A stretch of 64,000 nucleotides of DNA from a virus. The stretch spans positions 124,001-188,000 of IMG/VR virus record IMGVR_UViG_3300027759_000046. One strand, 5' to 3'. The notes beneath the pieces were generated by a model. That model did not search any database. It saw only the letters and a program-made list of their open reading frames with translations, and had not been told where the DNA came from. Every line of letters begins with the position of its first letter. Position 1 is the first letter of the stretch. This document shows, in pieces, positions 1-64,000 of this stretch. A program made the translations under genes and the position numbers.

Positions 1-506
1 AATCCGCCAAGCTCGTTAAATATAGCTCTTCGCATTAGCATAAATCCGCCAATTGCGAATGGTCTGGTCTTGGACAGGTACCATGTAACAATTTCATTTA
101 GTAAAAATATTAGCACAGCGCGAATGTCTAGCTCACCTTTATACTTTGGATAAGTACCAAGCATTGCGTAATTGCCAGTATACAAAGAGGCAATTGACTC
201 TCTAATAACATCTCGGTGAGTGAATGTGACATCTGCATCCAAGAATAATAAGTATGGAGTATCTGCTAACTTCGCACCAGCATTTCGACCGACAGCTGGC
301 AAGCCACCTTTAATTACTTCAACGTTAAGGTCCAGCTGTTCTGATAACTCTTTAATTATGTTGAGAGTTGAATCAGTAGATCCAGCGTCTGCGATAATTA
401 CTCTAACTCCGTCTATTCCATTTTGTCGTTTAATATGTCTAAGAGTTCGGCCAATATAGGCTTCCTCATTGAGGCATGGAATTACAATAGTTAAAGATTC
501 TTTCAT
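1..506 (-). CDS. Family 2 glycosyltransferase (partial, runs off window)
   Basis: The ATG at 504-506 opens a frame that leaves the window on the left after about 168 codons. The N-terminus (MKESLTIVIPCLNEEAYIGR) is the usual GT-A nucleotide-binding strand, and LFLDADVTF carries the DxD metal/sugar-nucleotide motif. The segment before it, GLPAVGRNAGA, is also typical of GT2 enzymes. Its ATG overlaps the stop of the next gene upstream by one base, so they are co-transcribed. The acceptor cannot be seen; modification of phage structural proteins or host glycans is an inference. The C-terminal half is missing from the window. Confidence 0.85.
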   Translation of the reverse strand, partial: MKESLTIVIPCLNEEAYIGRTLRHIKRQNGIDGVRVIIADAGSTDSTLNIIKELSEQLDLNVEVIKGGLPAVGRNAGAKLADTPYLLFLDADVTFTHRDVIRESIASLYTGNYAMLGTYPKYKGELDIRAVLIFLLNEIVTWYLSKTRPFAIGGFMLMRRAIFNELGG

Positions 507-1201
507 TACTTAATTAAAGTTAATTTTTGAGAGCTTAGATCAAAGCCAGTAGTCTCGTACACCACGTACGAAGTATTTTCAATCCAATCGCCAGTATTTA
601 AGTATCGGACACCGTCCACTTCCTTATCAGCTGGCGTATGAATGTGACCGCAGACAACAGTATGACAATTTCTTTTCTTTGCCTGTCGAACCATTTCATT
701 TTCAAAATCAGTTACGAAAGAGATCGCAGCCTTCACATTATCCTTTAGGTATTTCGATAAGCTTGTTTTCTTGTTGAACTTCTTTAGGAATCGGTCAATC
801 ACAATTGCCATATCATAACCAACTGATCCCAGGACTCCAAGCCAATGCATCTTTACAATACCGTCGTACTTATCTCCGTGGCAAAACCAAATACCTGCCT
901 CAGTGAATTCATCGACAACTCTAATTCCGCCAATCTCAACTGGCAAATATTCTCTAAGAAACTCATCATGATTTCCAGCAATCCAGATAACCTCGTGTTT
1001 CTTTGAAACTTTCAATAACTTTCGGATAAGTCGAGTATGTTCAACTGAGAATTTCTTGTATTTCTTAAAGAGCCAGCCGTCAATGATATCGCCGACCAAG
1101 ATCAAGCGATCGAATTCAGTATTCTTAAGTAGTTCAATTACCCCTTCAGTATTGCAGCCCTTTGAGCCAATATGAACGTCTGATATTACTAGAGTTTTCA
1201 T
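506..1201 (-). CDS. Calcineurin-like metallophosphoesterase (LpxH-like)
   Basis: This 231-residue protein has the metallophosphoesterase motifs in order: DVHIGS near residue 9, GDIIDGW near 36, GNHDE near 75, CHGDKYD near 108 and CGHIHTP near 185. They bind two metals for phosphodiester or phosphomonoester hydrolysis. Overall it resembles UDP-2,3-diacylglucosamine pyrophosphatase-type enzymes. An upstream in-frame ATG (1219) lies inside the preceding gene, so I chose the ATG at 1199-1201, two bases after that gene's stop. Given the RNA-repair genes nearby, a role in RNA end processing is possible but only inferred. Confidence 0.88.
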   Translation of the reverse strand: MKTLVISDVHIGSKGCNTEGVIELLKNTEFDRLILVGDIIDGWLFKKYKKFSVEHTRLIRKLLKVSKKHEVIWIAGNHDEFLREYLPVEIGGIRVVDEFTEAGIWFCHGDKYDGIVKMHWLGVLGSVGYDMAIVIDRFLKKFNKKTSLSKYLKDNVKAAISFVTDFENEMVRQAKKRNCHTVVCGHIHTPADKEVDGVRYLNTGDWIENTSYVVYETTGFDLSSQKLTLIK

Positions 1202-1203
1202 AA

Positions 1204-1515
1204 TTAATCTTTTTCCCATCCGTCTACTTCATGATCGTATTCGCAACATGGGAACTGACGGCCCTGTTCGTCGACGTGAGTCCATACTTTGCCATCTTCA
1301 ATCCATACCCAAGGTTCATCCGCTTTTCCTGGAAGTTCAGGTCTTTCTAACGGCGGATGATACGCATTTACATCAGTGTGTCTGTGATTACAGTCGCATC
1401 CTCTTGGAACGCAATCATCGCACGAGTAAGAGTTCTCTTTACTCGAGTATCCGGGCATGTATACCCATGTTGCGATCTTGCCGCAATCACATAATTCTTT
1501 ACCAGCTATCAACAT
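1204..1515 (-). CDS. Cys/His-rich hypothetical protein
   Basis: I do not recognise this 103-residue protein. Its first half has several Cys and His residues (CDCGK, CDDC, CDCNHRH), spaced like a small zinc-binding domain. The C-terminal half is acidic with many Trp (PWVWIEDGKVW). Its start overlaps the end of the upstream gene by 17 bp, and its stop is two bases before the phosphoesterase start, so it sits within one operon. Confidence 0.7.
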   Translation of the reverse strand: MLIAGKELCDCGKIATWVYMPGYSSKENSYSCDDCVPRGCDCNHRHTDVNAYHPPLERPELPGKADEPWVWIEDGKVWTHVDEQGRQFPCCEYDHEVDGWEKD

Positions 1516-1702
1516 CAGTTAAATCTATTTCAGTTCGGGTTAAATGACTAAAGACGCGTAATTCACTACCAATTCCGTTTGGTGTACATTTCCAAGTAAG
1601 CAGCCCAACCTCACCGTATATAGCCTTAATATGAGAAAGCCATTTATCAAACTTCTTCTGCTGTTTGTCATCTAGTTCTATTGTTATTTGTTTATTCGCC
1701 AT
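1499..1702 (-). CDS. Small hypothetical protein
   Basis: A 67-residue charged protein starting MANKQITIELDDKQQKK, with a Trp at each end. No family recognised. It is the first gene of its run after two tRNA-type sequences upstream and overlaps the next gene by 17 bp. Confidence 0.6.
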   Translation of the reverse strand: MANKQITIELDDKQQKKFDKWLSHIKAIYGEVGLLTWKCTPNGIGSELRVFSHLTRTEIDLTDVDSW

Positions 1703-1719
1703 TTGATCTAATTAAAAAT

Positions 1720-1794
1720 TGAAGAGGGAGGAATCCAACCCACAGTCACGGCCGTTAAGGCTTGCTCTCATTAATGTCACTGAGCTACTCTTCC
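1720..1794 (-). tRNA. Degenerate tRNA-like sequence
   Basis: Read on the minus strand it has a 6-bp acceptor helix (GAAGAG/CTCTTC), a D-arm segment TAGCTCAG...GAGAGC, and a T-loop-like TTGGATT inside an imperfect stem. The middle (AGCCTTAACGGC) does not form a normal 5-bp anticodon stem with a 7-base loop, so no anticodon is assigned. It sits 4 bases from a good tRNA-Leu. It may be a decayed tRNA or a non-standard one. Confidence 0.4.
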
Positions 1795-1798
1795 TTTG

Positions 1799-1876
1799 TA
1801 CCCTCTGAGAGACTCGAACTCTCACCCTAAGACTAGATCCTAAGTCTAGCGCGTCTACCAATTCCGCCAAGAGGGC
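1799..1876 (-). tRNA. tRNA-Leu (TAG)
   Basis: Acceptor GCCCTCT/AGAGGGT, D-arm GCGGAATTGGTAGACGC, anticodon helix CTAGA-CTTAGGA-TCTAG with anticodon TAG (reads CUA), and T-arm GTTCGAG inside GAGA/TCTC. CCA is not encoded. CTA codons are frequent in the phage genes here, so a dedicated tRNA makes sense. Confidence 0.9.
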
Positions 1877-1933
1877 AAATTGTGGATGATTCAGTCTAAC
1901 TGTACCTTGTTGGCTATCCACCTAGCCCATTTC

Positions 1934-2620
1934 TTATCTGATCTTCTTCAGCATCACTTTGATGTTTGAACCTGGCTGATAGTGATCGCCAATTATTTGC
2001 CATTCAGTTTCGCGTTGCTTAACCCAATGATAAACCAGTGCACCTTTACCTACCATCTCATACGTTACATCAATTCTTTCCTGTAAGCCAGTTTTTGCCC
2101 CGTCAACTGTCTGTAACCATTCAATCCAAGTACCTTTCATGTAGTTATCGTCGATAATACAGATTCCGCCAACTGGCATCTTGTCTTTGATTGCCATGAA
2201 CTCTAAGAATCCATGTAACATTGAGGCAACCGGATTAGTCATGTCTAAATCGTACGAGTCAAGATGCACTAAGTTCGGTGAACCTTGATAACCATTTAGA
2301 TAATCTACTGAATCTAATGCAGAGAACTCAATTGTTGATTGACCTAGATTCTCGTTAAAGAACTGCATTGATCTAGCAATACTTTCAACATTAATATCTA
2401 CAGTTGAAAATTTACCGCCCGACAGTTGGCATAGTTTTGCCAAGTACAGGCCGAAATTATCGTAATTGCCGTATGTACAGCCAGTTTCAATGCACTCAAT
2501 CTTATCGAACCTAAATTCGTCTCTGAGTATCCTATCTAGTAATTCAGCTTGTGCAACTCTTTCGGGTGCAGTTACTTTATCTCTGTAGAAATCTAATGCT
2601 TCTGTTATCATATTAGTCAA
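1934..2620 (-). CDS. Class I SAM methyltransferase-like protein
   Basis: 228 residues with a Rossmann-type start, IETGCTYGNYDNFG at about 42 (glycine-rich loop I), FSTVDINVES at about 72 (acidic ribose-binding loop) and a later GGICIIDDNY strand. This pattern fits a class I methyltransferase of the type found in sugar and peptide modification. The substrate is unknown. Its start overlaps the preceding gene's stop by 8 bp; a second ATG three codons in is equally possible. Confidence 0.7.
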   Translation of the reverse strand: MTNMITEALDFYRDKVTAPERVAQAELLDRILRDEFRFDKIECIETGCTYGNYDNFGLYLAKLCQLSGGKFSTVDINVESIARSMQFFNENLGQSTIEFSALDSVDYLNGYQGSPNLVHLDSYDLDMTNPVASMLHGFLEFMAIKDKMPVGGICIIDDNYMKGTWIEWLQTVDGAKTGLQERIDVTYEMVGKGALVYHWVKQRETEWQIIGDHYQPGSNIKVMLKKIR

Positions 2621-3056
2621 TTATTGTTTCCATTTTAAAAGGTACGATCCATCTGGTGCAATCTTGCGGCATGCGATTGATATGCTTGTAGTTGTTTATG
2701 TAACCCATCATGTTGGCAGAGCCAATTGCATTCGCTGAGTGTACCATTACTCTGCAAACTGGTGCACCGTCCATCCACTGTTCAACCAACCATTTGGTGC
2801 AGTCCATTCCAGTTTTCTCGGTAATATTATCGTAGTTCAACTCGTAGTTGTGATACACGTTGCTATGCCATTCGGCCATTGCACTGTCTCCCAAATCGTG
2901 GTCCAACGAAATTAAAGCAATATTTTCCAAACCCAACTCTGTAATCTTAGCAACAAATTCATCATAACTTCTTACCACAGTCCAGTTACGCTCATCGTGA
3001 GTTGACGGATTTGGATTAGGTGTTCTGACATCGTCTAAGTAGATATTGTATTTCAT
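2613..3056 (-). CDS. Cyclic-phosphate-processing receiver-like protein (cREC)
   Basis: 147 residues. The start (YLDDVRTPN) and the central SLDHDLG strand mark the receiver-like domain predicted to act in RNA repair systems, where it is proposed to process 2',3'-cyclic phosphate ends. The paired acidic residues (DD and DHD) would hold a metal. It lies between a methyltransferase-like gene and a HAD phosphatase, with two RNA ligases further upstream, which supports an RNA end-healing role. A TATAAT-like promoter precedes it. Confidence 0.75.
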   Translation of the reverse strand: MKYNIYLDDVRTPNPNPSTHDERNWTVVRSYDEFVAKITELGLENIALISLDHDLGDSAMAEWHSNVYHNYELNYDNITEKTGMDCTKWLVEQWMDGAPVCRVMVHSANAIGSANMMGYINNYKHINRMPQDCTRWIVPFKMETIID

Positions 3057-3062
3057 ATAGGC

Positions 3063-3073
3063 TATTATACTAA
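3063..3073 (-). promoter_or_regulatory. TAGTATAATA-type -10 element
   Basis: On the minus strand this reads TTAGTATAATA, 7-17 bases before the ATG of the cREC gene. The same string lies shortly upstream of many minus-strand genes in the window, so it is read as a promoter -10 box. No clear -35 box is visible. Confidence 0.5.
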
Positions 3074-3093
3074 GGTAACTCTAATTGGGTTTA

Positions 3094-3693
3094 TTATTTT
3101 TCTCCGATTAGCAAAAACGCTAGGATTTTTTCTTTAATTCCATTTTGTTTAATACCTTCTCTAGATCTCGGAGTCAAGACAAAGTTCTTAAGTCCCCAAT
3201 CTCGATCCATTTTGCCCCAATCTGGATCAGTGTAAGGTGCTCCCATATTGAGGTCATCTATTGCTACCCAATGCGTAACCTCAGGATGATCGATTAAATA
3301 TTGTCTAATCTCAATAGCTCGAGTTTGTTCTAGATCCCATCGTGGTGCCCACACAAATACCTTCTCGCTATACCATGTGCACTCACTTAAAGCCGGCGTG
3401 TATGCAATAGGCTTCTTACAAATTCCTTTGGATTCATAATATTCTCCCATCTCTTCACATGTTGCCCAGCGTTTCCAATCTGAACTTACGACAATTTCAG
3501 CGCCAGTTTGTTTGATAATATCATTAAGAATATCAACGGCCTTTGGATTGAAATTGTCAAACCGCAAATCAAGTGGCATATCTTTAGCATTAGCATCTTT
3601 CTTACATCCAGCCTTATGTCGCTTCTTGTGTCTGCCTCCCCATTCAGTTGCTAAACATATAACTCCATCATGGTCTAAAAATATTACTTTCAT
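3094..3693 (-). CDS. HAD-family phosphatase of RNA repair type
   Basis: 199 residues. Motif I is FLDHDGVI at about residue 5, motif II VVSSDWKRW at about 70, and the late acidic motif is WVAIDDLNMG. HAD domains with this SSDWR/K signature accompany RNA ligases in multi-enzyme RNA repair proteins; here the domain is a separate gene directly after an RNA ligase, with a one-base overlap at 3693. Removing 3' phosphates before ligation is the likely job, by family knowledge. Confidence 0.78.
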   Translation of the reverse strand: MKVIFLDHDGVICLATEWGGRHKKRHKAGCKKDANAKDMPLDLRFDNFNPKAVDILNDIIKQTGAEIVVSSDWKRWATCEEMGEYYESKGICKKPIAYTPALSECTWYSEKVFVWAPRWDLEQTRAIEIRQYLIDHPEVTHWVAIDDLNMGAPYTDPDWGKMDRDWGLKNFVLTPRSREGIKQNGIKEKILAFLLIGEK

Positions 3694-4772
3694 TAGTCTC
3701 CGCCTTTTAGCAAAAATTTATTTGAGATTGCTTTGAATGAAATTGTACGAACCATGTTTCGGATCACAAGACCCTCACGTTCAGCAGTCTCACACAAGAC
3801 AGATTTGCCCTCCGCGAATTCAAGTAACTCTTCGATTGTATCAGGTAGAGAGAAGTGGTCCGCAACAAACGGCACAGTTTCAAGTCCAAGATTTTCGATT
3901 GTATTTAAGAACATGGCTTTAATGTAATACTGATGCTGATCAATATCGAATATATTAAAGAACTTCACAGTTTGACCCTTTAGCTTGTATGGGTTACCTT
4001 GAACACCTTCACCAATAATCTCTCCTTGTAAAGAGACATTCTTACCAAGACTGCGCATCTTTGTTTCAAGATCCAGTTCTCTAGCAACTTTCCACATGGT
4101 GTTGTCTTCAGTTTCAAGTAGTTCAAGATTTCTAGAACAAACTCCAAACTCGCCGTCTTTTATGTAGGCTGTGAATGATGATCCATCTAATTTTTCAGTA
4201 ACGTAGAAAGAGGTAGCTCGATATCCTAAGTACTCATTGGTTAAGTTCTGTACACGCTCTTCATCAGTTTTTGGAATGAATGACGGAAACAAACCCTTGG
4301 CTACACCAGCTAATGAAGCGGGCACAGGAGGTTCATACTTAACGATACCTAAGTGTTTACTAACATCAGCTCCTTCTTCAATCACCAGAGCATCATCGTA
4401 TGGCCCGAGCTGTAGCTGATCTCCCCACGGTTGCTTGCTGGTGCCAATCACCATCTCTTCTGCTCCATTCAAGGTTTCAATCGGTAATACTAAACCTTGC
4501 GATACTTGCCCGCGCAGTTTAATAGTTTTTAATCGAAATCCTTCAGAGCCATCTGCTAACTTCTTGTAAGAACTCTTGCGTAAGAATTCAAACTCGTCTT
4601 TCACAGGTAAGAAAGAATCGATCTCGCAATAGATACACAGGTCACCGGTCTTGTACTCTCCCTTTTTGGAAACGACATTCCAGTTATTGATCTGTACTAC
4701 TTCGATTGCATCAGCTCCCTCAATTGGCCTGACGTCCCTAACTCTCTGAATGCTTGCTAATTTTCTTTCCAT
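3693..4772 (-). CDS. RNA ligase with N-terminal OB domain (DraRnl/Rnl5-like)
   Basis: 359 residues. Residues 1-110 form an OB-like N-terminal module; then come the nucleotidyltransferase motifs TEKLDGSSF (nucleophile Lys at about 194), CSRN, LQGEIIGEG, REGLVIRN and SFKAISNKFLLK (motif V). The architecture resembles the Deinococcus-type RNA ligases that seal 3'-OH/5'-phosphate nicks. The longer frame starting at 4916 would run through the upstream gene; the ATG at 4770-4772, two bases after that gene's stop, is chosen. It is followed directly by a HAD phosphatase. Confidence 0.88.
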   Translation of the reverse strand: MERKLASIQRVRDVRPIEGADAIEVVQINNWNVVSKKGEYKTGDLCIYCEIDSFLPVKDEFEFLRKSSYKKLADGSEGFRLKTIKLRGQVSQGLVLPIETLNGAEEMVIGTSKQPWGDQLQLGPYDDALVIEEGADVSKHLGIVKYEPPVPASLAGVAKGLFPSFIPKTDEERVQNLTNEYLGYRATSFYVTEKLDGSSFTAYIKDGEFGVCSRNLELLETEDNTMWKVARELDLETKMRSLGKNVSLQGEIIGEGVQGNPYKLKGQTVKFFNIFDIDQHQYYIKAMFLNTIENLGLETVPFVADHFSLPDTIEELLEFAEGKSVLCETAEREGLVIRNMVRTISFKAISNKFLLKGGD

Positions 4773-4773
4773 T

Positions 4774-5022
4774 TTATCCGTTGTATATTTCAGCAATTTT
4801 TTTCTCGATTTCGCTACGCTTCTCAGCTGGGACGCCGTCTGCGTAAAAACGAAATGAGTTAAACTTGCTTTTGATTTGACTAAATTTAAAGTCTGGCAAT
4901 TTAGATAGTTGTTCAAATTCCTTGTCTAGGAACTCAACGACTTCGGGTTTATCTAGCGCTAGCCCATAGTGGCCTTCTTCCAGAAACTCTGCCCATTTTT
5001 TATTGAATTCTTGTGATGTCAT
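4774..5022 (-). CDS. Hypothetical protein
   Basis: 82 residues, mostly helical and charged (MTSQEFNKKWAEFLEEGHYG at the start). No family recognised. First gene behind a TATAAT-like promoter and directly upstream of the RNA ligase, so it may be co-expressed with the repair genes. Confidence 0.65.
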   Translation of the reverse strand: MTSQEFNKKWAEFLEEGHYGLALDKPEVVEFLDKEFEQLSKLPDFKFSQIKSKFNSFRFYADGVPAEKRSEIEKKIAEIYNG

Positions 5023-5027
5023 GATCT

Positions 5028-5039
5028 TATTATACTAAA
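5028..5039 (-). promoter_or_regulatory. TAGTATAATA-type -10 element
   Basis: Minus strand TTTAGTATAATA, 6-17 bases before the ATG at 5022; overlaps the stop codon of the gene upstream. Confidence 0.5.
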
Positions 5040-5295
5040 AAGGTAAAGGTCGGGTTTCCCAGTCGGAGTACGAGGTCCATTCAACTAGATCGTCTACTTG
5101 ACCTTCTTCGATTGTGTGAGCTACCATGATCTCATGTTTCTCGTTCTTACCGACAGCGACCATTCGGCAGCCTTCACATAGAACTGGCATGTAAGTGTTA
5201 GGCTCAAGAGATTCAGCTATTTTCTGAACGTCTATTTCTGGTGGGAAATCTTCGCCCCACATTTCGTTTGCGCATCTGTTACAAAAGTCTGCCAT
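5035..5295 (-). CDS. Putative zinc-binding hypothetical protein
   Basis: 86 residues with CNRCANE at residues 5-8 and CEGCRM at about 40, a CxxC...CxxC arrangement that suggests one bound zinc. The C-terminal half is acidic. Its stop overlaps the promoter of the next gene, and its start is two bases from the transglycosylase gene's stop. Confidence 0.65.
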   Translation of the reverse strand: MADFCNRCANEMWGEDFPPEIDVQKIAESLEPNTYMPVLCEGCRMVAVGKNEKHEIMVAHTIEEGQVDDLVEWTSYSDWETRPLPF

Positions 5296-5296
5296 A

Positions 5297-5800
5297 TTAT
5301 TTCTTGTTTAAAATTTTAAGAGCGTATCCATTAATCATTGGTCTGCCTGTATTATAACAGCCAAGTACCAGGCCCCAGTTCTCGTATTTTTTGTAGAGAG
5401 TTGAGAGCAATTTCATTGAGATCTTGACGTTTAATTCCAGGTCATTTAGCAATTGCTTTGAAGTAACCGCCTTGCCCCAAGTATATGAGGCAGTCGGCAC
5501 TTGTATTTGCATTGCACCATAGGCATGAGCGGATGATGTAAGTTTTGGATTGTAGTCCCAATCGAATGGGCCCTTATATCCACTTTCAGTCTCAGCAACG
5601 CCTAGCGCAATTTCAAACGGTACTCCATACTCTGCTGAATAGGTTTGCAGATAATCATAGAGTCTAATGCAGGGTGGGGCTTTTTGGATCGATACTTTGG
5701 AGCGATCAAGACAAAGGTCTTGAGTCAGGGCTGTTTCGTACGACCACACTGCGGCAAATAATAACAGCACTCCAAAGATTAGAGTTGAACGTGCTGACAT
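5297..5800 (-). CDS. Lytic transglycosylase (SLT domain), membrane-anchored
   Basis: 167 residues. An N-terminal hydrophobic stretch (FGVLLLFAAVW, about 9-19) acts as signal or anchor. The SLT fold follows: ALGVAETESGY with the catalytic Glu near 67, then AYGAMQIQ near 93 and GLVLGCYNTG near 147. It would cleave murein glycan strands during DNA entry or lysis. It forms a pair with the membrane protein upstream (one-base overlap at 5800). Confidence 0.85.
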   Translation of the reverse strand: MSARSTLIFGVLLLFAAVWSYETALTQDLCLDRSKVSIQKAPPCIRLYDYLQTYSAEYGVPFEIALGVAETESGYKGPFDWDYNPKLTSSAHAYGAMQIQVPTASYTWGKAVTSKQLLNDLELNVKISMKLLSTLYKKYENWGLVLGCYNTGRPMINGYALKILNKK

Positions 5801-6123
5801 TACTTAACAATTTGCTCATACTTCTTAGAAGCATAAAGGTTAAAGATCATTAATCCAACTGAGTCTTGATAAACTGTGTAGGTACCGTTTGCTCGGTCTA
5901 TAACTAGTAACTCGTTGCGCTCATTGATTGCAACAGAGGTCTTAGCGAGCGGATTAATGTTTTTAAGCGGAGATGTTTTAGTTTGATTCATCATTACCCA
6001 GTAGTAATAACCGATGAAGAATCCAGCAATCATTGCGATCGCAACGATCAGCAAGTTACCTAATTTCTTTGCGAAGATATTCAATTTATCTAGCGCTGCC
6101 TTAATCATGAGTTTCTTGTCCAT
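5800..6123 (-). CDS. Single-span membrane protein
   Basis: 107 residues with one strong membrane segment (LLIVAIAMIAGFFIGYYYWV, about 24-43) after a basic N-terminus, then a hydrophilic tail. Not recognised. The overlap with the transglycosylase gene suggests the two work together at the envelope. Confidence 0.65.
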   Translation of the reverse strand: MDKKLMIKAALDKLNIFAKKLGNLLIVAIAMIAGFFIGYYYWVMMNQTKTSPLKNINPLAKTSVAINERNELLVIDRANGTYTVYQDSVGLMIFNLYASKKYEQIVK

Positions 6124-6148
6124 AAATTTATATTTGTTGGTTTAACTT

Positions 6149-6157
6149 AATATACCA
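6149..6157 (-). promoter_or_regulatory. TATAAT-like -10 element (weak)
   Basis: Minus strand TGGTATATT about 26 bases upstream of the ATG at 6123, a variant of the TAGTATAATA box seen elsewhere. Confidence 0.35.
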
Positions 6158-6208
6158 AAAAATTAGGCCTGTGGTTATTGCTCGTTCTAGAAGCCGTTTG
6201 TTGTTGAA

Positions 6209-7300
6209 TTATAAACCAAATCGTGATTTAGTTGCGTTAAAATTAGTCAACACATTACTGCCAGTTAACGCCGTATTGTAGATTTGCATTCCGCCGAATC
6301 TCATGTTAGCATACGTTCCATCTCCAAGACTTGTACTGTCAATTGAAGCTACTGAGTAATGCAAGCCTACGCCGCTTCCGTTATTATAAGGAGTTTGTCT
6401 ACTTATTGTACCCGAAGTCACTGCCAATGAACCATTAACATATCCTCTTAAATTTGTTCCGTCATAAGTGAATCCAACATAGTACCAGTTATTTAAGGGT
6501 GTTGAAATAGACGATGATAAGTTTTGTACGGAACCAGACCAAACGGAAAATTTAATTGTTCCAGAAACCATCTCTATTTGAGAATCGTGCCATAAGGCAT
6601 TTGTAGTTGCCTGTCCTAATTCTGCTACGATAACACCATTATCCATAGGATATACCCAAACAAATATTGATAATACATTCGATGTATTTGCTGGTGACAA
6701 TTTAGAATTTAGCGAGGTGTTGGTAACAAAGTATTGATTGCTTCCGTTAAATGTTAAGTAGCCACCGCCTGAAGAAGTATAGGTTGGACTATTTGCTGTT
6801 GTAGCACTAGAATTTCCTTGTAAGTCGGTTATGGTAGCTCCGCTTCCTGAGTATGAGGATGAATTACTTATATCATAGTTTAAAATAAGGCCAGAGGTTA
6901 TTATAGTTGGCGCTGCAGTCGTAGTTGTTGTAGTCGGCGCAGAATATGAGGTCCAGTACCCGTTACTGGTTAACCACGCACTAGCAGCAGTCACATCAGC
7001 CAGAACACCGCCACCAAATTTCTTTGATAATTTATTTACAAGTTCCAAGAATGATGCATCAGTCTTTAATTTAGATCTCCAAAATCTAACTGTGCCAGTA
7101 TCGGCCGTTTGGTTTGGTTGACCTGCTCTAGGAGCGGAAATTACATAACCTGATGCGGTATCGGGTGACATCCACCAAGTTACTCCGCCGGGTTTAGTTG
7201 AATAGGCTTGGGCGCTGGTGCCGACCGCTAACTCCCCAACTTGTTGAGTTCCAGAAATCGCGGCAAGTGATGGATTGTATGCAATTGGCGTACTTGGCAT
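6209..7300 (-). CDS. Tail fibre/adhesin with LamG-like domain
   Basis: 363 residues. The N-terminal module (AYNPSLAAISGTQQVGELAVG) is shared with a broken copy at 11.2 kb and probably attaches the protein to the virion. A Thr-rich linker (TTTTTTAAP, about 122-130) leads to a concanavalin/LamG-like jelly-roll domain (GLILNYDISNS...LTFNGSNQYF...NWYYVGFTYDG). The domain order matches two paralogues at 42.8-44.8 kb. Carbohydrate binding at the host surface is inferred. A GATAAATAAC-like late promoter lies 21 bases upstream. Confidence 0.8.
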   Translation of the reverse strand: MPSTPIAYNPSLAAISGTQQVGELAVGTSAQAYSTKPGGVTWWMSPDTASGYVISAPRAGQPNQTADTGTVRFWRSKLKTDASFLELVNKLSKKFGGGVLADVTAASAWLTSNGYWTSYSAPTTTTTTAAPTIITSGLILNYDISNSSSYSGSGATITDLQGNSSATTANSPTYTSSGGGYLTFNGSNQYFVTNTSLNSKLSPANTSNVLSIFVWVYPMDNGVIVAELGQATTNALWHDSQIEMVSGTIKFSVWSGSVQNLSSSISTPLNNWYYVGFTYDGTNLRGYVNGSLAVTSGTISRQTPYNNGSGVGLHYSVASIDSTSLGDGTYANMRFGGMQIYNTALTGSNVLTNFNATKSRFGL

Positions 7301-7320
7301 AAAATAATTAACTATTTCTA

Positions 7321-7331
7321 GTTATTTATTC
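7321..7331 (-). promoter_or_regulatory. T4-like late promoter
   Basis: Minus strand GAATAAATAAC, 21-31 bases before the ATG of the LamG fibre gene and inside the 3' end of the RNA ligase gene. It is close to TATAAATA, the T4 late -10 box. Confidence 0.5.
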
Positions 7332-8420
7332 GTCCTTATTCCAGAAAGGTTTCTGATATTCGGGCTTAATCTGCTTCCAGATCTGTGAGCTTGGGTCTCG
7401 GTCGTTTAGCATTAAGAACATAATACTCCAGTAAGCCTGCGGAACTCTCTCCTGAATCCATAGAGCCTCGCTCTTTCGGCAAGTGAAGCCTTCTTCTGAA
7501 AGTTGATTGAGGTAATTTTGAGCATTCTTCATCCACATTACGTGCGCGACCTTAAGTGCAACTTCCCATTCTCTAACCCACTTATCAAATTCGTCAGGCA
7601 CCATTTCCAAGAACTGATCAAGCTCTTCGCCTCGGCTTAAGTGCTCCCAAATATCAACGTTTGAAAAATTTGTCAAGAGCCTGTGCAATCGAACGTAGTC
7701 TTCAAATTTAATCTTCATTCGGAAAGAGTCTGGTTGGAATCGTAGCACAAAACCTTCCGCGTTTCGGGTGTTCTGAGCCTTTAGGCTTTCGTAAAGTTCT
7801 GGACTAAATTTAAAATGTTGTTCAGTCTTAACAATATCTGATTTACGGATTCCGCTTGCACTAAAAAATGAACACGCAGTAGTCCAGTGTAGTTCTACAC
7901 CACGTGATATGACACTTAAGAAAACGATTCGAGGCTTTGACCCGTAATCAACGACGATTCTGTTCTTGGGATAGATGATCTCACATAGATACGATACACT
8001 ACGTTCAAATGCCAAGAGGTTATTGTACTTCTCCTTTAAGATCTTCAAGCCCTCTACTGCCTGGTCCGAATGAAATGATCCGCGAGTTGCCATGTGCCAT
8101 TCATCTGCATAATAGAATAAGATACCTAATGATCCGTCCATTTTCTCTTGCACATACACGTAGTCTCCTTTGATTGGAATTTTTCCTGAACCAGCCGCTT
8201 CTTCATAGTTAAAGAACTTATTGAAACCTCTAGCAACAATCTCGCCAGCGTCATCCATGATGAGACCTCTGCACTGTAACGTAACTTCATCCCATACTGA
8301 ATCGTATTGGCATGTTCTGGAATAATTGTAAATGGTTAACGGCAAGGACTGATGTCTATTTGCCAACACCAGTCCACGCTCCACGTATGAGTTTAATATT
8401 TCCTTAGTTATAGGTATCAT
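7326..8420 (-). CDS. RNA ligase, T4 Rnl1-like
   Basis: 364 residues. The adenylation motif is YVQEKMDGSLG with nucleophile Lys at about 93, then MATRGSF (motif III), EGFVLRF (motif IV) and MKIKFEDYV (motif V). The N-terminal RGLIMDD segment before motif I is typical of the T4 RNA ligase 1 group, which reseals tRNA cut in the anticodon loop. The ATG at 8418-8420, two bases after the kinase-like gene's stop, is preferred to the one at 8438. It is a different family from the ligase at 3.7 kb. Confidence 0.88.
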   Translation of the reverse strand: MIPITKEILNSYVERGLVLANRHQSLPLTIYNYSRTCQYDSVWDEVTLQCRGLIMDDAGEIVARGFNKFFNYEEAAGSGKIPIKGDYVYVQEKMDGSLGILFYYADEWHMATRGSFHSDQAVEGLKILKEKYNNLLAFERSVSYLCEIIYPKNRIVVDYGSKPRIVFLSVISRGVELHWTTACSFFSASGIRKSDIVKTEQHFKFSPELYESLKAQNTRNAEGFVLRFQPDSFRMKIKFEDYVRLHRLLTNFSNVDIWEHLSRGEELDQFLEMVPDEFDKWVREWEVALKVAHVMWMKNAQNYLNQLSEEGFTCRKSEALWIQERVPQAYWSIMFLMLNDRDPSSQIWKQIKPEYQKPFWNKDE

Positions 8421-8421
8421 A

Positions 8422-8835
8422 TTATAATTTGATTTCAAAACGGTCTTTCATTCTGGTTAGAGCTTCATCTGGAACTCCGTGTTGATTTACGCCACCGTGC
8501 CTGTTTTCAACAATTACGGTAAAGACCATGTAGCCATATTGTTTAGCTAAGTCAAAATAAGGTTGCATTTCCCATTCTTGAGTAAATGTGTTTGACACTG
8601 CAATTTCTCGGTAAAATTGATCATTGACTAAAGAATCTTTCATGTAAGTTTCTACGAGACTTCTGCATGATTCATGGGCTTCTTTTAATTTAGACCCATC
8701 AAACTTGTACTCACCGTCTTGCATAAAATACTTGTCAGCTTCACAAACTAAAAAGTCTGATCCAACTAAGTCTAGTGCAAATGTAGATTTCCCAGAGCCC
8801 GGCAGTCCACGCACAATGTATAATTTTTTTGCCAT
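8422..8835 (-). CDS. P-loop kinase, polynucleotide-kinase-like
   Basis: 137 residues. Walker A is RGLPGSGKST at about 9-18, followed by a short AAA/PNK-type fold with VCEADKYFM (acidic strand) and IAVSNTFTQ. Small P-loop proteins of this type (5'-polynucleotide kinase or NEDD4BP2-like kinases) commonly sit beside RNA ligases. It abuts an Rnl1-like ligase, so 5'-phosphorylation of broken RNA is the likely role. It lacks a phosphatase domain; HAD or phosphoesterase genes at 0.5-3.7 kb could supply that step. Confidence 0.78.
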   Translation of the reverse strand: MAKKLYIVRGLPGSGKSTFALDLVGSDFLVCEADKYFMQDGEYKFDGSKLKEAHESCRSLVETYMKDSLVNDQFYREIAVSNTFTQEWEMQPYFDLAKQYGYMVFTVIVENRHGGVNQHGVPDEALTRMKDRFEIKL

Positions 8836-8836
8836 A

Positions 8837-9019
8837 TTAGTTTAGTTTACTATTGAATAGTTTTTTTGCAGCTTCTACATCTCGTGGCTGACAACACTCG
8901 TAAATAATAAAGTCAGCCTCTTCAAGAGTACATCGATTTTCAATTACGTCAATATAAGTTTCAACGTCTACGCCTAACTCCCCAGCAATCATCGAATCCA
9001 TCAGACTAAATAGGTCCAT
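8837..9019 (-). CDS. Small acidic hypothetical protein
   Basis: 60 residues, acidic, with two Cys near the C-terminus (YECCQP). No family recognised. It lies tightly between the ClpP-like and kinase-like genes, one base from each. Confidence 0.6.
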   Translation of the reverse strand: MDLFSLMDSMIAGELGVDVETYIDVIENRCTLEEADFIIYECCQPRDVEAAKKLFNSKLN

Positions 9020-9020
9020 G

Positions 9021-9692
9021 TTAATGTGATTTTTTAGATTTTACAATCTCATCAATGATTCCGTATTTCACGGCTTCTTCGGCATTAAGCCAAAAATCAC
9101 GAGTCGCATCCTTCTTTACCTGGTCAGGTTTTTTACCACAGTACTTACCAAGCAACACAAAGAGTTCGTGATTGACCTTTTGCCATTCTGCCCAATCAAC
9201 TTCTGCATCCTGGATATTTCCGCTGAAACCGCCTGATGATTGATGTAACATTGTAGTTGAATGTTTCAAGGAACTACGCTTGCCCTTTGCACCTGCTCCC
9301 AATAAGACGGATCCCATTGATGCAGCCATGCCAGTATTAACTGTTCGAATATCAGCGTTGATGTAGTCCATCACATCGACCATAGAAAGACCGGATTTTA
9401 CTGATCCACCTGGAGAATCAATGTGCATTGTAATATCTTGCCCATCAACTGAGTCCAAGAACATTAACTGGGCCTGCACGATAGTTGACATGTAATCGTT
9501 TACTGGACCAGCGACCCACAAGATGCGGTCACGCATTAACCTGGAGAAGATGTCCATTTGAGTAACTCGCATTTCACGCTCTTCTAAAATATAAGGTGTC
9601 ATAGACGCCTCAACTTGCTGATTATAGTAATGCAGCTTCAATGACGACACTCCGTGCTCGCTCATTGCGTACTTTTTAAATTCATTTTGCAT
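9021..9692 (-). CDS. ClpP-like serine protease
   Basis: 223 residues of the S14 family: HIDSPGGSV (about 90-98), nucleophile in GMAASMGS (Ser about 125), LHQSSGG (His about 150) and DATRDFWL supplying the catalytic Asp. The 50-residue N-terminal extension is longer than in cellular ClpP. Phage ClpP-like proteins can act in head maturation or in host proteolysis; the neighbours here are RNA-repair genes rather than capsid genes, so the role is open. Confidence 0.88.
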   Translation of the reverse strand: MQNEFKKYAMSEHGVSSLKLHYYNQQVEASMTPYILEEREMRVTQMDIFSRLMRDRILWVAGPVNDYMSTIVQAQLMFLDSVDGQDITMHIDSPGGSVKSGLSMVDVMDYINADIRTVNTGMAASMGSVLLGAGAKGKRSSLKHSTTMLHQSSGGFSGNIQDAEVDWAEWQKVNHELFVLLGKYCGKKPDQVKKDATRDFWLNAEEAVKYGIIDEIVKSKKSH

Positions 9693-9697
9693 AGAGC

Positions 9698-9708
9698 TAT
9701 TATACTAA
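9698..9708 (-). promoter_or_regulatory. TAGTATAATA-type -10 element
   Basis: Minus strand TTTAGTATAATA, 6-16 bases before the ClpP-like ATG and immediately after the terminator of the upstream gene. Confidence 0.5.
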
Positions 9709-9740
9709 AAAAGCGGATCAACTAGGTCAATCCGCTTTTA
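9706..9740 (-). terminator. Rho-independent terminator
   Basis: Minus strand stem AAGCGGAT/ATCCGCTT with an 11-base loop followed by TTTTTTAG. It ends transcription of the Thr-rich tail protein gene before the ClpP-like promoter. Confidence 0.8.
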
Positions 9741-9762
9741 AAATATTAACTAAGTAGTTCTA

Positions 9763-11100
9763 TTATGAAACTACTTTAGTGTAAGTACAGCCGTTAATCA
9801 CGAATGTGTAAGTACCGCTTCTTAAAACACCTACAGTAATTACTAAGCAACCGTTTTCGTCATACGAGATTGCATAGTCTACTCCTAGAGTCAGCTGACC
9901 GTCTAGATCAGTTACAGTTAACGTCAGTAATTCCGGTTCGGTTATGCAAATAGCGGAGAACGATTTATTTCCGCTATTCAACTCAATGATTATCTCTGGA
10001 CAGCAAGTCCAAACTCCTTCAACTAGGCTACATGCGTCGCCTTTCGTAACCACTAAATTGTTGTTAAGTATTTCAGAGTTTTCAGTGTCATAGCTTCTAG
10101 CACAGATCTGAGCAGAACCGTTTATTCCGTTACGTCTTCCTGGAATCTGTACTTCAACTGGCTCGCCGTTACAATTAGTGTAGCTTAAAGGTAATTGGTC
10201 AGGCGTTATATTCTCAATAGTGTAACAGTCACAATCATTGGCACCAGTCGTTGTAGTCGTCGTTGCGGCGGCAGTAGTTGTCGTAGTAGTTGGAGCGGCA
10301 GTAGTTGTCGTAGTTGCAGCTGCTCTAGTTGTTGTAGTTGTAGTTGGAGCTGCTGTCGTAGTCGTCGTTGCGGCGGCAGTAGTTGTCGTTGTCGTTGGAG
10401 CTGCAGTCGTTGTCGTTGTAGTTCCACCGCCTCCGCAACCAGTAAGATAATCATTTATGATTGCAACTGAGTTATTTGAGCACCAATTGCGAGCATTGGT
10501 TTCAAACTGAGATGCAGTTGACGCGCCGCCTAGTGCTCTGTCAAACGCTGGATAGGCATCGCTTGCAAGTAATAGATTATCAGAAATGTACTGTACCAGC
10601 TCAACCAACAGCATTGATATCTGGTTTCCTGATTTACCTGCAAAGTTTTGAGTCTTAAAGAATCTAGGTTCTCGACCATCATCTCCGTAAACTACGTGAC
10701 CATATCCAGGAGTTGCTCCTTCTTGGTGGAAAGGATTCCAGACATAAGCCGCCGAAAGATCTTCAAGCGACTCATTTGGCCCAGTTCGACCAAGCGCAAC
10801 AATCCAACGCTCATTACCGTCTTCACAAATTGATGGGCTCATCCACATGTGACTTGAACCTTCCGCTCCAACTAGGGCGCCAACTCCATCAATTAGACCG
10901 GCTTCCCATGGGCCTTCAGTTGGCTGTGCAATTAATATTGCTCCACGGCCTTCAGTAAAACCAGGATCTGCACTTACGTGAGGTCCATCTAATGGTCCAA
11001 CTGCGACTGTTCCTGGATGATAAACTCCTGAACCTAGATCGTAATTGTTTGGGCCTAAGTGCCATACTACAGGTACTTTATATCCTAATGCTAATTCCAT
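9763..11100 (-). CDS. Tail/virion surface protein with Thr-Ala repeat linker
   Basis: 445 residues. Residues 1-230 form a globular domain rich in Gly and Trp. About 232-290 is a low-complexity linker of TTTTTT with AAP or AAA. The C-terminal domain has paired Cys (DCDCY, CARSY, WTCCPE) and looks beta-rich. Poly-Thr linkers of this kind also join domains in the other fibre proteins of the window. Function as fibre or adhesin is inferred from this architecture. It is followed by a terminator. Confidence 0.65.
   Translation of the reverse strand: MELALGYKVPVVWHLGPNNYDLGSGVYHPGTVAVGPLDGPHVSADPGFTEGRGAILIAQPTEGPWEAGLIDGVGALVGAEGSSHMWMSPSICEDGNERWIVALGRTGPNESLEDLSAAYVWNPFHQEGATPGYGHVVYGDDGREPRFFKTQNFAGKSGNQISMLLVELVQYISDNLLLASDAYPAFDRALGGASTASQFETNARNWCSNNSVAIINDYLTGCGGGGTTTTTTAAPTTTTTTAAATTTTTAAPTTTTTTRAAATTTTTAAPTTTTTTAAATTTTTTGANDCDCYTIENITPDQLPLSYTNCNGEPVEVQIPGRRNGINGSAQICARSYDTENSEILNNNLVVTKGDACSLVEGVWTCCPEIIIELNSGNKSFSAICITEPELLTLTVTDLDGQLTLGVDYAISYDENGCLVITVGVLRSGTYTFVINGCTYTKVVS
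10240..10430 (-). repeat. Low-complexity ACN-codon repeat
   Basis: Tandem runs of Thr codons broken by Ala-Ala-Pro or Ala-Ala-Ala, encoding the linker of the tail protein. The antisense strand gives long Val- or Ser/Cys-rich open frames that are artefacts of this repeat. Confidence 0.85.
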
Positions 11101-11155
11101 TTATAGTTAATTATTTTTTAGTGTTTGTATAATTTATCATAGCTTATTTATTTAT

Positions 11156-11284
11156 TTAGCAATCGTACCACGGATAATCCGAAGGAAGTAAATCATCGAA
11201 GCCAACTCCACCGCTTGTAATAAATTGCTCTGTGTCTGGAATTGCTGTTCCGGGATTGTATGCAAATGCTTTTGATATAGCTAT
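11156..11284 (-). pseudogene. Broken tail-protein N-terminal module
   Basis: Minus strand frame SKAFAYNPGTAIPDTEQF continues to a TAA at 11156-11158, about 40 codons in all. It matches the AYNPSLAAISGTQQ start of the LamG fibre gene at 7.3 kb. The expected start codon position (11276-11278) reads ATA instead of ATG, and a TAG lies just upstream. A late-type promoter sits 20 bases further up. It is either a fragment of a fibre gene that lost its start and body, or a short protein started at AUA. Confidence 0.5.
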
Positions 11285-11303
11285 CTAGATAAACTTATTT
11301 AGA

Positions 11304-11313
11304 GTTATTTATC
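11304..11313 (-). promoter_or_regulatory. T4-like late promoter
   Basis: Minus strand GATAAATAAC placed 20 bases before the broken fibre-module frame, the same distance as in intact late genes. Confidence 0.5.
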
Positions 11314-11333
11314 AGAAGGTATGAAGGAGATAG

Positions 11334-11408
11334 TGGACCATTCAGGGCTCGAACCTGAGACCTTCGCATTATGAGTGCGCTGCTCTAACCAACTGAGCTA
11401 AAGGTCCT
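11334..11408 (-). tRNA. tRNA-Met (CAT), elongator-like
   Basis: Acceptor GGACCTT, D-arm AGCTCAGTTGGTTAGAGC, anticodon loop CTCATAA and T-arm AGGTTCGAGCCCT. The A/T base pairs and D-loop fit elongator Met; tRNA-Ile with a modified CAT cannot be excluded. Last tRNA of the array in the direction of transcription. Confidence 0.88.
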
Positions 11409-11412
11409 TGGT

Positions 11413-11493
11413 GGGAGTAGGTGGACTCGAACCACCGAACTCAGAAGAGGAGGGATTTACAGTCCCTTGCAATTGCCGCTATGCGATACTCCC
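11413..11493 (-). tRNA. tRNA-Tyr (GTA)
   Basis: Acceptor GGGAGTA/TACTCCC, anticodon helix GGGA-CTGTAAA-TCCC, long variable arm (CTCCTCTTCTGAG) and T-arm GGTTCGAGTCC. CCA is encoded. Confidence 0.92.
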
Positions 11494-11506
11494 AAATTAA
11501 AATTGG

Positions 11507-11578
11507 CTGGGCGTCCAGGATTCGAACCTGGGACCGCTCGATTAACAGTCGAGAGCTCTACCGCTGAGCTAACACCCA
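11507..11578 (-). tRNA. tRNA-Asn (GTT)
   Basis: Acceptor TGGGTGT/ACGCCCA, D-arm AGCTCAGCGGTAGAGC, anticodon loop CTGTTAA in CTCGA/TCGAG, and T-arm AGGTTCGAATCCT. CCA is encoded. Confidence 0.92.
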
Positions 11579-11585
11579 ATAAAAT

Positions 11586-11685
11586 AAAAGAACCTCGACC
11601 ACCATTTCAGCGCAAGCGCGTGCTTTCAACCTGGCATGAACGTTACGTCCAGATTGGTGGAGTCAGCCTCTACTAAGGTTCTTTT
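11586..11685 (-). ncRNA. Structured inter-tRNA spacer 1
   Basis: Ends are perfect 10-bp inverted repeats (AAAAGAACCT at 11586-11595, AGGTTCTTTT at 11676-11685). Inside are CCACCA/TGGTGG, CTGG/CCAG and a GCGC-TT-GCGC hairpin. No tRNA features. It could be a stable small RNA or a processing structure for the polycistronic tRNA transcript. Confidence 0.4.
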
Positions 11686-11686
11686 G

Positions 11687-11760
11687 TCGGGGTGGCAGGA
11701 TTCGAACCTACGACCTCCACATCCCAAATGTGGCGCGATACCTGGCTACGCTACACCCCG
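11687..11760 (-). tRNA. tRNA-Pro (TGG)
   Basis: Acceptor CGGGGTG/CACCCCG, anticodon helix CCACA-TTTGGGA-TGTGG and T-arm AGGTTCGAATCCT. CCA not encoded. Confidence 0.92.
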
Positions 11761-11842
11761 AAATTTGATACGCTTTCGCCACCTGTATGACGTATCACCG
11801 ATGCTTAAGGTCAGCCTTAACCATTAAGGGAGCCACAGGTTG
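11761..11842 (-). ncRNA. Structured inter-tRNA spacer 2
   Basis: Contains GATACG/CGTATC arms (11767-11772 and 11791-11796), ACCTGT/ACAGGT (11781-11786 and 11835-11840) and a TTAAGG-CTGA-CCTTAA hairpin. The loop string GGCGAAAGC also occurs in spacer 3. No anticodon or T-arm found. Confidence 0.35.
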
Positions 11843-11915
11843 AGCGGATGGCGAGAATCGAACTCGCATCTCCAGCTTGGAAGGCTGGAGTAATAAGCCA
11901 TTATACGACATCCGC
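11843..11915 (-). tRNA. tRNA-Gly (TCC)
   Basis: Acceptor GCGGATG/CATCCGC, anticodon helix CCAGC-CTTCCAA-GCTGG and T-arm GAGTTCGATTCTC. CCA not encoded. Confidence 0.92.
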
Positions 11916-11922
11916 TTATTGG

Positions 11923-11995
11923 AGCGGGAGACCGGGTTCGAACCGGCGACCTCAACCTTGGCAAGGTTGCGCTCTACCAACTGAGCTACTCCCGC
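11923..11995 (-). tRNA. tRNA-Gly (GCC)
   Basis: Acceptor GCGGGAG/CTCCCGC, anticodon helix CAACC-TTGCCAA-GGTTG and T-arm CGGTTCGAACCCG. CCA encoded. Second glycine acceptor, seven bases from the first. Confidence 0.92.
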
Positions 11996-12164
11996 AAGTG
12001 GGTGGGATCAGACGCGTTCTGCCCACCGGGACCTCGTCGTTAGCTTTCGCCAGAGCGTACCGAGACACTATCTAAATTTGACTTGAGGTAGTCACGGCCG
12101 CCTCTGATCCTCTCAAGTCTATTTCGTATCGTGGCAAAATGCGGCTCGACCCTGATACGCTGTG
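11996..12164 (-). ncRNA. Structured inter-tRNA spacer 3 (two elements)
   Basis: 169 bases without a tRNA. It holds GACTTGAG/CTCAAGTC arms (12080-12087 and 12112-12119), CGTATC/GATACG arms (12125-12130 and 12154-12159) and GGTGGG/CCCACC near the left end. The GGCGAAAGC string of spacer 2 recurs. It looks like two or three consecutive hairpin RNAs. Confidence 0.35.
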
Positions 12165-12237
12165 AGCCTCCTGCCGGGATCGAACCAGCGACCTACTGAT
12201 TACAAATCAGTTGCTCTACCATCTGAGCTAAGGAGGC
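12165..12237 (-). tRNA. tRNA-Thr (TGT)
   Basis: Acceptor GCCTCCT/AGGAGGC, anticodon helix ACTGA-TTTGTAA-TCAGT and T-arm TGGTTCGATCCCG. CCA not encoded. Confidence 0.92.
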
Positions 12238-12313
12238 AATTAAAATAGAGTATGACGTATGCCGAGTTATGGTGTTAGTGTGTCACCTCACTCAAACGGT
12301 TCTCTCTACTTTG

Positions 12314-12387
12314 TGGAGAATAACGGATTCGAACCGTTGACCCCCTGCGTGCAAGGCAGGTGCTCTAGCCAGCTGAGCTAATTCCCC
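12314..12387 (-). tRNA. tRNA-Ala (TGC)
   Basis: Acceptor GGGGAAT/ATTCTCC, anticodon loop CTTGCAC in CTG/CAG-type helix and T-arm CGGTTCGAATCCG. CCA not encoded. The 76-base spacer to tRNA-Thr holds an AGTAGAG/CTCTATT pairing. Confidence 0.9.
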
Positions 12388-12391
12388 ATTT

Positions 12392-12531
12392 AAGAACAAC
12401 TTTGGAGTACCCGTCTCGCTCCAATCTTAACAGCTTCATCAGAGTTTTCTCTGGGCCCAGGCTGAGGGTGGTGAACTCTTGATCCGACCGTGATTGTCGA
12501 CATCACATTGGCCGGAGAGACAGTTGTTCTT
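12392..12531 (-). ncRNA. Structured inter-tRNA spacer 5
   Basis: Bounded by perfect 10-bp arms AAGAACAACT (12392-12401) and AGTTGTTCTT (12522-12531). Inside, a GTGAT-GTCGACA-ATCAC hairpin nests in CCG/CGG and a second GGAG/CTCC hairpin is present. The whole spacer folds as a closed multi-branched unit, like spacer 1. Confidence 0.4.
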
Positions 12532-12533
12532 AG

Positions 12534-12605
12534 TAGCCCGTACGAGAATCGAACTCGTATTTCACCCGTGAAAGGGGCGTGTCCTAACCGTTAGACGAAC
12601 GGGCC
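12534..12605 (-). tRNA. tRNA-Glu (TTC)
   Basis: Acceptor GGCCCGT/ACGGGCT (first pair G-T), anticodon loop CTTTCAC and T-arm GAGTTCGATTCTC. CCA not encoded. Confidence 0.9.
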
Positions 12606-12644
12606 AAATAAAACCATAACAACTACTCTTATCCCTACTGTTAT

Positions 12645-12730
12645 TCACAAGCCCTAATTTGTGTCAGGAGATTCGAACTCCATCCCTAGTTGTCAAGTAC
12701 ATCTTTAGAGCATTTGATGCTTCCTCTATG
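12645..12730 (-). tRNA. tRNA remnant in spacer
   Basis: The minus strand has a perfect T-arm (GGAGTTCGAATCTCC) and a D-arm-like AGAGGAAGCATCAAATGCTCT, but no matching acceptor strands and no anticodon helix. It is most likely a decayed tRNA between the Glu and Asp genes. Flanking ACAACT/AGTTGT strings may form a spacer hairpin. Confidence 0.4.
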
Positions 12731-12736
12731 GCTTTG

Positions 12737-12808
12737 CGGTCCCACCGGGAATCGAACCCGGCACTTCGCCGTGACAGGGCGATATTATAGCCGATTAACT
12801 ACAGGACC
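12737..12808 (-). tRNA. tRNA-Asp (GTC)
   Basis: Acceptor GGTCCTG/TGGGACC, anticodon helix TCGCC-CTGTCAC-GGCGA and T-arm GGGTTCGATTCCC. Confidence 0.92.
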
Positions 12809-12919
12809 GTTTCTCTCCAGTTCACTCCTACCCTGTGGGTATACCGTGACGGGTTGTTTATCCATGCAAATCTACCTGAAGAGCAATTTGGTTTGCGCTC
12901 GACGTGCATGGATCCGGGT
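12809..12919 (-). ncRNA. Structured inter-tRNA spacer 7
   Basis: Has 9-bp arms ATCCATGCA (12860-12868) and TGCATGGAT (12905-12913) with a GAGC/GCTC hairpin inside, plus an ACCC/GGGT hairpin toward tRNA-Asp. No tRNA signals. Confidence 0.35.
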
Positions 12920-13024
12920 GATTAGAGCCGGACTCGAACCGGATACCGTGCTGGACGGAATAGACAACCTTACCTCTTTCGAGTTGGGGACTCGGGCACC
13001 ATCCCTCATTACGCCCATCTAATC
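12920..13024 (-). tRNA. Atypical 105-base tRNA-like gene
   Basis: A perfect 7-bp acceptor (GATTAGA/TCTAATC) and a T-arm (CCGG-TTCGAGT-CCGG) enclose an unusually long middle. It contains GGGC/GCCC (D-like, loop of 15), CGAG-TCCCCAA-CTCG and CCG-TCCAGCA-CGG. Neither candidate loop has the usual U33, so the anticodon cannot be called. Possibilities are a tRNA with an inserted element, an odd long-variable-arm tRNA, or a tRNA mimic. Confidence 0.5.
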
Positions 13025-13029
13025 ATTGG

Positions 13030-13104
13030 TAGCGGGGGCCGGATTCGAACCGGCGATCTCTAGGTTATGAGCCTAGCGGGCTGACCAACTGCCACCACCC
13101 CGCG
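13030..13104 (-). tRNA. Initiator tRNA-fMet (CAT)
   Basis: Starts CGCGGGG with an unpaired C1 opposite U72, ends in the CCCCCGC acceptor strand, and has anticodon loop CTCATAA and T-arm CGGTTCGAATCCG. The mismatched first pair is the bacterial initiator signature. CCA encoded. Initiator tRNAs are uncommon in phage genomes. Confidence 0.9.
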
Positions 13105-13116
13105 ATATATTTTTGC

Positions 13117-13189
13117 GTTGTCCCGCAAGGATTCGAACCTCGATTCTCTGGACCAAAACCAGATGTGCTGCCATTACACCACAGGACAA
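13117..13189 (-). tRNA. tRNA-Gln (TTG)
   Basis: Acceptor TTGTCCT/GGGACAA, anticodon helix TCTGG-TTTTGGT-CCAGA and T-arm AGGTTCGAATCCT. Confidence 0.9.
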
Positions 13190-13261
13190 TTTAGTATTTC
13201 CAACATGTCAAAGAACCTAACTCTCTAAGTATAGACTAATATACTATAGTTTAGAGCTTTG

Positions 13262-13334
13262 GCACGAGTGGAGAGATTCGAACTCCCATCAACGGTTTTG
13301 GAGACCGGCATGCTACCATTGCACCACACACGTG
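13262..13334 (-). tRNA. tRNA-Trp (CCA)
   Basis: Acceptor CACGTGT/ACTCGTG, anticodon loop CTCCAAA in CCGGT/ACCGT and T-arm GAGTTCGAATCTC. The 72-base spacer to tRNA-Gln contains a CTCTAA/TTAGAG hairpin. Confidence 0.9.
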
Positions 13335-13344
13335 TATTTTTTGG

Positions 13345-13419
13345 TTGCGGGACCCGGACTCGAACCGGGAACTTCAGCTTATGAGACTGACGAGATGACC
13401 ACTTTCTACGCATCCCGCA
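13345..13419 (-). tRNA. tRNA with CAT anticodon (Met or lysidine-Ile)
   Basis: Acceptor TGCGGGA/TCCCGCA, anticodon loop CTCATAA and T-arm CGGTTCGAGTCCG. It is the third CAT tRNA here, beside an initiator and an elongator-like one, so it is the best candidate for the AUA-reading isoleucine tRNA, which needs the host lysidine enzyme. CCA encoded. Confidence 0.85.
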
Positions 13420-13427
13420 ATGTTTGG

Positions 13428-13501
13428 TTGGAATAATAGGACTCGAACCTATAACCTTTCGCGTATCAGGCGAGCGCTCTAACCAATTGAGCTATATTCC
13501 A
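13428..13501 (-). tRNA. tRNA-Ile (GAT)
   Basis: Acceptor TGGAATA/TATTCCA, anticodon helix CTCGC-CTGATAC-GCGAA and T-arm AGGTTCGAGTCCT. CCA encoded. Confidence 0.9.
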
Positions 13502-13505
13502 GTAT

Positions 13506-13581
13506 GTGTCCCCGACAGGACTCGAACCTGTGACTCCCTCATTAAAAGTGAGGTGCTCTAACCAACTGAGCTACGAAGACA
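13506..13581 (-). tRNA. tRNA-Lys (TTT)
   Basis: Acceptor TGTCTTC/GGGGACA with G-U pairs, anticodon helix CCTCA-CTTTTAA-TGAGG and T-arm AGGTTCGAGTCCT. Confidence 0.9.
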
Positions 13582-13591
13582 TATTGTTTTG

Positions 13592-13616
13592 CCTGTAACC
13601 CATATTGGTTAGCAGG
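13592..13616 (-). other. Hairpin in Lys-Phe tRNA spacer
   Basis: CCTG and TAACC pair with GGTTA and CAGG around an AATATG loop. It is similar in size to the hairpins in the other tRNA spacers and lacks a T-run, so a processing or stability role is more likely than termination. Confidence 0.4.
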
Positions 13617-13659
13617 TCTTTATCGTTTTCGTTTCATATCTTTATACATTTTTTTTCTG

Positions 13660-13732
13660 TGGTGAGGGGCGGGATCGAACCGCCGACACCAGGATTTTCA
13701 GTCCTGTGCTCTACCTTCTGAGCTACCTCACC
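13660..13732 (-). tRNA. tRNA-Phe (GAA)
   Basis: Acceptor GGTGAGG/CCTCACC, anticodon loop CTGAAAA in AGGA/TCCT and T-arm CGGTTCGATCCCG. First gene of the array after an upstream terminator. Confidence 0.92.
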
Positions 13733-13740
13733 CTGCTAAA

Positions 13741-13773
13741 ACAAAAAACCTCGAATTTTTTAGGTTCGAGGTT
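13741..13773 (-). terminator. Rho-independent terminator upstream of tRNA array
   Basis: Minus strand stem ACCTCGAA/TTCGAGGT with a 9-base loop followed by TTTTTTGTTTT. It separates the tRNA array from the small late gene upstream, so the array must have its own promoter or rely on read-through. Confidence 0.8.
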
Positions 13774-13797
13774 CTGTGTTTCATAGTTAATATTTCC

Positions 13798-13929
13798 TTA
13801 ACTTAATCCGCTTGAACCTCGCAATACCCCAAAATCTTTAATCGTCTCCATTGCATTCACAGTAGCTGTGCCTGCCGGATACTGATTCCAGTTCTGAGAA
13901 ATTTTTGATATGTTCGCGTAGTTTTGCAC
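13798..13929 (-). CDS. Small hypothetical protein (GTG start)
   Basis: A 43-codon frame from GTG (13927-13929) reads VQNYANISKISQNWNQYPAG and ends in GVLRGSSGLS. A perfect TATAAATA late promoter lies 22 bases upstream and a terminator just downstream, so it is a complete transcription unit although too short for most gene finders. No family recognised; its NWNQYP/GTATV content resembles fibre-type proteins. Confidence 0.55.
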   Translation of the reverse strand: MQNYANISKISQNWNQYPAGTATVNAMETIKDFGVLRGSSGLS

Positions 13930-13950
13930 GTTTTAAGTTTTTTGTTTAGT

Positions 13951-13958
13951 TATTTATA
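13951..13958 (-). promoter_or_regulatory. T4-like late promoter (perfect TATAAATA)
   Basis: Minus strand TTTATAAATAAC, 22 bases before the GTG start of the small gene. A second, TATAAT-like string (TATAATAGA) lies directly upstream at 13959-13970. Confidence 0.6.
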
Positions 13959-13989
13959 AATCTATTATACCAACTTTTTGAAAAAAGGT

Positions 13990-14577
13990 TTAGCTATTTT
14001 TTTCAATGATGTAAATTACATCAGAATAAATTTGTTCCATGTCTAATTCGCTTGCTCCCAAATGTTCAAGTGAAAATCCGTGATCTGGTACCAATTCATT
14101 GAATTCTCTAGACGGTCCACTACGCTCAAAAAATTCGCCATGGACCATGATTTCGCCAGATCTTAGAATTTCAAGCCTGAGTTGTGCATAAATTTGCTCC
14201 CAGTTGTATTCCATTTGTTGACGGCATGCATCTTCGTATTCGTAATCAGTCATTTGACCGTCTTCATTGTCGATTAGACTCTCTTGACCAAGCATCTCAA
14301 TTGCATCAGCTTGCGAACCTGTACTCAATACTTCTTCGTCAAACGTAGTTGAAAACCAATTCGCTAAATCGTAATCGTAATCAAAACCAGATTGAGCAGA
14401 CGTCAACAAGTCATCTTGTGATATCCAGATTGAAGACTCGCCGCTCTCTTGTGCAAGCTTAGCAGCTCGATGCGTTAGTCTAACTAGATCAGACGTCAAT
14501 CCCAAATCAGCAAGACGCCCTAGTCGATCTTCGTTTTCGGTTATGAATTCGTTAAATCTTTTAAGGGACCTCTTCAT
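13990..14577 (-). CDS. Capsid-targeted hypothetical protein
   Basis: 195 residues. The N-terminus MKRSLKRFNEFITENEDRLG fits the short amphipathic targeting peptide shared by a dozen proteins here and resembles the T4 capsid targeting sequence (MKTYQEFIAEA). It is followed by RLADLGLTSDL, a motif that recurs in other members. The rest is acidic with DYDY and YEYED patches. Delivery into the head and cleavage by a maturation protease are inferences. It is one base downstream of a similar gene. Confidence 0.7.
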   Translation of the reverse strand: MKRSLKRFNEFITENEDRLGRLADLGLTSDLVRLTHRAAKLAQESGESSIWISQDDLLTSAQSGFDYDYDLANWFSTTFDEEVLSTGSQADAIEMLGQESLIDNEDGQMTDYEYEDACRQQMEYNWEQIYAQLRLEILRSGEIMVHGEFFERSGPSREFNELVPDHGFSLEHLGASELDMEQIYSDVIYIIEKNS

Positions 14578-15237
14578 TTAGTATCGGCGTAATTTGGCCA
14601 ATGCTCTCTTAGCCTCTTCACCGCGCTGACGAATTTGATCTTTCTCTTCTTGTGACATGTTCTTGTATTGAGCATGAGTCGGATCATCTCCCCAACGTTC
14701 TAAGTGCTCCATATCTCTAACCCATTGTGTGTAATTACTAACTAAATCTTCAATGCTATCTCCTTCTTCGTTACGACCGTTTCGGTATGGGTAGTTAGAG
14801 TAACTGCCTCTTTTACGAAAGCCGTACTCATACAATTCGTCGTTTGGCTCGTATTCGTCCTCGTCATAGTATATGTCGGCTGGATCAAATCGCTCTTGTA
14901 CTGCTCTAGTAAAGGCAGTATCCTTTTGTAAGAAATCAATCGCTGCATCAATTTCAGCCTGATCGTTTGTTTCAACGTATTCATCTCCTTCAGCTACCGC
15001 CAATTCAATGTCAACGATTGTAAAATCTGAAATTCCGTAGAAGTCTCCAAGTTCATGGAATCCATGGCCTTCTTCTCTTTGGGATGGTGTGTATTCTGTT
15101 TCGCCTTCTACTTCAGCCGTGCAAATGTAATCACGACCGTCCATTGTGAATTCAAACTCGCTAATTGTAATAGTGTGAGATCTGCCGTGTCTAGATTCGT
15201 TTACGAATTGGCCGAATTTTGCTACAAAGTTCTTCAT
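14578..15237 (-). CDS. Capsid-targeted hypothetical protein
   Basis: 219 residues, strongly acidic. It begins MKNFVAKFGQFVNESRHG (targeting-like peptide) and has a YYDEDEYEPNDELYEYGFRK tract around residue 117. No enzymatic motif seen. A GATAAATAAC late promoter lies 20 bases upstream. Confidence 0.7.
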   Translation of the reverse strand: MKNFVAKFGQFVNESRHGRSHTITISEFEFTMDGRDYICTAEVEGETEYTPSQREEGHGFHELGDFYGISDFTIVDIELAVAEGDEYVETNDQAEIDAAIDFLQKDTAFTRAVQERFDPADIYYDEDEYEPNDELYEYGFRKRGSYSNYPYRNGRNEEGDSIEDLVSNYTQWVRDMEHLERWGDDPTHAQYKNMSQEEKDQIRQRGEEAKRALAKLRRY

Positions 15238-15254
15238 TAAATAGTATCTTTCTT

Positions 15255-15264
15255 GTTATTTATC
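15255..15264 (-). promoter_or_regulatory. T4-like late promoter
   Basis: Minus strand GATAAATAAC, 18-27 bases before the ATG at 15237. Confidence 0.55.
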
Positions 15265-15516
15265 CAAGACTCGGTTCACTACTTCGATAGAAACATGCCC
15301 GTCTGCTAAATCCTTTTTAATTTTAACAGTCATTTCGGAATGACCTCTAATGAATAGAACATCGTCAACTACATCCTGTAAATCGTCAGAGCATAATTTC
15401 GGATGTACTATTCCAGGTTGGTAAGGATCAGTCTCAATCTTCTCGGTGAATTCTGCCAGCAGTCTTTTTAATTCCGCTTGCTCAGCCTTGCTTCTTAATT
15501 CTGAACCCTTTAACAT
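15256..15516 (-). CDS. Small hypothetical protein
   Basis: 86 residues, helical at the start (MLKGSELRSKAEQAELKRLL) with VVDDVLFIRGHSEMTV in the middle. Not recognised. Its stop lies inside the late promoter of the following gene; it is two bases from the upstream gene. Confidence 0.6.
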   Translation of the reverse strand: MLKGSELRSKAEQAELKRLLAEFTEKIETDPYQPGIVHPKLCSDDLQDVVDDVLFIRGHSEMTVKIKKDLADGHVSIEVVNRVLDK

Positions 15517-15517
15517 A

Positions 15518-16171
15518 TTATCCTACGTATTTTGCAAAGTTAACGGCTGCTTCTTGAGCCTCTTCGTATGTCTTGATTGTTTTAGAACCGCGAAGCCTAA
15601 ACGGAATGTGACCTACTGCCCATTCATTTAGGGTCTGGCCTTCTGGGATTGTGTCCAAGTGTTTTGTGAAGTACCTTTCGTATTGCAATAGATCTTCGTC
15701 AGCTGGAACCCAGCTTGCATCAAATAATTTATCGCCCTTACCGAAAGCTTGTGCAGCTCGGTGTGAGTAGCCAACCCATTGTTTAGTTGCTTTCTTCCAG
15801 GCAGTATGCGTGTGTGTTCCCTTCTTGGCAATAAGGCCAGCTGTATAGTACCAGTGACCTCTTGCAAGATCACCAACGTATCCTCCGTCTGGGTGCATGC
15901 ATGAGTTAGGCAAAGTATATGAATCTCCTTCTGGTCCAAACACATGATCTTCAACCAAAAGGCCTGTTGTATTACGAATAGTCTCGATCACTTCAGGGTT
16001 TGGAATAAACTCAAAACCTTCTTCAGTTTTAGTTGAATAAACTCGACTTACTAATTTAGTAAAGCCTAGATTTATATGTACTCGATTTAATCTACTTGTA
16101 CCTGAGTACTCTGGATACTTTTCAAATTTTAACTTGATTTTGCCTAGATACGGCGTGTGATTTTTAATCAT
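15518..16171 (-). CDS. Hypothetical protein
   Basis: 217 residues, basic and rich in aromatic residues (TAGLIAKKGTHTHTAWKKA). No domain recognised. It stands just downstream of a tRNA-Ser gene and upstream of an 86-residue partner. Confidence 0.6.
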   Translation of the reverse strand: MIKNHTPYLGKIKLKFEKYPEYSGTSRLNRVHINLGFTKLVSRVYSTKTEEGFEFIPNPEVIETIRNTTGLLVEDHVFGPEGDSYTLPNSCMHPDGGYVGDLARGHWYYTAGLIAKKGTHTHTAWKKATKQWVGYSHRAAQAFGKGDKLFDASWVPADEDLLQYERYFTKHLDTIPEGQTLNEWAVGHIPFRLRGSKTIKTYEEAQEAAVNFAKYVG

Positions 16172-16194
16172 CTCTTTTATTTGTTTTTAGTTGG

Positions 16195-16279
16195 CGGAAG
16201 ATGTAGGATTCGAACCTACGGTACCTTGCAGTACAACAGTTTTCAAGACTGCCGCGATCGACCACTCTGCCAATCTTCC
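16195..16279 (-). tRNA. tRNA-Ser (TGA)
   Basis: Acceptor GGAAGAT/ATCTTCC, D-arm TGGCAGAGTGGTCGATCGC, anticodon helix GCAGT-CTTGAAA-ACTGT, variable arm and T-arm AGGTTCGAATCCT. CCA encoded. It lies apart from the main array. Confidence 0.92.
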
Positions 16280-16295
16280 GGTAGTTTATTTAGTA

Positions 16296-16580
16296 TTAAT
16301 TAGTTGAGGCGGTTGTTGCTTTAGTATTACGAACCGACGCAATTGATTTGTTTTTAAACTCAGCCATCTCTTTTGAGCTTACCCAAAGAATTGTTGGACA
16401 AGTGCCGTCCCATTGTGGATCGCTCTTCCAAATCGAAAAAGTCAATTTTGAAAGCTGATCGTCTGTTACTAGATACAGAGTATCCTTTGTAGTTGTTGGC
16501 TGAGCAAAATCAGCGTATTCAGTAGTTTGCCCAAAACCTAGCAATGGACTAAACAATAATGCGAATAAGAATGTTTTCAT
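16296..16580 (-). CDS. Secreted hypothetical protein
   Basis: 94 residues with a clear signal peptide (MKTFLFALLFSPLLGFGQ, cleavage after GFG). The mature part is small and soluble and has one Cys. Unrecognised; the export signal points to a role in the envelope or periplasm. A TATAAT-like promoter precedes it. Confidence 0.65.
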   Translation of the reverse strand: MKTFLFALLFSPLLGFGQTTEYADFAQPTTTKDTLYLVTDDQLSKLTFSIWKSDPQWDGTCPTILWVSSKEMAEFKNKSIASVRNTKATTASTN

Positions 16581-16586
16581 ATATTT

Positions 16587-16597
16587 ATTATACTATA
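16587..16597 (-). promoter_or_regulatory. TATAAT-like -10 element
   Basis: Minus strand TATAGTATAATA, 7-17 bases before the ATG at 16580. Confidence 0.45.
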
Positions 16598-16612
16598 ATA
16601 AGATGATTCGGT

Positions 16613-17596
16613 TTAGATCATGAAACTCATTCTCTTAAAGAGGTCGATCTGTTCCCGTGTTTCCAATTCAAAGATTCTACGAACCTTATCGTTTTCAATA
16701 ACGAGTATTTTCTGTACATCAGCGATGCTGCCAATATCAGTTAATCTCCATGAGCCTGAATGAGTTGTGCCGATGTTAATGATTTGAGAGTCATTAATTA
16801 TTAGTTGATGAGTCTTGCCAGAATTGGTCTCAGTATTCCAAACTACGAAACCTATACGGTCAGTTCGAGTATCATAAAAAGGAACTGCCCATGGAATCAT
16901 GTTCTGTGCCGATTGGCTGTCTATTGTGCCAAATGAATTACCGTGAGTTTTTAATTGAGCTCTGTCCTTTATTAGGACACTACCTTCTTGCAATACCTTT
17001 AATAGCATTGCCTCAGGCGATTTTGATAAGCTCTGGCGAATTGTCTCCTTGATAGCAGGCTCATCAAGATCTTTTAATAGGCTTGGTAGTTTTGATACTC
17101 GATACGATTGGCAACTGCCAAATAAAATATCATCAACGTTTTCCTGCCGACTCATATAGACTACGCTATCAAACTCTTCAAGTTTGTCCGAATTATCAAG
17201 AAATTCGGACACATTTTTAATGCAACAGTCGTATTCAATATGATGGACCTTATTGTATCCAAAGTGTCGAGCCATCACAAAACCATTTATCATTAATCTC
17301 CATACAGCTAAATGAGTATTTCCGTCTGATAAAAAAGCTGACATTATTCTACCGTTATCACCTGGGCTAAACCATGGCTGGTTGACTAGATCAGGATCAG
17401 TTAAGATTTCATTCTTTTTATCAAATAGACTTAGTACAACCATTTTCTGAATGTCCACCGGAATTGGCGTATGACTCGATATCATTATATCAAAGTCATC
17501 TTGAAAATCTTGCAAAGACTCGACTAGTCGCCTAAGAGTGGATTCGCGCCTATCGTCTGGGCAATACGCAGTAATTAAGATTAGGTCTTTCTGCAT
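16613..17596 (-). CDS. Glycosyltransferase-like protein
   Basis: 327 residues. It starts QKDLILITAYCPDDRR and has HIEYDCCI near residue 117 as a DxD-like motif, on the pattern of GT-A glycosyltransferases. The C-terminal 70 residues form a separate beta-rich part. It overlaps the acetyltransferase gene by one base and belongs to a sugar-modification cassette (16.6-20.1 kb). The family assignment is tentative. Confidence 0.6.
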   Translation of the reverse strand: MQKDLILITAYCPDDRRESTLRRLVESLQDFQDDFDIMISSHTPIPVDIQKMVVLSLFDKKNEILTDPDLVNQPWFSPGDNGRIMSAFLSDGNTHLAVWRLMINGFVMARHFGYNKVHHIEYDCCIKNVSEFLDNSDKLEEFDSVVYMSRQENVDDILFGSCQSYRVSKLPSLLKDLDEPAIKETIRQSLSKSPEAMLLKVLQEGSVLIKDRAQLKTHGNSFGTIDSQSAQNMIPWAVPFYDTRTDRIGFVVWNTETNSGKTHQLIINDSQIINIGTTHSGSWRLTDIGSIADVQKILVIENDKVRRIFELETREQIDLFKRMSFMI

Positions 17597-18159
17597 TAAT
17601 TGTATTTTAAGATTTGATCAAGGTCTAAGTGTTCCTCAACTCGCTTGCGATCCTTAATATATTTGGCGGGAATTCCGCCATATAATTTATAAGATTCGTA
17701 TTCTCCGTTAACTAGGCTTAGTGCTCCGAAACCACATCCTTCTGGAATAACTGATCCTGGTAAAACAACTGAATTGCAGCCAATGATTGCATATTTTCCA
17801 ATATAGACTGGGCGATGATCAACATCAGTAAATTCAACTGGAACAAGTGGACCAATTAATACTGCCCCTGAGTAATCATCACTTGACGAATACACTGAAC
17901 ATTTTCCTGAAATATTTGCAAAGTCCTCTACTGTAATTTTGCCTTGGCCAATCAGAGAAACTCCACATGAAATATGCACATAGTCGCCAATCTTGATTCC
18001 TTCTGATCCTGCGCTTAAAATACAAAAATCGTCAATTCGAGTGTTTGAACCAATTTCAATATTTTTTGCATTATAGATTGAGGCTTTGTCCGAGATTAAA
18101 ACATTTTTGCCTAACGCCTTAAATCCAATTTTTAATAGGTCTTCTCTTGTGTAAAACAT
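17596..18159 (-). CDS. Hexapeptide-repeat acetyltransferase (copy 2)
   Basis: 187 residues of left-handed beta-helix repeats (IEIGSNTRIDDFCILSAG, IKIGDYVHIS, YIGKYAIIGCNSVVLPG), the fold of sugar O/N-acetyltransferases. HRPVYIG carries the likely catalytic His. It is a close paralogue of the next gene upstream (18237-18803), differing by scattered substitutions, so the pair is a tandem duplication. Confidence 0.85.
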   Translation of the reverse strand: MFYTREDLLKIGFKALGKNVLISDKASIYNAKNIEIGSNTRIDDFCILSAGSEGIKIGDYVHISCGVSLIGQGKITVEDFANISGKCSVYSSSDDYSGAVLIGPLVPVEFTDVDHRPVYIGKYAIIGCNSVVLPGSVIPEGCGFGALSLVNGEYESYKLYGGIPAKYIKDRKRVEEHLDLDQILKYN

Positions 18160-18236
18160 ATTTTTTTATGTATTTTTTAGTTGTTATAATTACTTGATCG
18201 ATTTCCTTTTTATAATTAAGATTAAATCTTTCTGCA
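18160..18236 (-). pseudogene. Duplication scar with remnant GT gene start
   Basis: Just downstream of the first acetyltransferase, the minus strand reads ATGCAGAAAGATTTAATC, encoding MQKDLILI as in the glycosyltransferase at 17.6 kb, but the frame soon diverges and stops. The tandem duplication therefore copied the acetyltransferase together with the start of the following gene. Confidence 0.65.
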
Positions 18237-18803
18237 TTAATTGTATTTTGAGATTTGATCAATGTCTAGATGATCTTCAACACGTTTTCTATTCTTAATG
18301 AATTTCGCTGGAGTACCTGCGTAAAGAGTGTATGCGTCGTATTCGCCGTTTGCTAAACTTAGTGCTCCAAAACAACATCCTTCTTGGACAATTGTTCCAG
18401 GTAAAACGACTGAACCACTTCCAATTATAACGTATTTGCCTAATTCGACTGGACGATGGTCAGTGTTTGTAAATTCAGAAGGAATCGTTGGACCTAATAA
18501 GTAAGATCCTGAATAATCATCACTCGAAGAATATACGGATACTCTAGAAGAGAGTCCGCTGAAATCCCCCATTGTAATTTTACCTTTGCCGATTAGAGTT
18601 GCAAAGCATGCAATGTGAACATAGTTGCCTAGTTCGATACCTCCTTCTCCGGCGGATAGGATCGCAAAATCGTCAATTCTGCAGTTATCACCAATTGATA
18701 TGTTGGCAGAATTGTAGATTGAACACTTTTCTGATATTAAAACATTTTTTCCCAAATGTTTAAAATTCATTTTACTTAATTGTTCTGTACTGTAAAAGCT
18801 CAT
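18237..18803 (-). CDS. Hexapeptide-repeat acetyltransferase (copy 1)
   Basis: 188 residues, same beta-helix pattern as its neighbour (ISIGDNCRIDDFAILSAG, LGKYVIIGSGSVVLPGT, HRPVELG). It overlaps the SDR gene by four bases (ATGA-type coupling). An acetyl group would be added to a sugar made by the SDR/aminotransferase partners; that pathway link is inferred from order only. Confidence 0.85.
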   Translation of the reverse strand: MSFYSTEQLSKMNFKHLGKNVLISEKCSIYNSANISIGDNCRIDDFAILSAGEGGIELGNYVHIACFATLIGKGKITMGDFSGLSSRVSVYSSSDDYSGSYLLGPTIPSEFTNTDHRPVELGKYVIIGSGSVVLPGTIVQEGCCFGALSLANGEYDAYTLYAGTPAKFIKNRKRVEDHLDIDQISKYN

Positions 18804-19438
18804 AATATACCTCCGTCTATTTTTATGTTTATTCCAGTTACGTATTCTGTTTCAATTATAAAATCGACAGTTCTGGATAACTCTTCGATTTCGCCGAATC
18901 TTTTTAATCCGATTGTTTCTTTTATTGCATTTAGATTTCCTTCAGGAATTCTGTATGTCATGCCACCGTCAAAATATCCCAATTGCAGAGTATTCGCAGT
19001 AATTCCCAATCCAATATTTTCAACTGAGATATTTTTAACGAATTTATCTAAAAAAGCTTTACAGCTAGAATAGATTGATGTTCCCATTACATTCTTTTCT
19101 GCAAGAACTGAGCTAATCAAGATGATTCGGCCAAATTTATTCTTTCGCATGTTCTTTAGACAGGCTGACACAACATTAATTGAGCCAGTTATGTTAACCC
19201 TAACGAGTGTTTCAACCTGTTCTTCAGTCAATTTATGTATGAAACCGTCTGCATTTGCGCCAGCTAAATTTACAACAACATCAAATTGATTATTTTCAAA
19301 GAAGAGCTCACATGCGCTCTTGTTCCTAATGTCTAGATCTTTCGATCCAATTGCACTAATATCGTATTTGTGAGATAGCGATTTAGCAAGCTGACTTCCA
19401 AGCCCGCCTGTGCCACCAATAATTAGAACTTTTCTCAT
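18800..19438 (-). CDS. Short-chain dehydrogenase/reductase
   Basis: 212 residues: dinucleotide loop GGTGGLGS at 8-15, NLAGAN near 57, catalytic ILISSV and YSSCK (Tyr-x-x-x-Lys), and a C-terminal TGINIKIDGG typical of SDR enzymes. It probably reduces or epimerises a nucleotide sugar in this cassette. Its start overlaps the aminotransferase-like gene by four bases. Confidence 0.88.
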   Translation of the reverse strand: MRKVLIIGGTGGLGSQLAKSLSHKYDISAIGSKDLDIRNKSACELFFENNQFDVVVNLAGANADGFIHKLTEEQVETLVRVNITGSINVVSACLKNMRKNKFGRIILISSVLAEKNVMGTSIYSSCKAFLDKFVKNISVENIGLGITANTLQLGYFDGGMTYRIPEGNLNAIKETIGLKRFGEIEELSRTVDFIIETEYVTGINIKIDGGIL

Positions 19439-20064
19439 TTCTTATAGATATCAAATTTTGAAAGATCTGGATACGGTAGCTCAAGATCAGCATTTTGCTT
19501 TTTGGTTCCATCCGTATTATAGAATTGGCCCATTAGTAATAGTCCACGTGTTGCAAGTTCTGGCATCATGTAGAAATTCCAGCCTAGCATATCAAAGTTG
19601 TCATCGTGATACGAACACTCGCGTCGCCCAGAGTATCTAGCTCTTTTAAACCATAGGTAAGCTTCGTGATTATCAGTTAAGATTGCACCGCCTTTACTTA
19701 ATTTAAAATGCTTGTAAGGACCGGTAAATGAGATACACATGTGAGTTCCAGGTTTGTACATGTCTGCTGTAAAACTTAGAGCTGAATCCCAAACATTGGT
19801 TGGAGCCAATTGATATGCTCCTTTAATTGTTCGACCTTCGACTGGTGTAAATTTTACCTTTCCGCCAGCGTGAATGATTTCACAAGGAACTGATGGATAT
19901 GTACGGGCTGGAATCGTTATTTCCTGACCAGTAATCTTTTCGTAGTAGAGTGCAAGGAATAGAGCATTACTCTGATTATCCACAGTAATACAGTAAGGTG
20001 CACCAGTATAGTCACATAGAGCTTTTTCAAAGTCTTCGGTTATTTTATAAACACCATTTGCCAT
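19435..20064 (-). CDS. DegT/DnrJ-type PLP protein, short form
   Basis: 209 residues, about half the usual length of sugar aminotransferases. It keeps the N-terminal cofactor region (TVDNQSNALFLALYY), TIPARTYPSVP, and GPYKHFKLSKGGAILT, where family members carry the PLP lysine before a GEGG-type turn. The C-terminal domain is largely absent. It may be a minimal enzyme or a binding protein; activity is uncertain. Confidence 0.65.
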   Translation of the reverse strand: MANGVYKITEDFEKALCDYTGAPYCITVDNQSNALFLALYYEKITGQEITIPARTYPSVPCEIIHAGGKVKFTPVEGRTIKGAYQLAPTNVWDSALSFTADMYKPGTHMCISFTGPYKHFKLSKGGAILTDNHEAYLWFKRARYSGRRECSYHDDNFDMLGWNFYMMPELATRGLLLMGQFYNTDGTKKQNADLELPYPDLSKFDIYKK

Positions 20065-20113
20065 TGTTATTGATTATTATTTTATCTATTCTACTCTGAA
20101 TTGATCTTGAGTT

Positions 20114-20344
20114 TTAGAAAGGCTTCCTATTCTGAAGAGCTTCCCGTTGCCATAGTGGCGTTCGATATTGAATCATTTTGCCCGTCATTTCGTCAAGCGG
20201 CATGCCGAACTGTTGACAGCGATCGGATATTGGGCGATCGTCCTCGTCTTCCGGTTGTAACCATTCTTCGTAAAAAAATCCTAGTGCATGATCGTGACCG
20301 TACACTAGAAGTTTATCTGCAGCGCGTTTTGTGTATCTACTCAT
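20114..20344 (-). CDS. Small hypothetical protein
   Basis: 76 residues, acidic in the centre (PEDEDDRPISD). Not recognised. It overlaps the phosphoesterase gene stop by four bases. Confidence 0.6.
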   Translation of the reverse strand: MSRYTKRAADKLLVYGHDHALGFFYEEWLQPEDEDDRPISDRCQQFGMPLDEMTGKMIQYRTPLWQREALQNRKPF

Positions 20345-20997
20345 AGTTCTATTTCAATTGGATTTTGATAATATAATCTGTAACCTAAATCAACAGCCGA
20401 CGCATTAATGAATGTCGTACCGTCTTCTTCATGTACTCCTCTAGCTTCGTGAATGTGGCCAAAGACATGTACCTTAGGCTTTATCTCTTTTACCTTCTTT
20501 AATAGAAGAGGGCAACCGACATTCAAACCTTCTCTTACTGTTTCGTCCAAGATTCCATGAGGCGGGCCGTGTGTTATTAGAACATCGACTCCATCAGGTA
20601 TTAAATCCCAGTGCTGGCCTATCTCATTTGCCAATCGGTTAAATGCCCAATTATGGAACCATGGAGTTACTGGACTGCCCCAGAATTTGATTCCTTCTAT
20701 TGTAACTCCACTATCATTTAAGTAGGTAACTCCAGGATACTCGGCTAAAATTTTAGCCGCTGTGTCGGGCATTGTCTCAAAAAGAAAATCGTGGTTACCT
20801 GCAATTAATATCTTGTGCATGTACGGTAACTGGCTAAACCAGTCTAGGAAGTCTCTAATCTCACCAGCAGTTCCTCGACCTGATACATCACCTGCGTGTA
20901 CCAAGATTGGTCCGCCTGGCAACATGCTCGTAAGATCATCACGAGTATTCTTGTCTTTAATTAACCAGTGCGTGTCGCTAATGAATGTAATTTTCAT
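20341..20997 (-). CDS. Calcineurin-like metallophosphoesterase (MPPED-like)
   Basis: 218 residues with FISDTHW (5-11), HAGDVSG (34-40), AGNHDF (66-71), LITHGPPHG (139-147) and VFGHIHEARG (182-191), the complete di-metal set. The arrangement is that of the MPPED/YfcE-like group that hydrolyses cyclic or small phosphodiesters. It is a second phosphoesterase beside the one at 0.5 kb. Confidence 0.88.
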   Translation of the reverse strand: MKITFISDTHWLIKDKNTRDDLTSMLPGGPILVHAGDVSGRGTAGEIRDFLDWFSQLPYMHKILIAGNHDFLFETMPDTAAKILAEYPGVTYLNDSGVTIEGIKFWGSPVTPWFHNWAFNRLANEIGQHWDLIPDGVDVLITHGPPHGILDETVREGLNVGCPLLLKKVKEIKPKVHVFGHIHEARGVHEEDGTTFINASAVDLGYRLYYQNPIEIEL

Positions 20998-21002
20998 GGT
21001 TC

Positions 21003-21275
21003 TTATCTAAATTGATTAATAATTTCTGTGATAGCGGATTGAGGTTTTACGCCGCTTAGAGTCTTTACCACTTCACCATTCTTTTCAAAAATAATTGTTG
21101 GTATTGATCGTATGTTGTATTTTCGACATAGATCTGGGTCTTCGTCTGCGTTTACCTTTATGATCTCAACTTCGCTATCTGGTTTATTATACTCATTAGT
21201 GAGGCTCTCTAGCACAGGCATCATTGCCTTACATGGACCGCACCATGGAGCCCAAAAATCAATTACTTTTAACAT
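21003..21275 (-). CDS. Thioredoxin
   Basis: 90 residues, a minimal thioredoxin with FWAPWCGPCK (Cys about 12 and 15) and the cis-Pro motif IRSIPTIIF. It could supply electrons to a ribonucleotide reductase encoded elsewhere. It lies between a zinc-ribbon gene and the phosphoesterase. Confidence 0.92.
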   Translation of the reverse strand: MLKVIDFWAPWCGPCKAMMPVLESLTNEYNKPDSEVEIIKVNADEDPDLCRKYNIRSIPTIIFEKNGEVVKTLSGVKPQSAITEIINQFR

Positions 21276-21284
21276 AGTTTCTTA

Positions 21285-21521
21285 TTATTTTATTAATGTG
21301 TCTGGTTTCTTGGGCTCCTTGATTTGAAACTGCTCGTTCACGTGTCCGCATTTTGTGCAAACGAATGTCGGAACTGGTACAATCATGTCCTCAGCTGAAC
21401 CAGTTAGCAGCCTTGATATTTTTCGTAAATAACTTGCTTCAGTAAATGTTGAGTTTCCACATGATTCGCAAACGATTGCAGTTGAATTTTCAAGGCCCAC
21501 TCGTACTTGTTGATTTTCCAT
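21285..21521 (-). CDS. Zinc-ribbon protein
   Basis: 78 residues with CESCGNSTF and CTKCGHVNE about 36 residues apart, a four-Cys zinc ribbon. A DNA-, RNA- or protein-binding role is likely but not identifiable. Confidence 0.7.
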   Translation of the reverse strand: MENQQVRVGLENSTAIVCESCGNSTFTEASYLRKISRLLTGSAEDMIVPVPTFVCTKCGHVNEQFQIKEPKKPDTLIK

Positions 21522-21529
21522 ATCAGTTA

Positions 21530-22189
21530 TTATTTTCTATTGTCTATGTATATGTAAATTTCTTTATAATATTGAATAAAATGTTCGTTTTTTAAATCCC
21601 ACGTGATATCAGCCCCGTCCACTGAAAAGACTCTATAGTTATTGAAATTCGGTAATATGGTATCTCTAAAATGTCTAAATTTTTCCTTTAATATTCCACC
21701 ACTCAAATGAAATTCTCCCACAATTTTTGGAATGGTCTTTAAATAAGGAATATTTTCTTCTGAAAATATATCATACTCCCCACCTTCACACTCAAACTTA
21801 AAAAAATCTATATGTTCCAATCGATTTAATTTAATAAACTTGTTAAATGTTAAAGTATTAACTGACTCATCATACCCGTCCCAATTTATTTTACAATATT
21901 TGTCACTAGTGATTGCAGCATTTGTAAAAGACACAGGGTATCCATGTAAATTTTTTTTCAACGTATCAAAAAAAACCGATAAAGGTTCAACCGCATAACA
22001 ATGTTTTGGTTTTTTATCTAAAACTCTATAAGTAAATTCACCGACGGTTGCTCCAATGTCTACAACAATATCACCTTCTTCAACTTCGAAAAACTTTTCA
22101 TAATCATTTACTCCGTTAAATATTTCGTCTGTTACTTGTTTTTTGAAACTTTCTGAGGTTGGCCCCCAATTAAAATTATCTAAGTTCAT
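21530..22189 (-). CDS. FkbM-family methyltransferase
   Basis: 219 residues. VVDIGATVGEFTYRVL (about 44-59) is the SAM loop, YAVEPLS the acidic strand, and FFKFECEGGEYDI the FkbM signature. These enzymes O-methylate sugars. Lower local GC and AT-rich codon use compared with its neighbours suggest recent acquisition. A second FkbM-like gene is at 35.4 kb. Confidence 0.85.
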   Translation of the reverse strand: MNLDNFNWGPTSESFKKQVTDEIFNGVNDYEKFFEVEEGDIVVDIGATVGEFTYRVLDKKPKHCYAVEPLSVFFDTLKKNLHGYPVSFTNAAITSDKYCKINWDGYDESVNTLTFNKFIKLNRLEHIDFFKFECEGGEYDIFSEENIPYLKTIPKIVGEFHLSGGILKEKFRHFRDTILPNFNNYRVFSVDGADITWDLKNEHFIQYYKEIYIYIDNRK

Positions 22190-22249
22190 GATTATCTTTA
22201 TTTAATATTATTTTACTCTAGTTTTATAATTAGTTTAGTCTAGTGAAAC

Positions 22250-22276
22250 AAAAAAGGGAGCTTACGGGCTCCCTTT
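22250..22276 (-). terminator. Rho-independent terminator
   Basis: Minus strand stem AAAGGGAG/CTCCCTTT followed by TTTTG, 23 bases after the lipoprotein gene stop. Confidence 0.82.
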
Positions 22277-22298
22277 GAATTCAGCTGTTGTAATTAGA

Positions 22299-22481
22299 TT
22301 ACTTTACAGTTGAAGTGCTCGCAGCTGTGTCAGCATTAACGGCTGTTGTGTCTACTGCACAAGAATCAACGCAAACAGCGGTTGAGTCAGTTGAAGTAGA
22401 GGCAGCATCGGTTGTTCCTGAGTTACAGCTTGTTGCGATAACCATCATGGCAATTGCCATAGCAAAAATTGCTTTTTTCAT
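22299..22481 (-). CDS. Small lipoprotein
   Basis: 60 residues. Signal sequence MKKAIFAMAIAMMVIATSC ends in a lipobox with the lipidated Cys at 19; the mature part is Thr/Ser/Ala/Asp-rich with two Cys. The short 'SC' box with following acidic residues suits Bacteroidetes lipoproteins. It may act in superinfection exclusion or lysis. It has its own promoter and terminator. Confidence 0.7.
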   Translation of the reverse strand: MKKAIFAMAIAMMVIATSCNSGTTDAASTSTDSTAVCVDSCAVDTTAVNADTAASTSTVK

Positions 22482-22504
22482 AGATATTTGTTTTTTTGTA
22501 GAGT

Positions 22505-22513
22505 TATTATACC
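22505..22513 (-). promoter_or_regulatory. TATAAT-like -10 element
   Basis: Minus strand GGTATAATAA, about 24 bases upstream of the lipoprotein ATG. Confidence 0.45.
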
Positions 22514-22523
22514 ACCTAGTGTA

Positions 22524-22928
22524 TCAAAGTTTCCCACTCTTCTTATTTAATTCGCGAATTTGTTTGAGAACCCAGCGCTGAGCCGCATCAGCGTCTCGAT
22601 CTGATTTATTACACGCAGTAATCTCGTATGGATGGTTCTCATAGTTTCGACCGTACTGGTCAAAGTACTGATCGTATTTCTCGTGAATCGGTTGTCTAAA
22701 GTGAGTGTACTCATGTATCACAGTTTTAACCCAGTCCTTAAGGGTCGCATGTTTTTTAGGATTAAGCGTAATTATATTACTCACTTCATCGTACTCGCCA
22801 AAGTAACAGAAGTTAGAATTAATACGCAGCTTAAGAGTATCTAATTTTGCAAACCTGCTTGGGCCGTACTTTTGAATACACCAGTCCAGTGCAAGCAGAG
22901 CACTCTTTCTGGAGACAAGGTTGACCAT
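22524..22928 (-). CDS. SprT-like zinc metallopeptidase
   Basis: 134 residues with VIHEYTHFRQ (HExxH) near residue 67 and a downstream acidic/His region (ENHPYEITACNKSDRDADAA) that could give the third ligand. The size suits a phage-encoded SprT-type protease. A late promoter lies 23 bases upstream, divergent from the lysis genes. Confidence 0.72.
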   Translation of the reverse strand: MVNLVSRKSALLALDWCIQKYGPSRFAKLDTLKLRINSNFCYFGEYDEVSNIITLNPKKHATLKDWVKTVIHEYTHFRQPIHEKYDQYFDQYGRNYENHPYEITACNKSDRDADAAQRWVLKQIRELNKKSGKL

Positions 22929-22950
22929 GATGATAGTTAAAGATTTCTGT

Positions 22951-22960
22951 ATTATTTATC
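22951..22960 (-). promoter_or_regulatory. T4-like late promoter (divergent pair, minus)
   Basis: Minus strand GATAAATAAT, 23-32 bases before the metallopeptidase ATG. It faces away from the plus-strand promoter 25 bases to the right. Confidence 0.55.
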
Positions 22961-22984
22961 TTATCATTTTTAGGTAACCTGGTT

Positions 22985-22992
22985 TATAAATA
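22985..22992 (+). promoter_or_regulatory. T4-like late promoter (divergent pair, plus)
   Basis: Plus strand TTTATAAATAACC, a perfect TATAAATA, 23 bases before the endolysin ATG. This shows the motif flips strand together with gene orientation, which supports its promoter role. Confidence 0.65.
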
Positions 22993-23014
22993 ACCTAAAT
23001 TACGTTTTTTAACA

Positions 23015-23626
23015 ATGAGTCTAAAAGTATTACAGGAAAAGATCGGGGTGACTCCGGATGGAGCTTTCGGTCCTGGAACAATGAAAGCTGCAATGGCTTA
23101 CTTTAAATTAACCCCAGTTAGAGCTGCACACTTCTTTGCACAAACAGCCCACGAGACTGGCGATTATCAACTATTCACCGAGAACCTAAACTATTCAGCG
23201 CAAGGTCTTCAAACGACGTTTGGCAAGTATTTTCCAGGTAATCTTGAAGAGTCCTATGCTCGTCAGCCTGAAAAAATAGCCAGTCGAGTTTACGCTGACC
23301 GAATGGGTAACGGTAACGAAGCCTCAAAGGAAGGCTATACGTTTAGAGGTCGTGGTGCTTTGCAAACAACTGGCAAATCGAATTATGCAGCATTCTCTAA
23401 GTACCTAAATAAACCAGAGATCATGGCAAACCCTGATCTTGTTGCAACAACTTATGCATTCGAGTCAGCTATGTACTTCTTTGATAAGAACAAGTTATGG
23501 GATATTTGCGATAAAGGTGTCAATGACGCCGCTATCTTGGAATTAACTAAGAGAATTAATGGCGGAACAAATGGTCTAGCTGATCGATCGGCTAAGACTT
23601 ACAAATATTATGCCTACGTAAAATAA
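23015..23626 (+). CDS. Endolysin, GH19 chitinase-like
   Basis: 203 residues. A short peptidoglycan-binding-like start (LQEKIGVTPDGAFGPGTMKA) leads into a GH19 domain: FFAQTAHETG with the catalytic Glu near 48, then YTFRGRGALQTTGKSNY and ITKRINGG-type ending (LTKRINGGTNG). It cleaves murein or chitin-type beta-1,4 links at lysis. First gene of a plus-strand trio. Confidence 0.9.
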   Translation: MSLKVLQEKIGVTPDGAFGPGTMKAAMAYFKLTPVRAAHFFAQTAHETGDYQLFTENLNYSAQGLQTTFGKYFPGNLEESYARQPEKIASRVYADRMGNGNEASKEGYTFRGRGALQTTGKSNYAAFSKYLNKPEIMANPDLVATTYAFESAMYFFDKNKLWDICDKGVNDAAILELTKRINGGTNGLADRSAKTYKYYAYVK

Positions 23627-23635
23627 TTAAATTCA

Positions 23636-23914
23636 ATGGAAAATCAATCGCCAGTTAGCGGATTCTTTGAAGTATTTCTTTCAAAATTAAAGGAGCAATC
23701 CTTTGTAATTATCCTGATGCTTGGGGTAATTTACTACCAGCACAGATTAATGGAAGAGCGCGTTGCCTTTTGGCAAGAACAATACGAGAAAAAGGACGCA
23801 TACATTGAACAAACAGTCAAAGACGACAAGGCTGCTGCCCTGGGCCGAATAGAATATCTTCAAACTCAAAGAGATAAGTACGTCGATGAGGCTTTGGAAG
23901 AGTTAAGGAAATAA
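23636..23914 (+). CDS. Putative holin or spanin-like membrane protein
   Basis: 92 residues: one membrane segment (FVIILMLGVIYYQ, about 23-35) followed by a charged coiled-coil-like region to the end. Between an endolysin and a second cell-wall enzyme, a holin (BhlA-type) or inner-membrane spanin is likely; the sequence alone does not decide. Confidence 0.6.
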   Translation: MENQSPVSGFFEVFLSKLKEQSFVIILMLGVIYYQHRLMEERVAFWQEQYEKKDAYIEQTVKDDKAAALGRIEYLQTQRDKYVDEALEELRK

Positions 23915-23931
23915 TAAAATAACAGGTAAGT

Positions 23932-24525
23932 ATGTATACTAAAGAACAACTCGAGAAGGCAGTAAAGGCCAAAGGCTATGCTTGGTTTGAAGGAGCCAAA
24001 GACTATGATGTAAATCTAGTAGGTATCAGAAATTCAGCAGTTGGAAAGACTGTAACCAATGTGTTTGACGATTGGATGACTCTAACTTTTAAAGTAGACG
24101 GGCAATGGCAATCTTATTGCTGGGCAATCACAACCGATCCTGGCACAAAAGCCGTTAAGGAATATCATAATCCAAATGGTGTTGCTCGAGTGGTACCAGG
24201 CCAATACAGAGGTATGTGGGCTATTGGTCTACACCAAGGTAAGTACAAAGCAATGACTCAAGTAAAACCAGTTAAGGTGTATCGAGATAAGAATAAGGAC
24301 ATGACCTTTGACGAAGTCATTATTCAAGAAGGTCTATTTGGAATTAACGGACACCGGTCAAATCCTACCACTGAATCAGCATACGTTGAGAATTGGTCTG
24401 AAGGTTGTCAAGTATTTAAGAGAGTAAAAGACTTTAATGTATTCATGGAGCTTTGCGAAAAGGCTAGAGCAATTCATGGAAACTCTTTCACATACACTCT
24501 ACTAGAGTCAAAGGACCTAGTTTAA
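23932..24525 (+). CDS. Putative L,D-transpeptidase-like (YkuD) protein
   Basis: 197 residues. GINGHR at about 144, then 14 residues further WSEGCQVF, matching the H-x(14-17)-S-x-G-C arrangement of YkuD catalytic sites. The rest is beta-rich. In the lysis cassette it could cut or remodel peptide cross-links. No signal peptide is visible, so it would need the holin route. Confidence 0.55.
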   Translation: MYTKEQLEKAVKAKGYAWFEGAKDYDVNLVGIRNSAVGKTVTNVFDDWMTLTFKVDGQWQSYCWAITTDPGTKAVKEYHNPNGVARVVPGQYRGMWAIGLHQGKYKAMTQVKPVKVYRDKNKDMTFDEVIIQEGLFGINGHRSNPTTESAYVENWSEGCQVFKRVKDFNVFMELCEKARAIHGNSFTYTLLESKDLV

Positions 24526-24528
24526 AAG

Positions 24529-25479
24529 TTAGACCTTTTCAAAATGTGAATCCATTGAGTATGAATTTACAATCGCGCTGATTGCGACAGCAATTGAAGA
24601 AGCGCAGCTTACCACCTGAATCTTGGGATTCTCAGTCTGTTCAATTGAATCGGTTATAACCAATTCGTCCAACCACTCTGAATCCTGAATACGCTGATGA
24701 CCTGCACCAGATAGAACACCATGACAGATTACTGCAGTTACGCGGCTTGCACCGTTCTCTTTTAAGATACGTGCAGCATTAGTTAAGGTTCCGCCAGTAT
24801 CAATCATATCGTCTACTATAATTACGTGACGTCCTTTAACATCGCCGATTAGATCCATACGCTCAATTGAATTGGGCTTGTCTCTAAGCTTTGAAAGCAT
24901 TGTAAAGTGGGTATCAGGAAAGCTCTTTAAGAATCTTTGATAGAATTTAGAAGCTCTCTTAACTCCACCAGCGTCTGGCGAACAGACCACATAATCGTCT
25001 TGAGGTAAAGACTTTGCGAATCGGCTAAATGCTACATGACCAGGAATCATGTTAACTGGAATATTAAAGAATCCTTGAATTTGTTCAGAGTGTAGATCAA
25101 TAGAGATCAGTCTGTTTGCACCGGCTGTTTGTAACATGTCTGCCATTAACTTGGCTCCAATTGCGCCACGGGCTCCTTCTCTTCGGTCTTGTCTAGAGTA
25201 TCCAAAATACGGAATGACTGCAATTACCTCTGACGCTGATGCACGTTTCGCTGCATCGATTGCCAATAGGAGAGTCATAATCTTTTCAGGACTGGTTGTG
25301 CTTGAAACCAAGAAGACCTTTTTGTCTCGGATTGATTCCATGAATTGCGGACTAAGTTCGCCGTCTGAGAATCGGTCTACTTTAAATTCGCCTAGTACTT
25401 TTCCGTAAGCATCTTCAAGATGCATTGCAATTCGTTCAGCTAATTTAGAGCCGTCTACTGAGAAGATTTTATAGTTCAT
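24529..25479 (-). CDS. prs: Ribose-phosphate pyrophosphokinase
   Basis: 316 residues, full length for PRPP synthetase. It has FSDGE near residue 37, YFGYSRQDRR (flexible loop), SIDLHSEQIQGFF and the PRPP-binding loop VIIVDDMIDTGGT near 215. It makes PRPP from ribose 5-phosphate and ATP for nucleotide or NAD synthesis. Phage copies usually support nucleotide supply or NAD+ restoration. It ends three bases from the convergent lysis genes. Confidence 0.93.
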   Translation of the reverse strand: MNYKIFSVDGSKLAERIAMHLEDAYGKVLGEFKVDRFSDGELSPQFMESIRDKKVFLVSSTTSPEKIMTLLLAIDAAKRASASEVIAVIPYFGYSRQDRREGARGAIGAKLMADMLQTAGANRLISIDLHSEQIQGFFNIPVNMIPGHVAFSRFAKSLPQDDYVVCSPDAGGVKRASKFYQRFLKSFPDTHFTMLSKLRDKPNSIERMDLIGDVKGRHVIIVDDMIDTGGTLTNAARILKENGASRVTAVICHGVLSGAGHQRIQDSEWLDELVITDSIEQTENPKIQVVSCASSIAVAISAIVNSYSMDSHFEKV

Positions 25480-25946
25480 ATTTGTTTAGGTGATTTCTTT
25501 GAGGTTCGGATGATTGCCATTTCTTCTGGCGTAAGTAGTGCTCGACCGTATTCTTTAACTCTCTCAGAGTATCGAGACTTAACTCTCTCGCTTATCGCTA
25601 GCGAATTACCTTCATCGTCTATTCTGACAAATTTCATGTTCGTATGAGTTACGACGGTCTGAACACCAGTGTAGACGTTATGCTTACGAACTTCTATATA
25701 GAGAGTAACTGATGTTGTGCCGAATGCTTTAACACAGCCGTATAACTTTAGGATATTACCTGATTTGACAGGCAATTTAAAAACAAGCTCGTCAATTTTC
25801 AAGGTAACAACTCGTTGAGTATCGCAGATTTGAGCTGCATATCCAGCCGCAGCATCGTCAATGAGTCCCAAAATAATTCCGCCGAACATATTGTTATGAA
25901 CTCCAATATCTCCTTGCTTGCAAATGTAGGTGCTAATTAATTCCAT
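25476..25946 (-). CDS. Hotdog-fold acyl-CoA thioesterase-like protein
   Basis: 156 residues. It begins ISTYICKQGDIGVHNNMFGG, the substrate pocket motif of YciA/BACH-type thioesterases (N and G followed by helix DDAAAGYAAQ), then TLKIDELVFKLPVKSG and the beta strands. It would hydrolyse acyl-CoA. Such genes are unusual in phages and could alter membrane lipid metabolism. Overlaps the prs start by four bases. Confidence 0.75.
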   Translation of the reverse strand: MELISTYICKQGDIGVHNNMFGGIILGLIDDAAAGYAAQICDTQRVVTLKIDELVFKLPVKSGNILKLYGCVKAFGTTSVTLYIEVRKHNVYTGVQTVVTHTNMKFVRIDDEGNSLAISERVKSRYSERVKEYGRALLTPEEMAIIRTSKKSPKQI

Positions 25947-25957
25947 TCTAGACTATT

Positions 25958-27319
25958 CTACTTAATGGTTGTCTTTAAGTTCTTCTTTAATTCAGATAAA
26001 TCTTCGCGATACATATCGGTTGGATCTTTCTTTTTGATCTCAGCCAATAGAGCTCTCTTCTCAGCAACTTCTTTCAATAACTGCTCGTAAGTTTCTTTAG
26101 TCAATGAATGAATTGGCATTGATAACAAGTAGTTATAAGAGTCATTCACCATATCGAACCCATTCGCAACTAGATCCTTAATGATATCTGCTTTAGGTCG
26201 ATTGTTTACCTTTAACTTGCCTTCAATAATCATCTTAACGAATCTTGCACGATTTGACAAGTACATCAGCTCTTCGCCGTATTTCTTAATCAAGTATGCC
26301 TTACGTTTTGAATAGAATCCTAATCTAAAATTTGTAAAGTACTCTACAACTTGCGGAACATTATCAAAGATGATTAGTTTACCTCTCTCGTCCAAGCAGG
26401 TTAAGTTCTCAGTTTCCGTCTCAACCATCTTAAGTGTTTGGTCAAGGCGACCCTTTGCAATTAGATCAGCTAATGTTGCTCTTGCGAATTTAAGAGTGTA
26501 GTTGATTCCGTTTGAAGAATTATCTTCGTATGAAAAGATTATGCCTCGATCCTGTAGAGAATTAAGATGAGCCTCGTATTTTTGGAAAGTAATTGATGGA
26601 GGTAATTCAGAGATCTCGACAGTTGTTGTGTTTGCAACTCGGTACTGACCTCGCATAACATATTGATTTGTTCCAGTAACTTGCTCAACTGGACCCTTGT
26701 ACTCGTTCCACCAAGGAAGAAGCTTGCCAACTTTCTTGCCGTCTAATACTTTTACACATGCATCAACTAGGTCTAATGGATTACGGTTTAGGATATTGGT
26801 TGCAAAGCCCACCGCAATACCTGAACTTCCATTCAATAAGACAGTCGGAATAATTGGTAAGAAGTATTTTGGCTCAATCACATTACCCTCTTCAACTTGA
26901 TTCTCAAGCAATTCAAAATCTTTATATAAGAGTCTGAAATTCTTGGTCAATTTAGTTGAGATATAACGAGCTGCTCCAGCTTCAGGCGATCTTAATGATC
27001 CGAACTGGCCAATCTCTTCTAAGAGAGGTAGGGAATTCTTGAAGGACTGTGCCATACCAATGATTGCACCATTTAGAGAACCGTCACCATGATGGTAGTG
27101 GGCCTCAGATGCGATCCGACCACCTAACTGGAATATCTTTAATGGTTTCTCAGATCCATTACGCCAAACTCGGTCTGCGATAAAGATAATCTTACGAGCA
27201 GTAGGTTTAAAACCGTCTATCACTGATGGTATTGCTCGATTCTCTAGCGTGTACATTCCGTACATCGCATAGTCTTGATCGAGATATTCTGTTACTGTTT
27301 TATTTTGTAGCTGATTCAT
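25958..27319 (-). CDS. DNA topoisomerase II, subunit like T4 gp52/GyrA
   Basis: 453 residues, ParC/GyrA breakage-reunion domain without the C-terminal propeller. It has FKPTARKIIF near 33, HHGDGSLNGAIIGMAQ near 76 and the catalytic Tyr in GAARYISTKL near 118. This size matches the medium subunit of T4-type phage topoisomerases. With the 611-residue ATPase subunit upstream it would relax DNA during replication. Confidence 0.92.
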   Translation of the reverse strand: MNQLQNKTVTEYLDQDYAMYGMYTLENRAIPSVIDGFKPTARKIIFIADRVWRNGSEKPLKIFQLGGRIASEAHYHHGDGSLNGAIIGMAQSFKNSLPLLEEIGQFGSLRSPEAGAARYISTKLTKNFRLLYKDFELLENQVEEGNVIEPKYFLPIIPTVLLNGSSGIAVGFATNILNRNPLDLVDACVKVLDGKKVGKLLPWWNEYKGPVEQVTGTNQYVMRGQYRVANTTTVEISELPPSITFQKYEAHLNSLQDRGIIFSYEDNSSNGINYTLKFARATLADLIAKGRLDQTLKMVETETENLTCLDERGKLIIFDNVPQVVEYFTNFRLGFYSKRKAYLIKKYGEELMYLSNRARFVKMIIEGKLKVNNRPKADIIKDLVANGFDMVNDSYNYLLSMPIHSLTKETYEQLLKEVAEKRALLAEIKKKDPTDMYREDLSELKKNLKTTIK

Positions 27320-27326
27320 TCGGTAT

Positions 27327-27337
27327 TATTATACTTA
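27327..27337 (-). promoter_or_regulatory. TATAAT-like -10 element
   Basis: Minus strand AAGTATAATAA, 8-18 bases before the gp52-like ATG, overlapping the stop codon of the gene upstream. Confidence 0.45.
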
Positions 27338-27715
27338 AATTAAGTCTAAACAGACGGTAGTTAGAAACCTATGGTCTTCGGGTAAAGTTAAGAGCTCTTT
27401 AATGTGTTCGTCACATGCTGTCTGAAATTTCTCAGGCTCACTGTTACCCCAAAGAGTTGCTTGATCGAAATGATTTAACTTAGCCAATCTAATCAGCTCT
27501 GCATAATCCTTATCTCGTAAGTGTCCTTTTAGTGGCATCAATCCGCCGACGCAAGTATTCCACTTAAGTTTGCGACCATTATAGGTTATCCAATAATAAT
27601 CCATATCGTCTTCGCCAACGGCAATGAGTCTCTCAATATCCCAGCTTGCATTGATTACGAATTGGCCTTTAAGCTTTTCAAACTCGGCAAGGATTAGTGT
27701 TTTATTGTCTGTCAT
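27335..27715 (-). CDS. Hypothetical protein
   Basis: 126 residues, with DDMDYYWITYNGRKLKWNTC in the centre and an acidic C-terminus. No family recognised. It sits between the two topoisomerase subunits and overlaps the large-subunit stop by one base. Confidence 0.62.
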   Translation of the reverse strand: MTDNKTLILAEFEKLKGQFVINASWDIERLIAVGEDDMDYYWITYNGRKLKWNTCVGGLMPLKGHLRDKDYAELIRLAKLNHFDQATLWGNSEPEKFQTACDEHIKELLTLPEDHRFLTTVCLDLI

Positions 27716-29550
27716 TATACTGAAAGTTTAAGAAGTTTCTCTTTACGCATTGCTGAATCTGTGCCGAACCAGTCGTTAAGACTGTCCTTGTACCTTTTGT
27801 CATTCTGCATTTTAACTAGAACTGGATTGTGAATAATATCTCGGTACTCAACGTCTTCCAAAGCGGCAAGACCTTTTTTGTATTCGACATCCCAACCTTT
27901 TGCACCAGTCTTCTTTTCCCAAGCCGAATACTCTTCGTTAGAATAGAACGGTTTGACCTCCTTGCCTTTCTTTGCAACGACTAACGGTGTCATTACTTTA
28001 AAGATTCGACCTTGTTCAAATAGTTCCGGCCAGTACTTATTAAAGAAGTTCATTAGGAGTCCAGCAATAGAGTCTCCGTCTGGATCTGCATCAGTATAGA
28101 TGTACACGCTGCCATATCTCAGATCACCAGGTTCCTCTCCTAATTTGATTCCTAATGATGCCATAAGCTGGACAGCTTCGTCATTCTGAATGACTCCAGA
28201 GTTTGCCATCTCACTAACATTCAGGAACTTACCCTTTAACGGAAAGGCTCCGAACGTCTGTGGATCTCTGAATTTTCGAACGGCTGAGAGAGCTGACATT
28301 CCTTCAAATATTCCAAGCACGCATTTCTTACGATCCTTACCTTTTGCATCAATTAACTTAAGTACTTTAGTTGTCGCCAAAGACTTGTTTAATTTTCTAA
28401 GTTCAGCTCTTTCTTCTGCTGCTTTCTTCTGCTCAATCCAATCAAGTAGAGACGAGACAACCTCAGATGCAAAGACTGATTTAATAAACTTCTCTGATAC
28501 TTGGTGAGAGGTACCAAAGTCTTTAGGTTCAGTAATTAACTTCTCTTTGGTTTGAGAAGAGAATGCTGGATTGATTACAGTTGAGTTAATGAAAAGAAAA
28601 ACGTGATTACGAATCTCAGAAGGCTTAACCTCAACCTTATGTTTCTTTTTAATTAGACCACGTAAGCCTTCGATTACCTGATTTAGGATATAGTTCTCAT
28701 GAGTACCTCCGTCCTTTGTGCCAATTGAATTGACAAATGATACTGATTGGAATCCGTCTTTGGAAACTCCGAACGCAATCTCCCAATCGTTTGATCTTTC
28801 CCATATTGAATTTTGAGTATAGAGATCAACGTACTCTTTAAATGTTTTGAATCGGTATTTCTCGCCGCAGAATTCTAATTTAAGACCAGGATTTGCTGCT
28901 GCAATATCAATGACACGCTTACGCATCATCTTCCAATGAGAGTCATCGATCTCGGTCATTTCGAATTTTGCAAGATCCGGTACATAACTGATTTCAGTAA
29001 AGCCTTGACCTGTCTTGCTAATCTTTGGAGTGCTACGACTTGACATGTTATTGCTGAAAACTTGCAAGAATCGGTTCTTGCCGTCCGCTGTATCAATCGT
29101 AAATTTCTTAGAGAAGATATTAACGAGCGAAGCTCCAACTCCATTTGTTCCTGCAACAGTTCGGCCTTCATCATCGTTAAAGTTTGAACCTGCTCGCAAG
29201 TTAGAGAAGATTAATTCTGGAATCCAGACTTTATGGTCGGGGTGTTGTAACACCGGAATCCCGCCGTTATCCCATACCGTAATTGTATCGTGAGTTACGC
29301 CAACTTTAATTGTATTGATTTTGCCTGATCGTTTATGCTCATCGACTGAGTTTGAGATGATCTCATCAAACAGTTTAAGAAAACCTGGATTATAGGTTAA
29401 CTCTTCTTTCTCATAGACTCCATCTTGTAGAATCCATTCGTTTGACGTGTGAGGTTTTGTAGAACCAATATACATACCTGGACGTTTAAGCACGTGCTCA
29501 ATCTCGTCTAACAACTGGTACTTCTTGCTTATTTCTTTATTAGATGCCAT
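27715..29550 (-). CDS. DNA topoisomerase II, large subunit (T4 gp39/GyrB-like)
   Basis: 611 residues. GHKL ATPase signatures: EIISNSVDE near 54, TVWDNGGIPV near 83 and GTNGVGASLVN near 121. The Toprim part has LGIFEGMSAL and YIYTDADPDGDSI near 505-517. The frame can be extended to 29703 but that part has an Arg-rich and hydrophobic run with no family likeness; MASNKEISKKYQ at 29548-29550 is the natural start and has a promoter upstream. Confidence 0.92.
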   Translation of the reverse strand: MASNKEISKKYQLLDEIEHVLKRPGMYIGSTKPHTSNEWILQDGVYEKEELTYNPGFLKLFDEIISNSVDEHKRSGKINTIKVGVTHDTITVWDNGGIPVLQHPDHKVWIPELIFSNLRAGSNFNDDEGRTVAGTNGVGASLVNIFSKKFTIDTADGKNRFLQVFSNNMSSRSTPKISKTGQGFTEISYVPDLAKFEMTEIDDSHWKMMRKRVIDIAAANPGLKLEFCGEKYRFKTFKEYVDLYTQNSIWERSNDWEIAFGVSKDGFQSVSFVNSIGTKDGGTHENYILNQVIEGLRGLIKKKHKVEVKPSEIRNHVFLFINSTVINPAFSSQTKEKLITEPKDFGTSHQVSEKFIKSVFASEVVSSLLDWIEQKKAAEERAELRKLNKSLATTKVLKLIDAKGKDRKKCVLGIFEGMSALSAVRKFRDPQTFGAFPLKGKFLNVSEMANSGVIQNDEAVQLMASLGIKLGEEPGDLRYGSVYIYTDADPDGDSIAGLLMNFFNKYWPELFEQGRIFKVMTPLVVAKKGKEVKPFYSNEEYSAWEKKTGAKGWDVEYKKGLAALEDVEYRDIIHNPVLVKMQNDKRYKDSLNDWFGTDSAMRKEKLLKLSV

Positions 29551-29618
29551 ATCGTTTATTGTATTTGCTATAATCACAAAGGTTTTAGCGTAGCCCAGCT
29601 GAGGTACGCCGATTAAGA

Positions 29619-29630
29619 ATATTATACTAA
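29619..29630 (-). promoter_or_regulatory. TAGTATAATA-type -10 element
   Basis: Minus strand TTTAGTATAATA about 70 bases before the topoisomerase large-subunit ATG, in the gap after the upstream gene. Confidence 0.45.
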
Positions 29631-29651
29631 AGGTATGGAGTAATGGTCGAC

Positions 29652-31340
29652 TTAGTAACCGTAGTCGTCTTCGTCGTCTTCTGAATAGTTCTTGTTGTCC
29701 CAAGTGTATTCAAGATCGTCAGTATCGTGGTTGCGAGTAATACCGTATTCTCTTTCATATTCACGAGCGTTCTCTGAATAGAAATCCCATAGACCCATTG
29801 CATCGTCTTCATGATGAATCGAATCCATGTAATCTTTGTATTCTGCTCTAAGCATCCTCATGAATTCGGAGAGAGTTGTTGCCTTTGGATCGTCAACCAA
29901 TCCCAATTGCTTAAGGCGTCCAATATTGTTTTGACGATTCTCTTTTAACATCTGTGAAAGTCTTTCAACCTCTTTAAAGTCTCTAGCATCGAGTGCTTGA
30001 TCAATTAGATCTTGGATCTCAGTCTGACTAAGTTCTCTATCTTCCGGCTCTTCAGCTTGGAAGCTTGGGAAATCCTGATCTTCAGGTTCTTCAGCATACT
30101 GATCTTCAGCATACGGATCTTCGTAATTAGCAGAGTCAACTGAGTCTTGCCAATCCTGAAGTTCTTGTTTAATTATTTGAATCAGCTTACGAACTTTGAC
30201 TTGAGCCTTTGGCATAGCCTCTTCAGCCGCAGTGATTTCAGCCTCAGTGTATTGAGGCTCTCTTTCGCCTGGCGTTCTGTATAATGGAGCCGCTGTAAAT
30301 ATTAAATTCATTAGCTCAAGGAATTCTTTGTCAGGTATTAGATTTGCATCAATCATTTTACCCCAAACGTATTCACGACCATTTTCAATATCATCAACTT
30401 CCGAAAAAGACTGGATAAAATCTCTAAGATCTGCTGCGGTTAATTTAGCACGCTTTAGGTCTTGAACCTCGTCTTGTGCAGTATCAGTATTCATAAATAC
30501 TTTAGCAATAACTTCATCACTAAGATGTGCAAGACCTCGCTGATTAATTATTCCGTAAATTGCCTTGATTGCCTCGTGGAATAGCATTGCCTGGTCTAGA
30601 CCCAAAATGGTTAAAGTTGGAGAAGTTTGAACCTCCTCAGCGGAGTCTTCAGTCTCTTCAGACTCTTGCTCTTCTTCTTGCTCTTCCTTTGCTTTAATTG
30701 GTTTCCATTCAATCTTAGATATTCCGCTTAATCCATCGCCCATTTCAATCATGCGAGCGCCTACCTCTTCTGGGATTCTCCAGTCGCGAGCATTACAAAT
30801 ATCAGTAATCATAACCAATAGCTCAACCATCTTGTTGGCATTGGCTTCGCCGAATAGTTGAGTTAATCCATTTACGTTAGTATCGCCCATTAACATCTTC
30901 TTGGAATTAATGGCCTCGCCTTGCGCAATCATGTTCATGATCTTACGCTTGTAAATTGCATTCTTTGTATCTTCGTCTTCAATATCTTTAAACGATGGCA
31001 TCTCCGGTTTTTCATCAGATTTTTCCTGATCCATCTTTTGTTTCATTTCACGTTGGTCGGTCGGGATTCTGATGTCTAATTCGGTGCCTTCTAAAATTAG
31101 TCCGTATTTTTCCATGATAACTTCTCGAGTTAGATCCTCAATCTGTTTCTCTTTACCGCGTTGCATCATCTGTACTTGACCAACGGCTCTCATTAAAGAG
31201 CCCATGTCGCGACCGTATTTGGCCTCAACCTCTCTTGCGCTCTGTTCAGCACGTTGATTTAAGGAATTTAAGTATTCTGGCGAAATCGCGGGATTACCCT
31301 TGATATCCGCTTCGTTTAAGAATTGTTTAAAGCTCTTCAT
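29652..31340 (-). CDS. Large capsid-targeted hypothetical protein
   Basis: 562 residues. N-terminus MKSFKQFLNEADIKGNP carries the shared targeting peptide. The body is acidic, with a Glu-rich run near 223-240 and a linker of EDPYAEDQYAEEPED repeats near 405-430. A later NIGRLKQLGLVDD copies the LGL motif of other members. It overlaps the upstream gene by 14 bp. Inferred to be an internal head protein; no enzyme domain recognised. Confidence 0.68.
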   Translation of the reverse strand: MKSFKQFLNEADIKGNPAISPEYLNSLNQRAEQSAREVEAKYGRDMGSLMRAVGQVQMMQRGKEKQIEDLTREVIMEKYGLILEGTELDIRIPTDQREMKQKMDQEKSDEKPEMPSFKDIEDEDTKNAIYKRKIMNMIAQGEAINSKKMLMGDTNVNGLTQLFGEANANKMVELLVMITDICNARDWRIPEEVGARMIEMGDGLSGISKIEWKPIKAKEEQEEEQESEETEDSAEEVQTSPTLTILGLDQAMLFHEAIKAIYGIINQRGLAHLSDEVIAKVFMNTDTAQDEVQDLKRAKLTAADLRDFIQSFSEVDDIENGREYVWGKMIDANLIPDKEFLELMNLIFTAAPLYRTPGEREPQYTEAEITAAEEAMPKAQVKVRKLIQIIKQELQDWQDSVDSANYEDPYAEDQYAEEPEDQDFPSFQAEEPEDRELSQTEIQDLIDQALDARDFKEVERLSQMLKENRQNNIGRLKQLGLVDDPKATTLSEFMRMLRAEYKDYMDSIHHEDDAMGLWDFYSENAREYEREYGITRNHDTDDLEYTWDNKNYSEDDEDDYGY

Positions 31341-33012
31341 TTGTTAGCATTTTAAGTCTTTTTATTACGTCGTCTGCTTCAGCCTTTGCTGGTTCAGGTT
31401 GTTTGAATGGTTGTTTGGTTGGGATTGGACTCGGTCTGCTTGGTGTAGAAGGACGAGTCGCTGGTTTGGTTGGAGCAGGTTTAGTAGTTGGCTTAACTGC
31501 AGGCTCTGCTGCCCAATACTCAACGATCTGATCAAAATCTTCTGGTTCAATTGACTCCATTACGGCATCAACGTCTCCTCGGTTTAGACCAAGTTCTCTG
31601 AGTACATCGTTTTCCTGCGCCAAGATATTTCTAACTTGCGGGAATACTAGACTTGGATCCTCCTTTGCAATCAAGTTTACCTCAGCGAAAATTGAAAGAG
31701 TTGAGTCGATAATTGCCTGAATATCTTGATCACTAGCCTCAGCTAAGAGCATCTTAACTAATTGAGCAGAGAATTTAGAGAGAACTCCTTGATCCTTGTA
31801 CATTTTCAAGACCTGATCTTGAGTTAAGTTTTCTTTAATACGAGTATCAACAATATGTAAAACAATATTTAAGGAATCTTGGTTTGCAGCTGGATCAACT
31901 AGATAACTCTGTTTAATAATATTAAATAGGAGCTCAACTGGTTTTGTTTTATCTAATTTAAGATCGTAAACTACTTTCTTAACCATCATTTCAGTTGCAA
32001 GCTCTTGCACAACATTTGACACCAAAGCTTGTGGATATCCCAATTGAGTAAGGTGCTCAGTTGGATCGCTTGATTTCATAATGTGTCTGTCGTTAATGTC
32101 ATGAGAGGTTCTAACTTTACCATTATAGTAAACAGTTGTTCCTGTCAAGAAGAGAGGATCGCTTGGATCTGTACCGAAATTAAAAATATTTAATTGAACT
32201 GCATCACTTGCATAACTTGAGAAAGAACCACGGTTAATACACCAGTTTGCAACTGCGCATAATTTCTTTTGTGCATTCTCTGTACGCATGCTCATTACCA
32301 AGTACTGTTCGTCTGAATAGATTACTCCAGCCTCAGGTTCAAGCTCTTCAAGCTCTTTAACCTTTTTGCTTAGGCCAAGGTTTGCGAATCCTTTAACGTA
32401 GTTTGCAGTGTATTCTAAAACTTGTTCAATTGTCCAAGATGACATTGCCTTGATCTTTGCAAAGAGTCGACCGATTGCGCTTTCACCAAGCTCTTTTAAT
32501 TGAATAGCTAGAGTAATTGCCTCCTTCTTTCTCTCTCCGTCTAGTGCACGATATTGATCTCTTAAAGTTCTTGGCAGAGATTCCATAAACCATTTCGCGT
32601 CTTTTGCTCGCTCCATTGTTCGAAGTTCGTCCATTAACTGTTCAAAACCTTGGATACCATTAACTGGTTCAAGGTTTGCCCATTGATCAATTGGAATCGT
32701 TAACTGCTGTATCAAGTGTTTTTTAGTCTTTACGATCTCCAATAATGAGGTTAGGTCTTGGATCGTTGCTCCATGATCGAAATGGAATTTGATAAATGGC
32801 ATTGCATATCCTGGATAAGCCTTAACTAGATTAAGTATTTGTAGATAAGCTGGCTCAGTTAAAGCCTTGTCTCTCTCCTCTGGAGTTAACGCATTTGGGT
32901 CTTTACGCAATCTTTTCGCGTATCTCTTTTGCATATAGATCTTGGCTGCAGAGATGTTCTCATTAAGAGAGTGTCCAGCCAACCAGTTACTAAATGATTC
33001 TACTATTCTCAT
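31327..33012 (-). CDS. Large capsid-targeted hypothetical protein
   Basis: 561 residues. Starts MRIVESFSNWLAGHSLNEN (targeting-like). Around residue 245-310 is a WC-type domain (AVANWCINRGSFSSYASDA ... NIFNFG) that looks like the 'WCTA...Y...LYII' modules found in other large-phage head-associated proteins. The C-terminus has a Pro/Thr/Ser-rich linker (PTTKPAPTKPATRPSTPSRP). Function unknown. Confidence 0.65.
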   Translation of the reverse strand: MRIVESFSNWLAGHSLNENISAAKIYMQKRYAKRLRKDPNALTPEERDKALTEPAYLQILNLVKAYPGYAMPFIKFHFDHGATIQDLTSLLEIVKTKKHLIQQLTIPIDQWANLEPVNGIQGFEQLMDELRTMERAKDAKWFMESLPRTLRDQYRALDGERKKEAITLAIQLKELGESAIGRLFAKIKAMSSWTIEQVLEYTANYVKGFANLGLSKKVKELEELEPEAGVIYSDEQYLVMSMRTENAQKKLCAVANWCINRGSFSSYASDAVQLNIFNFGTDPSDPLFLTGTTVYYNGKVRTSHDINDRHIMKSSDPTEHLTQLGYPQALVSNVVQELATEMMVKKVVYDLKLDKTKPVELLFNIIKQSYLVDPAANQDSLNIVLHIVDTRIKENLTQDQVLKMYKDQGVLSKFSAQLVKMLLAEASDQDIQAIIDSTLSIFAEVNLIAKEDPSLVFPQVRNILAQENDVLRELGLNRGDVDAVMESIEPEDFDQIVEYWAAEPAVKPTTKPAPTKPATRPSTPSRPSPIPTKQPFKQPEPAKAEADDVIKRLKMLTNEEL

Positions 33013-33014
33013 CT

Positions 33015-33893
33015 TTATTGTTGTAGCTTTTTTATGTGGTCATTAATTTGGTCAATGGCAGATTGAGTATCAAATTTTAATCGAGTGTCCATCTTTAAAT
33101 CAGCTGCTCTTAATTTTAAAGTATACGATTTAAGCATTAAATTAAGATACTCAAGCCTATTCATTCTATAAAGCGGCTGTGCTTGATTTGATAATTCCTT
33201 TGCCTGTATAAGTAGGTTGTCCGCTTCAGTACGAGTAGGTGCAGTCTTCTTCTTTACATTGTACTTCCATTCAGTCGGTTCAGGATAGAGAGTAGCATGT
33301 TCAAAGTCTATTTTTTCTGAAGCCCATAGCATTGCAGTATTAAAGAAATCTGCAGTTGAGGTCACTTCTCTAAACTTTTTGATCTCAATATTCATTGATC
33401 CTAATCCGCCTCTTCTACTCCATATACCGACATTAATTCCTTTAGGCGTCATACGTCTAATTACTTTAGGGCCAGGAAAGAATCCAATACCCCAACCGTC
33501 TTTGACACGATAGTTTGGGTCTAACGAAAATACTACAGTTCCATTCATCAACTGTCTTGGACTTGAAACCATGTGTAGACCTTTGGCGAAAAGAGCCTTT
33601 GCTCCATCAGAGCCAAGGCCAGCTAAAGTATTAATACCTGATAATTCACCAAGGTTTTTTAAGATTTCCAAATCTTCCTGTTCTTTATAATTAAGCTTGA
33701 GCCCTTTAACTAATCGCTGATATGCGCTAACGATCTTTTTAAATTCGTCTTTATAACCTGAATCGTCAATTAAGCCCAAGTCAACAAGTCGTTTAAGATT
33801 AATAGCTGTCTTGCCAAGACCGGTCGCTTGAGACTCAGCGTCTGTGATATCTCTATTCTCGGAAATGTATTGAGCAAATTTAAGTAGTTTCAT
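33015..33893 (-). CDS. Capsid-targeted hypothetical protein
   Basis: 292 residues. MKLLKFAQYISENRD opens with the targeting peptide; LKRLVDLGLIDDSGY repeats the LGL motif near residue 35. The central part (VFSLDPNYRVKDGWGIGFFP) is beta-rich. Unrecognised. Two to three bases separate it from its neighbours in a four-gene run of targeted proteins. Confidence 0.65.
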   Translation of the reverse strand: MKLLKFAQYISENRDITDAESQATGLGKTAINLKRLVDLGLIDDSGYKDEFKKIVSAYQRLVKGLKLNYKEQEDLEILKNLGELSGINTLAGLGSDGAKALFAKGLHMVSSPRQLMNGTVVFSLDPNYRVKDGWGIGFFPGPKVIRRMTPKGINVGIWSRRGGLGSMNIEIKKFREVTSTADFFNTAMLWASEKIDFEHATLYPEPTEWKYNVKKKTAPTRTEADNLLIQAKELSNQAQPLYRMNRLEYLNLMLKSYTLKLRAADLKMDTRLKFDTQSAIDQINDHIKKLQQ

Positions 33894-33895
33894 AA

Positions 33896-34663
33896 TTAAA
33901 AATCTTCGCTTCCCATTTTTGTTTGCGGGTCAGAATAGATTGCGGAATAGGCATTTGAACCTGCGTCTATCAATCTTTCTAACCAACCTGTATTTCTGAG
34001 TCTCTTGAAAACAAGATTCTCTATTGAGAACTCGCCGTCTTTTGCAAGACCGTCTTTACGAGCTTTCATAATTTTTTCTTTTAAGACTTTGACACGATCG
34101 GCTAAGCCTCTAGCATCTTCAGAATCAGATCGCTTGATCATCTTCTCAATCTCTTCGATCTCAGTCATAAATGCTTCAGCTTTTCTAGATACATCTTGCG
34201 GATCAACGGTTGGCGGATTCCATTTAGGTTTTACAATCCATTCAGCTTTGAGTAGAGAATAGAGACCTGATGCAATGTGGGGTTCATTCACGTCCTGCGC
34301 ATAGAGCTCAACGTCATGTCTGCGAATCACGACTGGGTGTCGCAAGTTCCAAACGAAACGCTGACCGTCCAGCCCTTTCTTTACTAGCTCTGTGTCCTCG
34401 CTAATCTGCGAGAAGTCTAGTAGCACGTGAACGTCTAAGTCCGAGTTCTCGGTCCAAGTGTAGTTCGCAATTGAGCCAGTTAATTGAATATCGGAGATTG
34501 GAACTTCAATCTTAAGATCTGTGTAGAAATCGTCTGCAATCTGCAGAAGTTTCGTTCTAACCTCCGGATTAAACTCTTCACCGTTCCAAAATGCTGGATG
34601 CAAGCCCTTTTGATAGAACTCGCTCTCATTTATAAAATCTGTAAATTTGTTTAAATATCTCAT
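33896..34663 (-). CDS. Capsid-targeted nucleotidyltransferase
   Basis: 255 residues. A targeting-like N-terminus (MRYLNKFTDFINESE) precedes a Pol-beta-type nucleotidyltransferase core: QLTGSIANYTWTENSDLDVH, the GS...DxD metal site near 60-78, with a third acidic residue in VELYAQD near 118. A basic coiled-coil region follows. The pairing of a head-targeting peptide with a nucleotidyltransferase suggests an enzyme injected with the DNA, perhaps modifying host RNA or protein. Confidence 0.72.
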   Translation of the reverse strand: MRYLNKFTDFINESEFYQKGLHPAFWNGEEFNPEVRTKLLQIADDFYTDLKIEVPISDIQLTGSIANYTWTENSDLDVHVLLDFSQISEDTELVKKGLDGQRFVWNLRHPVVIRRHDVELYAQDVNEPHIASGLYSLLKAEWIVKPKWNPPTVDPQDVSRKAEAFMTEIEEIEKMIKRSDSEDARGLADRVKVLKEKIMKARKDGLAKDGEFSIENLVFKRLRNTGWLERLIDAGSNAYSAIYSDPQTKMGSEDF

Positions 34664-34668
34664 CAGGT

Positions 34669-34678
34669 TTATTTATTC
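34669..34678 (-). promoter_or_regulatory. Late-promoter-like sequence
   Basis: Minus strand GAATAAATAAA only 6-15 bases before the ATG at 34663; the leader would be very short. Confidence 0.35.
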
Positions 34679-34687
34679 CAGAAAATC

Positions 34688-35383
34688 TTAAATATTAAGA
34701 TACTTATTTTTGTACACAGTTCCTTCCAAGATTCCGTAATTGACTCTAAATTTTTGAAGCAAGTACGGAAGACTAAGTTGATCCTGTACAGACCAGATGC
34801 AATTATGATAAAACCAGTCCTTAAATAAGTTTAGATCAGGATTCTGCACGGCTCTATTTGAATAGACAAAGGCTCCACATTCAAATAGGGAATCGTCTAT
34901 AAATTTTGGGTCAGCTAGATATGAGGAGACTTGGCCTGCCATATCTTCTCCAGCATATCTGTCAATAATGTATTGTGAATCATTGTTTAGGCGATCGATC
35001 ACGTATTCAAGCTCTAGTTGGATTGACTCTCGAGCAGAGTGCCTAAAGAAACAGGCATCTTTATCTGAACAGGCTTCAACTAGAGACTCTGCTGCTTTTG
35101 GATTGTCAATTCTTAATTTTGAGTCTACCCAAATGTAATAGTCGTAACCTGGAAATTCGGCCCATTGTAGCATCTTTGGCATCTTTGCTCTAAGTCGTGG
35201 ATGCATTGCATTAAGCCGATCCGCTTGATTAACTGTCTTAACTTGATCAGTTGAGGTTAGTGTTGCCAAGTTATCCGAAATCCGGTTAACCGTTATGTCA
35301 AGAGCATTAGACTCCTGTTGAACAATGTTATCGGGCAATGAACTACCAAATGAAGCGCTAGTTATTAATACTCGAGGTCTCAT
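34688..35383 (-). CDS. Glycosyltransferase-like (TOD1/DUF616 type)
   Basis: 231 residues. It starts RPRVLITSASFG and has YDYYIWVDSKLRI (D-x-D-like) near 80-92, CFFRHSAR near 111 and WSVQDQLSLPYLL near the end, the order seen in TOD1/MUCI70-type glycosyltransferases. It overlaps the FkbM-like gene by four bases. Confidence 0.65.
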   Translation of the reverse strand: MRPRVLITSASFGSSLPDNIVQQESNALDITVNRISDNLATLTSTDQVKTVNQADRLNAMHPRLRAKMPKMLQWAEFPGYDYYIWVDSKLRIDNPKAAESLVEACSDKDACFFRHSARESIQLELEYVIDRLNNDSQYIIDRYAGEDMAGQVSSYLADPKFIDDSLFECGAFVYSNRAVQNPDLNLFKDWFYHNCIWSVQDQLSLPYLLQKFRVNYGILEGTVYKNKYLNI

Positions 35384-35937
35384 CTTAGTGCCATGTGCCA
35401 GCCGTATGGCCCGATATTTCTGATTGTAAAGCCGTTGCTGTTTATCAAATGGAACGATGCTTCAGTTAAAGACTTCCAGGCAGGATTCAGCCAATCATGG
35501 AAGCTTACAATTAGCTGATCAATCTTTGCAAAATCTTCAGTATCCATTGAGTGTAGTAACGGAAACTCGGCACCTTCAATATTCATTTTTAAGATTGAGA
35601 TCCTGTCTATTTCAAATTGCTTACAAAAACTCTTCCAGCTTAAAGAAGGAGTCCATTCTCCAGAGCTATCGCCGGTTGCAATGCTAGATGCGTCATTATC
35701 GAAATTCATTTTAACTTGGCCGTCAAAACTGCCAACTATTCCTTTAAATAGTTCAGCTCCTTCCGGCATAGTTTTTTCGAATGGATCTGCTCCGATTACT
35801 CTCTTTTTACCAATAAATGGTGCTGACCAATTCCAGTGAACGCAACCTAAATCAATGATGCAGCCATCGTGTTCAAAGGCCCTAGGGTCTATTCTTGAGT
35901 AATTTTCGCCAGGAATAGTTTGAATTAAATTGTCCAA
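35380..35937 (-). CDS. FkbM-like methyltransferase
   Basis: 185 residues: CIIDLGCVHWNWSAPFIG (variant SAM loop), VIGADPFE (acidic strand) and ILKMNIEGAEFPLL, the FkbM catalytic segment. Shorter than usual. With glycosyltransferases on both sides it would methylate a sugar. Confidence 0.75.
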   Translation of the reverse strand: MDNLIQTIPGENYSRIDPRAFEHDGCIIDLGCVHWNWSAPFIGKKRVIGADPFEKTMPEGAELFKGIVGSFDGQVKMNFDNDASSIATGDSSGEWTPSLSWKSFCKQFEIDRISILKMNIEGAEFPLLHSMDTEDFAKIDQLIVSFHDWLNPAWKSLTEASFHLINSNGFTIRNIGPYGWHMALR

Positions 35938-35941
35938 TTAG

Positions 35942-36694
35942 TTAGCTATTATTTTTAATAAACTCTCGCAATAGGAGAGAATAGTCTTTTTTCCAATTAG
36001 GTCTAAGTGTAACTTGACCGGTTGGAATTTGGCCAGCGGCTCTCAATGATTCAACATGGTCCGAGTGTCTTGTTATAACATTAGGTCTCTCGTCATTGTC
36101 TGTTCCCAGTCCGCTCATGTGATATCCTCGACCACCCCACATGTAGAACCAGCTAACTTCATTGTCGGCTGGGCTGGCTAATACAATATTACGGCTTGCG
36201 TTCTTGATTGCAATAACAAATGTCATATCATAACCTGCATTTTCAAGAGGATGGCCACCTAATTGTTCCCAAATTCTTTTGCTGTACACAATACCTGAGT
36301 TTCCAAGACCGGTGATTGCGCTAATATTTGGTTCGTTGAATAGGACTCCACGTTCCCAGTGTAATAGGTCAGAGCCTTCAGTAAAGAACTTGGCAATGTT
36401 TGTGAGATGGTTAGGCATAGCAACATCATCATCATCCCAAACAGCAATGATATCAGCTGAACACTTAGAGACTGCAAAGTTCTCCTTTTCGCCAATCGTT
36501 TCAAACGTTTGATCTAAATTGTAGATCTTCACATCGGGATGATCGTACTCTAATTTTTGTAGAGGATAGTCATTTACAATAATGAGTTCCTTTTTACCAG
36601 GATACTCTTGTTTAATAAATGATTCTATGCTCTCTTCTAATAAATTAACACGACCGTAAGTAATACACTTACACGAAATAAAAGGATACTCCAT
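35942..36694 (-). CDS. Family 2 glycosyltransferase
   Basis: 250 residues, N-terminus CKCITYGRVNLLEESIESF, then ELIIVNDYPLQ and IIAVWDDDDVAMPNHL with the DxD motif near 88-95. It is the first gene of the second glycosylation run and has a perfect TATAAATA late promoter 20 bases upstream, so this cluster is late, consistent with modifying virion proteins. Confidence 0.88.
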   Translation of the reverse strand: MEYPFISCKCITYGRVNLLEESIESFIKQEYPGKKELIIVNDYPLQKLEYDHPDVKIYNLDQTFETIGEKENFAVSKCSADIIAVWDDDDVAMPNHLTNIAKFFTEGSDLLHWERGVLFNEPNISAITGLGNSGIVYSKRIWEQLGGHPLENAGYDMTFVIAIKNASRNIVLASPADNEVSWFYMWGGRGYHMSGLGTDNDERPNVITRHSDHVESLRAAGQIPTGQVTLRPNWKKDYSLLLREFIKNNS

Positions 36695-36713
36695 TAAGTT
36701 GATTTGTTTATTT

Positions 36714-36721
36714 TATTTATA
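36714..36721 (-). promoter_or_regulatory. T4-like late promoter (perfect TATAAATA)
   Basis: Minus strand CTATAAATAAAA, 20 bases before the glycosyltransferase ATG and overlapping the stop of the 75-residue gene. Confidence 0.6.
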
Positions 36722-36944
36722 GGGGCTCAACTACCTCACCATTAACTAGAAATCCCTTAACATCTGGAGTTGTCTCAAGAACTCGGTTAATGTAGGCTTG
36801 TGGATTCTTGATGTTTGTGTACACAATGTTTGAGCCATTCGCGGTGATCACCGTTACCTCCGATCCGCCTGGTGTCAGACTTAGTTGATTGACTCTGAAT
36901 TCTGGTTTTACTCGTATTTCGTTTAAGTTATTATGCTGTTCCAT
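36717..36944 (-). CDS. Small hypothetical protein
   Basis: 75 residues, beta-rich (VTVITANGSNIVYTNIKNP), similar in feel to small KTSC-like or DUF folds but not assignable. Overlaps the gene upstream by 14 bp. Confidence 0.58.
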   Translation of the reverse strand: MEQHNNLNEIRVKPEFRVNQLSLTPGGSEVTVITANGSNIVYTNIKNPQAYINRVLETTPDVKGFLVNGEVVEPL

Positions 36945-37125
36945 TTGGTGGTCGGTTATTTAGTAGGTATGAAATAATAAAGACGGTTAGCATAATTGGC
37001 CATAGCACAACCAAGATTACTCGAGCCAATACATCGGTATCTGCAAGAGATTTAACTGGGGCTTGGTTATCAAGCCATTCAAAAAGGGCTCCCCATAGGA
37101 GCCCTATTATAAAGTATATAAGCAT
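36931..37125 (-). CDS. Two-span small membrane protein
   Basis: 64 residues with two hydrophobic segments (LIYFIIGLLWGALFEWL and VILVVLWPIMLTVFIISYLL). Unrecognised; inner-membrane location inferred. Confidence 0.6.
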   Translation of the reverse strand: MLIYFIIGLLWGALFEWLDNQAPVKSLADTDVLARVILVVLWPIMLTVFIISYLLNNRPPNGTA

Positions 37126-37133
37126 GTAATTTA

Positions 37134-37724
37134 TTATGGTGCGTAAAGAATTGTTGGATTGTCCTTATGAACATCAACGTACGCGCATTCTGATTTGAAT
37201 TTCTGTAAGTTGAATGGAGACGTTATAAGATGCTTACCGTTTGGTGTTGGGATCTCCGCATATATCATTCCACCCATATCGTTTTGTTCCCATAAGTCTA
37301 GGATAATTGACTTAATGAACTGTTCGTCATTGTCAGTAGTTCCATCTAAATCGATTAACCATTTCTTTTCTGGATCAGAATGAAATTCTCCGCAAACTGA
37401 TGGGTAGATATTACGAGCAGCTTTAGTATCGCCGCTAATCAGCAAGTCAGTTAATCGCTTCATCATCATTAACGCGATCTTATCAGTATGCCTAACGTTC
37501 AGACGAATGTAGGCTCTAGCATTATAGGCTTCGCAATCCTTGATGATACATTCTTCAAGTCGAGCCAAATCGTTTTGAGAGTACAGATAATAATCACGAA
37601 TGACTTTCATATCCACTTCCATATCAGGATTGTCTTTACGACGCTGATATATCTGAATAAAATAGAAGTTGCCAGGTTCATTGAACCTTAAAAACTCCTG
37701 TATTTGTTGAAAGTTATTTGTCAT
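37134..37724 (-). CDS. Hypothetical protein, possibly primase-polymerase-like
   Basis: 196 residues. Features are ARAYIRLNVR near 70, KKWLIDLDGTTDND near 118 (acidic pair) and PTPNGKHLITSPFNL near 160. This order loosely resembles archaeo-eukaryotic primase folds, where an acidic DxD strand is followed by a nucleotide-binding His. I hold this lightly; it could be another nucleotide-processing protein. Confidence 0.5.
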   Translation of the reverse strand: MTNNFQQIQEFLRFNEPGNFYFIQIYQRRKDNPDMEVDMKVIRDYYLYSQNDLARLEECIIKDCEAYNARAYIRLNVRHTDKIALMMMKRLTDLLISGDTKAARNIYPSVCGEFHSDPEKKWLIDLDGTTDNDEQFIKSIILDLWEQNDMGGMIYAEIPTPNGKHLITSPFNLQKFKSECAYVDVHKDNPTILYAP

Positions 37725-37739
37725 GATCTATTTTTATTA

Positions 37740-37749
37740 TATTATACTC
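37740..37749 (-). promoter_or_regulatory. TATAAT-like -10 element
   Basis: Minus strand GAGTATAATATAATA, 16-26 bases before the ATG at 37724. Confidence 0.45.
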
Positions 37750-37767
37750 TCTTCTGCTTGAATTTGG

Positions 37768-37971
37768 TTATCCAAATTTTGCAATGCTTTTGTACTTCTT
37801 CTTGATATCTTCAATCTCTCGCATTGCCTCGTTAAACTTGCCCTTGATCTCATCGTTCACTGTGAAGTCTAATATGGTTTGACAGCTTGGGCAAACTGAA
37901 ACCGGGTGTTTCATTATGAATTGCAGGTCTATGCCTAATGGGGTTCTACATGCTGGACAAGGTAATGGCAT
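37768..37971 (-). CDS. Zinc-ribbon protein
   Basis: 67 residues: CPACRTPLG and CPSCQTILDF form a four-Cys ribbon in the first half; a short helical tail follows. It abuts the gene upstream by one base. Confidence 0.68.
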   Translation of the reverse strand: MPLPCPACRTPLGIDLQFIMKHPVSVCPSCQTILDFTVNDEIKGKFNEAMREIEDIKKKYKSIAKFG

Positions 37972-37972
37972 G

Positions 37973-38686
37973 CTATATTGTTTTGTCAGTATGACTCACG
38001 TCATCTAATTTTTGAATTAGCATCTCAACTAGTCTGGAAACTGCTTCAGGTTTTTCGTCCTTTTTGAATTTAACTTTAACGGTTGCCATGCCAGCTTTGT
38101 TATCCGAGTTTGGCGAATTACTGTCAACCGAAATATTTGTTACAGTATGAGTGTAGTCAGATGCAGTTGCAACTCCTAGTAGTTTACACGTTGCATCGTC
38201 AGCTTCGCCAGTCTGTGGAATCTTGTGCTTCAATTGATATAACATTAGAGCCTCTCTAGCCTTGGGCCCAATAACTCCATCGACTCCATTCTTTTTGGCG
38301 CCAGTTTTTCCAAGCATAGTCTTATATGGATCGCCTAACTTAACTAAGGCTTCTTGAACTCCACGAATTGTCTGATCTTCAATCTTCTTAAAGATCGGCA
38401 AAACATTTTCCTTAAGACTAGACGGAGTTCTATCATCGGATGCGAGCAATCGGATATCGAAATTAATATCTAATTCTTCTAGCCCCATTGAAGAATGGTC
38501 TGCTAAAATATAGAGCGGAATTTCCAAGGTCTTGTCGCCAAGCAGGAATGTTTTAGTAAGAGGTTCGCCATCTGGGGTAAAGTACTTTGCAATAGTATTG
38601 ATGTGCTGTCTTTCCTGAATACCTAGAACTATCAGTGCTGCTTCTTGTAGACCGCCCAATAATTCTTCTAGATTGATTTTAGCCAT
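37973..38686 (-). CDS. Protein with peptidoglycan-binding-like domain
   Basis: 237 residues from the ATG at 38684-38686 (the longer frame from 38740 runs over the promoter and terminator and is rejected). The N-terminal half resembles proteins encoded beside DUF2589 genes. The C-terminal half has GVIGPKAREALMLYQLKH, the PG_binding_1 repeat. It follows the DUF2589 gene and its terminator and has its own TATAAT-like promoter. Confidence 0.65.
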   Translation of the reverse strand: MAKINLEELLGGLQEAALIVLGIQERQHINTIAKYFTPDGEPLTKTFLLGDKTLEIPLYILADHSSMGLEELDINFDIRLLASDDRTPSSLKENVLPIFKKIEDQTIRGVQEALVKLGDPYKTMLGKTGAKKNGVDGVIGPKAREALMLYQLKHKIPQTGEADDATCKLLGVATASDYTHTVTNISVDSNSPNSDNKAGMATVKVKFKKDEKPEAVSRLVEMLIQKLDDVSHTDKTI

Positions 38687-38707
38687 AATTATGTGATTTG
38701 TATTAAT

Positions 38708-38718
38708 AATTATACTAC
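38708..38718 (-). promoter_or_regulatory. TAGTATAATT -10 element
   Basis: Minus strand AGTAGTATAATTA, 22-32 bases before the ATG at 38686 and after the terminator. Confidence 0.45.
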
Positions 38719-38738
38719 TTAAGCTGAATCGGTTTAAC

Positions 38739-38768
38739 AAAAAAAGAGACCAGTTAACTGGTCTCTTT
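38739..38768 (-). terminator. Rho-independent terminator
   Basis: Perfect minus-strand stem AGAGACCAGTT/AACTGGTCTCT followed by TTTTTTTG, just after the DUF2589 gene. Confidence 0.85.
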
Positions 38769-38791
38769 AAGGTCTATTGTCCGAGTACTGA

Positions 38792-39388
38792 TTACTTGTT
38801 TGGATCAGCAGTAAGAGGAATCAAAGAAGGCTCTAACATTTGAGTCAAATAGTCAGAAAGCTTTAACATACCTTCAGTTGCAGGCAATTGCTCAGCGTGT
38901 ACTTTTACATTGTACTTTGCAGAGTTATCTGTGCTACGAGTGTTCTCTTTATGAGTCGCAACTTTACCAGCCATGCTCACCGAGTACTTCATTCCCCAGA
39001 ATCCGCCAGAAGCAGAAGCTTGAATTGAAGATTCAGTATCAGTACTTGATTTGTCTACTTCAGAAGTTTTTACTTCCATTGTGAATTCAATATCAGCTGA
39101 TGTAATAGCCAATGAAGGAAGTGGAACTAAAGGTAACATAGGAACCTTTGAGTATAGGGTTTGAACTTTTTGTTCGCCAGTAGTACCGTCAGTAACAACT
39201 CTGTTCATTTCAACATCTAAAGAGCGAGCTTGAGTTTTGCCGTCTTTGTCTGTTACGAATGCAACTTCAGAAATATATTTCCAAGTTACATCGTTTAATT
39301 TTGCTTGTCCTTTTGCCATACCAATAATAGGAGACACAATAAGGTCTTCAATTGGTAATCCAGCAAATTGTTGTGCGATGTCTGCCAT
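38792..39388 (-). CDS. DUF2589-family protein
   Basis: 198 residues. LPIEDLIVSPIIGMAKGQ at the start and the long beta-strand body (ITSADIEFTMEVKTSEVDKS) ending in LSDYLTQMLEPS match DUF2589, a family of unknown function found in Bacteroidetes and their phages. It has a late promoter 19 bases upstream and its own terminator, so it is a monocistronic late gene, probably abundant. Confidence 0.75.
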   Translation of the reverse strand: MADIAQQFAGLPIEDLIVSPIIGMAKGQAKLNDVTWKYISEVAFVTDKDGKTQARSLDVEMNRVVTDGTTGEQKVQTLYSKVPMLPLVPLPSLAITSADIEFTMEVKTSEVDKSSTDTESSIQASASGGFWGMKYSVSMAGKVATHKENTRSTDNSAKYNVKVHAEQLPATEGMLKLSDYLTQMLEPSLIPLTADPNK

Positions 39389-39406
39389 TTTTAATCTGGT
39401 TTTCTA

Positions 39407-39416
39407 GTTATTTATC
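39407..39416 (-). promoter_or_regulatory. T4-like late promoter
   Basis: Minus strand GATAAATAAC, 19-28 bases before the DUF2589 ATG. Confidence 0.55.
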
Positions 39417-39430
39417 TGGCTGGAGTGTCA

Positions 39431-39769
39431 CTATTTCCACACCAATTGAATAACTAGAATCGCTAGACCGAGCAGTAGGCAAACCCAAGTCTTGGTGTTT
39501 AGACCTTCAGCGAATAGAAATTGAGCCATCACAGTGAAGACAAAGATACCAATTGTGAACCCAATTAATCGACTGGGCCAAATTGTACCATCGAATGCAA
39601 TAACGAAATGCTTAACCGAATTCATGAAGAGCCACGAAATCGGAATACCCATTAGGATAAGCCAATTGCGATTCTCTTTAAATGATTCCCATTTTAGCGG
39701 GCCCTGTAGTTGAATGAATGTTAGCGACTGAGCGATCAATCCATAAAGAAACCCCAAAAATAGATTCAT
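39431..39769 (-). CDS. Multi-span membrane protein
   Basis: 112 residues with four hydrophobic segments (LFLGFLYGLIAQSLTFI, WLILMGIPISWLFM, LIGFTIGIFVFTVMAQFLF, WVCLLLGLAILVIQLV). It resembles half of a DMT-type transporter. Function unknown. Confidence 0.62.
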   Translation of the reverse strand: MNLFLGFLYGLIAQSLTFIQLQGPLKWESFKENRNWLILMGIPISWLFMNSVKHFVIAFDGTIWPSRLIGFTIGIFVFTVMAQFLFAEGLNTKTWVCLLLGLAILVIQLVWK

Positions 39770-39770
39770 G

Positions 39771-39908
39771 TTAAAATAACTTAGAGATTAGGTAGACAAC
39801 ACCGAAACCAATTCCGAATGCTATCATAATGAATGTTGCGGCATGTGCGTAATCGACCTGGTCTTTACGCTTTCCTTGCCAATCGTTTGGATCAAACTGC
39901 TTATCCAT
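39771..39908 (-). CDS. Small single-span membrane protein
   Basis: A 45-codon frame starting MDKQFDPNDWQGKRKDQVDY, then a membrane segment (AATFIMIAFGIGFGVVYLI). It ends one base from the membrane gene downstream and its ATG overlaps the stop of the tiny gene upstream, which supports it being real. Confidence 0.55.
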   Translation of the reverse strand: MDKQFDPNDWQGKRKDQVDYAHAATFIMIAFGIGFGVVYLISKLF

Positions 39909-40002
39909 AAATTACAGCGATCATAGTTATGCCACTAAACCATATTAATGCAGCGACTGCTGCGATCCAATCTTGCTTGGACCAATGTCTTATACTTTTC
40001 AT
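39901..40002 (-). CDS. Tiny membrane protein
   Basis: A 33-codon frame, MKSIRHWSKQDWIAAVAALI then WFSGITMIAVIYG. A TATAAT-like promoter precedes it. Overlap with the next frame is the only link to function. Confidence 0.5.
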   Translation of the reverse strand: MKSIRHWSKQDWIAAVAALIWFSGITMIAVIYG

Positions 40003-40024
40003 ATTAAATCTTGTTTATAGACTT

Positions 40025-40034
40025 AATATACTAA
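40025..40034 (-). promoter_or_regulatory. TAGTATATTA -10 element
   Basis: Minus strand TTTAGTATATTA, about 24 bases before the tiny membrane protein ATG, overlapping the stop of the gene upstream. Confidence 0.4.
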
Positions 40035-41380
40035 AGGTCAGATAGATTGGTCTCGGCCCATTCGGCCCAATTGCTGAATACGGTAGTTGGTTGCTGTTCT
40101 CTATTTTTGTAGATCAGCTCTACTTTTATGTCGATCTCGTCGTTCTGGTTGAGCTCAGAAAGTTTTGCGTTAATTTCAGGCTCAAGAATATCAAGGCTCT
40201 CAACTGGCCCACGGCAGCTGAATTTAACGTGATTTACTGGATCCGTATATCGTAGGCTGTACGGCATAAACACGGTTAAATAGACACCAAGTTCTTTGGC
40301 TCTCTCCTTGATTTCGGTGTACATTCCCTTGAGCACTGTCAAGTATTTTAAACGGCCCTTACGTAGTTGGGAGATAGGGCCATCTACTACAACAGACAAT
40401 GCATTAATCTCAAACCCAGTTGGGTCCATTAGCCCTAGTCTAAATAGTCTAAGCTTTTGGTTAATTGAAGTAGATTCGTTTATCGGCTCTTCATCAATTA
40501 CCTCTCTAAGCCATGGATACCAAATTGAATCTGCTTGATACGGATATGCTTTGATTGGTGAAATGCCTGACATTGCAAGCTCAGGTAAATTACTGAATAC
40601 TTGAGCTGACCACTCAGGCATGTGCCATAGCCGGGAGCTAACTGTTTGATCGTCAGTTGACTTGCCGGCATAGGGCTTGGATTGTATTGACCTGCCAGCA
40701 TAGGAATTGGATTGTATTACTCCAAACCTCTTAACGAATTTTTTAAACTCTTTAAATTTAGCAGTATTGGTATGAGCCGGGAATCCCAGATCAGGATCAG
40801 TGGGCTCGCTCTGAGTTTCAATCTGAACCAGGTTAATTCGGCCAGTTAGACCCAATCTGTCAAGTCTTTTCCACCTATTGAATTTTTCAATTGCGTCTTC
40901 TATTGAAGTTGCCTGCGTAGCGTGCTCAACTGACTCGTTAAGCTTGGGCTTCTGCATTGAGCCTGTACCGACCAGTTCACGAGTATATGGATCGTAGAAC
41001 TGACCCTCTTCTCGTAAGTGTAATAGATCCCATCTGCCAGCACGGGCCTCGCGAATTAGGTGATCAAATATTTCGTCAGAGTCTCCTTCTTGACCAAACC
41101 ACTCTTTCCAATCTGACCAAATATCGTCAATACTCTCCTGCCAACCATCATGGTTGTCGCTAACTGGCCAGTTATCGTAATCGTACAGAGTAAATAGTGG
41201 ACCCTGTGCTACGTAATGATCTTTGTGCTTGGTGTCTGCGAAATCATCTAATGATTCCCAGTGTACAGTAACGCTCAGCACTTTTAAACCTGAGTCAGAG
41301 AGACCTAACTGTACCAGTCTAAACTTCTTCTTTGCAGTAGACGGCTGATGTAGATCTTCGTATAGTTTAAGGTACTTCAA
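40031..41380 (-). CDS. Capsid-targeted protein with threefold LGL repeat
   Basis: 449 residues. MKYLKLYEDLHQP is the targeting peptide. Three related units begin KFRLVQLGLSDSG (about 19), WKRLDRLGLTGR (about 170) and KLRLFRLGLMDPTG (about 312), each followed by a beta-strand run with a V/S-rich core. Between units 2 and 3 is a short tandem duplication (IQSNSYAGRS/IQSKPYAGKS). No catalytic motif recognised. Confidence 0.65.
   Translation of the reverse strand: MKYLKLYEDLHQPSTAKKKFRLVQLGLSDSGLKVLSVTVHWESLDDFADTKHKDHYVAQGPLFTLYDYDNWPVSDNHDGWQESIDDIWSDWKEWFGQEGDSDEIFDHLIREARAGRWDLLHLREEGQFYDPYTRELVGTGSMQKPKLNESVEHATQATSIEDAIEKFNRWKRLDRLGLTGRINLVQIETQSEPTDPDLGFPAHTNTAKFKEFKKFVKRFGVIQSNSYAGRSIQSKPYAGKSTDDQTVSSRLWHMPEWSAQVFSNLPELAMSGISPIKAYPYQADSIWYPWLREVIDEEPINESTSINQKLRLFRLGLMDPTGFEINALSVVVDGPISQLRKGRLKYLTVLKGMYTEIKERAKELGVYLTVFMPYSLRYTDPVNHVKFSCRGPVESLDILEPEINAKLSELNQNDEIDIKVELIYKNREQQPTTVFSNWAEWAETNLSDL
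40661..40720 (-). repeat. Tandem 30-bp duplication inside gene
   Basis: Two direct 30-bp units (40661-40690, 40691-40720) sharing CATAGG..TTGGATTGTATT; they encode the duplicated SYAGRS/PYAGKS segment. In frame, with a few substitutions. Confidence 0.75.
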
Positions 41381-41390
41381 GTTAACCAGA

Positions 41391-41762
41391 TTATATTTTA
41401 TAGAAATGAATGCCTGTTACTGGATTAATGTCCGCAACTCCTTTTGCTGCTTTTTGTAAAATATCGCTAACTTGCGAGAACGTGATTTTTTGTGGATCAA
41501 CACCGCCTTCAACATATCGGTTGAAGATTAGATCGCCATTTGGCTTCTTCACAAGATCTCTAAAATTTAGATCGTATGTCTGAACTAGCGCTGACCCAAC
41601 TACTCTGTATTTTCGAGTAGTATTGTTTGCAGTGATCGCAACAACGTTCTGCTTACCGCCCGATGTGTCCTTCTTCATGGTTGCATCAAGCGGATTTGAA
41701 TAGGTTATTGCGGTCGCCGTTGAAACTGATTCAGAGTCTTCGTATAGTTTAAGGTACTTCAT
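41391..41762 (-). CDS. Small capsid-targeted protein
   Basis: 123 residues starting MKYLKLYEDSES, nearly the same peptide as the next gene downstream; an ATG two codons earlier is possible. The rest is beta-rich (RKYRVVGSALVQTYDLNF) and ends PVTGIHFYKI. Unrecognised. Confidence 0.62.
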   Translation of the reverse strand: MKYLKLYEDSESVSTATAITYSNPLDATMKKDTSGGKQNVVAITANNTTRKYRVVGSALVQTYDLNFRDLVKKPNGDLIFNRYVEGGVDPQKITFSQVSDILQKAAKGVADINPVTGIHFYKI

Positions 41763-41773
41763 AGTCATTTTAA

Positions 41774-42529
41774 TTAGTTTGCAGGCTCAGCGATTCCGTC
41801 GATATGATATTGATTTCCGTTAGCGACTGTGAATGTCGGTAGAGTTATAGCTCCAGTTCCAGCAACAGTATCTAATGGATCAGTGCCGGTAGCGCCGCCA
41901 CTAAGATCAATCGTCTTAAGAATCGTGGTTGTTCCGGTTATTAGAGCGTAAACTGTATCGCCAGCTGAGACCGTAATTGTGCCGCTTGCTGATACTCCAG
42001 TATTTGCAACGATTGAACTGTTTTTATAAACCCTAAAGCTTGCTGCAACTGAGCTAGATTTAGAGTAAGACCAGTGCAGAGTCGCTGGAAATAGAGTGGT
42101 TGTCGTCGTTAAGCCGCTATCTGTCGTAGTAGTGGTTGTACCGGACGAGGTCGTTGAAGTAGTTGTGGTCGCAGGAGCCTCAGTCGTTGTTGATGTCGTT
42201 GTTGCTGAGGTCTGGATGTTAGAGCTCAATATGAATACTCCGTCGGTTCCTTCGGCTGGCGTAATTAGTCCGCCTGATCCAAAATCGTATTCGTAATAGA
42301 TTCCAGTAATTCCCATGGTTAGCAGATCTCTAAAGATTTTCTTGTCTGCACTTGATGGAAACTGAATTATGAGCGGGCTCTTTGGCCAGTCTCTAATCCA
42401 TAATTCAATTTCATCTGATCCGCTAACATAATCGTACAAGAGTATGTTATTCGCTGGGTCTGGAATAAAGTAAACGGTAGGTTGACCGTTTACGTAGTTA
42501 ATAATTTGTATTACTTTAGCTGCCGCCAT
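41774..42529 (-). CDS. Virion surface protein with Thr-rich linker
   Basis: 251 residues: N-terminal domain about 1-105 (VIQIINYVNGQPTVYFIPDP), a linker of Thr runs (TTTSTTTEAPATTTTSTTSS) about 110-145, then a beta-sandwich C-terminal domain (LHWSYSKSSSVAASFRVYKN). Same design as the other fibre-type proteins; a late promoter lies 28 bases upstream. Confidence 0.65.
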   Translation of the reverse strand: MAAAKVIQIINYVNGQPTVYFIPDPANNILLYDYVSGSDEIELWIRDWPKSPLIIQFPSSADKKIFRDLLTMGITGIYYEYDFGSGGLITPAEGTDGVFILSSNIQTSATTTSTTTEAPATTTTSTTSSGTTTTTTDSGLTTTTTLFPATLHWSYSKSSSVAASFRVYKNSSIVANTGVSASGTITVSAGDTVYALITGTTTILKTIDLSGGATGTDPLDTVAGTGAITLPTFTVANGNQYHIDGIAEPAN

Positions 42530-42556
42530 TATCTGTATTATTTAAAATCGTATAGA

Positions 42557-42566
42557 GTTATTTATC
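42557..42566 (-). promoter_or_regulatory. T4-like late promoter
   Basis: Minus strand GATAAATAAC, 28-37 bases before the ATG at 42529. Confidence 0.55.
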
Positions 42567-42571
42567 TAACC

Positions 42572-42814
42572 TTATACTTGTTGAACTGTCCAGTCTGATC
42601 CGCTTAGGATGCCTAGCATCTCAGCATGGGTGTAAGGGCCTTGTGCCGTAGTCAAGTCTGCAATACACGCCGGCGTGTCGCCTTCCCACTTAACGAAAGT
42701 ATTGGTTCCATTTGCGGATTTGCGTAAAGTCTCAGCCGAGGATTCGAGTACTTCAGCGAAATTAATTAGCTGGAGCTCGCTCACGTTAAAGATTAAGTAA
42801 TTTCGGTTTTCCAT
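42572..42814 (-). CDS. Small hypothetical protein
   Basis: 80 residues, starts MENRNYLIFNVSELQLINFA and ends LSGSDWTVQQV. Short proteins of this look accompany fibre genes in large phages; no named family. Lies between fibre genes. Confidence 0.6.
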   Translation of the reverse strand: MENRNYLIFNVSELQLINFAEVLESSAETLRKSANGTNTFVKWEGDTPACIADLTTAQGPYTHAEMLGILSGSDWTVQQV

Positions 42815-42832
42815 ATTAAAAAGGTTTTGTTG

Positions 42833-43846
42833 TTATCTAGCAGATTGTGCATTATAATTTTGAAGTATTTCGGCAGCAGTTAGAACTCGATTGTATGCTA
42901 GCACATTACCAATATTCCCATTAAGATAACCCAACGGACTTGCACTTCCAATTCGACCAGCACCAATTGCTAGAGCCTGAGTACTCGAAGAGTTTTCGCT
43001 AATACCTGCATTTGATGAGCTTGAGTTAAGCGATCCGTTTATGTAGAACGCAGCAGTCTTTGTTGAATAGTTATAGGTTACTGCAATATGAGTCCATACA
43101 TTGGTACCAATCGTAGCTGAGCCAGTATCTCTAATATCTTGGTTCGACGTATTCCACCACCAAAGTTTACGATCAGATCCAACCCAAAAGGCCCAACCTC
43201 CGTAGCTTCCGCCTGGATTATCAAATTCCTTGTCAATGATTGCGGTTGGACTAGCAAGAGTTGCACCAAGTTTAACCCATGCACAAAATGTTTTACTTGA
43301 GCCGTCTAGCCCCAAATTCTGATTACCAAAGGTCACGTAATCGTTTGAACCATCAAATACAAGTGATCCTCCTTTTTCAGTACGGTAGGTTGGACCGTTT
43401 GTTAGGGTTCCGGTAGCTGCTGTGTTGCTTACATCGTACCACGAGTTACCTGAGTTGGGATAAGATGCTGTAAACCCTGCATCAACATTTAATACTAGAC
43501 CGTTTGTTACGATCGCTTCGTAATCTCTATTGACGCAGATCTTATCGTTTAGACCGGCATAGTATGCCAAACAGGCAGCGGCCGTTGCATAACCGGCAGG
43601 AGAGGCAACTGAGCCAGCAACATCTCTATTTGTCATGGAGATCAATTGAGAGTCTGACGTTGGACAGTAAATACTTGGACCACCACTTATTTTATTCTGA
43701 TAGATTGTGTAACCTCCGTTTGGTGGAGTTATGCCAGAATAGAATGATGTTCCAAAATCCGCTGATCCTACTCCAATTAGCATGTTTCCCTTTCGAATGC
43801 AGGTGGTTGGCGTAGAACCAGTTGAATATTTTATTAAGTTAGGCAT
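42833..43846 (-). CDS. Tail fibre/adhesin with LamG-like domain
   Basis: 337 residues. N-terminal part (PNLIKYSTGSTPTTCIRKGN ... YTIYQNKISGGPSIYCPTSD) is shared with the next paralogue. From about 115 a LamG/concanavalin domain follows (GLVLNVDAGFTASYPNSG, LVFDGSNDYVTFG, WTHIAVTYNYST). Likely recognises surface glycans. Confidence 0.82.
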   Translation of the reverse strand: MPNLIKYSTGSTPTTCIRKGNMLIGVGSADFGTSFYSGITPPNGGYTIYQNKISGGPSIYCPTSDSQLISMTNRDVAGSVASPAGYATAAACLAYYAGLNDKICVNRDYEAIVTNGLVLNVDAGFTASYPNSGNSWYDVSNTAATGTLTNGPTYRTEKGGSLVFDGSNDYVTFGNQNLGLDGSSKTFCAWVKLGATLASPTAIIDKEFDNPGGSYGGWAFWVGSDRKLWWWNTSNQDIRDTGSATIGTNVWTHIAVTYNYSTKTAAFYINGSLNSSSSNAGISENSSSTQALAIGAGRIGSASPLGYLNGNIGNVLAYNRVLTAAEILQNYNAQSAR

Positions 43847-43861
43847 TCATGCTTAATTATT

Positions 43862-44848
43862 TTATAGTCCGTATCTCGCCTTTTGCGCATCAAAATTCTG
43901 CTTGATCTCGTTTGCTGTCAGTTCTCGATTATAGACCTGAAATGTTCCAATGTCTAGGCGATTCGTGTAGTTAGTCGAGTTCATCCAACCGCTGATCCTC
44001 ATTGTGCTGCCAAATCCTGGAGCTGAACCAGTTGAACTGTACTGTTGACTTAGGTTTTGTTGATTGGCGTTAATATAGATTTTGTTACTACTTGGAATAT
44101 TGGCATTAGCAGTCATTACGAATGCATAGTGAGCATAGCTACCGCTTAAACCTAGAGCTGAGACCTGTCCAGCTGAGATACCGTAAACGTCTCCATTACC
44201 AGTATTAAAGCCCAATGAATTGCCTTGCGTCCAAACATCGTAAGTCGTAAAGCCAAAGAACATGCCGCTCGTGAAAGAGGCCCATCTTATAAAGCCGGTT
44301 ACTGTTATTGTAGAAGCAGTGATGTGGCTTACGTTGACGTCTGCATAATCGTCAACTCCGTCAAAGTTAAGAAAACTTGCAGAAACCGATTGTGTGAATG
44401 TTGGACCGTTAATCATGCCTGCAGTCTTTGCGGCTGGGCTAACGTCGTACCATGTGCTACCGTTTCGTGGATAAGACGGGGCAAACGATGCATCAAAATT
44501 TAAGATTAGGTCGGTGGTAACAATCGCCTCATAATCTCTGTCGAGAGCCATCTTATCGGATTGAGTGTTAAACCAGTTAAGGCAGTCGGTTACAGTTGAG
44601 TAGTTTGTGCCTGCAATCTTATTGGTTATACGATAGAGACCGGCATCGTTGGCCGCAACATTAATACTTGGACCGCTGCTCGCCTTGTTTTGATAGACTG
44701 TGTAACCGTTTGTAGGTGGGGCAATTGCCGACCAGTAATCAGTTGTAACCGTTGGGCCCTTTGCAACATCGCCAACTCCAATCCAATAATTAGATTTTCT
44801 TAAAGCTTGAGTCTGTGCACTAGTACTGTATTTAATTGAATTAGCCAT
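43862..44848 (-). CDS. Tail fibre/adhesin with LamG-like domain (paralogue)
   Basis: 328 residues, same two-part design: ANSIKYSTSAQTQALRKSNY ... YTVYQNKASSGPSINV, then LILNFDASFAPSYPRNGSTW and FLNFDGVDDYADV. It and its neighbour are a tandem duplication that has diverged mostly in the binding domain, as expected for receptor-binding proteins under selection. Confidence 0.82.
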   Translation of the reverse strand: MANSIKYSTSAQTQALRKSNYWIGVGDVAKGPTVTTDYWSAIAPPTNGYTVYQNKASSGPSINVAANDAGLYRITNKIAGTNYSTVTDCLNWFNTQSDKMALDRDYEAIVTTDLILNFDASFAPSYPRNGSTWYDVSPAAKTAGMINGPTFTQSVSASFLNFDGVDDYADVNVSHITASTITVTGFIRWASFTSGMFFGFTTYDVWTQGNSLGFNTGNGDVYGISAGQVSALGLSGSYAHYAFVMTANANIPSSNKIYINANQQNLSQQYSSTGSAPGFGSTMRISGWMNSTNYTNRLDIGTFQVYNRELTANEIKQNFDAQKARYGL

Positions 44849-44860
44849 TCATGATTGGCG

Positions 44861-45319
44861 TTATTTTGTCTTCTTCACATTGGCCCAAGACTTGCTTGGA
44901 CTTGCCGCATTTACTCTGGCCATTGCCCATTGGTGAGCCGTCATACCAGGTCTTGAACCTGAAGAATAGAACGCGCCCAGTCCCTTGGCATATTCCCGTT
45001 TAAGATCTGCAAACGAGTAACCTTTCTTGGTTGCAACCTTTCTGATCTTAGCAAGAGTCTCTTTGCTTAGCTTGGCCTCATTAACTTGACTGTCCTTGCG
45101 TGGAGTGTTCTTCCAACCCGATTTACTACGCTCCTGTTTTTCCATCTCATCTCTAAGACGGTACGCCGCCTGAGCATCTCCCTTCTTAAGTAGATCCTTG
45201 GCCTTGTCCAGCTTCTTGTCTCGTGAGCTGCCTTCCGGTGCTTTGTAGATTGCAGGATTCTCTGACTTCTTTTCGGTAATCGGTAACTGCCAGTTTTCAA
45301 ATAGTTTAATGTGCTTCAC
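44861..45319 (-). CDS. Capsid-targeted protein with C-terminal SGSRPG domain
   Basis: 152 residues. MKHIKLFENWQLP is the targeting peptide; a basic Lys-rich middle follows. The C-terminus YAKGLGAFYSSGSRPGMTAHQWAMARVNA fits a small domain of unknown function seen in large phages and giant viruses. The basic character suggests DNA contact inside the head (inference). Confidence 0.68.
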   Translation of the reverse strand: MKHIKLFENWQLPITEKKSENPAIYKAPEGSSRDKKLDKAKDLLKKGDAQAAYRLRDEMEKQERSKSGWKNTPRKDSQVNEAKLSKETLAKIRKVATKKGYSFADLKREYAKGLGAFYSSGSRPGMTAHQWAMARVNAASPSKSWANVKKTK

Positions 45320-45334
45320 TTAGCGTAGATAATT

Positions 45335-45787
45335 TTATTGGCGGCTTGGCCATACTCCTTCTACACAGATAATGTAGTTAATTCCTGCATAAGGTTGGCG
45401 GTTATTAACTGGTGTCCATTGCTCAGACACTCCAACGTTAGTCACAACGCTAGGAACGCCGTCTCTACCAGTTTCTTTGGTATCAAGCTTCTTCATCTCA
45501 ACATTAAGGTTAACATGATGGCCTGTGATAACGTTTGCTTCAGTACCGCCAGTCTCGCCGATATTAACTGGAGTTAAACCGCGACCTGAACCTGCTCCAA
45601 CTGGAACACGACCTCTAAGATCAGGCAGACAGAAAGTAGAGACACCGTCTCCTCCGTATAGGGTTCCGATTATCGCGTAAAGCGGGGTGTAATTTTTAAT
45701 TGATAGGGTTCGGCCGTCGCAATACATCCAACCGATTGGTTCGTAAGATCCAGCAAAAAGCTTGATCATTCCCATGAATTCTTCCAT
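45335..45787 (-). CDS. Phage tail collar domain protein
   Basis: 150 residues: IKLFAGSYEPIGWMYCDGRTLSI near the start, then LYAIIGTLYGGDGVSTFCLPDLRGRVPVGAG, the classic tail collar (MdpB-like) domain, and INYIICVEG at the end. It is short, so it is a free collar domain rather than a long fibre. Late promoter 24 bases upstream. Confidence 0.9.
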   Translation of the reverse strand: MEEFMGMIKLFAGSYEPIGWMYCDGRTLSIKNYTPLYAIIGTLYGGDGVSTFCLPDLRGRVPVGAGSGRGLTPVNIGETGGTEANVITGHHVNLNVEMKKLDTKETGRDGVPSVVTNVGVSEQWTPVNNRQPYAGINYIICVEGVWPSRQ

Positions 45788-45810
45788 TGTATTTAAAGTT
45801 TTTTTATAGG

Positions 45811-45820
45811 GTTATTTATC
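45811..45820 (-). promoter_or_regulatory. T4-like late promoter
   Basis: Minus strand GATAAATAAC, 24-33 bases before the tail collar gene ATG. Confidence 0.55.
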
Positions 45821-46060
45821 GTCGAGCCACGCAGATAATAGGCACACGGCAAACCAGATTCCATTGACCGCTAGAATAATCCAGAGTAGGGGCCATGCGA
45901 AACTCCAGCCTGCATAGGCTTCTGAATTTGATCGCCAATCATCGTCGTCTTGCTGCCCGTCATAGACATCAATACCTAGCGGGCTCTTGAACCTGTGTAG
46001 TAGAAATAGGGTTATTAGGTAGCCGACTGAATAGACAGCTAAGATATTGAATGCTGTCAT
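45812..46060 (-). CDS. Two-span membrane protein
   Basis: 82 residues with hydrophobic segments FNILAVYSVGYLITLFLLH and FAWPLLWIILAVNGIWFAVCLL separated by an acidic loop (QQDDDDW). Unrecognised. Confidence 0.6.
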   Translation of the reverse strand: MTAFNILAVYSVGYLITLFLLHRFKSPLGIDVYDGQQDDDDWRSNSEAYAGWSFAWPLLWIILAVNGIWFAVCLLSAWLDDK

Positions 46061-46063
46061 GGT

Positions 46064-46471
46064 CTACTTGTGTTTTGTGCTCGTGAAACCCCTAATTACT
46101 TGACCGACTCTGTACCTGTTATCTGAATAGAACATGATGCCGCATTCAGTTACGTAGGCATACGGTGGCATCTCTCTGGTACCAATCACTTCGGCTATTG
46201 TACAGTCAAAGTGTTTCTCAGTCGTATCGATGGGCGGCGCGATGGTCTCCTCATAGGTTGACTTGCCGTTTGGTTGGCTCGTGATCGTTGTGCCTTGACT
46301 CGTGAAGTAATGGGAATTGCCGTCATTGAACCTGTACATGCGAATGCCATCGTATTCAAACAGGAACTCGATCTTGATATCGTTGCCGACCGTTGTTGTG
46401 GATTGCGGATCATGGTAGCACGAACTCAAGAGGCTCAGTGCGAGTAGAGAAAAGATTAGAGTATTTTTCAT
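46064..46471 (-). CDS. Lipoprotein
   Basis: 135 residues from the ATG at 46469-46471: MKNTLIFSLLALSLLSSCYHD is a lipoprotein signal with Cys at 18. The longer frame from 46528 puts 19 residues before the signal and is rejected. The mature part is beta-rich with two further Cys. Possibly an envelope protein that blocks superinfection. Confidence 0.68.
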   Translation of the reverse strand: MKNTLIFSLLALSLLSSCYHDPQSTTTVGNDIKIEFLFEYDGIRMYRFNDGNSHYFTSQGTTITSQPNGKSTYEETIAPPIDTTEKHFDCTIAEVIGTREMPPYAYVTECGIMFYSDNRYRVGQVIRGFTSTKHK

Positions 46472-46481
46472 TGTGCTTGGA

Positions 46482-46748
46482 TTACGAATTAAGTTGTACT
46501 GAGACCCAAATACCAAGATAGGAACCAATCACGGAGCCGGTAACGTAACCGATCCATTGGTGTAGAGCCTCCTCGCTGCGGGCGATCTTGCGGATAATAA
46601 AGAAAGACAGCGTGGCCAACATGAAATCAGTTAGTGCAGCTGAATGGTATTGAGTTGTTGCAACTGCTCGGTAATTAATACACAAGAGCGAGTAACTAAC
46701 GATCTGTATTGCGGCCAGTAACAAGGCCTCTTTGATTTTTTGTTTCAT
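46482..46748 (-). CDS. Membrane protein
   Basis: 88 residues with about three hydrophobic segments (ALLLAAIQIVSYSLLCI, ALTDFMLATLSFFII, IGYVTGSVIGSYLGIWV). Holin-like in size and layout, but far from the endolysin. Confidence 0.6.
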   Translation of the reverse strand: MKQKIKEALLLAAIQIVSYSLLCINYRAVATTQYHSAALTDFMLATLSFFIIRKIARSEEALHQWIGYVTGSVIGSYLGIWVSVQLNS

Positions 46749-46749
46749 C

Positions 46750-46944
46750 TTATTTTGATTTAAGTTTAATTAATCCGTCTTTCTGAATGACTACTTTGCT
46801 CTTGTCTATGATTTTAACTTCACTTAATAAGATCTTACTCGGCTCATCTAAATAATAAATGTAGTCCTTATCATTTTCCATAATCATTCCCACTTCACAA
46901 TATAGTGGACTTATGCCGGGTGGCTGAAAATATATTGCGGTCAT
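46750..46944 (-). CDS. Small hypothetical protein
   Basis: 64 residues, beta-rich (VKIIDKSKVVIQKDGLIKLK). No family recognised; its start overlaps the stop of the 59-residue gene upstream by four bases. Confidence 0.55.
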   Translation of the reverse strand: MTAIYFQPPGISPLYCEVGMIMENDKDYIYYLDEPSKILLSEVKIIDKSKVVIQKDGLIKLKSK

Positions 46945-47120
46945 TCTAGTCTTGTTTGTTTACGTTTATTAAAAATGTTGTGTTGATAGCTCAGGTCCCA
47001 GATAAATCGGGTTCGACACGTCCATACCCACCGCTTGACTCTCCACCAACGTTTGAGCTTGACCGGCCACGGATCGTTCTCCATTTCCTTAAGCAGTCTC
47101 TCTACTACTTTACTTCTCAT
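46941..47120 (-). CDS. Small basic hypothetical protein
   Basis: 59 residues, strongly basic with six Trp (VKLKRWWRVKRWVWTCRTR). The ATG-overlap with the gene downstream (ATGA-like) and 11-bp overlap upstream argue it is translated. Membrane-surface or nucleic-acid binding is possible. Confidence 0.5.
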   Translation of the reverse strand: MRSKVVERLLKEMENDPWPVKLKRWWRVKRWVWTCRTRFIWDLSYQHNIFNKRKQTRLE

Positions 47121-47565
47121 CTGACTTAGGTTTAGTAGTTATGTCAAAGGTTGCATAGATCTTTCGGGCCGCAATCTCGTGCCAGTCAGGAATGTTGCGT
47201 TCGTGTTTCTTCTGTTCCTCCTTGAGCCGTTGAGTAATTGCCTTTATGATCTGTTCTTTATCAGCAGACTCTGCCGATCCCGGCCAGTCCGTGTACCTAA
47301 GACCCCACTGCACATTGGTCCACAGCATCTGCCGTTCGGCCATGGCCTTGCGCATTTTCAGGTGCTTACGTAGGTAGGCAACGCCCCATGCCTTCCATTC
47401 CTCTGCCTGTTCAACCGTCATGGTCCAGTCCCGATACCACGCGTCCTTGCGATCCTTGATGTCTTCATAGGTTACGGGGTGGCCTGCAATCTCAAACATC
47501 TTGTTAAGGATATCGACGACTGACTGGTCTTGCTTCTGTTCTCGGGTTAGTCTGACAGTTTTCAT
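47110..47565 (-). CDS. Hypothetical protein
   Basis: 151 residues, helical and charged (MKTVRLTREQKQDQSVVDIL start; EQIIKAITQRLKEEQKKH). Unrecognised. A TATAAT-like promoter lies just upstream. Confidence 0.6.
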   Translation of the reverse strand: MKTVRLTREQKQDQSVVDILNKMFEIAGHPVTYEDIKDRKDAWYRDWTMTVEQAEEWKAWGVAYLRKHLKMRKAMAERQMLWTNVQWGLRYTDWPGSAESADKEQIIKAITQRLKEEQKKHERNIPDWHEIAARKIYATFDITTKPKSDEK

Positions 47566-47573
47566 GGTAAGTC

Positions 47574-47584
47574 TATTATACCAA
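47574..47584 (-). promoter_or_regulatory. TATAAT-like -10 element
   Basis: Minus strand TTGGTATAATA, 9-19 bases before the ATG at 47565. Confidence 0.45.
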
Positions 47585-47609
47585 ATATTGGGGAAAAGGT
47601 TATTGCAGA

Positions 47610-48434
47610 CTAGGCAGTCTTAACGATATCAGCTAGGGTCTTGGCTCTAGCGCCGACCTGTTTCGCCCAGTCCGAGTTTAGCATCTCCGATGAGGCAGCA
47701 CTGAAATTTTGTTGTTTGATTTGGGCTAGAAAGTTCGTGAAGGCCGAGAGACCCTTTTTACCAAGATTGAAAACCATTTCGGTTATAACTCCCTGCACGG
47801 CAGGCGGTAGAGAAGGTAGAGTTGGCACAAGCTCCTGTGCATCAGCCTTGGCCTGACCAAGATCGGTCAGTAGCAGCGAGTCTATTTGGGCCTGAGTTAA
47901 TGATGAGGTTCCGGCCTTGATCTTTTCGGGATTGGCTCCAACCTTTTTTAGTTGGGCAACAGCGTCTTCACGGTTAAGATTGAAACCTACACCAACTGTT
48001 GGAATCTGCCTGGAGTCTAGATACTTAACGGGCTTGGAACCCTCATGACGGATAACTCGGTCCTTGATTGAGGCAATGATTGGGTCGGTCGTTGGCGGCG
48101 GTGCAGTAAACGAATTCAGGTACCGTTCGGCCCCAATGGTCTTGACGTGGGTCATGATCTGATTACGGAAGCCAGAGTCCAGGATTCCAAGCTCGCCGTT
48201 GACCGCGTCGCCCACACTTGGATAGGCCCATGCTCTCTGCTGATCGTCATGCCCTGCCTTTAGGGCCTGATTGACCTTGACAAAAGAGGCAGCATCCGGA
48301 ATCTGGCGGATTGCCGAGACCAGACTCTCCTCGTCCGTGCCGAGTCCTGAGACTGCGGTCTGAATCTGTGCTGCCAGCTGGTCAGCAGTCGCGGCCTCGT
48401 TTAGCCAGCTCTCAAATAGGTTAATGTGTTTCAT
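47610..48434 (-). CDS. Capsid-targeted lysozyme (GH24) with annexin-like segment
   Basis: 274 residues. MKHINLFESWLNEAA is the targeting peptide. Residues 20-45 read VSGLGTDEESLVSAIRQI, the G-x-GTDE helix pattern of annexin repeats. From about 125 a T4-lysozyme-type GH24 domain: DRVIRHEGSKPVKYLDSRQIPTVGVGF with catalytic Glu near 131 and Asp/Thr downstream, then VFNLGKKGLSAF. A lysozyme packed in the head could be ejected ahead of the DNA. Confidence 0.78.
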   Translation of the reverse strand: MKHINLFESWLNEAATADQLAAQIQTAVSGLGTDEESLVSAIRQIPDAASFVKVNQALKAGHDDQQRAWAYPSVGDAVNGELGILDSGFRNQIMTHVKTIGAERYLNSFTAPPPTTDPIIASIKDRVIRHEGSKPVKYLDSRQIPTVGVGFNLNREDAVAQLKKVGANPEKIKAGTSSLTQAQIDSLLLTDLGQAKADAQELVPTLPSLPPAVQGVITEMVFNLGKKGLSAFTNFLAQIKQQNFSAASSEMLNSDWAKQVGARAKTLADIVKTA

Positions 48435-48453
48435 TGTTAATAGTTGTCTGTGA

Positions 48454-48918
48454 TTAGCGAGCGTATCGCTTCAAGGTCTGTGCTGCCGCAGCTGGCGTCA
48501 CGTTGCGCCAAGTAACTCGGTTTGAAATCTCCTGTGCCAAGTCGTCGATCGTCATGCTCTGATCTTGCATGAATCTGTCAACAAGCTCTGCAACCTCTTC
48601 GCTGCCACGGTTGAAGTACTCGTCTGCTAGCACCATCTCCAAATTATCTGGACGGTTGCGGTACTTTGCTGCGGTCTGAGCATTACGACCTCCGTTAACA
48701 TCAGCCTCGCGCCAGTCTCTAGTACGAGCCGAGACCCTGTCAAAACGATCGCGATCAGCGGGTTTCATGGCCTCGTAATCGTCCACTATATCTAGCAGGT
48801 CCTGGTACGAGCCATCGTCCGCGCCACTACTATGGCTGTGGGCTCTACGCAGTAGGTCATGGGCTGGGTTGCTGCCCTCGGCTAGGAATTCGGTAAAGCG
48901 TTTAACTTGTGTCTTCAT
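48454..48918 (-). CDS. Capsid-targeted hypothetical protein
   Basis: 154 residues, MKTQVKRFTEFLAEGSNP start, then helical and charged with Arg-rich ends. No enzyme motif. A GATAAATAAT-like late promoter lies 24 bases upstream. Confidence 0.65.
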   Translation of the reverse strand: MKTQVKRFTEFLAEGSNPAHDLLRRAHSHSSGADDGSYQDLLDIVDDYEAMKPADRDRFDRVSARTRDWREADVNGGRNAQTAAKYRNRPDNLEMVLADEYFNRGSEEVAELVDRFMQDQSMTIDDLAQEISNRVTWRNVTPAAAAQTLKRYAR

Positions 48919-48941
48919 CTGTTAATATTTGTTTTTATCTG

Positions 48942-48951
48942 ATTATTTATC
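48942..48951 (-). promoter_or_regulatory. T4-like late promoter
   Basis: Minus strand GATAAATAAT, 24-33 bases before the ATG at 48918; it overlaps the C-terminal codons of the next gene. Confidence 0.5.
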
Positions 48952-49473
48952 TAAATCTGAGTCCAGCATATAGGCTGCATCGTGGTCTTCGCCTCTCCAC
49001 CAGACTGCACGGGCTCCGCTGCGTTGGTCAAGCCAAACCTCAAGGTCAATCGAGCCAAAGTTCTCTTGCGCAATGATCTCAGCGGACTCGGCCTGCACAA
49101 GATCTTGCTGGTCATCGAGCGCAAAGAGACCGGGTAACGAGCGCACGAGCGCCTTGAATCTGGGCATGTCGTGCCAGGTCGTTGCAGTTGTATTGAAGAC
49201 CTCGACCACCTGTTCCAGAGGTAGAACCTGCAGTACGGCGGCCTGATCCGCCAAGCCAAGCGCCTGCAGTCGAGCCGCAGCCGGGCCAAGCTCAAGGCCC
49301 AGCACCTTGCACGCCCACAGAGCGGAGTCAACCGTGTCCAGATAGTAGTTGACATCGTTGTCCAGCTGGACGGCCATCAGCTCTTCCGAAAAGTTATCCG
49401 GATTGACGACATCTCGGAGCGTTGCAATATCGTGCTCACGCGCGTAGTTCTCAAATAGTTTAAGGTGCTTCAT
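48943..49473 (-). CDS. Capsid-targeted hypothetical protein
   Basis: 176 residues starting MKHLKLFENYAREHD. Acidic, Leu/Ala-rich helical body. Local GC content is clearly higher than in the left arm. A frame shift reading (134 aa) in the same stretch is a shadow. ATAAATA lies only 5-13 bases upstream of the ATG. Confidence 0.65.
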   Translation of the reverse strand: MKHLKLFENYAREHDIATLRDVVNPDNFSEELMAVQLDNDVNYYLDTVDSALWACKVLGLELGPAAARLQALGLADQAAVLQVLPLEQVVEVFNTTATTWHDMPRFKALVRSLPGLFALDDQQDLVQAESAEIIAQENFGSIDLEVWLDQRSGARAVWWRGEDHDAAYMLDSDLDK

Positions 49474-49477
49474 GCTT

Positions 49478-49486
49478 TTATTTATT
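49478..49486 (-). promoter_or_regulatory. Late-promoter-like sequence close to start
   Basis: Minus strand GAATAAATAAAAG directly before the ATG at 49473; the mRNA would be nearly leaderless. Confidence 0.35.
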
Positions 49487-49573
49487 CGATAGGTAGACCC
49501 GGTTCCAGGCCTTTTCGAGCCTCAAGACTCCGGTGCGCGCCCTACAACAATTAGGTAAAGATACCCAGTCTAC

Positions 49574-49666
49574 TTATACTAGAAAAAAGATAAAGATACA
49601 AGACAACACTACAGCCAGACCTATAGGCCAGACCCAACTCCATTCTATCTTACAAGTTCTTTTCAT
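49574..49666 (-). CDS. Tiny membrane protein
   Basis: A 30-codon frame MKRTCKIEWSWVWPIGLAVV then a hydrophobic end (LSCIFIFFLV). A TATATTAG-type -10 string lies 5-12 bases upstream. Weak evidence, but it resembles the other micro-membrane proteins. Confidence 0.4.
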   Translation of the reverse strand: MKRTCKIEWSWVWPIGLAVVLSCIFIFFLV

Positions 49667-49698
49667 AAGCCTAATATACTCTATACCCGGTAACCGGG

Positions 49699-49879
49699 AC
49701 TAGGGAGTACCTGGCAACCTGACCAGCCTCCAGACCCTATAGACCCAGACACGGGACTAGGGAGTAACCCCGAACCCTGAGCCAGACCCCAGACTCGCCT
49801 GACCCCGATGGGACTAGGGAGTGCCGGGCAGCCAGCCGCCCTTGGGGTACCTGCTCGGCCTGCTTAAACACTAGGGAGT
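49699..49879 (+). repeat. Array of four ACTAGGGAGT motifs, 57-bp period
   Basis: ACTAGGGAGT at 49699-49708, 49756-49765, 49813-49822 and 49870-49879: every start is exactly 57 bp from the last. The sequence between copies is GC-rich and mostly not conserved. Copies 1-3 are preceded by GGG or CGGG. The spacing is 5.4 helical turns, so neighbouring sites face different sides of the helix. The array ends 135 bp before a plus-strand recombinase-like gene. Confidence 0.8.
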
Positions 49880-49998
49880 ACGGTGACCCCCTCGGCCTCG
49901 CCGGAAACTCTGGACTCCAGGGTCTCGCGGGGCCGGGGATGCCGAGACTATAGGGACTGGACGGGACATGGGGATCCGCGGAGTCTCGGCAGACCGGG
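49880..49998. other. GC-rich non-coding leader
   Basis: No gene on either strand. Contains CTGGACTCCAGG and other short palindromes, in a stretch much richer in GC than the phage average. It joins the repeat array to the recombinase-like gene. Confidence 0.4.
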
Positions 49999-50006
49999 TA
50001 TAAATA
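49999..50006 (+). promoter_or_regulatory. TATAAATA promoter-like box
   Basis: Plus strand GGTATAAATAAG, 8 bases before the ATG of the recombinase-like gene, so a transcript from it would have almost no leader. Confidence 0.4.
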
Positions 50007-50013
50007 AGTCTAT

Positions 50014-50682
50014 ATGGAAACACGCGATACACAAGACGGAGCCGAGGATAACAGAGATTACCTTGCGCCCGGCCACGGACCTACTGGCAATCTGGTCTAT
50101 AAGAAAGATGCAGCTCGGTACCTAGGTATAAGCCTTAAGACTCTAGAGCGCTATGTGAAACAGGGTCTGGTCAAGCCCTTTAAGAACGAGGTAAACGGCC
50201 GAACCTACTTTGACCAGCTGGATCTACTAGCCTTACTAGGGAGTAGACTACCCCAAGAACGAGAGGTTGTGCTGTACTGCCGGGCTGCGGGGATTCCGGA
50301 TCAGGGTAAAGCCGGCGTATCCAGCCAGGCCAGACTGCGAGACCAGGTAGACCGCTGTACCGAGTACTGTACCAAGGCTGGGGTCCGGGTCGATCGTATA
50401 ATCCAAGAGATTGGAAAGGGGCACACCCTGAATGGTCGCAGCGGGATTGACCAATTGCTGGATTTAGTGTTCCGAAAGAAGGTATCAATGATCGTGATCG
50501 AGTGCCCGGATCGTCTGGCTCGTTGGGGCATGGGCGAGGTCTTGGAGAGATTCCTGACCTGGCACGGTGTAGAGCTGCATGTTATAAACAAGGGCTGGTC
50601 ACGTGCCGAATTCCGCGAAGAGGTAAAAGAAGATCTTGCGGGAATCCTATTCGAGGCGAAACGCCTGCTAGGAGAAGCTTAA
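50014..50682 (+). CDS. IS607-type serine recombinase homologue lacking catalytic Ser
   Basis: 222 residues on the plus strand amid minus-strand genes. Residues 28-75 form a MerR-like helix-turn-helix (YKKDAARYLGISLKTLERYV). A serine-recombinase domain follows as in IS607 TnpA: LYCRAAG (about 87-93) where the family has YARVSS, then CPDRLARWG (about 164-172). The nucleophile position (about 92) is Ala; Ser 103-104 are offset. No tnpB lies beside it. It is more likely a DNA-binding protein than an active recombinase; the periodic motif array next to it is a natural target. Confidence 0.75.
   Translation: METRDTQDGAEDNRDYLAPGHGPTGNLVYKKDAARYLGISLKTLERYVKQGLVKPFKNEVNGRTYFDQLDLLALLGSRLPQEREVVLYCRAAGIPDQGKAGVSSQARLRDQVDRCTEYCTKAGVRVDRIIQEIGKGHTLNGRSGIDQLLDLVFRKKVSMIVIECPDRLARWGMGEVLERFLTWHGVELHVINKGWSRAEFREEVKEDLAGILFEAKRLLGEA
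50235..50244 (+). repeat. ACTAGGGAGT copy in recombinase gene
   Basis: Exact 10-mer inside the coding sequence (codons for Leu-Leu-Gly-Ser). 365 bp after the last array copy. Confidence 0.7.
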
Positions 50683-51053
50683 CTAAATATTGTTGGATTA
50701 CGGCGGCCCCATTCTCTGAGCAAGACGCCAGCCTGGGAGTTTGCCTCGTTCTCTATGTCAGATCCGTCGGCACCGTCCAAGACCTTGCCGCTGTCGCGCT
50801 GATGATGGTGTACCAATTCATGGGCCAAGGTTCTGTACCAGTCTGCACGGACTCTGGTTCCGCGAAGAACCCAGATCTCATTGGACTGTGGATTAAAGTA
50901 TCCCATTGACTTATTTAACATAGCCTCCCTATGGTCATCAGAAATGTGGATCGTTGGGGTGCTGGTCCAGCCTAACTGCTGACGACAGAAGTGTACGAAC
51001 TCCTCTAATTCGGAGTCTTCCTGCCATTCACGGGATTCTTTAATGTATTTCAT
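50679..51053 (-). CDS. Capsid-targeted zinc metallopeptidase
   Basis: 124 residues. Targeting-like start (MKYIKESREWQEDS) and the zinc site LAHELVHHHQ near 81-90, then ENEANSQAG near 105, which offers the third ligand as in gluzincins. It is convergent with the recombinase gene (four-base overlap). Its presence in the head would deliver a protease to the cell at infection (inference). Confidence 0.75.
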   Translation of the reverse strand: MKYIKESREWQEDSELEEFVHFCRQQLGWTSTPTIHISDDHREAMLNKSMGYFNPQSNEIWVLRGTRVRADWYRTLAHELVHHHQRDSGKVLDGADGSDIENEANSQAGVLLREWGRRNPTIFS

Positions 51054-51056
51054 ATA

Positions 51057-51066
51057 GTTATTTATT
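51057..51066 (-). promoter_or_regulatory. Late-promoter-like sequence close to start
   Basis: Minus strand GAATAAATAAC, only 4-13 bases before the metallopeptidase ATG. Confidence 0.4.
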
Positions 51067-51106
51067 CATGGAGTTCTCAGCGAACCCCAGAAATGTGACC
51101 TTTGTA

Positions 51107-51182
51107 CCTGTCTCGGGGTTTCCCCCAGCACGGGGCGAGCTCCAGAGCCCATGCCAGGTCGGCACGGCCCCGGGGCTTTGGG
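51107..51182. other. GC-rich structured element, copy A
   Basis: Contains TTTCCCCCAG, then CTCCAGAGCCCATGCC-AGGTC-GGCACGG; a very similar string is at 59.87-59.94 kb. TGCC/GGCA can pair in both copies while the loop differs. The 196-base gap around it has no gene. Function unknown; a small RNA or a protein-binding site are options. Confidence 0.45.
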
Positions 51183-51249
51183 CGCCTTATTCTAATATAC
51201 CATTTTGCCCATCATTCGGCAATTAAATAATAAAAAAATAAGATACGTT

Positions 51250-51384
51250 ATGGCTAAACAGATTATTGCAAGACTCCACCTTGCTAAACCCAAAGTAAAG
51301 AAACCCGGCGTACACGCCAAGTCCGGTTCCTCTCGCAACAAGAGATCCAAGAACTACAAGAAGCCCAACGTTGGACAGGGCTAA
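51250..51384 (+). CDS. Tiny basic conserved phage protein
   Basis: 44 codons, starts MAKQIIARLHLAKPKVKKPG and ends SKNYKKPNVGQG, very rich in Lys/Arg. Small proteins with the SKNYKK..GQG ending recur in Bacteroidetes phages, by recollection; their role is unknown. It is the only plus-strand gene between the recombinase and the right end. Confidence 0.65.
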   Translation: MAKQIIARLHLAKPKVKKPGVHAKSGSSRNKRSKNYKKPNVGQG

Positions 51385-51390
51385 ACCCAA

Positions 51391-51415
51391 AAAAGGGACT
51401 CCACTAGGGAGTCCC
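51391..51415 (-). terminator. Rho-independent terminator containing ACTAGGGAGT
   Basis: Minus strand GGGACTCC-CTAGT-GGAGTCCC followed by TTTTTT. It ends the DUF932-like gene. The right arm of the stem includes an exact copy of the 10-bp motif (51403-51412). Confidence 0.82.
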
Positions 51416-51441
51416 TCTCTTCATTAACCAATTAACCTTTC

Positions 51442-52560
51442 CTAGATAGCAGCTAGGTCTGCGTGTTGTAGATCCCAAGTCTTAGCGAATAGATTTCCAC
51501 CGTCGACCTTGAAACGTTTTGAGTTCTCGAAGTTGAAGATCGACTGGTGACTTCCAATCCATGTCAACTCGTTAACTACATCCCATACAGTAGCATCAGT
51601 CTTGATAAACTTCTTCTGTGCGTCTGTTAGGGTCAATGGGTTGTGGCCCTTACGGAAGATACGTTTTGTTGCCGCATCGTATTCTGGAAAGAACTGTTGT
51701 TCTGCTGCCTTGATTAGGTGAGCCTTCATGTCAGGATTTTCTTCCTTGATCTGGCCAGTTACTGAGTACATCGCTCGCTCTAATTCTCCGTAGCTTGCAC
51801 GTGTTGTCATCGCTGTTTCCAATCTGTCTTGGAAAGTTCTTGGTACAAATCCTACCTTTGCCCAACCGTTCATGCTCGTTAAGAGTTCGCGGAAAGCGTC
51901 TTGGCCTTTACCAAACTCGAATGCTGTATTCAAGTTTCTGGCTACTGCACCGTTTGCGCAGCTTAGGCGTAAGAAGAAGTCGTCTACTCTTGAGTTGATA
52001 TTGGAGTTTACTAGGGAGATCCCGAAGCGGAACACCTCGTCCTTACCGATCTTCTCAAAGCCTACTTGACTGCCGTGGATGAGGTTGATACTTAAGCCGT
52101 TCTTGCCGCCATGGTCGATTGACTCTACATGCATGTCGGGGATCTCGTTAAGGATCGTCTCCGCCGTGTTGAATAGGGTCTCATTGCTTAGACGATGGTA
52201 ACGATCTGCCTTTACGATATCGCCAACTTCGCGTTTGTCCGCATCGCCGATAAGTAAGAACTCTTTTGAACCGTCACGCGTTTCTGAATAGGCTTTAACT
52301 GCCTGTAATAGTTTGGTCGCGACAGCTCTGTCCTCGTTCTTGTCCATGCGGCTAAGCAACGTGGATTGGATATTGACTGCCTGTCCCAAGCGGTTGAAGA
52401 ACCTGTTAGAGACTGGGATACGTGCGCCATCGATAAAGATGCATCCGTTCTTGATTGAACTATCGTCGATCTGAATATCAGATAACTTAACTCGCTTTGT
52501 TAGCGGATCCTGTCCTGCGAGATTTGCTTTGCTTTCGCTAAATTGACTTTGATTAATCAT
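51442..52560 (-). CDS. DUF932-like protein
   Basis: 372 residues. The central part (HRLSNETLFNTAETILNE, FRFGISLVNSNINSR, RLSCANGAVARN) follows the DUF932 pattern of plasmid and phage proteins. Role unknown; probably DNA metabolism, as the next gene is a RecA-like ATPase. A TATAAT-like box lies upstream. The SLVN codons contain a 9/10 match to the motif at 52010-52018. Confidence 0.7.
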   Translation of the reverse strand: MINQSQFSESKANLAGQDPLTKRVKLSDIQIDDSSIKNGCIFIDGARIPVSNRFFNRLGQAVNIQSTLLSRMDKNEDRAVATKLLQAVKAYSETRDGSKEFLLIGDADKREVGDIVKADRYHRLSNETLFNTAETILNEIPDMHVESIDHGGKNGLSINLIHGSQVGFEKIGKDEVFRFGISLVNSNINSRVDDFFLRLSCANGAVARNLNTAFEFGKGQDAFRELLTSMNGWAKVGFVPRTFQDRLETAMTTRASYGELERAMYSVTGQIKEENPDMKAHLIKAAEQQFFPEYDAATKRIFRKGHNPLTLTDAQKKFIKTDATVWDVVNELTWIGSHQSIFNFENSKRFKVDGGNLFAKTWDLQHADLAAI

Positions 52561-52586
52561 GTGGTATATGGTTTTTTGGTTTATAT

Positions 52587-52597
52587 TATTATACTAA
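52587..52597 (-). promoter_or_regulatory. TAGTATAATA-type -10 element
   Basis: Minus strand TTTAGTATAATAATA, 27-37 bases before the DUF932-like ATG, overlapping the stop of the ATPase gene. Confidence 0.5.
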
Positions 52598-53689
52598 ATT
52601 GTCTGTAGCTTCGTCCGTTTGCGGAGCAATAGTTTCCTCTTCAGTTGGGGTCTTAACTGATAAGAAGAGATCGTTGAACTTGTGTTCCAACTCCTGACGA
52701 CGAGCTGACTCCTCATCCGCAAGTTTAGCAACCTCGGTCTCCTGTCTCCATGAGGTCTCGTCCCACTTGACTTCACCGTTTACTAGGGAGTAGTATAGAC
52801 GCTTACCGACTAGGCTTCCTCCACGTCTGTTCTTTGAGAACTCTACGAAACGTCTGCCTGACTCGTCGAACTTGATCTCCATCATGGATGTGGTCGCATG
52901 TTTAAGATAGGTAGATCCTACATACTGTCCGCCTTTCGTCATGTGCTGAATTGCAAAGATTGTTTTGCCGTGTTTGTCAGCAGCTTCGATGATGAGGTTG
53001 GTCAGCCATGTCTGGGCTCTCGTAGATTTCCAGCCTAGGATATCCGCAAGCTTTACAATAATATCCTGATGAGAGTCAATCAAGATTACGTCGTGATCCC
53101 CTTTGATTGTGTCTTCCAACACCTTGTCGAAACGACCCATCACGTAGTCCATAACCAATAAGGTCGGAACGTTCGCAATGATTGGGGTTTTTTGGAAGTA
53201 GAAGTAGAGATCGTTACGAGTCATCTCACTTGAGATGTAGAGGATCTTGGCCTCGGGCTGTACTCGCTTGATCTTAGAGATAAGATCCAATGTCACGGTT
53301 GATTTACCTACGCCCGACTCGCCGATTACAATATTAGCAGTTCCCGAAAAGATACCACCGTCTTCCGTATGGTCCGAGAAAAGCTTGTCAATAATACCGC
53401 CCGTCTTGTAGGCTTTAAACTCTGGGAAATCCATCTCACCGATCTCGATAATCTCGGCCACCATGTCTTGGGGTACCTCGATGGTAGGGGTTACTAGGGA
53501 GTCCGTCGTGATACCGGCTCTGAGCTTCTTTATTACTCCATTGAAGAGACCGTAACTCACATTGGCATCTGCACCTGTGGTCATGAACTCTGTGTAGAGC
53601 TGCTGTACTGTCTTGTCCGTTGGGACCTCGCCGTTATGGCTTTGTTCGAAGAAGGTTCGAACCGTAAGTTCTTTTTTTCCGATCTGCAT
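52589..53689 (-). CDS. RecA/RadA-like ATPase
   Basis: 366 residues. Walker A IGESGVGKSTVT near 124-135, ILYISSEMT near 155, Walker B DVILIDSHQD near 198, and an IQHMTKGGQYVG segment near 245 as in RadA/DnaB-like cores. N-terminal 100 residues precede the ATPase. It may act in recombination or helicase loading. Two exact ACTAGGGAGT copies lie inside (52782 and 53493), both coding for Ser-Leu-Val. Confidence 0.8.
   Translation of the reverse strand: MQIGKKELTVRTFFEQSHNGEVPTDKTVQQLYTEFMTTGADANVSYGLFNGVIKKLRAGITTDSLVTPTIEVPQDMVAEIIEIGEMDFPEFKAYKTGGIIDKLFSDHTEDGGIFSGTANIVIGESGVGKSTVTLDLISKIKRVQPEAKILYISSEMTRNDLYFYFQKTPIIANVPTLLVMDYVMGRFDKVLEDTIKGDHDVILIDSHQDIIVKLADILGWKSTRAQTWLTNLIIEAADKHGKTIFAIQHMTKGGQYVGSTYLKHATTSMMEIKFDESGRRFVEFSKNRRGGSLVGKRLYYSLVNGEVKWDETSWRQETEVAKLADEESARRQELEHKFNDLFLSVKTPTEEETIAPQTDEATDNLV
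52782..52791 (+). repeat. ACTAGGGAGT copy
   Basis: Exact 10-mer inside the ATPase gene (codons TCC CTA GTA of YSLVN on the minus strand). Confidence 0.7.
53493..53502 (+). repeat. ACTAGGGAGT copy
   Basis: Exact 10-mer near the 5' end of the ATPase gene, in the same codon phase (DSLVT) as the others. Confidence 0.7.
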
Positions 53690-53717
53690 ATTTTATTTGG
53701 GGTTAATTGGTTTATAA

Positions 53718-53728
53718 TATTATACTAC
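53718..53728 (-). promoter_or_regulatory. TAGTATAATA-type -10 element
   Basis: Minus strand GTAGTATAATA, 29-39 bases before the ATPase ATG. Confidence 0.5.
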
Positions 53729-53794
53729 AGTTCTGCAGTTTTGGCTTCAGTTCTTCAGTTTTTTATTATTTATTTAGACTGAAGAACCGGCCGG

Positions 53795-53804
53795 ACTAGG
53801 GAGT
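53795..53804 (+). repeat. ACTAGGGAGT copy, intergenic
   Basis: Exact 10-mer immediately after the stop of the 57-residue gene. Confidence 0.7.
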
Positions 53805-53805
53805 A

Positions 53806-53979
53806 CTACTCATCAAAGTACAGGAACTCAACCGCTTCCGCGCATTCAAACATTCCAAGGTCTTCGAACATGGTGTAGGCTCCGTCAGCATCGCTCATCG
53901 CGACCACCTCCATTGCCTGGTACACGGCGTCCTCGCCGAACTGGGCTATTGCTGCATCTATTTTTTCTTGTGTTACCAT
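53806..53979 (-). CDS. Small acidic hypothetical protein
   Basis: 57 codons: MVTQEKIDAAIAQFGEDAVY start, acidic helix, ending EFLYFDE. Its codon structure and five-base gap to the next frame support it. No family recognised. Confidence 0.55.
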   Translation of the reverse strand: MVTQEKIDAAIAQFGEDAVYQAMEVVAMSDADGAYTMFEDLGMFECAEAVEFLYFDE

Positions 53980-53984
53980 AGTTT

Positions 53985-54122
53985 CTATTTTATAATGATT
54001 GTAAATTCTGAACCGAAAGCCATTTGATATTCGCGCTCCAACTCTCTGGCCTCTTTAAGAGTTTTGGCGGTGTCAACTACCTCGCGACCGTAGCGCGATA
54101 CTGCTATGATTTTATATGTCAT
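53985..54122 (-). CDS. Small hypothetical protein
   Basis: 45 codons, MTYKIIAVSRYGREVVDTAK then an amphipathic helix and TIIIK. A beta-alpha-beta mini-fold is likely. It is two bases after the upstream gene stop. Confidence 0.55.
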   Translation of the reverse strand: MTYKIIAVSRYGREVVDTAKTLKEARELEREYQMAFGSEFTIIIK

Positions 54123-54124
54123 GA

Positions 54125-54538
54125 TTAGATTGATTTTAAAAGTTGAGTAAATGTTTGAGCTTCAGCAAGTGGCTTATCAAAACCAGTTGCTCGTGAAAAT
54201 GCTTCGGCCTTGCCGTTGTGGCCAGATTTACCGGTTACCCAGAAGAGTACCTCACCGGATTCGCGATCGCAGATTGAGAAGGAATCGTATAGAGGTCCGC
54301 TCATTGGGCAATTGTTCTTGAAGAACACATAGGTCTTTGTACAATCGATAGCACGACCTGATTCGCGAAGCGCATTGACGAACTTGATTACTTGACCCTG
54401 TAGTTTCTTTGCTCTCATGGGTAGAGATGAGTCCTTACAGAACCAATCATAGAAGTCATGGCAATGTGGATAAAGAGCTGATTGGCCTTGGGCCCATGCG
54501 TACATTTGGTCTGCGATTGATACTTGATTTTCTGTCAT
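54125..54538 (-). CDS. Hypothetical protein
   Basis: 137 residues with several Cys/His (YPHCHDFYDWFC, NNCPMSG). Not recognised. First of three genes downstream of an early-type promoter module. Confidence 0.6.
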   Translation of the reverse strand: MTENQVSIADQMYAWAQGQSALYPHCHDFYDWFCKDSSLPMRAKKLQGQVIKFVNALRESGRAIDCTKTYVFFKNNCPMSGPLYDSFSICDRESGEVLFWVTGKSGHNGKAEAFSRATGFDKPLAEAQTFTQLLKSI

Positions 54539-54574
54539 ACGTTAAAGGTTTAATGGTTTAAGAATTAATTGATA

Positions 54575-54643
54575 TGTAAATATAATACATTAGTTTGACA
54601 CTAAAAAACTTTTTATGACTTATTTTCAAAAAAGTTATTAACA
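54575..54643 (-). promoter_or_regulatory. Right-arm promoter module
   Basis: Minus strand GTTAATAACTTTTTTGAAAATAAG, then CATAAAAAGTTTTTTAGTGTCAA and the core TTATATTTAC (54576-54585), 38 bases before the gene start. The core is close to the Bacteroidetes -7 box TAnnTTTG. Confidence 0.6.
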
Positions 54644-54644
54644 T

Positions 54645-54736
54645 TGGATTGTTAATAACTCGCAGAGTCTGAGGCAGGTCGGAGTATACCTCCCGCTTCC
54701 TTGTTCCGAACCGTCCCGTCTAGATTGATTGACATA
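54645..54736 (-). ncRNA. Candidate small RNA or leader between promoters
   Basis: A TTATATTTAC core at 54738-54747 points into this gene-free stretch, and GTTAATAAC ends it. It contains GGTATACTCCGACCTGC, closely repeated at 61.4 kb as GGTAGACTCCGACCTGC. A short transcript made here would be non-coding. Confidence 0.4.
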
Positions 54737-54747
54737 GTAAATATAAT
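54737..54747 (-). promoter_or_regulatory. TTATATTTAC promoter core
   Basis: Minus strand TTATATTTAC directly after the terminator of the 74-residue gene and before the candidate small RNA. Confidence 0.45.
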
Positions 54748-54750
54748 AAA

Positions 54751-54780
54751 AAACCCTGAATCTAAAAAATCCAGGGTCAT
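54751..54780 (-). terminator. Rho-independent terminator
   Basis: Minus strand ACCCTGGATT/ATTCAGGGT stem with interior mismatches, then TTTTTTATT; serves the gene ending at 54809. Confidence 0.65.
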
Positions 54781-54808
54781 TTATTTTCAGGAAAGTTATT
54801 AACAATTT

Positions 54809-55033
54809 CTAGTGTTCAGGAATCTCTAATTCTAGGTCTCCGATCTTTACTGTCTTGCCGATGAGGTCTCGACTGCTTGCCGCTTTGGCATGGCCGCGGT
54901 GGTCATGGTAATCAAGGTCTATTTCTTCAGTCGCGTTCGCAAGTAGGTTAAACATCTGTTCCGGTTCTTTTACACAAACCTCCCTGCCGTTTTCATAAAG
55001 GTATAGTCGTACTATCTCGTTCATGGTGGTCAT
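54809..55033 (-). CDS. Small hypothetical protein
   Basis: 74 residues starting MTTMNEIVRLYLYENGREV, acidic, ends IGDLELEIPEH. Unrecognised. Confidence 0.58.
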   Translation of the reverse strand: MTTMNEIVRLYLYENGREVCVKEPEQMFNLLANATEEIDLDYHDHRGHAKAASSRDLIGKTVKIGDLELEIPEH

Positions 55034-55057
55034 GGGTTTTTTGTTATTTAATAAAAA

Positions 55058-55080
55058 GAAAGGGGTTATAAACCCCTTTG
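55058..55080 (-). terminator. Terminator overlapping a stop codon
   Basis: Minus strand AAAGGGGTTTATAACCCCTTT followed by CTTTTTATT. The TAA of the 126-residue gene lies in the loop, so the stem also forms the last codons. Confidence 0.7.
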
Positions 55081-55446
55081 CAATATTTCCTTTTCTCTTT
55101 GAGTTAGGGACTCAACTCCCGATCTCGAAATTTTATCAAGGATTTCGTCCACCGTTAAATCCGGTGTTGCAGTTTGCGCTGCCGTTTTGAGTACCGCATT
55201 GATCGCTTGCATCAACGCCTCAGGAAGATTTAGGTTCACCTTAGTTTCTTCCATTAAGAAGAATGTGGCTCCTGTTTCCTTCACATCCTGGGTGATCTCT
55301 TCCTCTGATGATTGAGTATTAAAGACCGACAGGATTGCGCCCGGAATTGGTGCGGCGAATGCGGGTCCTACAATGTGGGGTTTCAACGCTTGTGAAACCG
55401 CTGGGTTCGGAGCTGAGCCGAATCGAACTAAGAATAATTTTTTCAT
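55066..55446 (-). CDS. Hypothetical protein with DUF6576-like tail
   Basis: 126 residues. The C-terminal KISRSGVESLTQREKEILQRG resembles the short helical tail (DUF6576-type) found at the end of Bacteroidetes rhomboid proteases, a hint of host adaptation. The N-terminal part (MKKLFLVRFGSAPNPAV) is not recognised. Confidence 0.6.
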   Translation of the reverse strand: MKKLFLVRFGSAPNPAVSQALKPHIVGPAFAAPIPGAILSVFNTQSSEEEITQDVKETGATFFLMEETKVNLNLPEALMQAINAVLKTAAQTATPDLTVDEILDKISRSGVESLTQREKEILQRGL

Positions 55447-55469
55447 ATTTGGTTAGATTGATTTATAAA

Positions 55470-55536
55470 GCTAATATACAACAAAACTTTTAAATAAAAA
55501 AACTTTTGATGAATTATTTTCAGAAAAGTTATTAAC
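55470..55536 (-). promoter_or_regulatory. Right-arm promoter module
   Basis: GTTAATAACTTTTCTGAAAATAATTC, CAAAAGTTTTTTTA and a variant core GTTGTATATTAGC, 24 bases before the ATG at 55446. Confidence 0.55.
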
Positions 55537-55537
55537 A

Positions 55538-55562
55538 AAAAAGGGAGCCACATGGACTCCCG
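55538..55562 (-). terminator. Rho-independent terminator
   Basis: Minus strand GGGAGTCCATGTGGCTCCC followed by TTTTTTG, after the 98-residue gene. Confidence 0.72.
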
Positions 55563-55589
55563 ATCTTGTCAATAAACCAATTTTACCAA

Positions 55590-55886
55590 TTATACCAAAT
55601 GTAGTATCTCAGCTAGAGCGCGATCAGTTACTCGTCGGCTCATACCTCCAATATGCCATTCAATAGTTTCTTCTTTCGAGATGCGACGGTATTCTTTCCA
55701 GTCGTAGATGGTAAATACATCTCCTTCTTCCGTTTCGCAAATCCATTCGAAATTTACTTTATCTTCTCCAGTATTATCTTCAATCGTGGGTTCTCCAAGG
55801 ATTGCGATAAGGTCATTCACTGAACACTTTAATACTGTATCGTGGAACGAGGTTCCGCCTGCACGCTTTTCGGTTTTTCTAGCCAT
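55590..55886 (-). CDS. Hypothetical protein
   Basis: 98 residues, basic start (MARKTEKRAGGTSFHDTVLK) then an acidic beta-rich core with WHIGGMSRRVTDRALAEIL at the end. Similar small proteins occur in early regions of large phages; role unknown. Confidence 0.6.
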   Translation of the reverse strand: MARKTEKRAGGTSFHDTVLKCSVNDLIAILGEPTIEDNTGEDKVNFEWICETEEGDVFTIYDWKEYRRISKEETIEWHIGGMSRRVTDRALAEILHLV

Positions 55887-55950
55887 GGTTATTTTTTTAG
55901 TTGGTTGATAAAGCTAATATACAACAAAAACCTGATACTGGAAAATCTTT

Positions 55951-56244
55951 TTAAATATTTTTTACAGGTATTTTCTCGATCAAGGCTAGGCTGCCAAGCG
56001 GAGACCACATAGCCTCTTCATAGCTTTCAAACCGGGACCGGTCCCATAGCCAGACCAGACCGTGCTTCTTCCATTCCTCTCGCGCTGCACGCTCTGTCCT
56101 GCTTGCTTCGGCGATCTGCATCTGAAACAAGGCAATTGCATACACGGCTTTAAATGTTCCGCAGACACAGACAGGTTTTTCTTCTTCCCCTACACGAGAG
56201 GTTAGCAACCAGACTTCTTTATTTTTCCGGGTTGGACTAGGCAT
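55951..56244 (-). CDS. Hypothetical protein
   Basis: 97 residues from MPSPTRKNKEVWLLTSRVGE; the ATG ten codons earlier overlaps the tiny gene upstream. Beta hairpins, then a Trp-rich segment (WKKHGLVWLWDRSRFESYEE). Unrecognised. Confidence 0.58.
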   Translation of the reverse strand: MPSPTRKNKEVWLLTSRVGEEEKPVCVCGTFKAVYAIALFQMQIAEASRTERAAREEWKKHGLVWLWDRSRFESYEEAMWSPLGSLALIEKIPVKNI

Positions 56245-56245
56245 G

Positions 56246-56320
56246 TTAATCTCTTTTTTCTGGTACGAATACACAGTAGATACAGAATGCTACACTTACT
56301 AGGATTGCTATTGCGCACAT
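56246..56320 (-). CDS. Tiny membrane protein
   Basis: 24 codons: MCAIAILVSVAFCIYCVFVP followed by EKRD. The ATG/stop spacing to both neighbours is like real genes here. Very short, so tentative. Confidence 0.4.
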   Translation of the reverse strand: MCAIAILVSVAFCIYCVFVPEKRD

Positions 56321-56353
56321 GGTTGAATGGATTAAGGGGTTAATAATATTATC

Positions 56354-56602
56354 TTACCCAAGTTCTTCACTTAACTTCTTGAGGTCAGCACATTTCTCGT
56401 ACTGCTCTTTCTTTTCAAAATGCAAGATCATGGTCCAGATAGCCTGTTTCTTTTCTTCCATTGGGGTTCCATCGTGCACGACATCTCTGAATTCGCCGGC
56501 CAGTGCTTCATAGAGTCTGTCCATGAATCCATCGTAATCTGATTCGCGCAGCCGGATAAGTTCCAGCAGGATATCGTTGTATGTTCTGGTTTTCTTTGCC
56601 AT
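56354..56602 (-). CDS. Hypothetical protein
   Basis: 82 residues, helical and charged (RLRESDYDGFMDRLYEALAG). Unrecognised. An ATAAATAAT string lies just upstream. Confidence 0.6.
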   Translation of the reverse strand: MAKKTRTYNDILLELIRLRESDYDGFMDRLYEALAGEFRDVVHDGTPMEEKKQAIWTMILHFEKKEQYEKCADLKKLSEELG

Positions 56603-56673
56603 ATCTTTATTATTTATTCTTGTTTATTTAGAGTCACTCAGCGTGAATCTTAGCTTGTCTATAATATAGTACT

Positions 56674-56704
56674 AAAAAAGGGTCTTCGGAACACCGAGAC
56701 CCTT
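56674..56704 (-). terminator. Rho-independent terminator
   Basis: Minus strand AAGGGTCTCGG-TGTT-CCGAAGACCCTT followed by TTTTAG; follows the 108-residue gene. Confidence 0.82.
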
Positions 56705-56721
56705 AATAATAATTTGGATTA

Positions 56722-57048
56722 CTAGATAAATTGGGTTAGGTAGCCGGTCGGCCAGCCCTCATCGTCCTGTTCAAAGTCCATGTCTGTCTGAATCAGGTCC
56801 GAGTAAATGCTTAGCTTCTCGCGTGGTTCCAGCCCGGCAAAGCAGTTAGAGATTAGGGTATCTACTGATTCGTCTGGTACAAACTCATCGTCCAACCTGA
56901 CTGAACCATCTTCTAACATGAAGATGTCTACTGCTAAGTTCTCTCGCATTATGTCTATTGCATCTGCTGCATTTAACTCTGCAAGGTAAGCGTCTACTTG
57001 TTCGAACGCTTCTTCAATTGGAACTCTTAATAGGTCTGGATTTCTCAT
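56722..57048 (-). CDS. Acidic hypothetical protein
   Basis: 108 residues, strongly acidic (VRLDDEFVPDESVDTLISNC). It could be a DNA-mimic or inhibitor type of early protein, but nothing specific is seen. Confidence 0.6.
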   Translation of the reverse strand: MRNPDLLRVPIEEAFEQVDAYLAELNAADAIDIMRENLAVDIFMLEDGSVRLDDEFVPDESVDTLISNCFAGLEPREKLSIYSDLIQTDMDFEQDDEGWPTGYLTQFI

Positions 57049-57061
57049 TGTTAAATCTTGG

Positions 57062-57187
57062 TTAGGGTTGATAAAAGAATAGAATACACGTTGCTACTAC
57101 TGCGAGAGCAATGATAATCAATGCTCCATTAATTAGAGAATCTCTTCTCATCATTTTAACTTCTTTTTCTGAAAATTTCTTTGCCAT
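57062..57187 (-). CDS. Tiny membrane protein
   Basis: 41 codons: basic MAKKFSEKEVKMMRRDSLIN, then one membrane segment (GALIIIALAVVATCILFFY). Ends 13 bases before the next gene. Confidence 0.5.
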   Translation of the reverse strand: MAKKFSEKEVKMMRRDSLINGALIIIALAVVATCILFFYQP

Positions 57188-57223
57188 CTTTTTTATATTT
57201 TAATTGATTAATAATTTAGGTAA

Positions 57224-57679
57224 TTAGGCGGCGTTCTTTACGAACGCCTTGTCTGCCCATGTCTTAGCTCCAGCCATCCTATAATTATTCTGACTGTATA
57301 GATTAGTATTAGACCAGTCTTGATTGATGTCGCCCACTTCCATTGCCAGGAACATGTCCGAATCCATTAACTTGATCTTGTTACCTGACCTTGCGAATAC
57401 AGTGATGAAGGTTTCTGATCCTTCTGCTCTGAACTCGATTGTCTGCAACGCGCCTTTTTTAAATCCTCTGAATACATCCATTGCAGAGTTCCAAGACTGT
57501 CTTCCCCAATTTGCTCTAATGCCATGGTCTTCAACGACTGTCATGAAGCCTGCCTGTACTCGAACGATTGCGCGGTATTCGCCTTTACGGCCTTGGATAA
57601 AATCCACTTGGCTGATTCTCTCCGCATTGAAGATTTCAACTGATGGTTTGTAGTCTGGATTAAATTGTTTCTTTTTCAT
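57224..57679 (-). CDS. Hypothetical protein
   Basis: 151 residues, mixed beta (YRAIVRVQAGFMTVVEDHGI; TIEFRAEGSETFITVFARSG). No family recognised. It has an early promoter module upstream. Confidence 0.6.
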   Translation of the reverse strand: MKKKQFNPDYKPSVEIFNAERISQVDFIQGRKGEYRAIVRVQAGFMTVVEDHGIRANWGRQSWNSAMDVFRGFKKGALQTIEFRAEGSETFITVFARSGNKIKLMDSDMFLAMEVGDINQDWSNTNLYSQNNYRMAGAKTWADKAFVKNAA

Positions 57680-57702
57680 GGTTGATTGATTTGGTTTATA
57701 AT

Positions 57703-57757
57703 AGTAAATATAATACTTATTCTTGACAGTAAAAAACTTTTTATGAATTATTTTTTA
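57703..57757 (-). promoter_or_regulatory. Right-arm promoter module
   Basis: Minus strand TAATTCATAAAAAGTTTTTTACTGTCAAG and the core ATTATATTTAC, 24 bases before the ATG at 57679. Confidence 0.6.
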
Positions 57758-58063
57758 AAATCTTTCTGAACCTAAATGAGAGCAGGCAGAAGAGTATCTC
57801 TCGAGAAGGTTGCTGCCGGCTAGCAGAAGAAAGCTTGAACCTGCAATTCCACGGATCTTATAATCTTCAGGTACTATAACACTGCCAAGTCTGCTGCCGC
57901 CTGAATCCAGTGTCATAATGAATCTACCTTCTCGAACCACTATGAATTCGGAAGAGAAGCCTTCCATCGTAGAGCCCGACGCAATTTGAGTCCAGCCAAT
58001 TTCTTGACCAGACTCGTTTAAGATTTGGAGGCTTGAACCTCGTTGTATAACATTACCTATCAT
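57755..58063 (-). CDS. Beta-rich hypothetical protein
   Basis: 102 residues made of short strands and turns (SLQILNESGQEIGWTQIASG). Its 3' end runs into the promoter module. Overlaps the gene upstream by four bases. Confidence 0.58.
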   Translation of the reverse strand: MIGNVIQRGSSLQILNESGQEIGWTQIASGSTMEGFSSEFIVVREGRFIMTLDSGGSRLGSVIVPEDYKIRGIAGSSFLLLAGSNLLERYSSACSHLGSERF

Positions 58064-58278
58064 GCTGTTGTCTTTGAATTTTTAATACACTCTTGAAATT
58101 CTTCTTCCGTCAGGTCAGGTATATCCTGAGTTACAAGCTTTAGCAGGGTTGCTGCTTCTATCTCTGTTACTAGGGAGTCCTTATTGACTTTGCCCTTAAA
58201 AGGATCTCCTTCAGAGAATAGAATCTCGACTGCGGTCTCTGCCCAGAAGCGGGCTTCTAATTGAGTTGTCATTATCAT
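58060..58278 (-). CDS. Small hypothetical protein
   Basis: 72 residues, helical. Includes DSLVTEIEAA, whose codons hold an exact ACTAGGGAGT copy. It overlaps the sigma factor gene by four bases, so the two are translated together; an anti-sigma or sigma-partner role is possible but unsupported. Confidence 0.58.
   Translation of the reverse strand: MIMTTQLEARFWAETAVEILFSEGDPFKGKVNKDSLVTEIEAATLLKLVTQDIPDLTEEEFQECIKNSKTTA
58169..58178 (+). repeat. ACTAGGGAGT copy
   Basis: Exact 10-mer within the 72-residue gene (GAC TCC CTA GTA ACA on the minus strand). Confidence 0.7.
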
Positions 58279-58994
58279 ACGCCTACCTCCTTTCTCATTT
58301 TAGCACGAGCAACCTTAAGGGCACGGTTAACTTCGACTGGGGTTTTACCTACTGCATCCGCAACTTCCTTGGTAGAGAGACCGTCTCCAACGAGACCGTA
58401 GAACAACTCGACGATTTGACGTTCAGTTGGTTTAAGAACGTTAAGTACTCTACGGAGTATTCGGGTTTGGTCCTCACTATCGAATGGGTCTTGGAAATCT
58501 TCTCTTAACAAGAGATCGCCTACTGTATCGTCGCCATCCTCGCCGATTGGACGATCCAATTGGATGTTACGCATGTTAATGCTTTCGCCTGCCATCTTAC
58601 GTTTGTAAAGATCGTATTCCTGATTTACTGGAATTCGGACAGTACGACCGACTTCGCAAAGAGCAAGGTTTAATCTCTTACGAATCCAGAACTGAGCGTA
58701 AGTAATAAACTTTACGTCTTTATCTGGGGTAAAACGACGAGCAGCTTCGATAAGACCCGCATTACCTTCTTGGATTAAGTCATCGATGGAAAGACCCATA
58801 CCGATAAACTTGTTTGCAAGAGTAACAACGAACTTAAGATTCGCTTGTACTAATTGATGCATTGCTCGCTCATCTCCTTTCTGGATGCGGACTGCTAATT
58901 GAAGTTCTTCAGCCTTGCTGAGCGGAACTGCTACGGGCGCGATATCTTTGAAATATTGCGGTAGACTTTCTGATGTTTCGAATCTTTTCGACAT
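58275..58994 (-). CDS. Compact sigma-70-family sigma factor
   Basis: 239 residues. Region 1.2/2: LSKAEELQLAVRIQKGD, LVQANLKFVVTLANKF, GLSIDDLIQEGNAGLIEAARRF (core binding) and ITYAQFWIRKRLNLAL (-10 recognition). Region 4 is LKPTERQIVELFYGLVGDG ... LSTKEVADAVGKTPVEVNRAL (helix-turn-helix). Compared with Bacteroidetes RpoD, most of region 3 is missing. It probably directs host polymerase to one of the phage promoter classes seen here. Confidence 0.9.
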   Translation of the reverse strand: MSKRFETSESLPQYFKDIAPVAVPLSKAEELQLAVRIQKGDERAMHQLVQANLKFVVTLANKFIGMGLSIDDLIQEGNAGLIEAARRFTPDKDVKFITYAQFWIRKRLNLALCEVGRTVRIPVNQEYDLYKRKMAGESINMRNIQLDRPIGEDGDDTVGDLLLREDFQDPFDSEDQTRILRRVLNVLKPTERQIVELFYGLVGDGLSTKEVADAVGKTPVEVNRALKVARAKMRKEVGV

Positions 58995-59023
58995 AGTTGG
59001 TTTGGTTTAATTGATTATTATAA

Positions 59024-59092
59024 TGTAAATATAAACAAAATTTCTGACAAGTAAAAACTTTTTATGACTTATTTTCAAAAAAGTTATTAACA
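59024..59092 (-). promoter_or_regulatory. Right-arm promoter module (sigma factor gene)
   Basis: GTTAATAACTTTTTTGAAAATAAGTCATAAAAAG..., TTGTCAGAAATTTTG and core TTATATTTAC (59024-59033), 30 bases before the sigma factor ATG. Confidence 0.6.
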
Positions 59093-59096
59093 ATTG

Positions 59097-59207
59097 TTAG
59101 TTAACAACTTGACCGCAATCGCAGCATTTTACAAGTTTGATTCCTGAAACGTGGCGAACTGCTACGTAAGTTCTGATGTGTTGGCATTTGGCTGATTGGT
59201 TATTCAT
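59097..59207 (-). CDS. Tiny zinc-ribbon-like protein
   Basis: 36 codons, MNNQSAKCQHIRTYVAVRHV then CCDCGQVV; C/H...CxxC layout. The promoter core ends only three bases before the ATG, so its mRNA would be leaderless. Confidence 0.48.
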   Translation of the reverse strand: MNNQSAKCQHIRTYVAVRHVSGIKLVKCCDCGQVVN

Positions 59208-59210
59208 AAT

Positions 59211-59263
59211 GTAAATATAACTATAATACTTGACAGTAAAAAACTTTTTGTGAATTATTTTCA
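59211..59263 (-). promoter_or_regulatory. Right-arm promoter module
   Basis: GAAAATAATTCACAAAAAGTTTTTTACTGTCAAG...TTATATTTAC, with the core touching the start of the tiny zinc-ribbon gene. Confidence 0.6.
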
Positions 59264-59279
59264 AATTATTTTATACGCG

Positions 59280-59306
59280 AAAAGGGGTCCAACCACGGAC
59301 CCCAAT
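59280..59306 (-). terminator. Rho-independent terminator
   Basis: Minus strand GGGGTCC-GTGGTT-GGACCCC followed by TTTTCG; ends the 93-residue gene. Confidence 0.8.
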
Positions 59307-59329
59307 TCTATCAATCAACCAATAGTATT

Positions 59330-59611
59330 TTAATTTAAGCAGATTCCTGTTTCTCGTAACAGGTTCTCTAATTGTATATCTTCTTCAGACATGCCTGATT
59401 CTCTCTTAACCTGTTTAATACAGAACTGCATAAGCAATCGTTGAAGCTCTTGCGTACTGCGCTCGTCCTGTGTTGCGGCCAATAGGGTTATTAATCCATT
59501 ACCGATTAAGATAAGTTCTGAATCAGATGTCTTGATTCCGCCCGCGATTAGGCTATTCGCCAAGGTCTCTAGCTCGGCTCTTGTTTTTTCTCTAATTTCT
59601 TTCTTATTCAT
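59330..59611 (-). CDS. Hypothetical protein
   Basis: 93 residues, helical (MNKKEIREKTRAELETLANS start; LQRLLMQFCIKQVKRE). Unrecognised. Confidence 0.58.
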   Translation of the reverse strand: MNKKEIREKTRAELETLANSLIAGGIKTSDSELILIGNGLITLLAATQDERSTQELQRLLMQFCIKQVKRESGMSEEDIQLENLLRETGICLN

Positions 59612-59639
59612 GGTAGTTGATTATTGATTTAATCTTATA

Positions 59640-59834
59640 TTACTCTTTTCCAAGCGCGATGGCCTTGTTCACTTCATAGATTCTTGACCAGAATTCGTTG
59701 TATTCAAGTTGATTGTCTGGCTTTACAGTTGACTGTACTCTCGCACCGCCGCCATAGGTTAAGTCAATGGGTTCTCCGATCGTTGGATCAATTCCCTGTA
59801 ATTTATAGATTAAGGCCTTAAGTATTTTCTTCAT
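59640..59834 (-). CDS. Small hypothetical protein
   Basis: 64 residues, MKKILKALIYKLQGIDPTIG start, ends NKAIALGKE. Unrecognised. Confidence 0.55.
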   Translation of the reverse strand: MKKILKALIYKLQGIDPTIGEPIDLTYGGGARVQSTVKPDNQLEYNEFWSRIYEVNKAIALGKE

Positions 59835-59867
59835 AGTTATTAGGTTTTACAGATTAAGTTTGTTTTT

Positions 59868-59942
59868 TAAGGGTCACGCGATTCCCCCAGTACTACTGCG
59901 TGGTCCAGGACCCATGCCTGGGAGGCACGGAAATCCAGGACT
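59868..59942. other. GC-rich structured element, copy B
   Basis: ATTCCCCCAGTAC..., GTCCAGGACCCATGCC-TGGGA-GGCACGG: the counterpart of the element at 51.1 kb, sharing the CCCCCAG, CCAG(R)RCCCATGCC and GGCACGG blocks. It fills a gap between two minus-strand genes, upstream of the 64-residue one. Confidence 0.45.
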
Positions 59943-59949
59943 AGGTCTA

Positions 59950-60144
59950 TTAACAGATTCGATTGGCCACAAAGCCTTGTGCATCGCTTGCGCCATAGTA
60001 TTTCTTGATCGCGGCCGGTGCGGTAGGATTATCCATCAGCCAGCCATCCGCAATATCGAACGCCATTGAATCGTCTATGTCTCCGGCATCGATTGCGCCC
60101 AGTGCAAGCTCTCGTAATTCAGTATCTAATTTTTCTTTTGTCAT
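59950..60144 (-). CDS. Small hypothetical protein
   Basis: 64 residues (MTKEKLDTELRELALGAIDA ...). Acidic helix with a GWLMDNPTAPAAIKKYYG end. Unrecognised. Confidence 0.55.
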   Translation of the reverse strand: MTKEKLDTELRELALGAIDAGDIDDSMAFDIADGWLMDNPTAPAAIKKYYGASDAQGFVANRIC

Positions 60145-60189
60145 AGGTATTAGTTTTAGGGTTTAGGGTTAGATTTATAATCAACTGTT

Positions 60190-60199
60190 ACTAGGGAGT
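60190..60199 (+). repeat. ACTAGGGAGT copy, intergenic
   Basis: Exact 10-mer five bases beyond the stop of the 155-residue gene. Confidence 0.7.
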
Positions 60200-60203
60200 C
60201 CGG

Positions 60204-60671
60204 CTAGGCCAGACCCTTGTCTCGTAAAAACAGGCAGCGCTGAATCCTGGTATACAGGTCCGGCAAGGAGTCTGTCATCGCTAAGATCTTCTTTAGGTCA
60301 GGCTTGGGTAGGGTTGACGCAACCATCGCAACCGCAACATCGATTGGATTACCGAGCTTCAGCTGCTCCATGATCTGGCTCGAGCCGGTTGGGCTGATTG
60401 AGCCGGGAATCTTGCACTGTGCTCCGAACTCAAATTGATAGAAGGATTGACGTTCCGTCTGATCAACTAAACTTGCATCAAGCATCTGTCTCACGCGCTG
60501 GATATGCTTGCTTGTCGTGCGGCTGTACTTGCCCTTTGTCATGAGAACTGGTCTACGGCTCAGCTCCTTTGGATAGAACTGTAGGGTCGCGACATGGGTT
60601 TCGTAGCTTATTACCTTGTTCCCAACGAGGAATAGGTTCTGTGCAATCTGTAGAGATGGTTGGAATTTCAT
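60204..60671 (-). CDS. Hypothetical protein
   Basis: 155 residues, MKFQPSLQIAQNLFLVGNKV start, basic, with IQRCLFLRDKG at the end. Not recognised. Confidence 0.6.
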   Translation of the reverse strand: MKFQPSLQIAQNLFLVGNKVISYETHVATLQFYPKELSRRPVLMTKGKYSRTTSKHIQRVRQMLDASLVDQTERQSFYQFEFGAQCKIPGSISPTGSSQIMEQLKLGNPIDVAVAMVASTLPKPDLKKILAMTDSLPDLYTRIQRCLFLRDKGLA

Positions 60672-60672
60672 A

Positions 60673-60720
60673 GGTTAAATATAAGCATTTTAATTGAGAT
60701 AAAACAATAAAGTTATTAAC
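60673..60720 (-). promoter_or_regulatory. Right-arm promoter module (divergent form)
   Basis: GTTAATAACTTTATTG... with core CTTATATTTAAC just before the ATG at 60671; the middle part is less conserved than in other copies. Confidence 0.45.
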
Positions 60721-60726
60721 ATAGCT

Positions 60727-60736
60727 ACTAGGGAGT
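60727..60736 (+). repeat. ACTAGGGAGT copy, intergenic
   Basis: Exact 10-mer 20 bases beyond the stop of the DUF6011 gene, next to GTTAATAAC. Confidence 0.7.
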
Positions 60737-60755
60737 CCGACATAGCCGGTGAGTC

Positions 60756-61274
60756 CTATGACTCTACCGGCGAGAATACTTCGGCAAGGTTGAAGTTGCC
60801 AGCCTGACTGCTGTGAAGCATACGCTCTAAGCATACGGGACCGAGCGCTGTGTGAATCGATTCCGGATGGGTAAGCGGTAATCCGCAAGCGCAGCATCTG
60901 CCTTCGTGGAATAGACCTACACGACCGCGTAAGATCTCTGGATTCTTGATCGCTGATACGACCCAGCCTAGGGCGCGAGCTAAGCGGGAATCCGGTCTAA
61001 CGTTGCGGCCGAGCTTTACGTGCATGGTATCAGAGAATAGAGTTCCTGCGAACTGCGAGCTTTGACGGCCGTCGTTAAGCAAGGAGATGTCAATGTAATA
61101 GATCGGCAACTTGATCTTGCGATCCTGCTTATCGCGCAGCTGCTTGATCTTAACTGTCATGTGGGTTCCTTCCGCAAGGTTACGGAACGTAAGCACTGCA
61201 CGGCCTGCTAACGCGAGCTTTGGAAGAGCAAGCGGGTTGAGGTTTGGACGGGGGATGTTTCTGTGGTTTCTCAT
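60756..61274 (-). CDS. DUF6011-type zinc protein
   Basis: 172 residues. The C-terminal half carries EGRCCACGLPLTHPESIHTA ... GPVCLERM, the four-Cys DUF6011 module seen in phage and actinobacterial proteins. The N-terminal half is basic and beta-rich (AVLTFRNLAEGTHMTVKIKQ). Possibly a nucleic-acid-associated early protein. Confidence 0.72.
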   Translation of the reverse strand: MRNHRNIPRPNLNPLALPKLALAGRAVLTFRNLAEGTHMTVKIKQLRDKQDRKIKLPIYYIDISLLNDGRQSSQFAGTLFSDTMHVKLGRNVRPDSRLARALGWVVSAIKNPEILRGRVGLFHEGRCCACGLPLTHPESIHTALGPVCLERMLHSSQAGNFNLAEVFSPVES

Positions 61275-61297
61275 GGTTGATTGGTTTAATTGATTAA

Positions 61298-61374
61298 GTA
61301 AATATAACCAATTACTTTCAAATAAAAAAACTTTTTATGATTTATTTTTCAGAAGTTATTAACAAAGTTATTAA
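61298..61374 (-). promoter_or_regulatory. Right-arm promoter module
   Basis: GTTAATAACTTTGTTAATAACTTCTGAAAAATAAATCATAAAAAG..., core GTTATATTTAC (61298-61308), 24 bases before the DUF6011 gene ATG. Has a duplicated GTTAATAAC. Confidence 0.6.
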
Positions 61375-61375
61375 C

Positions 61376-61435
61376 ACTGGCGGACTGACGTGCAGGTCGG
61401 AGTCTACCCTCTGCGATCCGGTTAAAGATCGAACC
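61376..61435 (-). ncRNA. Second copy of CTCCGACCTGC element
   Basis: GGGTAGACTCCGACCTGCACGTCAGTCC lies between a terminator and the promoter module, as at 54.66-54.72 kb. No gene. The conserved core is 14-15 bases. Confidence 0.4.
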
Positions 61436-61462
61436 TTAAAAAACCGGGCGAACCCGGTTCTC
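61436..61462 (-). terminator. Rho-independent terminator
   Basis: Minus strand AACCGGG-TTCG-CCCGGTT followed by TTTTAAGG, with a stable tetraloop; ends the 47-residue gene. Confidence 0.85.
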
Positions 61463-61478
61463 TGTGGTGGGTTGAGGT

Positions 61479-61622
61479 TTAGAACTCGAACGCGGTCGTT
61501 GAGGAGATATTACCGATTACGACATTTACGATTACGACAACGATTCCGATAATCGCGATTCCCGCTAGACACACGGTCCAAGTTTGCATTGCACGTAGTG
61601 CGATCATTTCTGTTTTGCTCAT
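61479..61622 (-). CDS. Small membrane protein
   Basis: 47 codons: MSKTEMIALRAMQTWTVCLA then a long hydrophobic segment (GIAIIGIVVVIVNVVIG). It has a promoter module and a terminator of its own, so it is a complete unit. Confidence 0.58.
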   Translation of the reverse strand: MSKTEMIALRAMQTWTVCLAGIAIIGIVVVIVNVVIGNISSTTAFEF

Positions 61623-61651
61623 GGTTGATTTGGTTAATTGGTTAAACATAA

Positions 61652-61718
61652 GTAAATATAATAATTATCTTTGATATAAAAAAATTTCTGATGAATTATT
61701 TTTCAGAAGTTATTAACA
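61652..61718 (-). promoter_or_regulatory. Right-arm promoter module
   Basis: GTTAATAACTTCTGAAAAATAATTCATCAGAAATTTTTTTATATCAAAG..., core ATTATATTTAC, 30 bases before the 47-residue gene. Confidence 0.6.
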
Positions 61719-61932
61719 ATTCCGGGTTAACGCTTTCGGATTCCGCATAGATCTTTAGACATTGCGGACAGCCTACCGTCTCGAGACCGGATATCCTGGC
61801 CCAGTTGTTGCTAAGCGCTGGCGTTCCGCACAGGTTTCCTGTTCCGCTTTTGTAGATGTGGGCCGTGTTGTTCCATACGTTGCCCTTGTTTCCGAAGATG
61901 GAGAAGTTTGGTTTGAGGTCTTTTGTTTGCAT
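61696..61932 (-). CDS. Small hypothetical protein
   Basis: 78 residues, with CGTPALSNNWARISGLETVG and CPQCLK; a possible zinc site. The C-terminal codons run into the next promoter module. Confidence 0.58.
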   Translation of the reverse strand: MQTKDLKPNFSIFGNKGNVWNNTAHIYKSGTGNLCGTPALSNNWARISGLETVGCPQCLKIYAESESVNPELLITSEK

Positions 61933-61954
61933 TGCTTTCTTTTTTATTGGTTAA

Positions 61955-61966
61955 GTAAATATAACA
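61955..61966 (-). promoter_or_regulatory. TTATATTTAC promoter core
   Basis: Minus strand GTTATATTTAC, 23 bases before the ATG at 61932, directly after a terminator; the upstream conserved part is absent. Confidence 0.5.
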
Positions 61967-61967
61967 A

Positions 61968-62000
61968 AAAAACCCCAAACAAAAAAATCTGGGGTCTTTT
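61968..62000 (-). terminator. Rho-independent terminator
   Basis: Minus strand CCCCA/TGGGG stem with an AT-rich loop followed by TTTTTTTG; ends the tiny membrane gene. Confidence 0.6.
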
Positions 62001-62016
62001 ATTTTCTTCTTTTTTT

Positions 62017-62103
62017 CTAGAGGCAATGGATAAGGATTCCGTAAAATCCTATTCCTGCCAAAAAGTAAATCAGGTTGTTCAACCACTTAGGGTATTTTTC
62101 CAT
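62017..62103 (-). CDS. Tiny membrane protein
   Basis: 28 codons: MEKYPKWLNNLIYFLAGIGF then YGILIHCL. Followed by a terminator. Tentative because of length. Confidence 0.42.
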   Translation of the reverse strand: MEKYPKWLNNLIYFLAGIGFYGILIHCL

Positions 62104-62131
62104 GCTTCTCGTTTAGGGTTAATAATAGATT

Positions 62132-62293
62132 CTATTCTTCGGGTCCAATGAGGTCCCATGCGGTTTCGCCGGTTGGCTTGCCGTTGAAGGTGATGGAGTA
62201 GTTGGGGTCCATGCCGCTCTCGAGGACATCTGCTAAGAGAGCAGGAAGGGTTGGGAATTCCTTTTGGTAGTAGGCGCAGTCTAATGAATACAT
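62132..62293 (-). CDS. Small hypothetical protein
   Basis: 53 residues from MYSLDCAYYQKEFPTLPALL (the ATG at 62291-62293, preceded by an A-rich leader; a start ten codons earlier is possible). Ends GETAWDLIGPEE. Unrecognised. Confidence 0.52.
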   Translation of the reverse strand: MYSLDCAYYQKEFPTLPALLADVLESGMDPNYSITFNGKPTGETAWDLIGPEE

Positions 62294-62319
62294 ATCTTTT
62301 CTTTTTAATTGGTTAAGAT

Positions 62320-62371
62320 ACAAATATAACCAAAATACTTGATATTAAAAAATCCTGGTCAACTTATTTTC
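62320..62371 (-). promoter_or_regulatory. Right-arm promoter module
   Basis: GAAAATAAGTTGACCAGGATTTTTTAATATCAAG..., core GTTATATTTG at 62321-62330, here ending in G as in the Bacteroidetes -7 consensus; 28 bases before the ATG at 62293. Confidence 0.58.
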
Positions 62372-62899
62372 CTAGCTGAATACAAGTATTCCTTCATCCG
62401 CTGCGAGTTTAAACGCCTTAAGGAAATCTTCATACACTTCCAAGAACCAGCCATTATCCTCGTTTAGCGGATCGCCCACATATCCTTCCGCCTTGTGCCG
62501 GTACCGTACAAAATCCTGATATAGACTCTTCGCAACGGGACCGCCGATTGCACCATCACAATCCGAATGGTTGATAAGACCCACAAAGGGTTTATCCTTC
62601 CACTCGTCGGGATTGGTCCATACCCGTTCAGGACTTACCTCCAACATGGTCAGACACAGAACTTTGCGCCAGGCATTATATCCTGAATAGGAGCCAGCAC
62701 GGAAGTCATAGCTCTCGCTGCGGTCAGTTGCATAGTAGGTTCCCGGACTCAGACCCTTGTAGGAGTTGGCATCGAACGTTTCTATTCGGTATACTTCTTC
62801 GCCGCGCTCGGCAAGGCCAAGTTCTTCAAGACGTTTTTGACCTGCCGAGAACTCGGTCTCTTCTTGAATCTTTGAGTAGGCATAGATATCTAATCCCAT
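62372..62899 (-). CDS. Hypothetical protein of MGLDIYAY type
   Basis: 175 residues. The start MGLDIYAYSKIQE and the body GLINHSDCDGAIGGPVAKSL are typical of a family of phage and bacterial proteins of unknown function. Acidic, soluble. Confidence 0.65.
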   Translation of the reverse strand: MGLDIYAYSKIQEETEFSAGQKRLEELGLAERGEEVYRIETFDANSYKGLSPGTYYATDRSESYDFRAGSYSGYNAWRKVLCLTMLEVSPERVWTNPDEWKDKPFVGLINHSDCDGAIGGPVAKSLYQDFVRYRHKAEGYVGDPLNEDNGWFLEVYEDFLKAFKLAADEGILVFS

Positions 62900-62934
62900 A
62901 TAATAATCTTTTATCTGTTATATCTTATATTACC

Positions 62935-62972
62935 AAAAGGAGAAAGGGTCTACTCTCGCGGACCCTTTCTTT
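62935..62972 (-). terminator. Rho-independent terminator
   Basis: Minus strand GAAAGGGTC-CGCGAGAGTA-GACCCTTTC followed by TCCTTTTGG; ends the HTH gene. Confidence 0.78.
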
Positions 62973-63002
62973 TGTTTAGATGGTTAGCTTAATTGTTTTG
63001 GA

Positions 63003-63242
63003 TTATCCAATCAGGCTTAGATTCGTCTTACGACCACGTGTCATGTCGAAAGCCTTGTTTACAATACGCTCGTTGCGATACAATCCGTTAAGGACTTCGC
63101 TTACGAAGTTAGGGGAGAAGCCTGTTCTGCTTGCAACTTCTGTTACATCGCCCATACGTTTGCGAGAATTGATTACTGCGATCTTAGCTGTGATCGGTAA
63201 TTTGCGGTACTTCATACCGACTTTACTTTGATTCTTTGTCAT
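63003..63242 (-). CDS. Small DNA-binding protein (helix-turn-helix)
   Basis: 79 residues. VTEVASRTGFSPNFVSEVLN near 33-52 fits a helix-turn-helix, in a basic protein (RKRMG, RGRKTN). Probably a transcription regulator of the early region. A second ATG nine codons in is possible. Confidence 0.68.
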   Translation of the reverse strand: MTKNQSKVGMKYRKLPITAKIAVINSRKRMGDVTEVASRTGFSPNFVSEVLNGLYRNERIVNKAFDMTRGRKTNLSLIG

Positions 63243-63313
63243 GTTACTTAAGTTAAGTTTGATTTGTTATAAGGATAACTTACCCATTACTCTAAGCTAT
63301 TGGCCTGTTATCT

Positions 63314-63547
63314 CTAATCTTTTTTCTCGGTCTTTGCAGAGTAGGGTTTAAGCAGCAGGCTCGAGAGCATGGTTAGACCCCATGCTTGTAGCACTGAGAT
63401 TACAGGTAGTCCGAATATTTCTGGACAGAGCCAGTTCCAGAGCCATTTGACCGGGAAGGCCATTACAATTGAAAGAACTCCTGCTACTAGGATTGCTGCG
63501 AGAGCAACACCTATCTTGGTTGCTATATCTAAATTGGGTTTTGTCAT
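63314..63547 (-). CDS. Two-span membrane protein
   Basis: 77 residues with segments IGVALAAILVAGVLSIVMAF and GLPVISVLQAWGLTMLSSLL; basic C-terminus. Unrecognised. Confidence 0.58.
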   Translation of the reverse strand: MTKPNLDIATKIGVALAAILVAGVLSIVMAFPVKWLWNWLCPEIFGLPVISVLQAWGLTMLSSLLLKPYSAKTEKKD

Positions 63548-63595
63548 GTTGTTTAAGTGTTTGTTTTGTATGTAATATAATATACTCTATTTCTT

Positions 63596-63871
63596 CTATA
63601 GGCTCCAATCCAATAGGAGTTCTTTCTGTCTCTTTAGACTCTCTGCCCATTCAAACTCTTCTCGAGCCACCGCTTCTTCTATGGCAGGATCCAACACAGA
63701 ATAGAAGTTCTGCATAAGGTACTCCTTGTATTCCGCGTTCCATTCTTCCTGTCCAGCCTGTCTAACAAGATGTTGTTTAAATTCCCAGATTACCCGGTCT
63801 ATCTTCTGCCAATCTCTACCTGCCCGCTCGAGAGCAGAGAGAACCTTGCCTAACATTAAGTCTGCTTGCAT
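63596..63871 (-). CDS. Hypothetical protein, UvrB/C-motif-like tail
   Basis: 91 residues, helical and charged. The C-terminus EEAVAREEFEWAESLKRQKE resembles the UvrB/UvrC coiled motif (A-x-x-E-x-F-E-x-A-x-x-x-R), which mediates protein contacts. This is a short-motif likeness only. Confidence 0.58.
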   Translation of the reverse strand: MQADLMLGKVLSALERAGRDWQKIDRVIWEFKQHLVRQAGQEEWNAEYKEYLMQNFYSVLDPAIEEAVAREEFEWAESLKRQKELLLDWSL

Positions 63872-64000
63872 CTTTCTAATTTATGGATTACAGAATACTA
63901 TACTCTACCGGACAGATAGGTTTCAAAACACAGGTCAGTATAGAGACATCTAAAACAACTCTCCGCTCTCGAGTCAGGCTAGCCAGGTCTATCGGCGGCA
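63872..64000. other. Intergenic end of window
   Basis: No open frame of note and no hairpin; a GTATAGTATTC string (minus) about 20-30 bases before the ATG at 63871 may be a -10 box. Confidence 0.3.

Follow-up and report, generated by a model that had tools for sequence, protein, structure and literature searches.

Networks of short, same-facing DNA sites are known from cluster A mycobacteriophages, whose stoperators (L5, TipsytheTRex repressor) are many copies of one short asymmetric site that all point the same way with respect to transcription, are found in short gaps between genes and close to promoters, and are bound by one phage-encoded protein (PMC9283540). In L5, where reversed copies of these asymmetric, oriented, intergenic sites fail (PMC9283540), the binder consists of an HTH and a Stoperator domain. 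Short direct repeats are likewise bound by the IS607-family TnpAs (IS1535, IS607 and ISC1926), which combine an N-terminal MerR-type HTH with a C-terminal serine-recombinase domain; cooperative binding of IS1535 TnpA to four direct repeats of 9 bp is accompanied by spreading and by the capture of a second duplex, and the IS607 core is GG (PMC6188088). Cooperative binding to direct repeats is also described for the MerR-like protein BldC (PMC5859096), and TldR, a phage-encoded RNA-guided transcription factor, is a precedent for an IS-encoded enzyme that lost catalysis and turned phage regulator (PMC13418256).

The locus described here shares features with each of these systems. It lies in a 64-kb stretch of phage DNA (G000:C1:124001-188000, referred to as the window) and comprises a 57-bp-phased array, a trail of dispersed same-facing sites and an adjacent gene, rec, whose product resembles an IS607-type transposase.

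Results

A phased array at the end of a one-strand site network

Four motifs with an exact 57-bp period, pointed out in an initial annotation of the window, were confirmed as four exact copies of ACTAGGGAGT on the plus strand, at 49699–49708, 49756–49765, 49813–49822 and 49870–49879. The period is 56–58 bp in relatives as well, and the context of the fourth copy, the one closest to rec, is the most conserved among them. That annotation had also called the spacers unconserved, which holds for most of their length as they are largely dissimilar to each other, yet the first three copies share a similar context of about 24 nt (GGGACTAGGGAGTNCC...). The block was correctly recognized as GC-rich, being the GC maximum of the window (0.563 at 49001-50000), and the stretch directly left of the array is C-rich and G-poor. 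As a matter of arithmetic that carries no evidential value, 57 bp is about 5.4 helical turns, which places adjacent sites on near-opposite faces and alternate sites on near-same faces of the helix.

What had been overlooked were eight further copies, the dispersed one-strand network that they form, and the identity of the neighboring HTH protein as a dead IS607-type recombinase. Of all 10-mers in the window, ACTAGGGAGT is the most frequent: 12 exact copies are on the plus strand and none on the minus strand, compared with about 0.1 expected by composition. Across the full record of 253,137 bases the count is still 12 forward and 0 reverse, and all copies fall within 11 kb (49699-60736 of the window), so that the array appears as the dense end of a wider network confined to one strand.

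All copies beyond the array lie on the plus strand. One is located within rec (50235–50244), where it codes for LLGS, while the next (51403–51412) overlaps a perfect, terminator-like, leftward hairpin (51397-51423; GGGACTCC/GGAGTCCC followed by a T run) at the 3' end of gene 51442-52560. The AAA/RadA-like gene carries two, at 52782–52791 (LYY-SLV-NG; found at the same place in relatives) and at 53493–53502 (D-SLV-T; in an unconserved loop). Of the remainder, 53795–53804 is intergenic with ATAAATA next to it in the leftward direction, 58169–58178 sits in a small leftward ORF (again D-SLV-T), and two intergenic copies follow leftward genes, 60190–60199 a few nt past the stop of gene 60204-60671 and 60727–60736 19 nt past that of gene 60756-61274. 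A near-match, ACTAGGGAGA (52010–52019, plus strand), codes for SLV within gene 51442-52560 and is of uncertain function. A short TTTAGGG repeat (2.3 copies, 60155-60170) was noticed beside the site at 60190.

Two candidate explanations for the repeats were discarded at this level. For an RNA element, Rfam gave no hit at E<=1 across 49400-51500, and the site is kept within genes on either coding strand; a CRISPR-like array is at odds with a repeat of only 10 bp that also occurs as single copies inside genes.

Rec is an IS607-type recombinase without its catalytic serine

The gene rec (50014–50682, plus strand) was characterized by Pfam and NF033518 searches, alignment, AlphaFold2 modeling with Foldseek, and a tree. 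Its product matches PF12728, PF13411 and PF00239 and shows the IS607-family TnpA layout, with an N-terminal MerR-type HTH and a C-terminal serine-recombinase domain, although its score of 102.4 bits against the IS607 transposase model NF033518 is under the curated cut-off of 110. The AlphaFold model (mean pLDDT 74) has as its top Foldseek matches 3ilx, 3lhk and 6dgc, which are solved IS607-type catalytic domains, and the predicted HTH fold resembles RacA and BldC. No match to other repressor families was obtained in Pfam, NCBIfam or PHROGs, nor by fold, and Rec is not homologous to the L5 gp71 repressor.

In all 14 rec lineages aligned, the catalytic serine is replaced, by Ala in 12 of them and by Pro and Gly in the others, so that the canonical YxRVS reads YCRAA (as in the window), YCRVA, YCRTA, YTRSA, YARAA, YCRVP or YTRVG, and the nucleophile is absent from every one; the six canonical TnpAs in the alignment retain it. 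Most rec lineages retain the Arg near the lost Ser and the DR..R motif further on, whereas an insertion of 6–8 residues follows the lost position and the C-terminal LYGxR tail is absent from Rec of the window clade. A conserved Ser of the insertion (S103) was considered as a relocated nucleophile and rejected, as it is absent from L041 and L042. In the tree, a branch with a support of 100/98 separates the 14 rec lineages from the six canonical TnpAs.

The genomic context differs from that of IS607 elements too. No TnpB domain (PF07282) was found in G000, while annotated canonical phage IS607 copies have TnpB or a second transposase gene directly downstream; moreover, the rec locus is not a mobile unit, and its sites extend across 10 kb. 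Isolated phages yielded only canonical IS607 TnpAs with less than 35% identity to Rec, and one genome-contig scan with exact peptide seeds from a single sequence returned no bacterial relatives. Rec is best read as a domesticated, catalytically dead IS607 transposase that was presumably kept for DNA binding.

Array, trail and site variant in related phages

Our evidence is all comparative, and the relatives are metagenomic contigs, some of them partial and some near-identical. Scanning IMG/VR for two 10-mers 40-65 bp apart retrieved 21 contigs, mostly with spacings of 56–58 bp and mostly with rec beside the array, and a rec-based scan gave 17 loci, all 17 with exact 10-mers on the rec strand and most with the array just before rec and the dispersed sites downstream. 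Relatives whose Rec is 30–100% identical carry the one-strand trail together with the in-rec site, in most cases accompanied by a 56–58 bp array, and 30 of the 38 adjacent site pairs with spacings below 200 bp are 56–58 bp apart. The comparison that the initial annotation had proposed, a search of relatives for the array and its spacing, therefore came out in its favor: the array is kept at the junction with a 56–58 bp step, while the spacers have diverged. Four near-identical records of 270-271 kb contain ten sites across 8.2 kb.

Exceptions to the common layout were seen. In L044, a one-mismatch copy stands alone before rec and two sites 57 bp apart lie within it, a pair that is shared by L044/L077, and in L045 the array is 2 kb downstream of rec. 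A conserved small basic ORF that ends in KNYKKP[NY]VGQG occupies 51205-51384 (plus strand) of the window, with a counterpart at about 12884-13034 in L045, where a three-copy array with a 56-bp step is found directly upstream of this ORF, not of rec.

A deeper clade was reached by a scan based on the AAA gene. Its AAA proteins are 49-54% and its Rec proteins about 30-34% identical, Rec again lacking the catalytic Ser, and its site is the one-base variant ACTACGGAGT, present in 8–15 copies per record, nearly all of them on one strand. The 57-bp array is absent from this clade. In L079/L088, a three-copy array at exactly 57 bp is composed of the variant ACTACGGAGT in all three copies, with base 5 changed. 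Summed over one representative record per lineage, about 154 sites are forward and 2 reverse, and the reversed-pattern control gave 0 in nearly all records.

Most contigs bearing the array or the trail have rec, and the records in which it was not detected are short, partial, or the one unexplained case of L095, a 100-kb record. In the latter (IMGVR_UViG_3300026484_000248), four ACTACGGAGT sites cluster in 242 bp at 4802-5043 with steps of 69, 94 and 69 bp, and possibly belong to another binder or to a diverged Rec. In L009, L017 and L023, which have no rec, pairs spaced by 51 and 61 bp are probably due to chance and were set aside.

The sites are conserved as DNA inside genes

Both sites in the AAA/RadA-like gene encode Ser-Leu-Val. 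When this gene was codon-aligned across five lineages with about 70-77% protein identity, only two of 1218 10-mers were invariant, one of which was the site, although the loop that holds it is gapped and unconserved. The deeper clade has a site in this region of the gene too, which reads Ser-Val-Val in keeping with the base change; since Leu or Val follows the site variant, selection acts on the DNA. In rec, the site is present in both clades at different codon positions, coding for LLGS in the window clade and for GTTESD in the deeper clade, in which it adjoins the lost catalytic residue.

Placement relative to genes, stop codons and late-type promoters

Virion/lysis-type genes lie to the left of the array, and to its right is the block with the AAA/RadA-like gene and a sigma factor gene (58275-58994), which carries the dispersed sites. 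The array had been placed at a junction of late and early arms; it does mark the boundary of the virion/lysis-type and AAA/sigma blocks, but not a divergence of two arms, because both blocks run leftward. The site domain of the window corresponds to the leftward block right of the array, whose transcription runs toward the array, and every site in that block has one polarity relative to this transcription. Sites inside rec, on the other hand, point along rec transcription, so that polarity follows the genome axis and not the individual genes.

According to home-made gene calls, dispersed sites are noncoding in 45 of 78 cases compared with 17.3 expected, and 9 of 46 have ATAAATA within 22 nt after the site compared with 1.3 expected; owing to these gene calls and to some related loci the counts are not fully independent, and since several of the ATAAATA-flanked loci are related, there are fewer than nine independent events. 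The dispersed sites lie a median of 42 nt past the upstream stop codon, a shorter distance than chance would give (p = 0.002). The excess of intrinsic terminators at the sites (6/37) over gene 3' ends in general (10%) was not significant.

A T4-type late-promoter-like element, TATAAATA (49999–50006, plus strand), is found 7 nt before the rec start codon and is predicted to have promoter activity. The pattern [T/G]ATA[A/G]ATAA precedes the rec start shortly in the homologues read, and rec is therefore probably a late gene. ATAAATA a few nt before start codons, as in T4-like late promoters, was also observed at 49473-49488, 50000 and 51053-51068 and at many late-side genes, the products of which often begin with MKxLxxFE, a start that we take to resemble T4 capsid-targeting leaders. 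Elsewhere, the window holds two topoisomerase II subunit genes as in T4-like phages (25958-29703; phrog_551, phrog_543), a cluster of 17 tRNA genes (11333-13732), a further two tRNA genes at 1798 and 16192 that lie apart from it, and a degenerate tandem repeat of 27/51-bp units (10245-10423) inside gene 9763-11100.

Discussion

The site network, its polarity and spacing, its co-occurrence with rec, the variation of the site between clades and the loss of the catalytic Ser are direct observations. They make it highly probable, as judged from sequence comparison, that the Rec protein pairs with the sites, and they lend support to the initial proposal that the phased array is where a DNA-binding protein assembles, the HTH protein encoded next to it being the putative partner. 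Of the functions then suggested, a regulatory site fits best, its output being a matter of prediction.

We incline, with reserve, to a polar operator or roadblock network with an autoregulatory nucleation array, both presumably read by a dead IS607 transposase. The MerR-type HTH of Rec would recognize the asymmetric 10-mer, and Rec, devoid of its nucleophile and unable to cut DNA, would act as a DNA-binding, bridging protein for which the array is the main docking cluster. Upstream of the late-type promoter of rec, the array would nucleate a multi-subunit complex and autoregulate rec. The protein would also occupy the 8–15 dispersed same-facing sites of the neighboring block. These lie at the 3' ends of genes, close to late-type promoters or within a few of the genes, and could serve as oriented operators or roadblocks that restrain or insulate transcription toward the array. 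Both this transcriptional output and any bridging or spreading by Rec are predictions. The reading is favored because the L5 stoperators are marked by asymmetric sites that share an orientation and lie between genes and close to promoters, and dispersed asymmetric sites of one orientation in short intergenic gaps are what we found, together with some inside genes. The binding, spreading and duplex capture described for IS1535 TnpA (PMC6188088) speak for it as well. Counting against it are the sites located far within genes, a position that parS sites can also take, the sites in rec that point along rec transcription, the sites of L095 without a detectable rec, and the terminators that are not significantly enriched.

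A centromere-like or genome-organizing role is the main alternative, though an unlikely one. Here the dead transposase would link the array with the dispersed sites, and about 10–20 kb of the phage genome would be folded or tethered so as to be segregated, condensed or brought to where replication or packaging takes place, as at sopC/parS or RacA sites. The sopC of the F plasmid consists of short sites in a fixed-period array, and the parS sites of Bacillus subtilis cluster and include one in the gene of their own binder, just as the sites here cluster in one part of the genome with one in rec. The RacA- and BldC-like HTH fold and the spreading and second-duplex capture of IS1535 TnpA (PMC6188088) point the same way. 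However, parS and sopC sites are palindromic and unoriented, whereas ours are asymmetric at the center and oriented at about 154:2, and they favor places after stop codons and near late-type promoters; nor did Pfam-level searches of G000 find ParB_N or AAA_31, which leaves the partition (ParABS) role once suggested without ParA and ParB. It is more doubtful still that another phage or host protein, such as the sigma factor encoded in the same block or a polarity-sensing replication factor, reads the sites and Rec is a mere neighbor. Binding by Rec is deduced indirectly and L095 has sites but no detectable rec, yet nearly every lineage with an array has it upstream of rec, the in-rec site is present in both clades, and IS607 TnpAs bind short direct repeats (PMC6188088).

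The remaining functions fare worse. Tandem direct repeats at a fixed step, strict polarity and the C-rich, G-poor stretch left of the array would suit an iteron origin or polar replication-fork barriers, but we regard these as very improbable, as the cumulative skew of the 253-kb and 271-kb records passes the array without an inflection, the sites spread across 10-20 kb, and the 57-bp array is absent from the deeper clade. Even less credence is given to a packaging (pac) site, for which the intergenic position next to a late-type promoter and bordering virion genes could be adduced: the four 270-271 kb records open at positions that bear no relation to the array (array at 230,072; 117,957; 263,386; 174,573), and dispersed in-gene sites are unexpected for pac. 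Origin and packaging, both among the earlier proposals, are thus left unsupported. That a functional IS607-type transposon or inversion system uses the sites as its ends or for recombination has a negligible probability, despite the homology of Rec to IS607 TnpA and a GG at the center of the 10-mer like the IS607 core (PMC6188088), given the loss of the catalytic Ser in 14/14 lineages, the lack of a detected TnpB and the synteny conserved across deep divergence. The variant sites center on CG, and a GG crossover core was dropped for this reason.

The polar operator network differs from its nearest counterparts in several respects. In contrast to L5, the putative binder is a dead serine transposase, the sites are confined to 10–20 kb, and there are a phased 57-bp array at the binder's gene and a site within that gene. 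The system would work like stoperators, yet it is neither a member of the stoperator family nor a working IS607 element. BldC shares the MerR-type HTH fold and, if Rec binds as predicted, the use of direct repeats, but is devoid of a recombinase domain. Its repeats are also adjacent, not 57 bp apart. TldR is RNA-guided and derived from TnpB, whereas here a TnpA would rely on protein–DNA recognition. Our literature search, to which subscription journals were largely inaccessible, turned up no paper on jumbo phages together with IS607 and, in the titles and abstracts of the papers listed, no domesticated dead IS607 TnpA.

There is, in our estimate, an even chance that an IS607 TnpA has become a dead, sequence-specific architectural regulator in a family of large phages, served by a nucleation array phased at 57 bp and by a site network of strict polarity that overrides protein-coding constraint, its site nearly unchanged while the protein diverged to about 30% identity. 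This would be a novel type of polar boundary, for transcription or for DNA domains, and the TnpA counterpart of TldR. If so, a transposase lost catalysis and was retained as a dedicated phage regulator whose target-site network can still be read. The site lends itself to testing by comparison alone, as it changes by one base between clades, dictates amino acids and keeps a constant spacing and polarity, and the system would offer a direct test of why asymmetric regulatory sites of phages must share an orientation and of the way in which IS607-type filaments nucleate.
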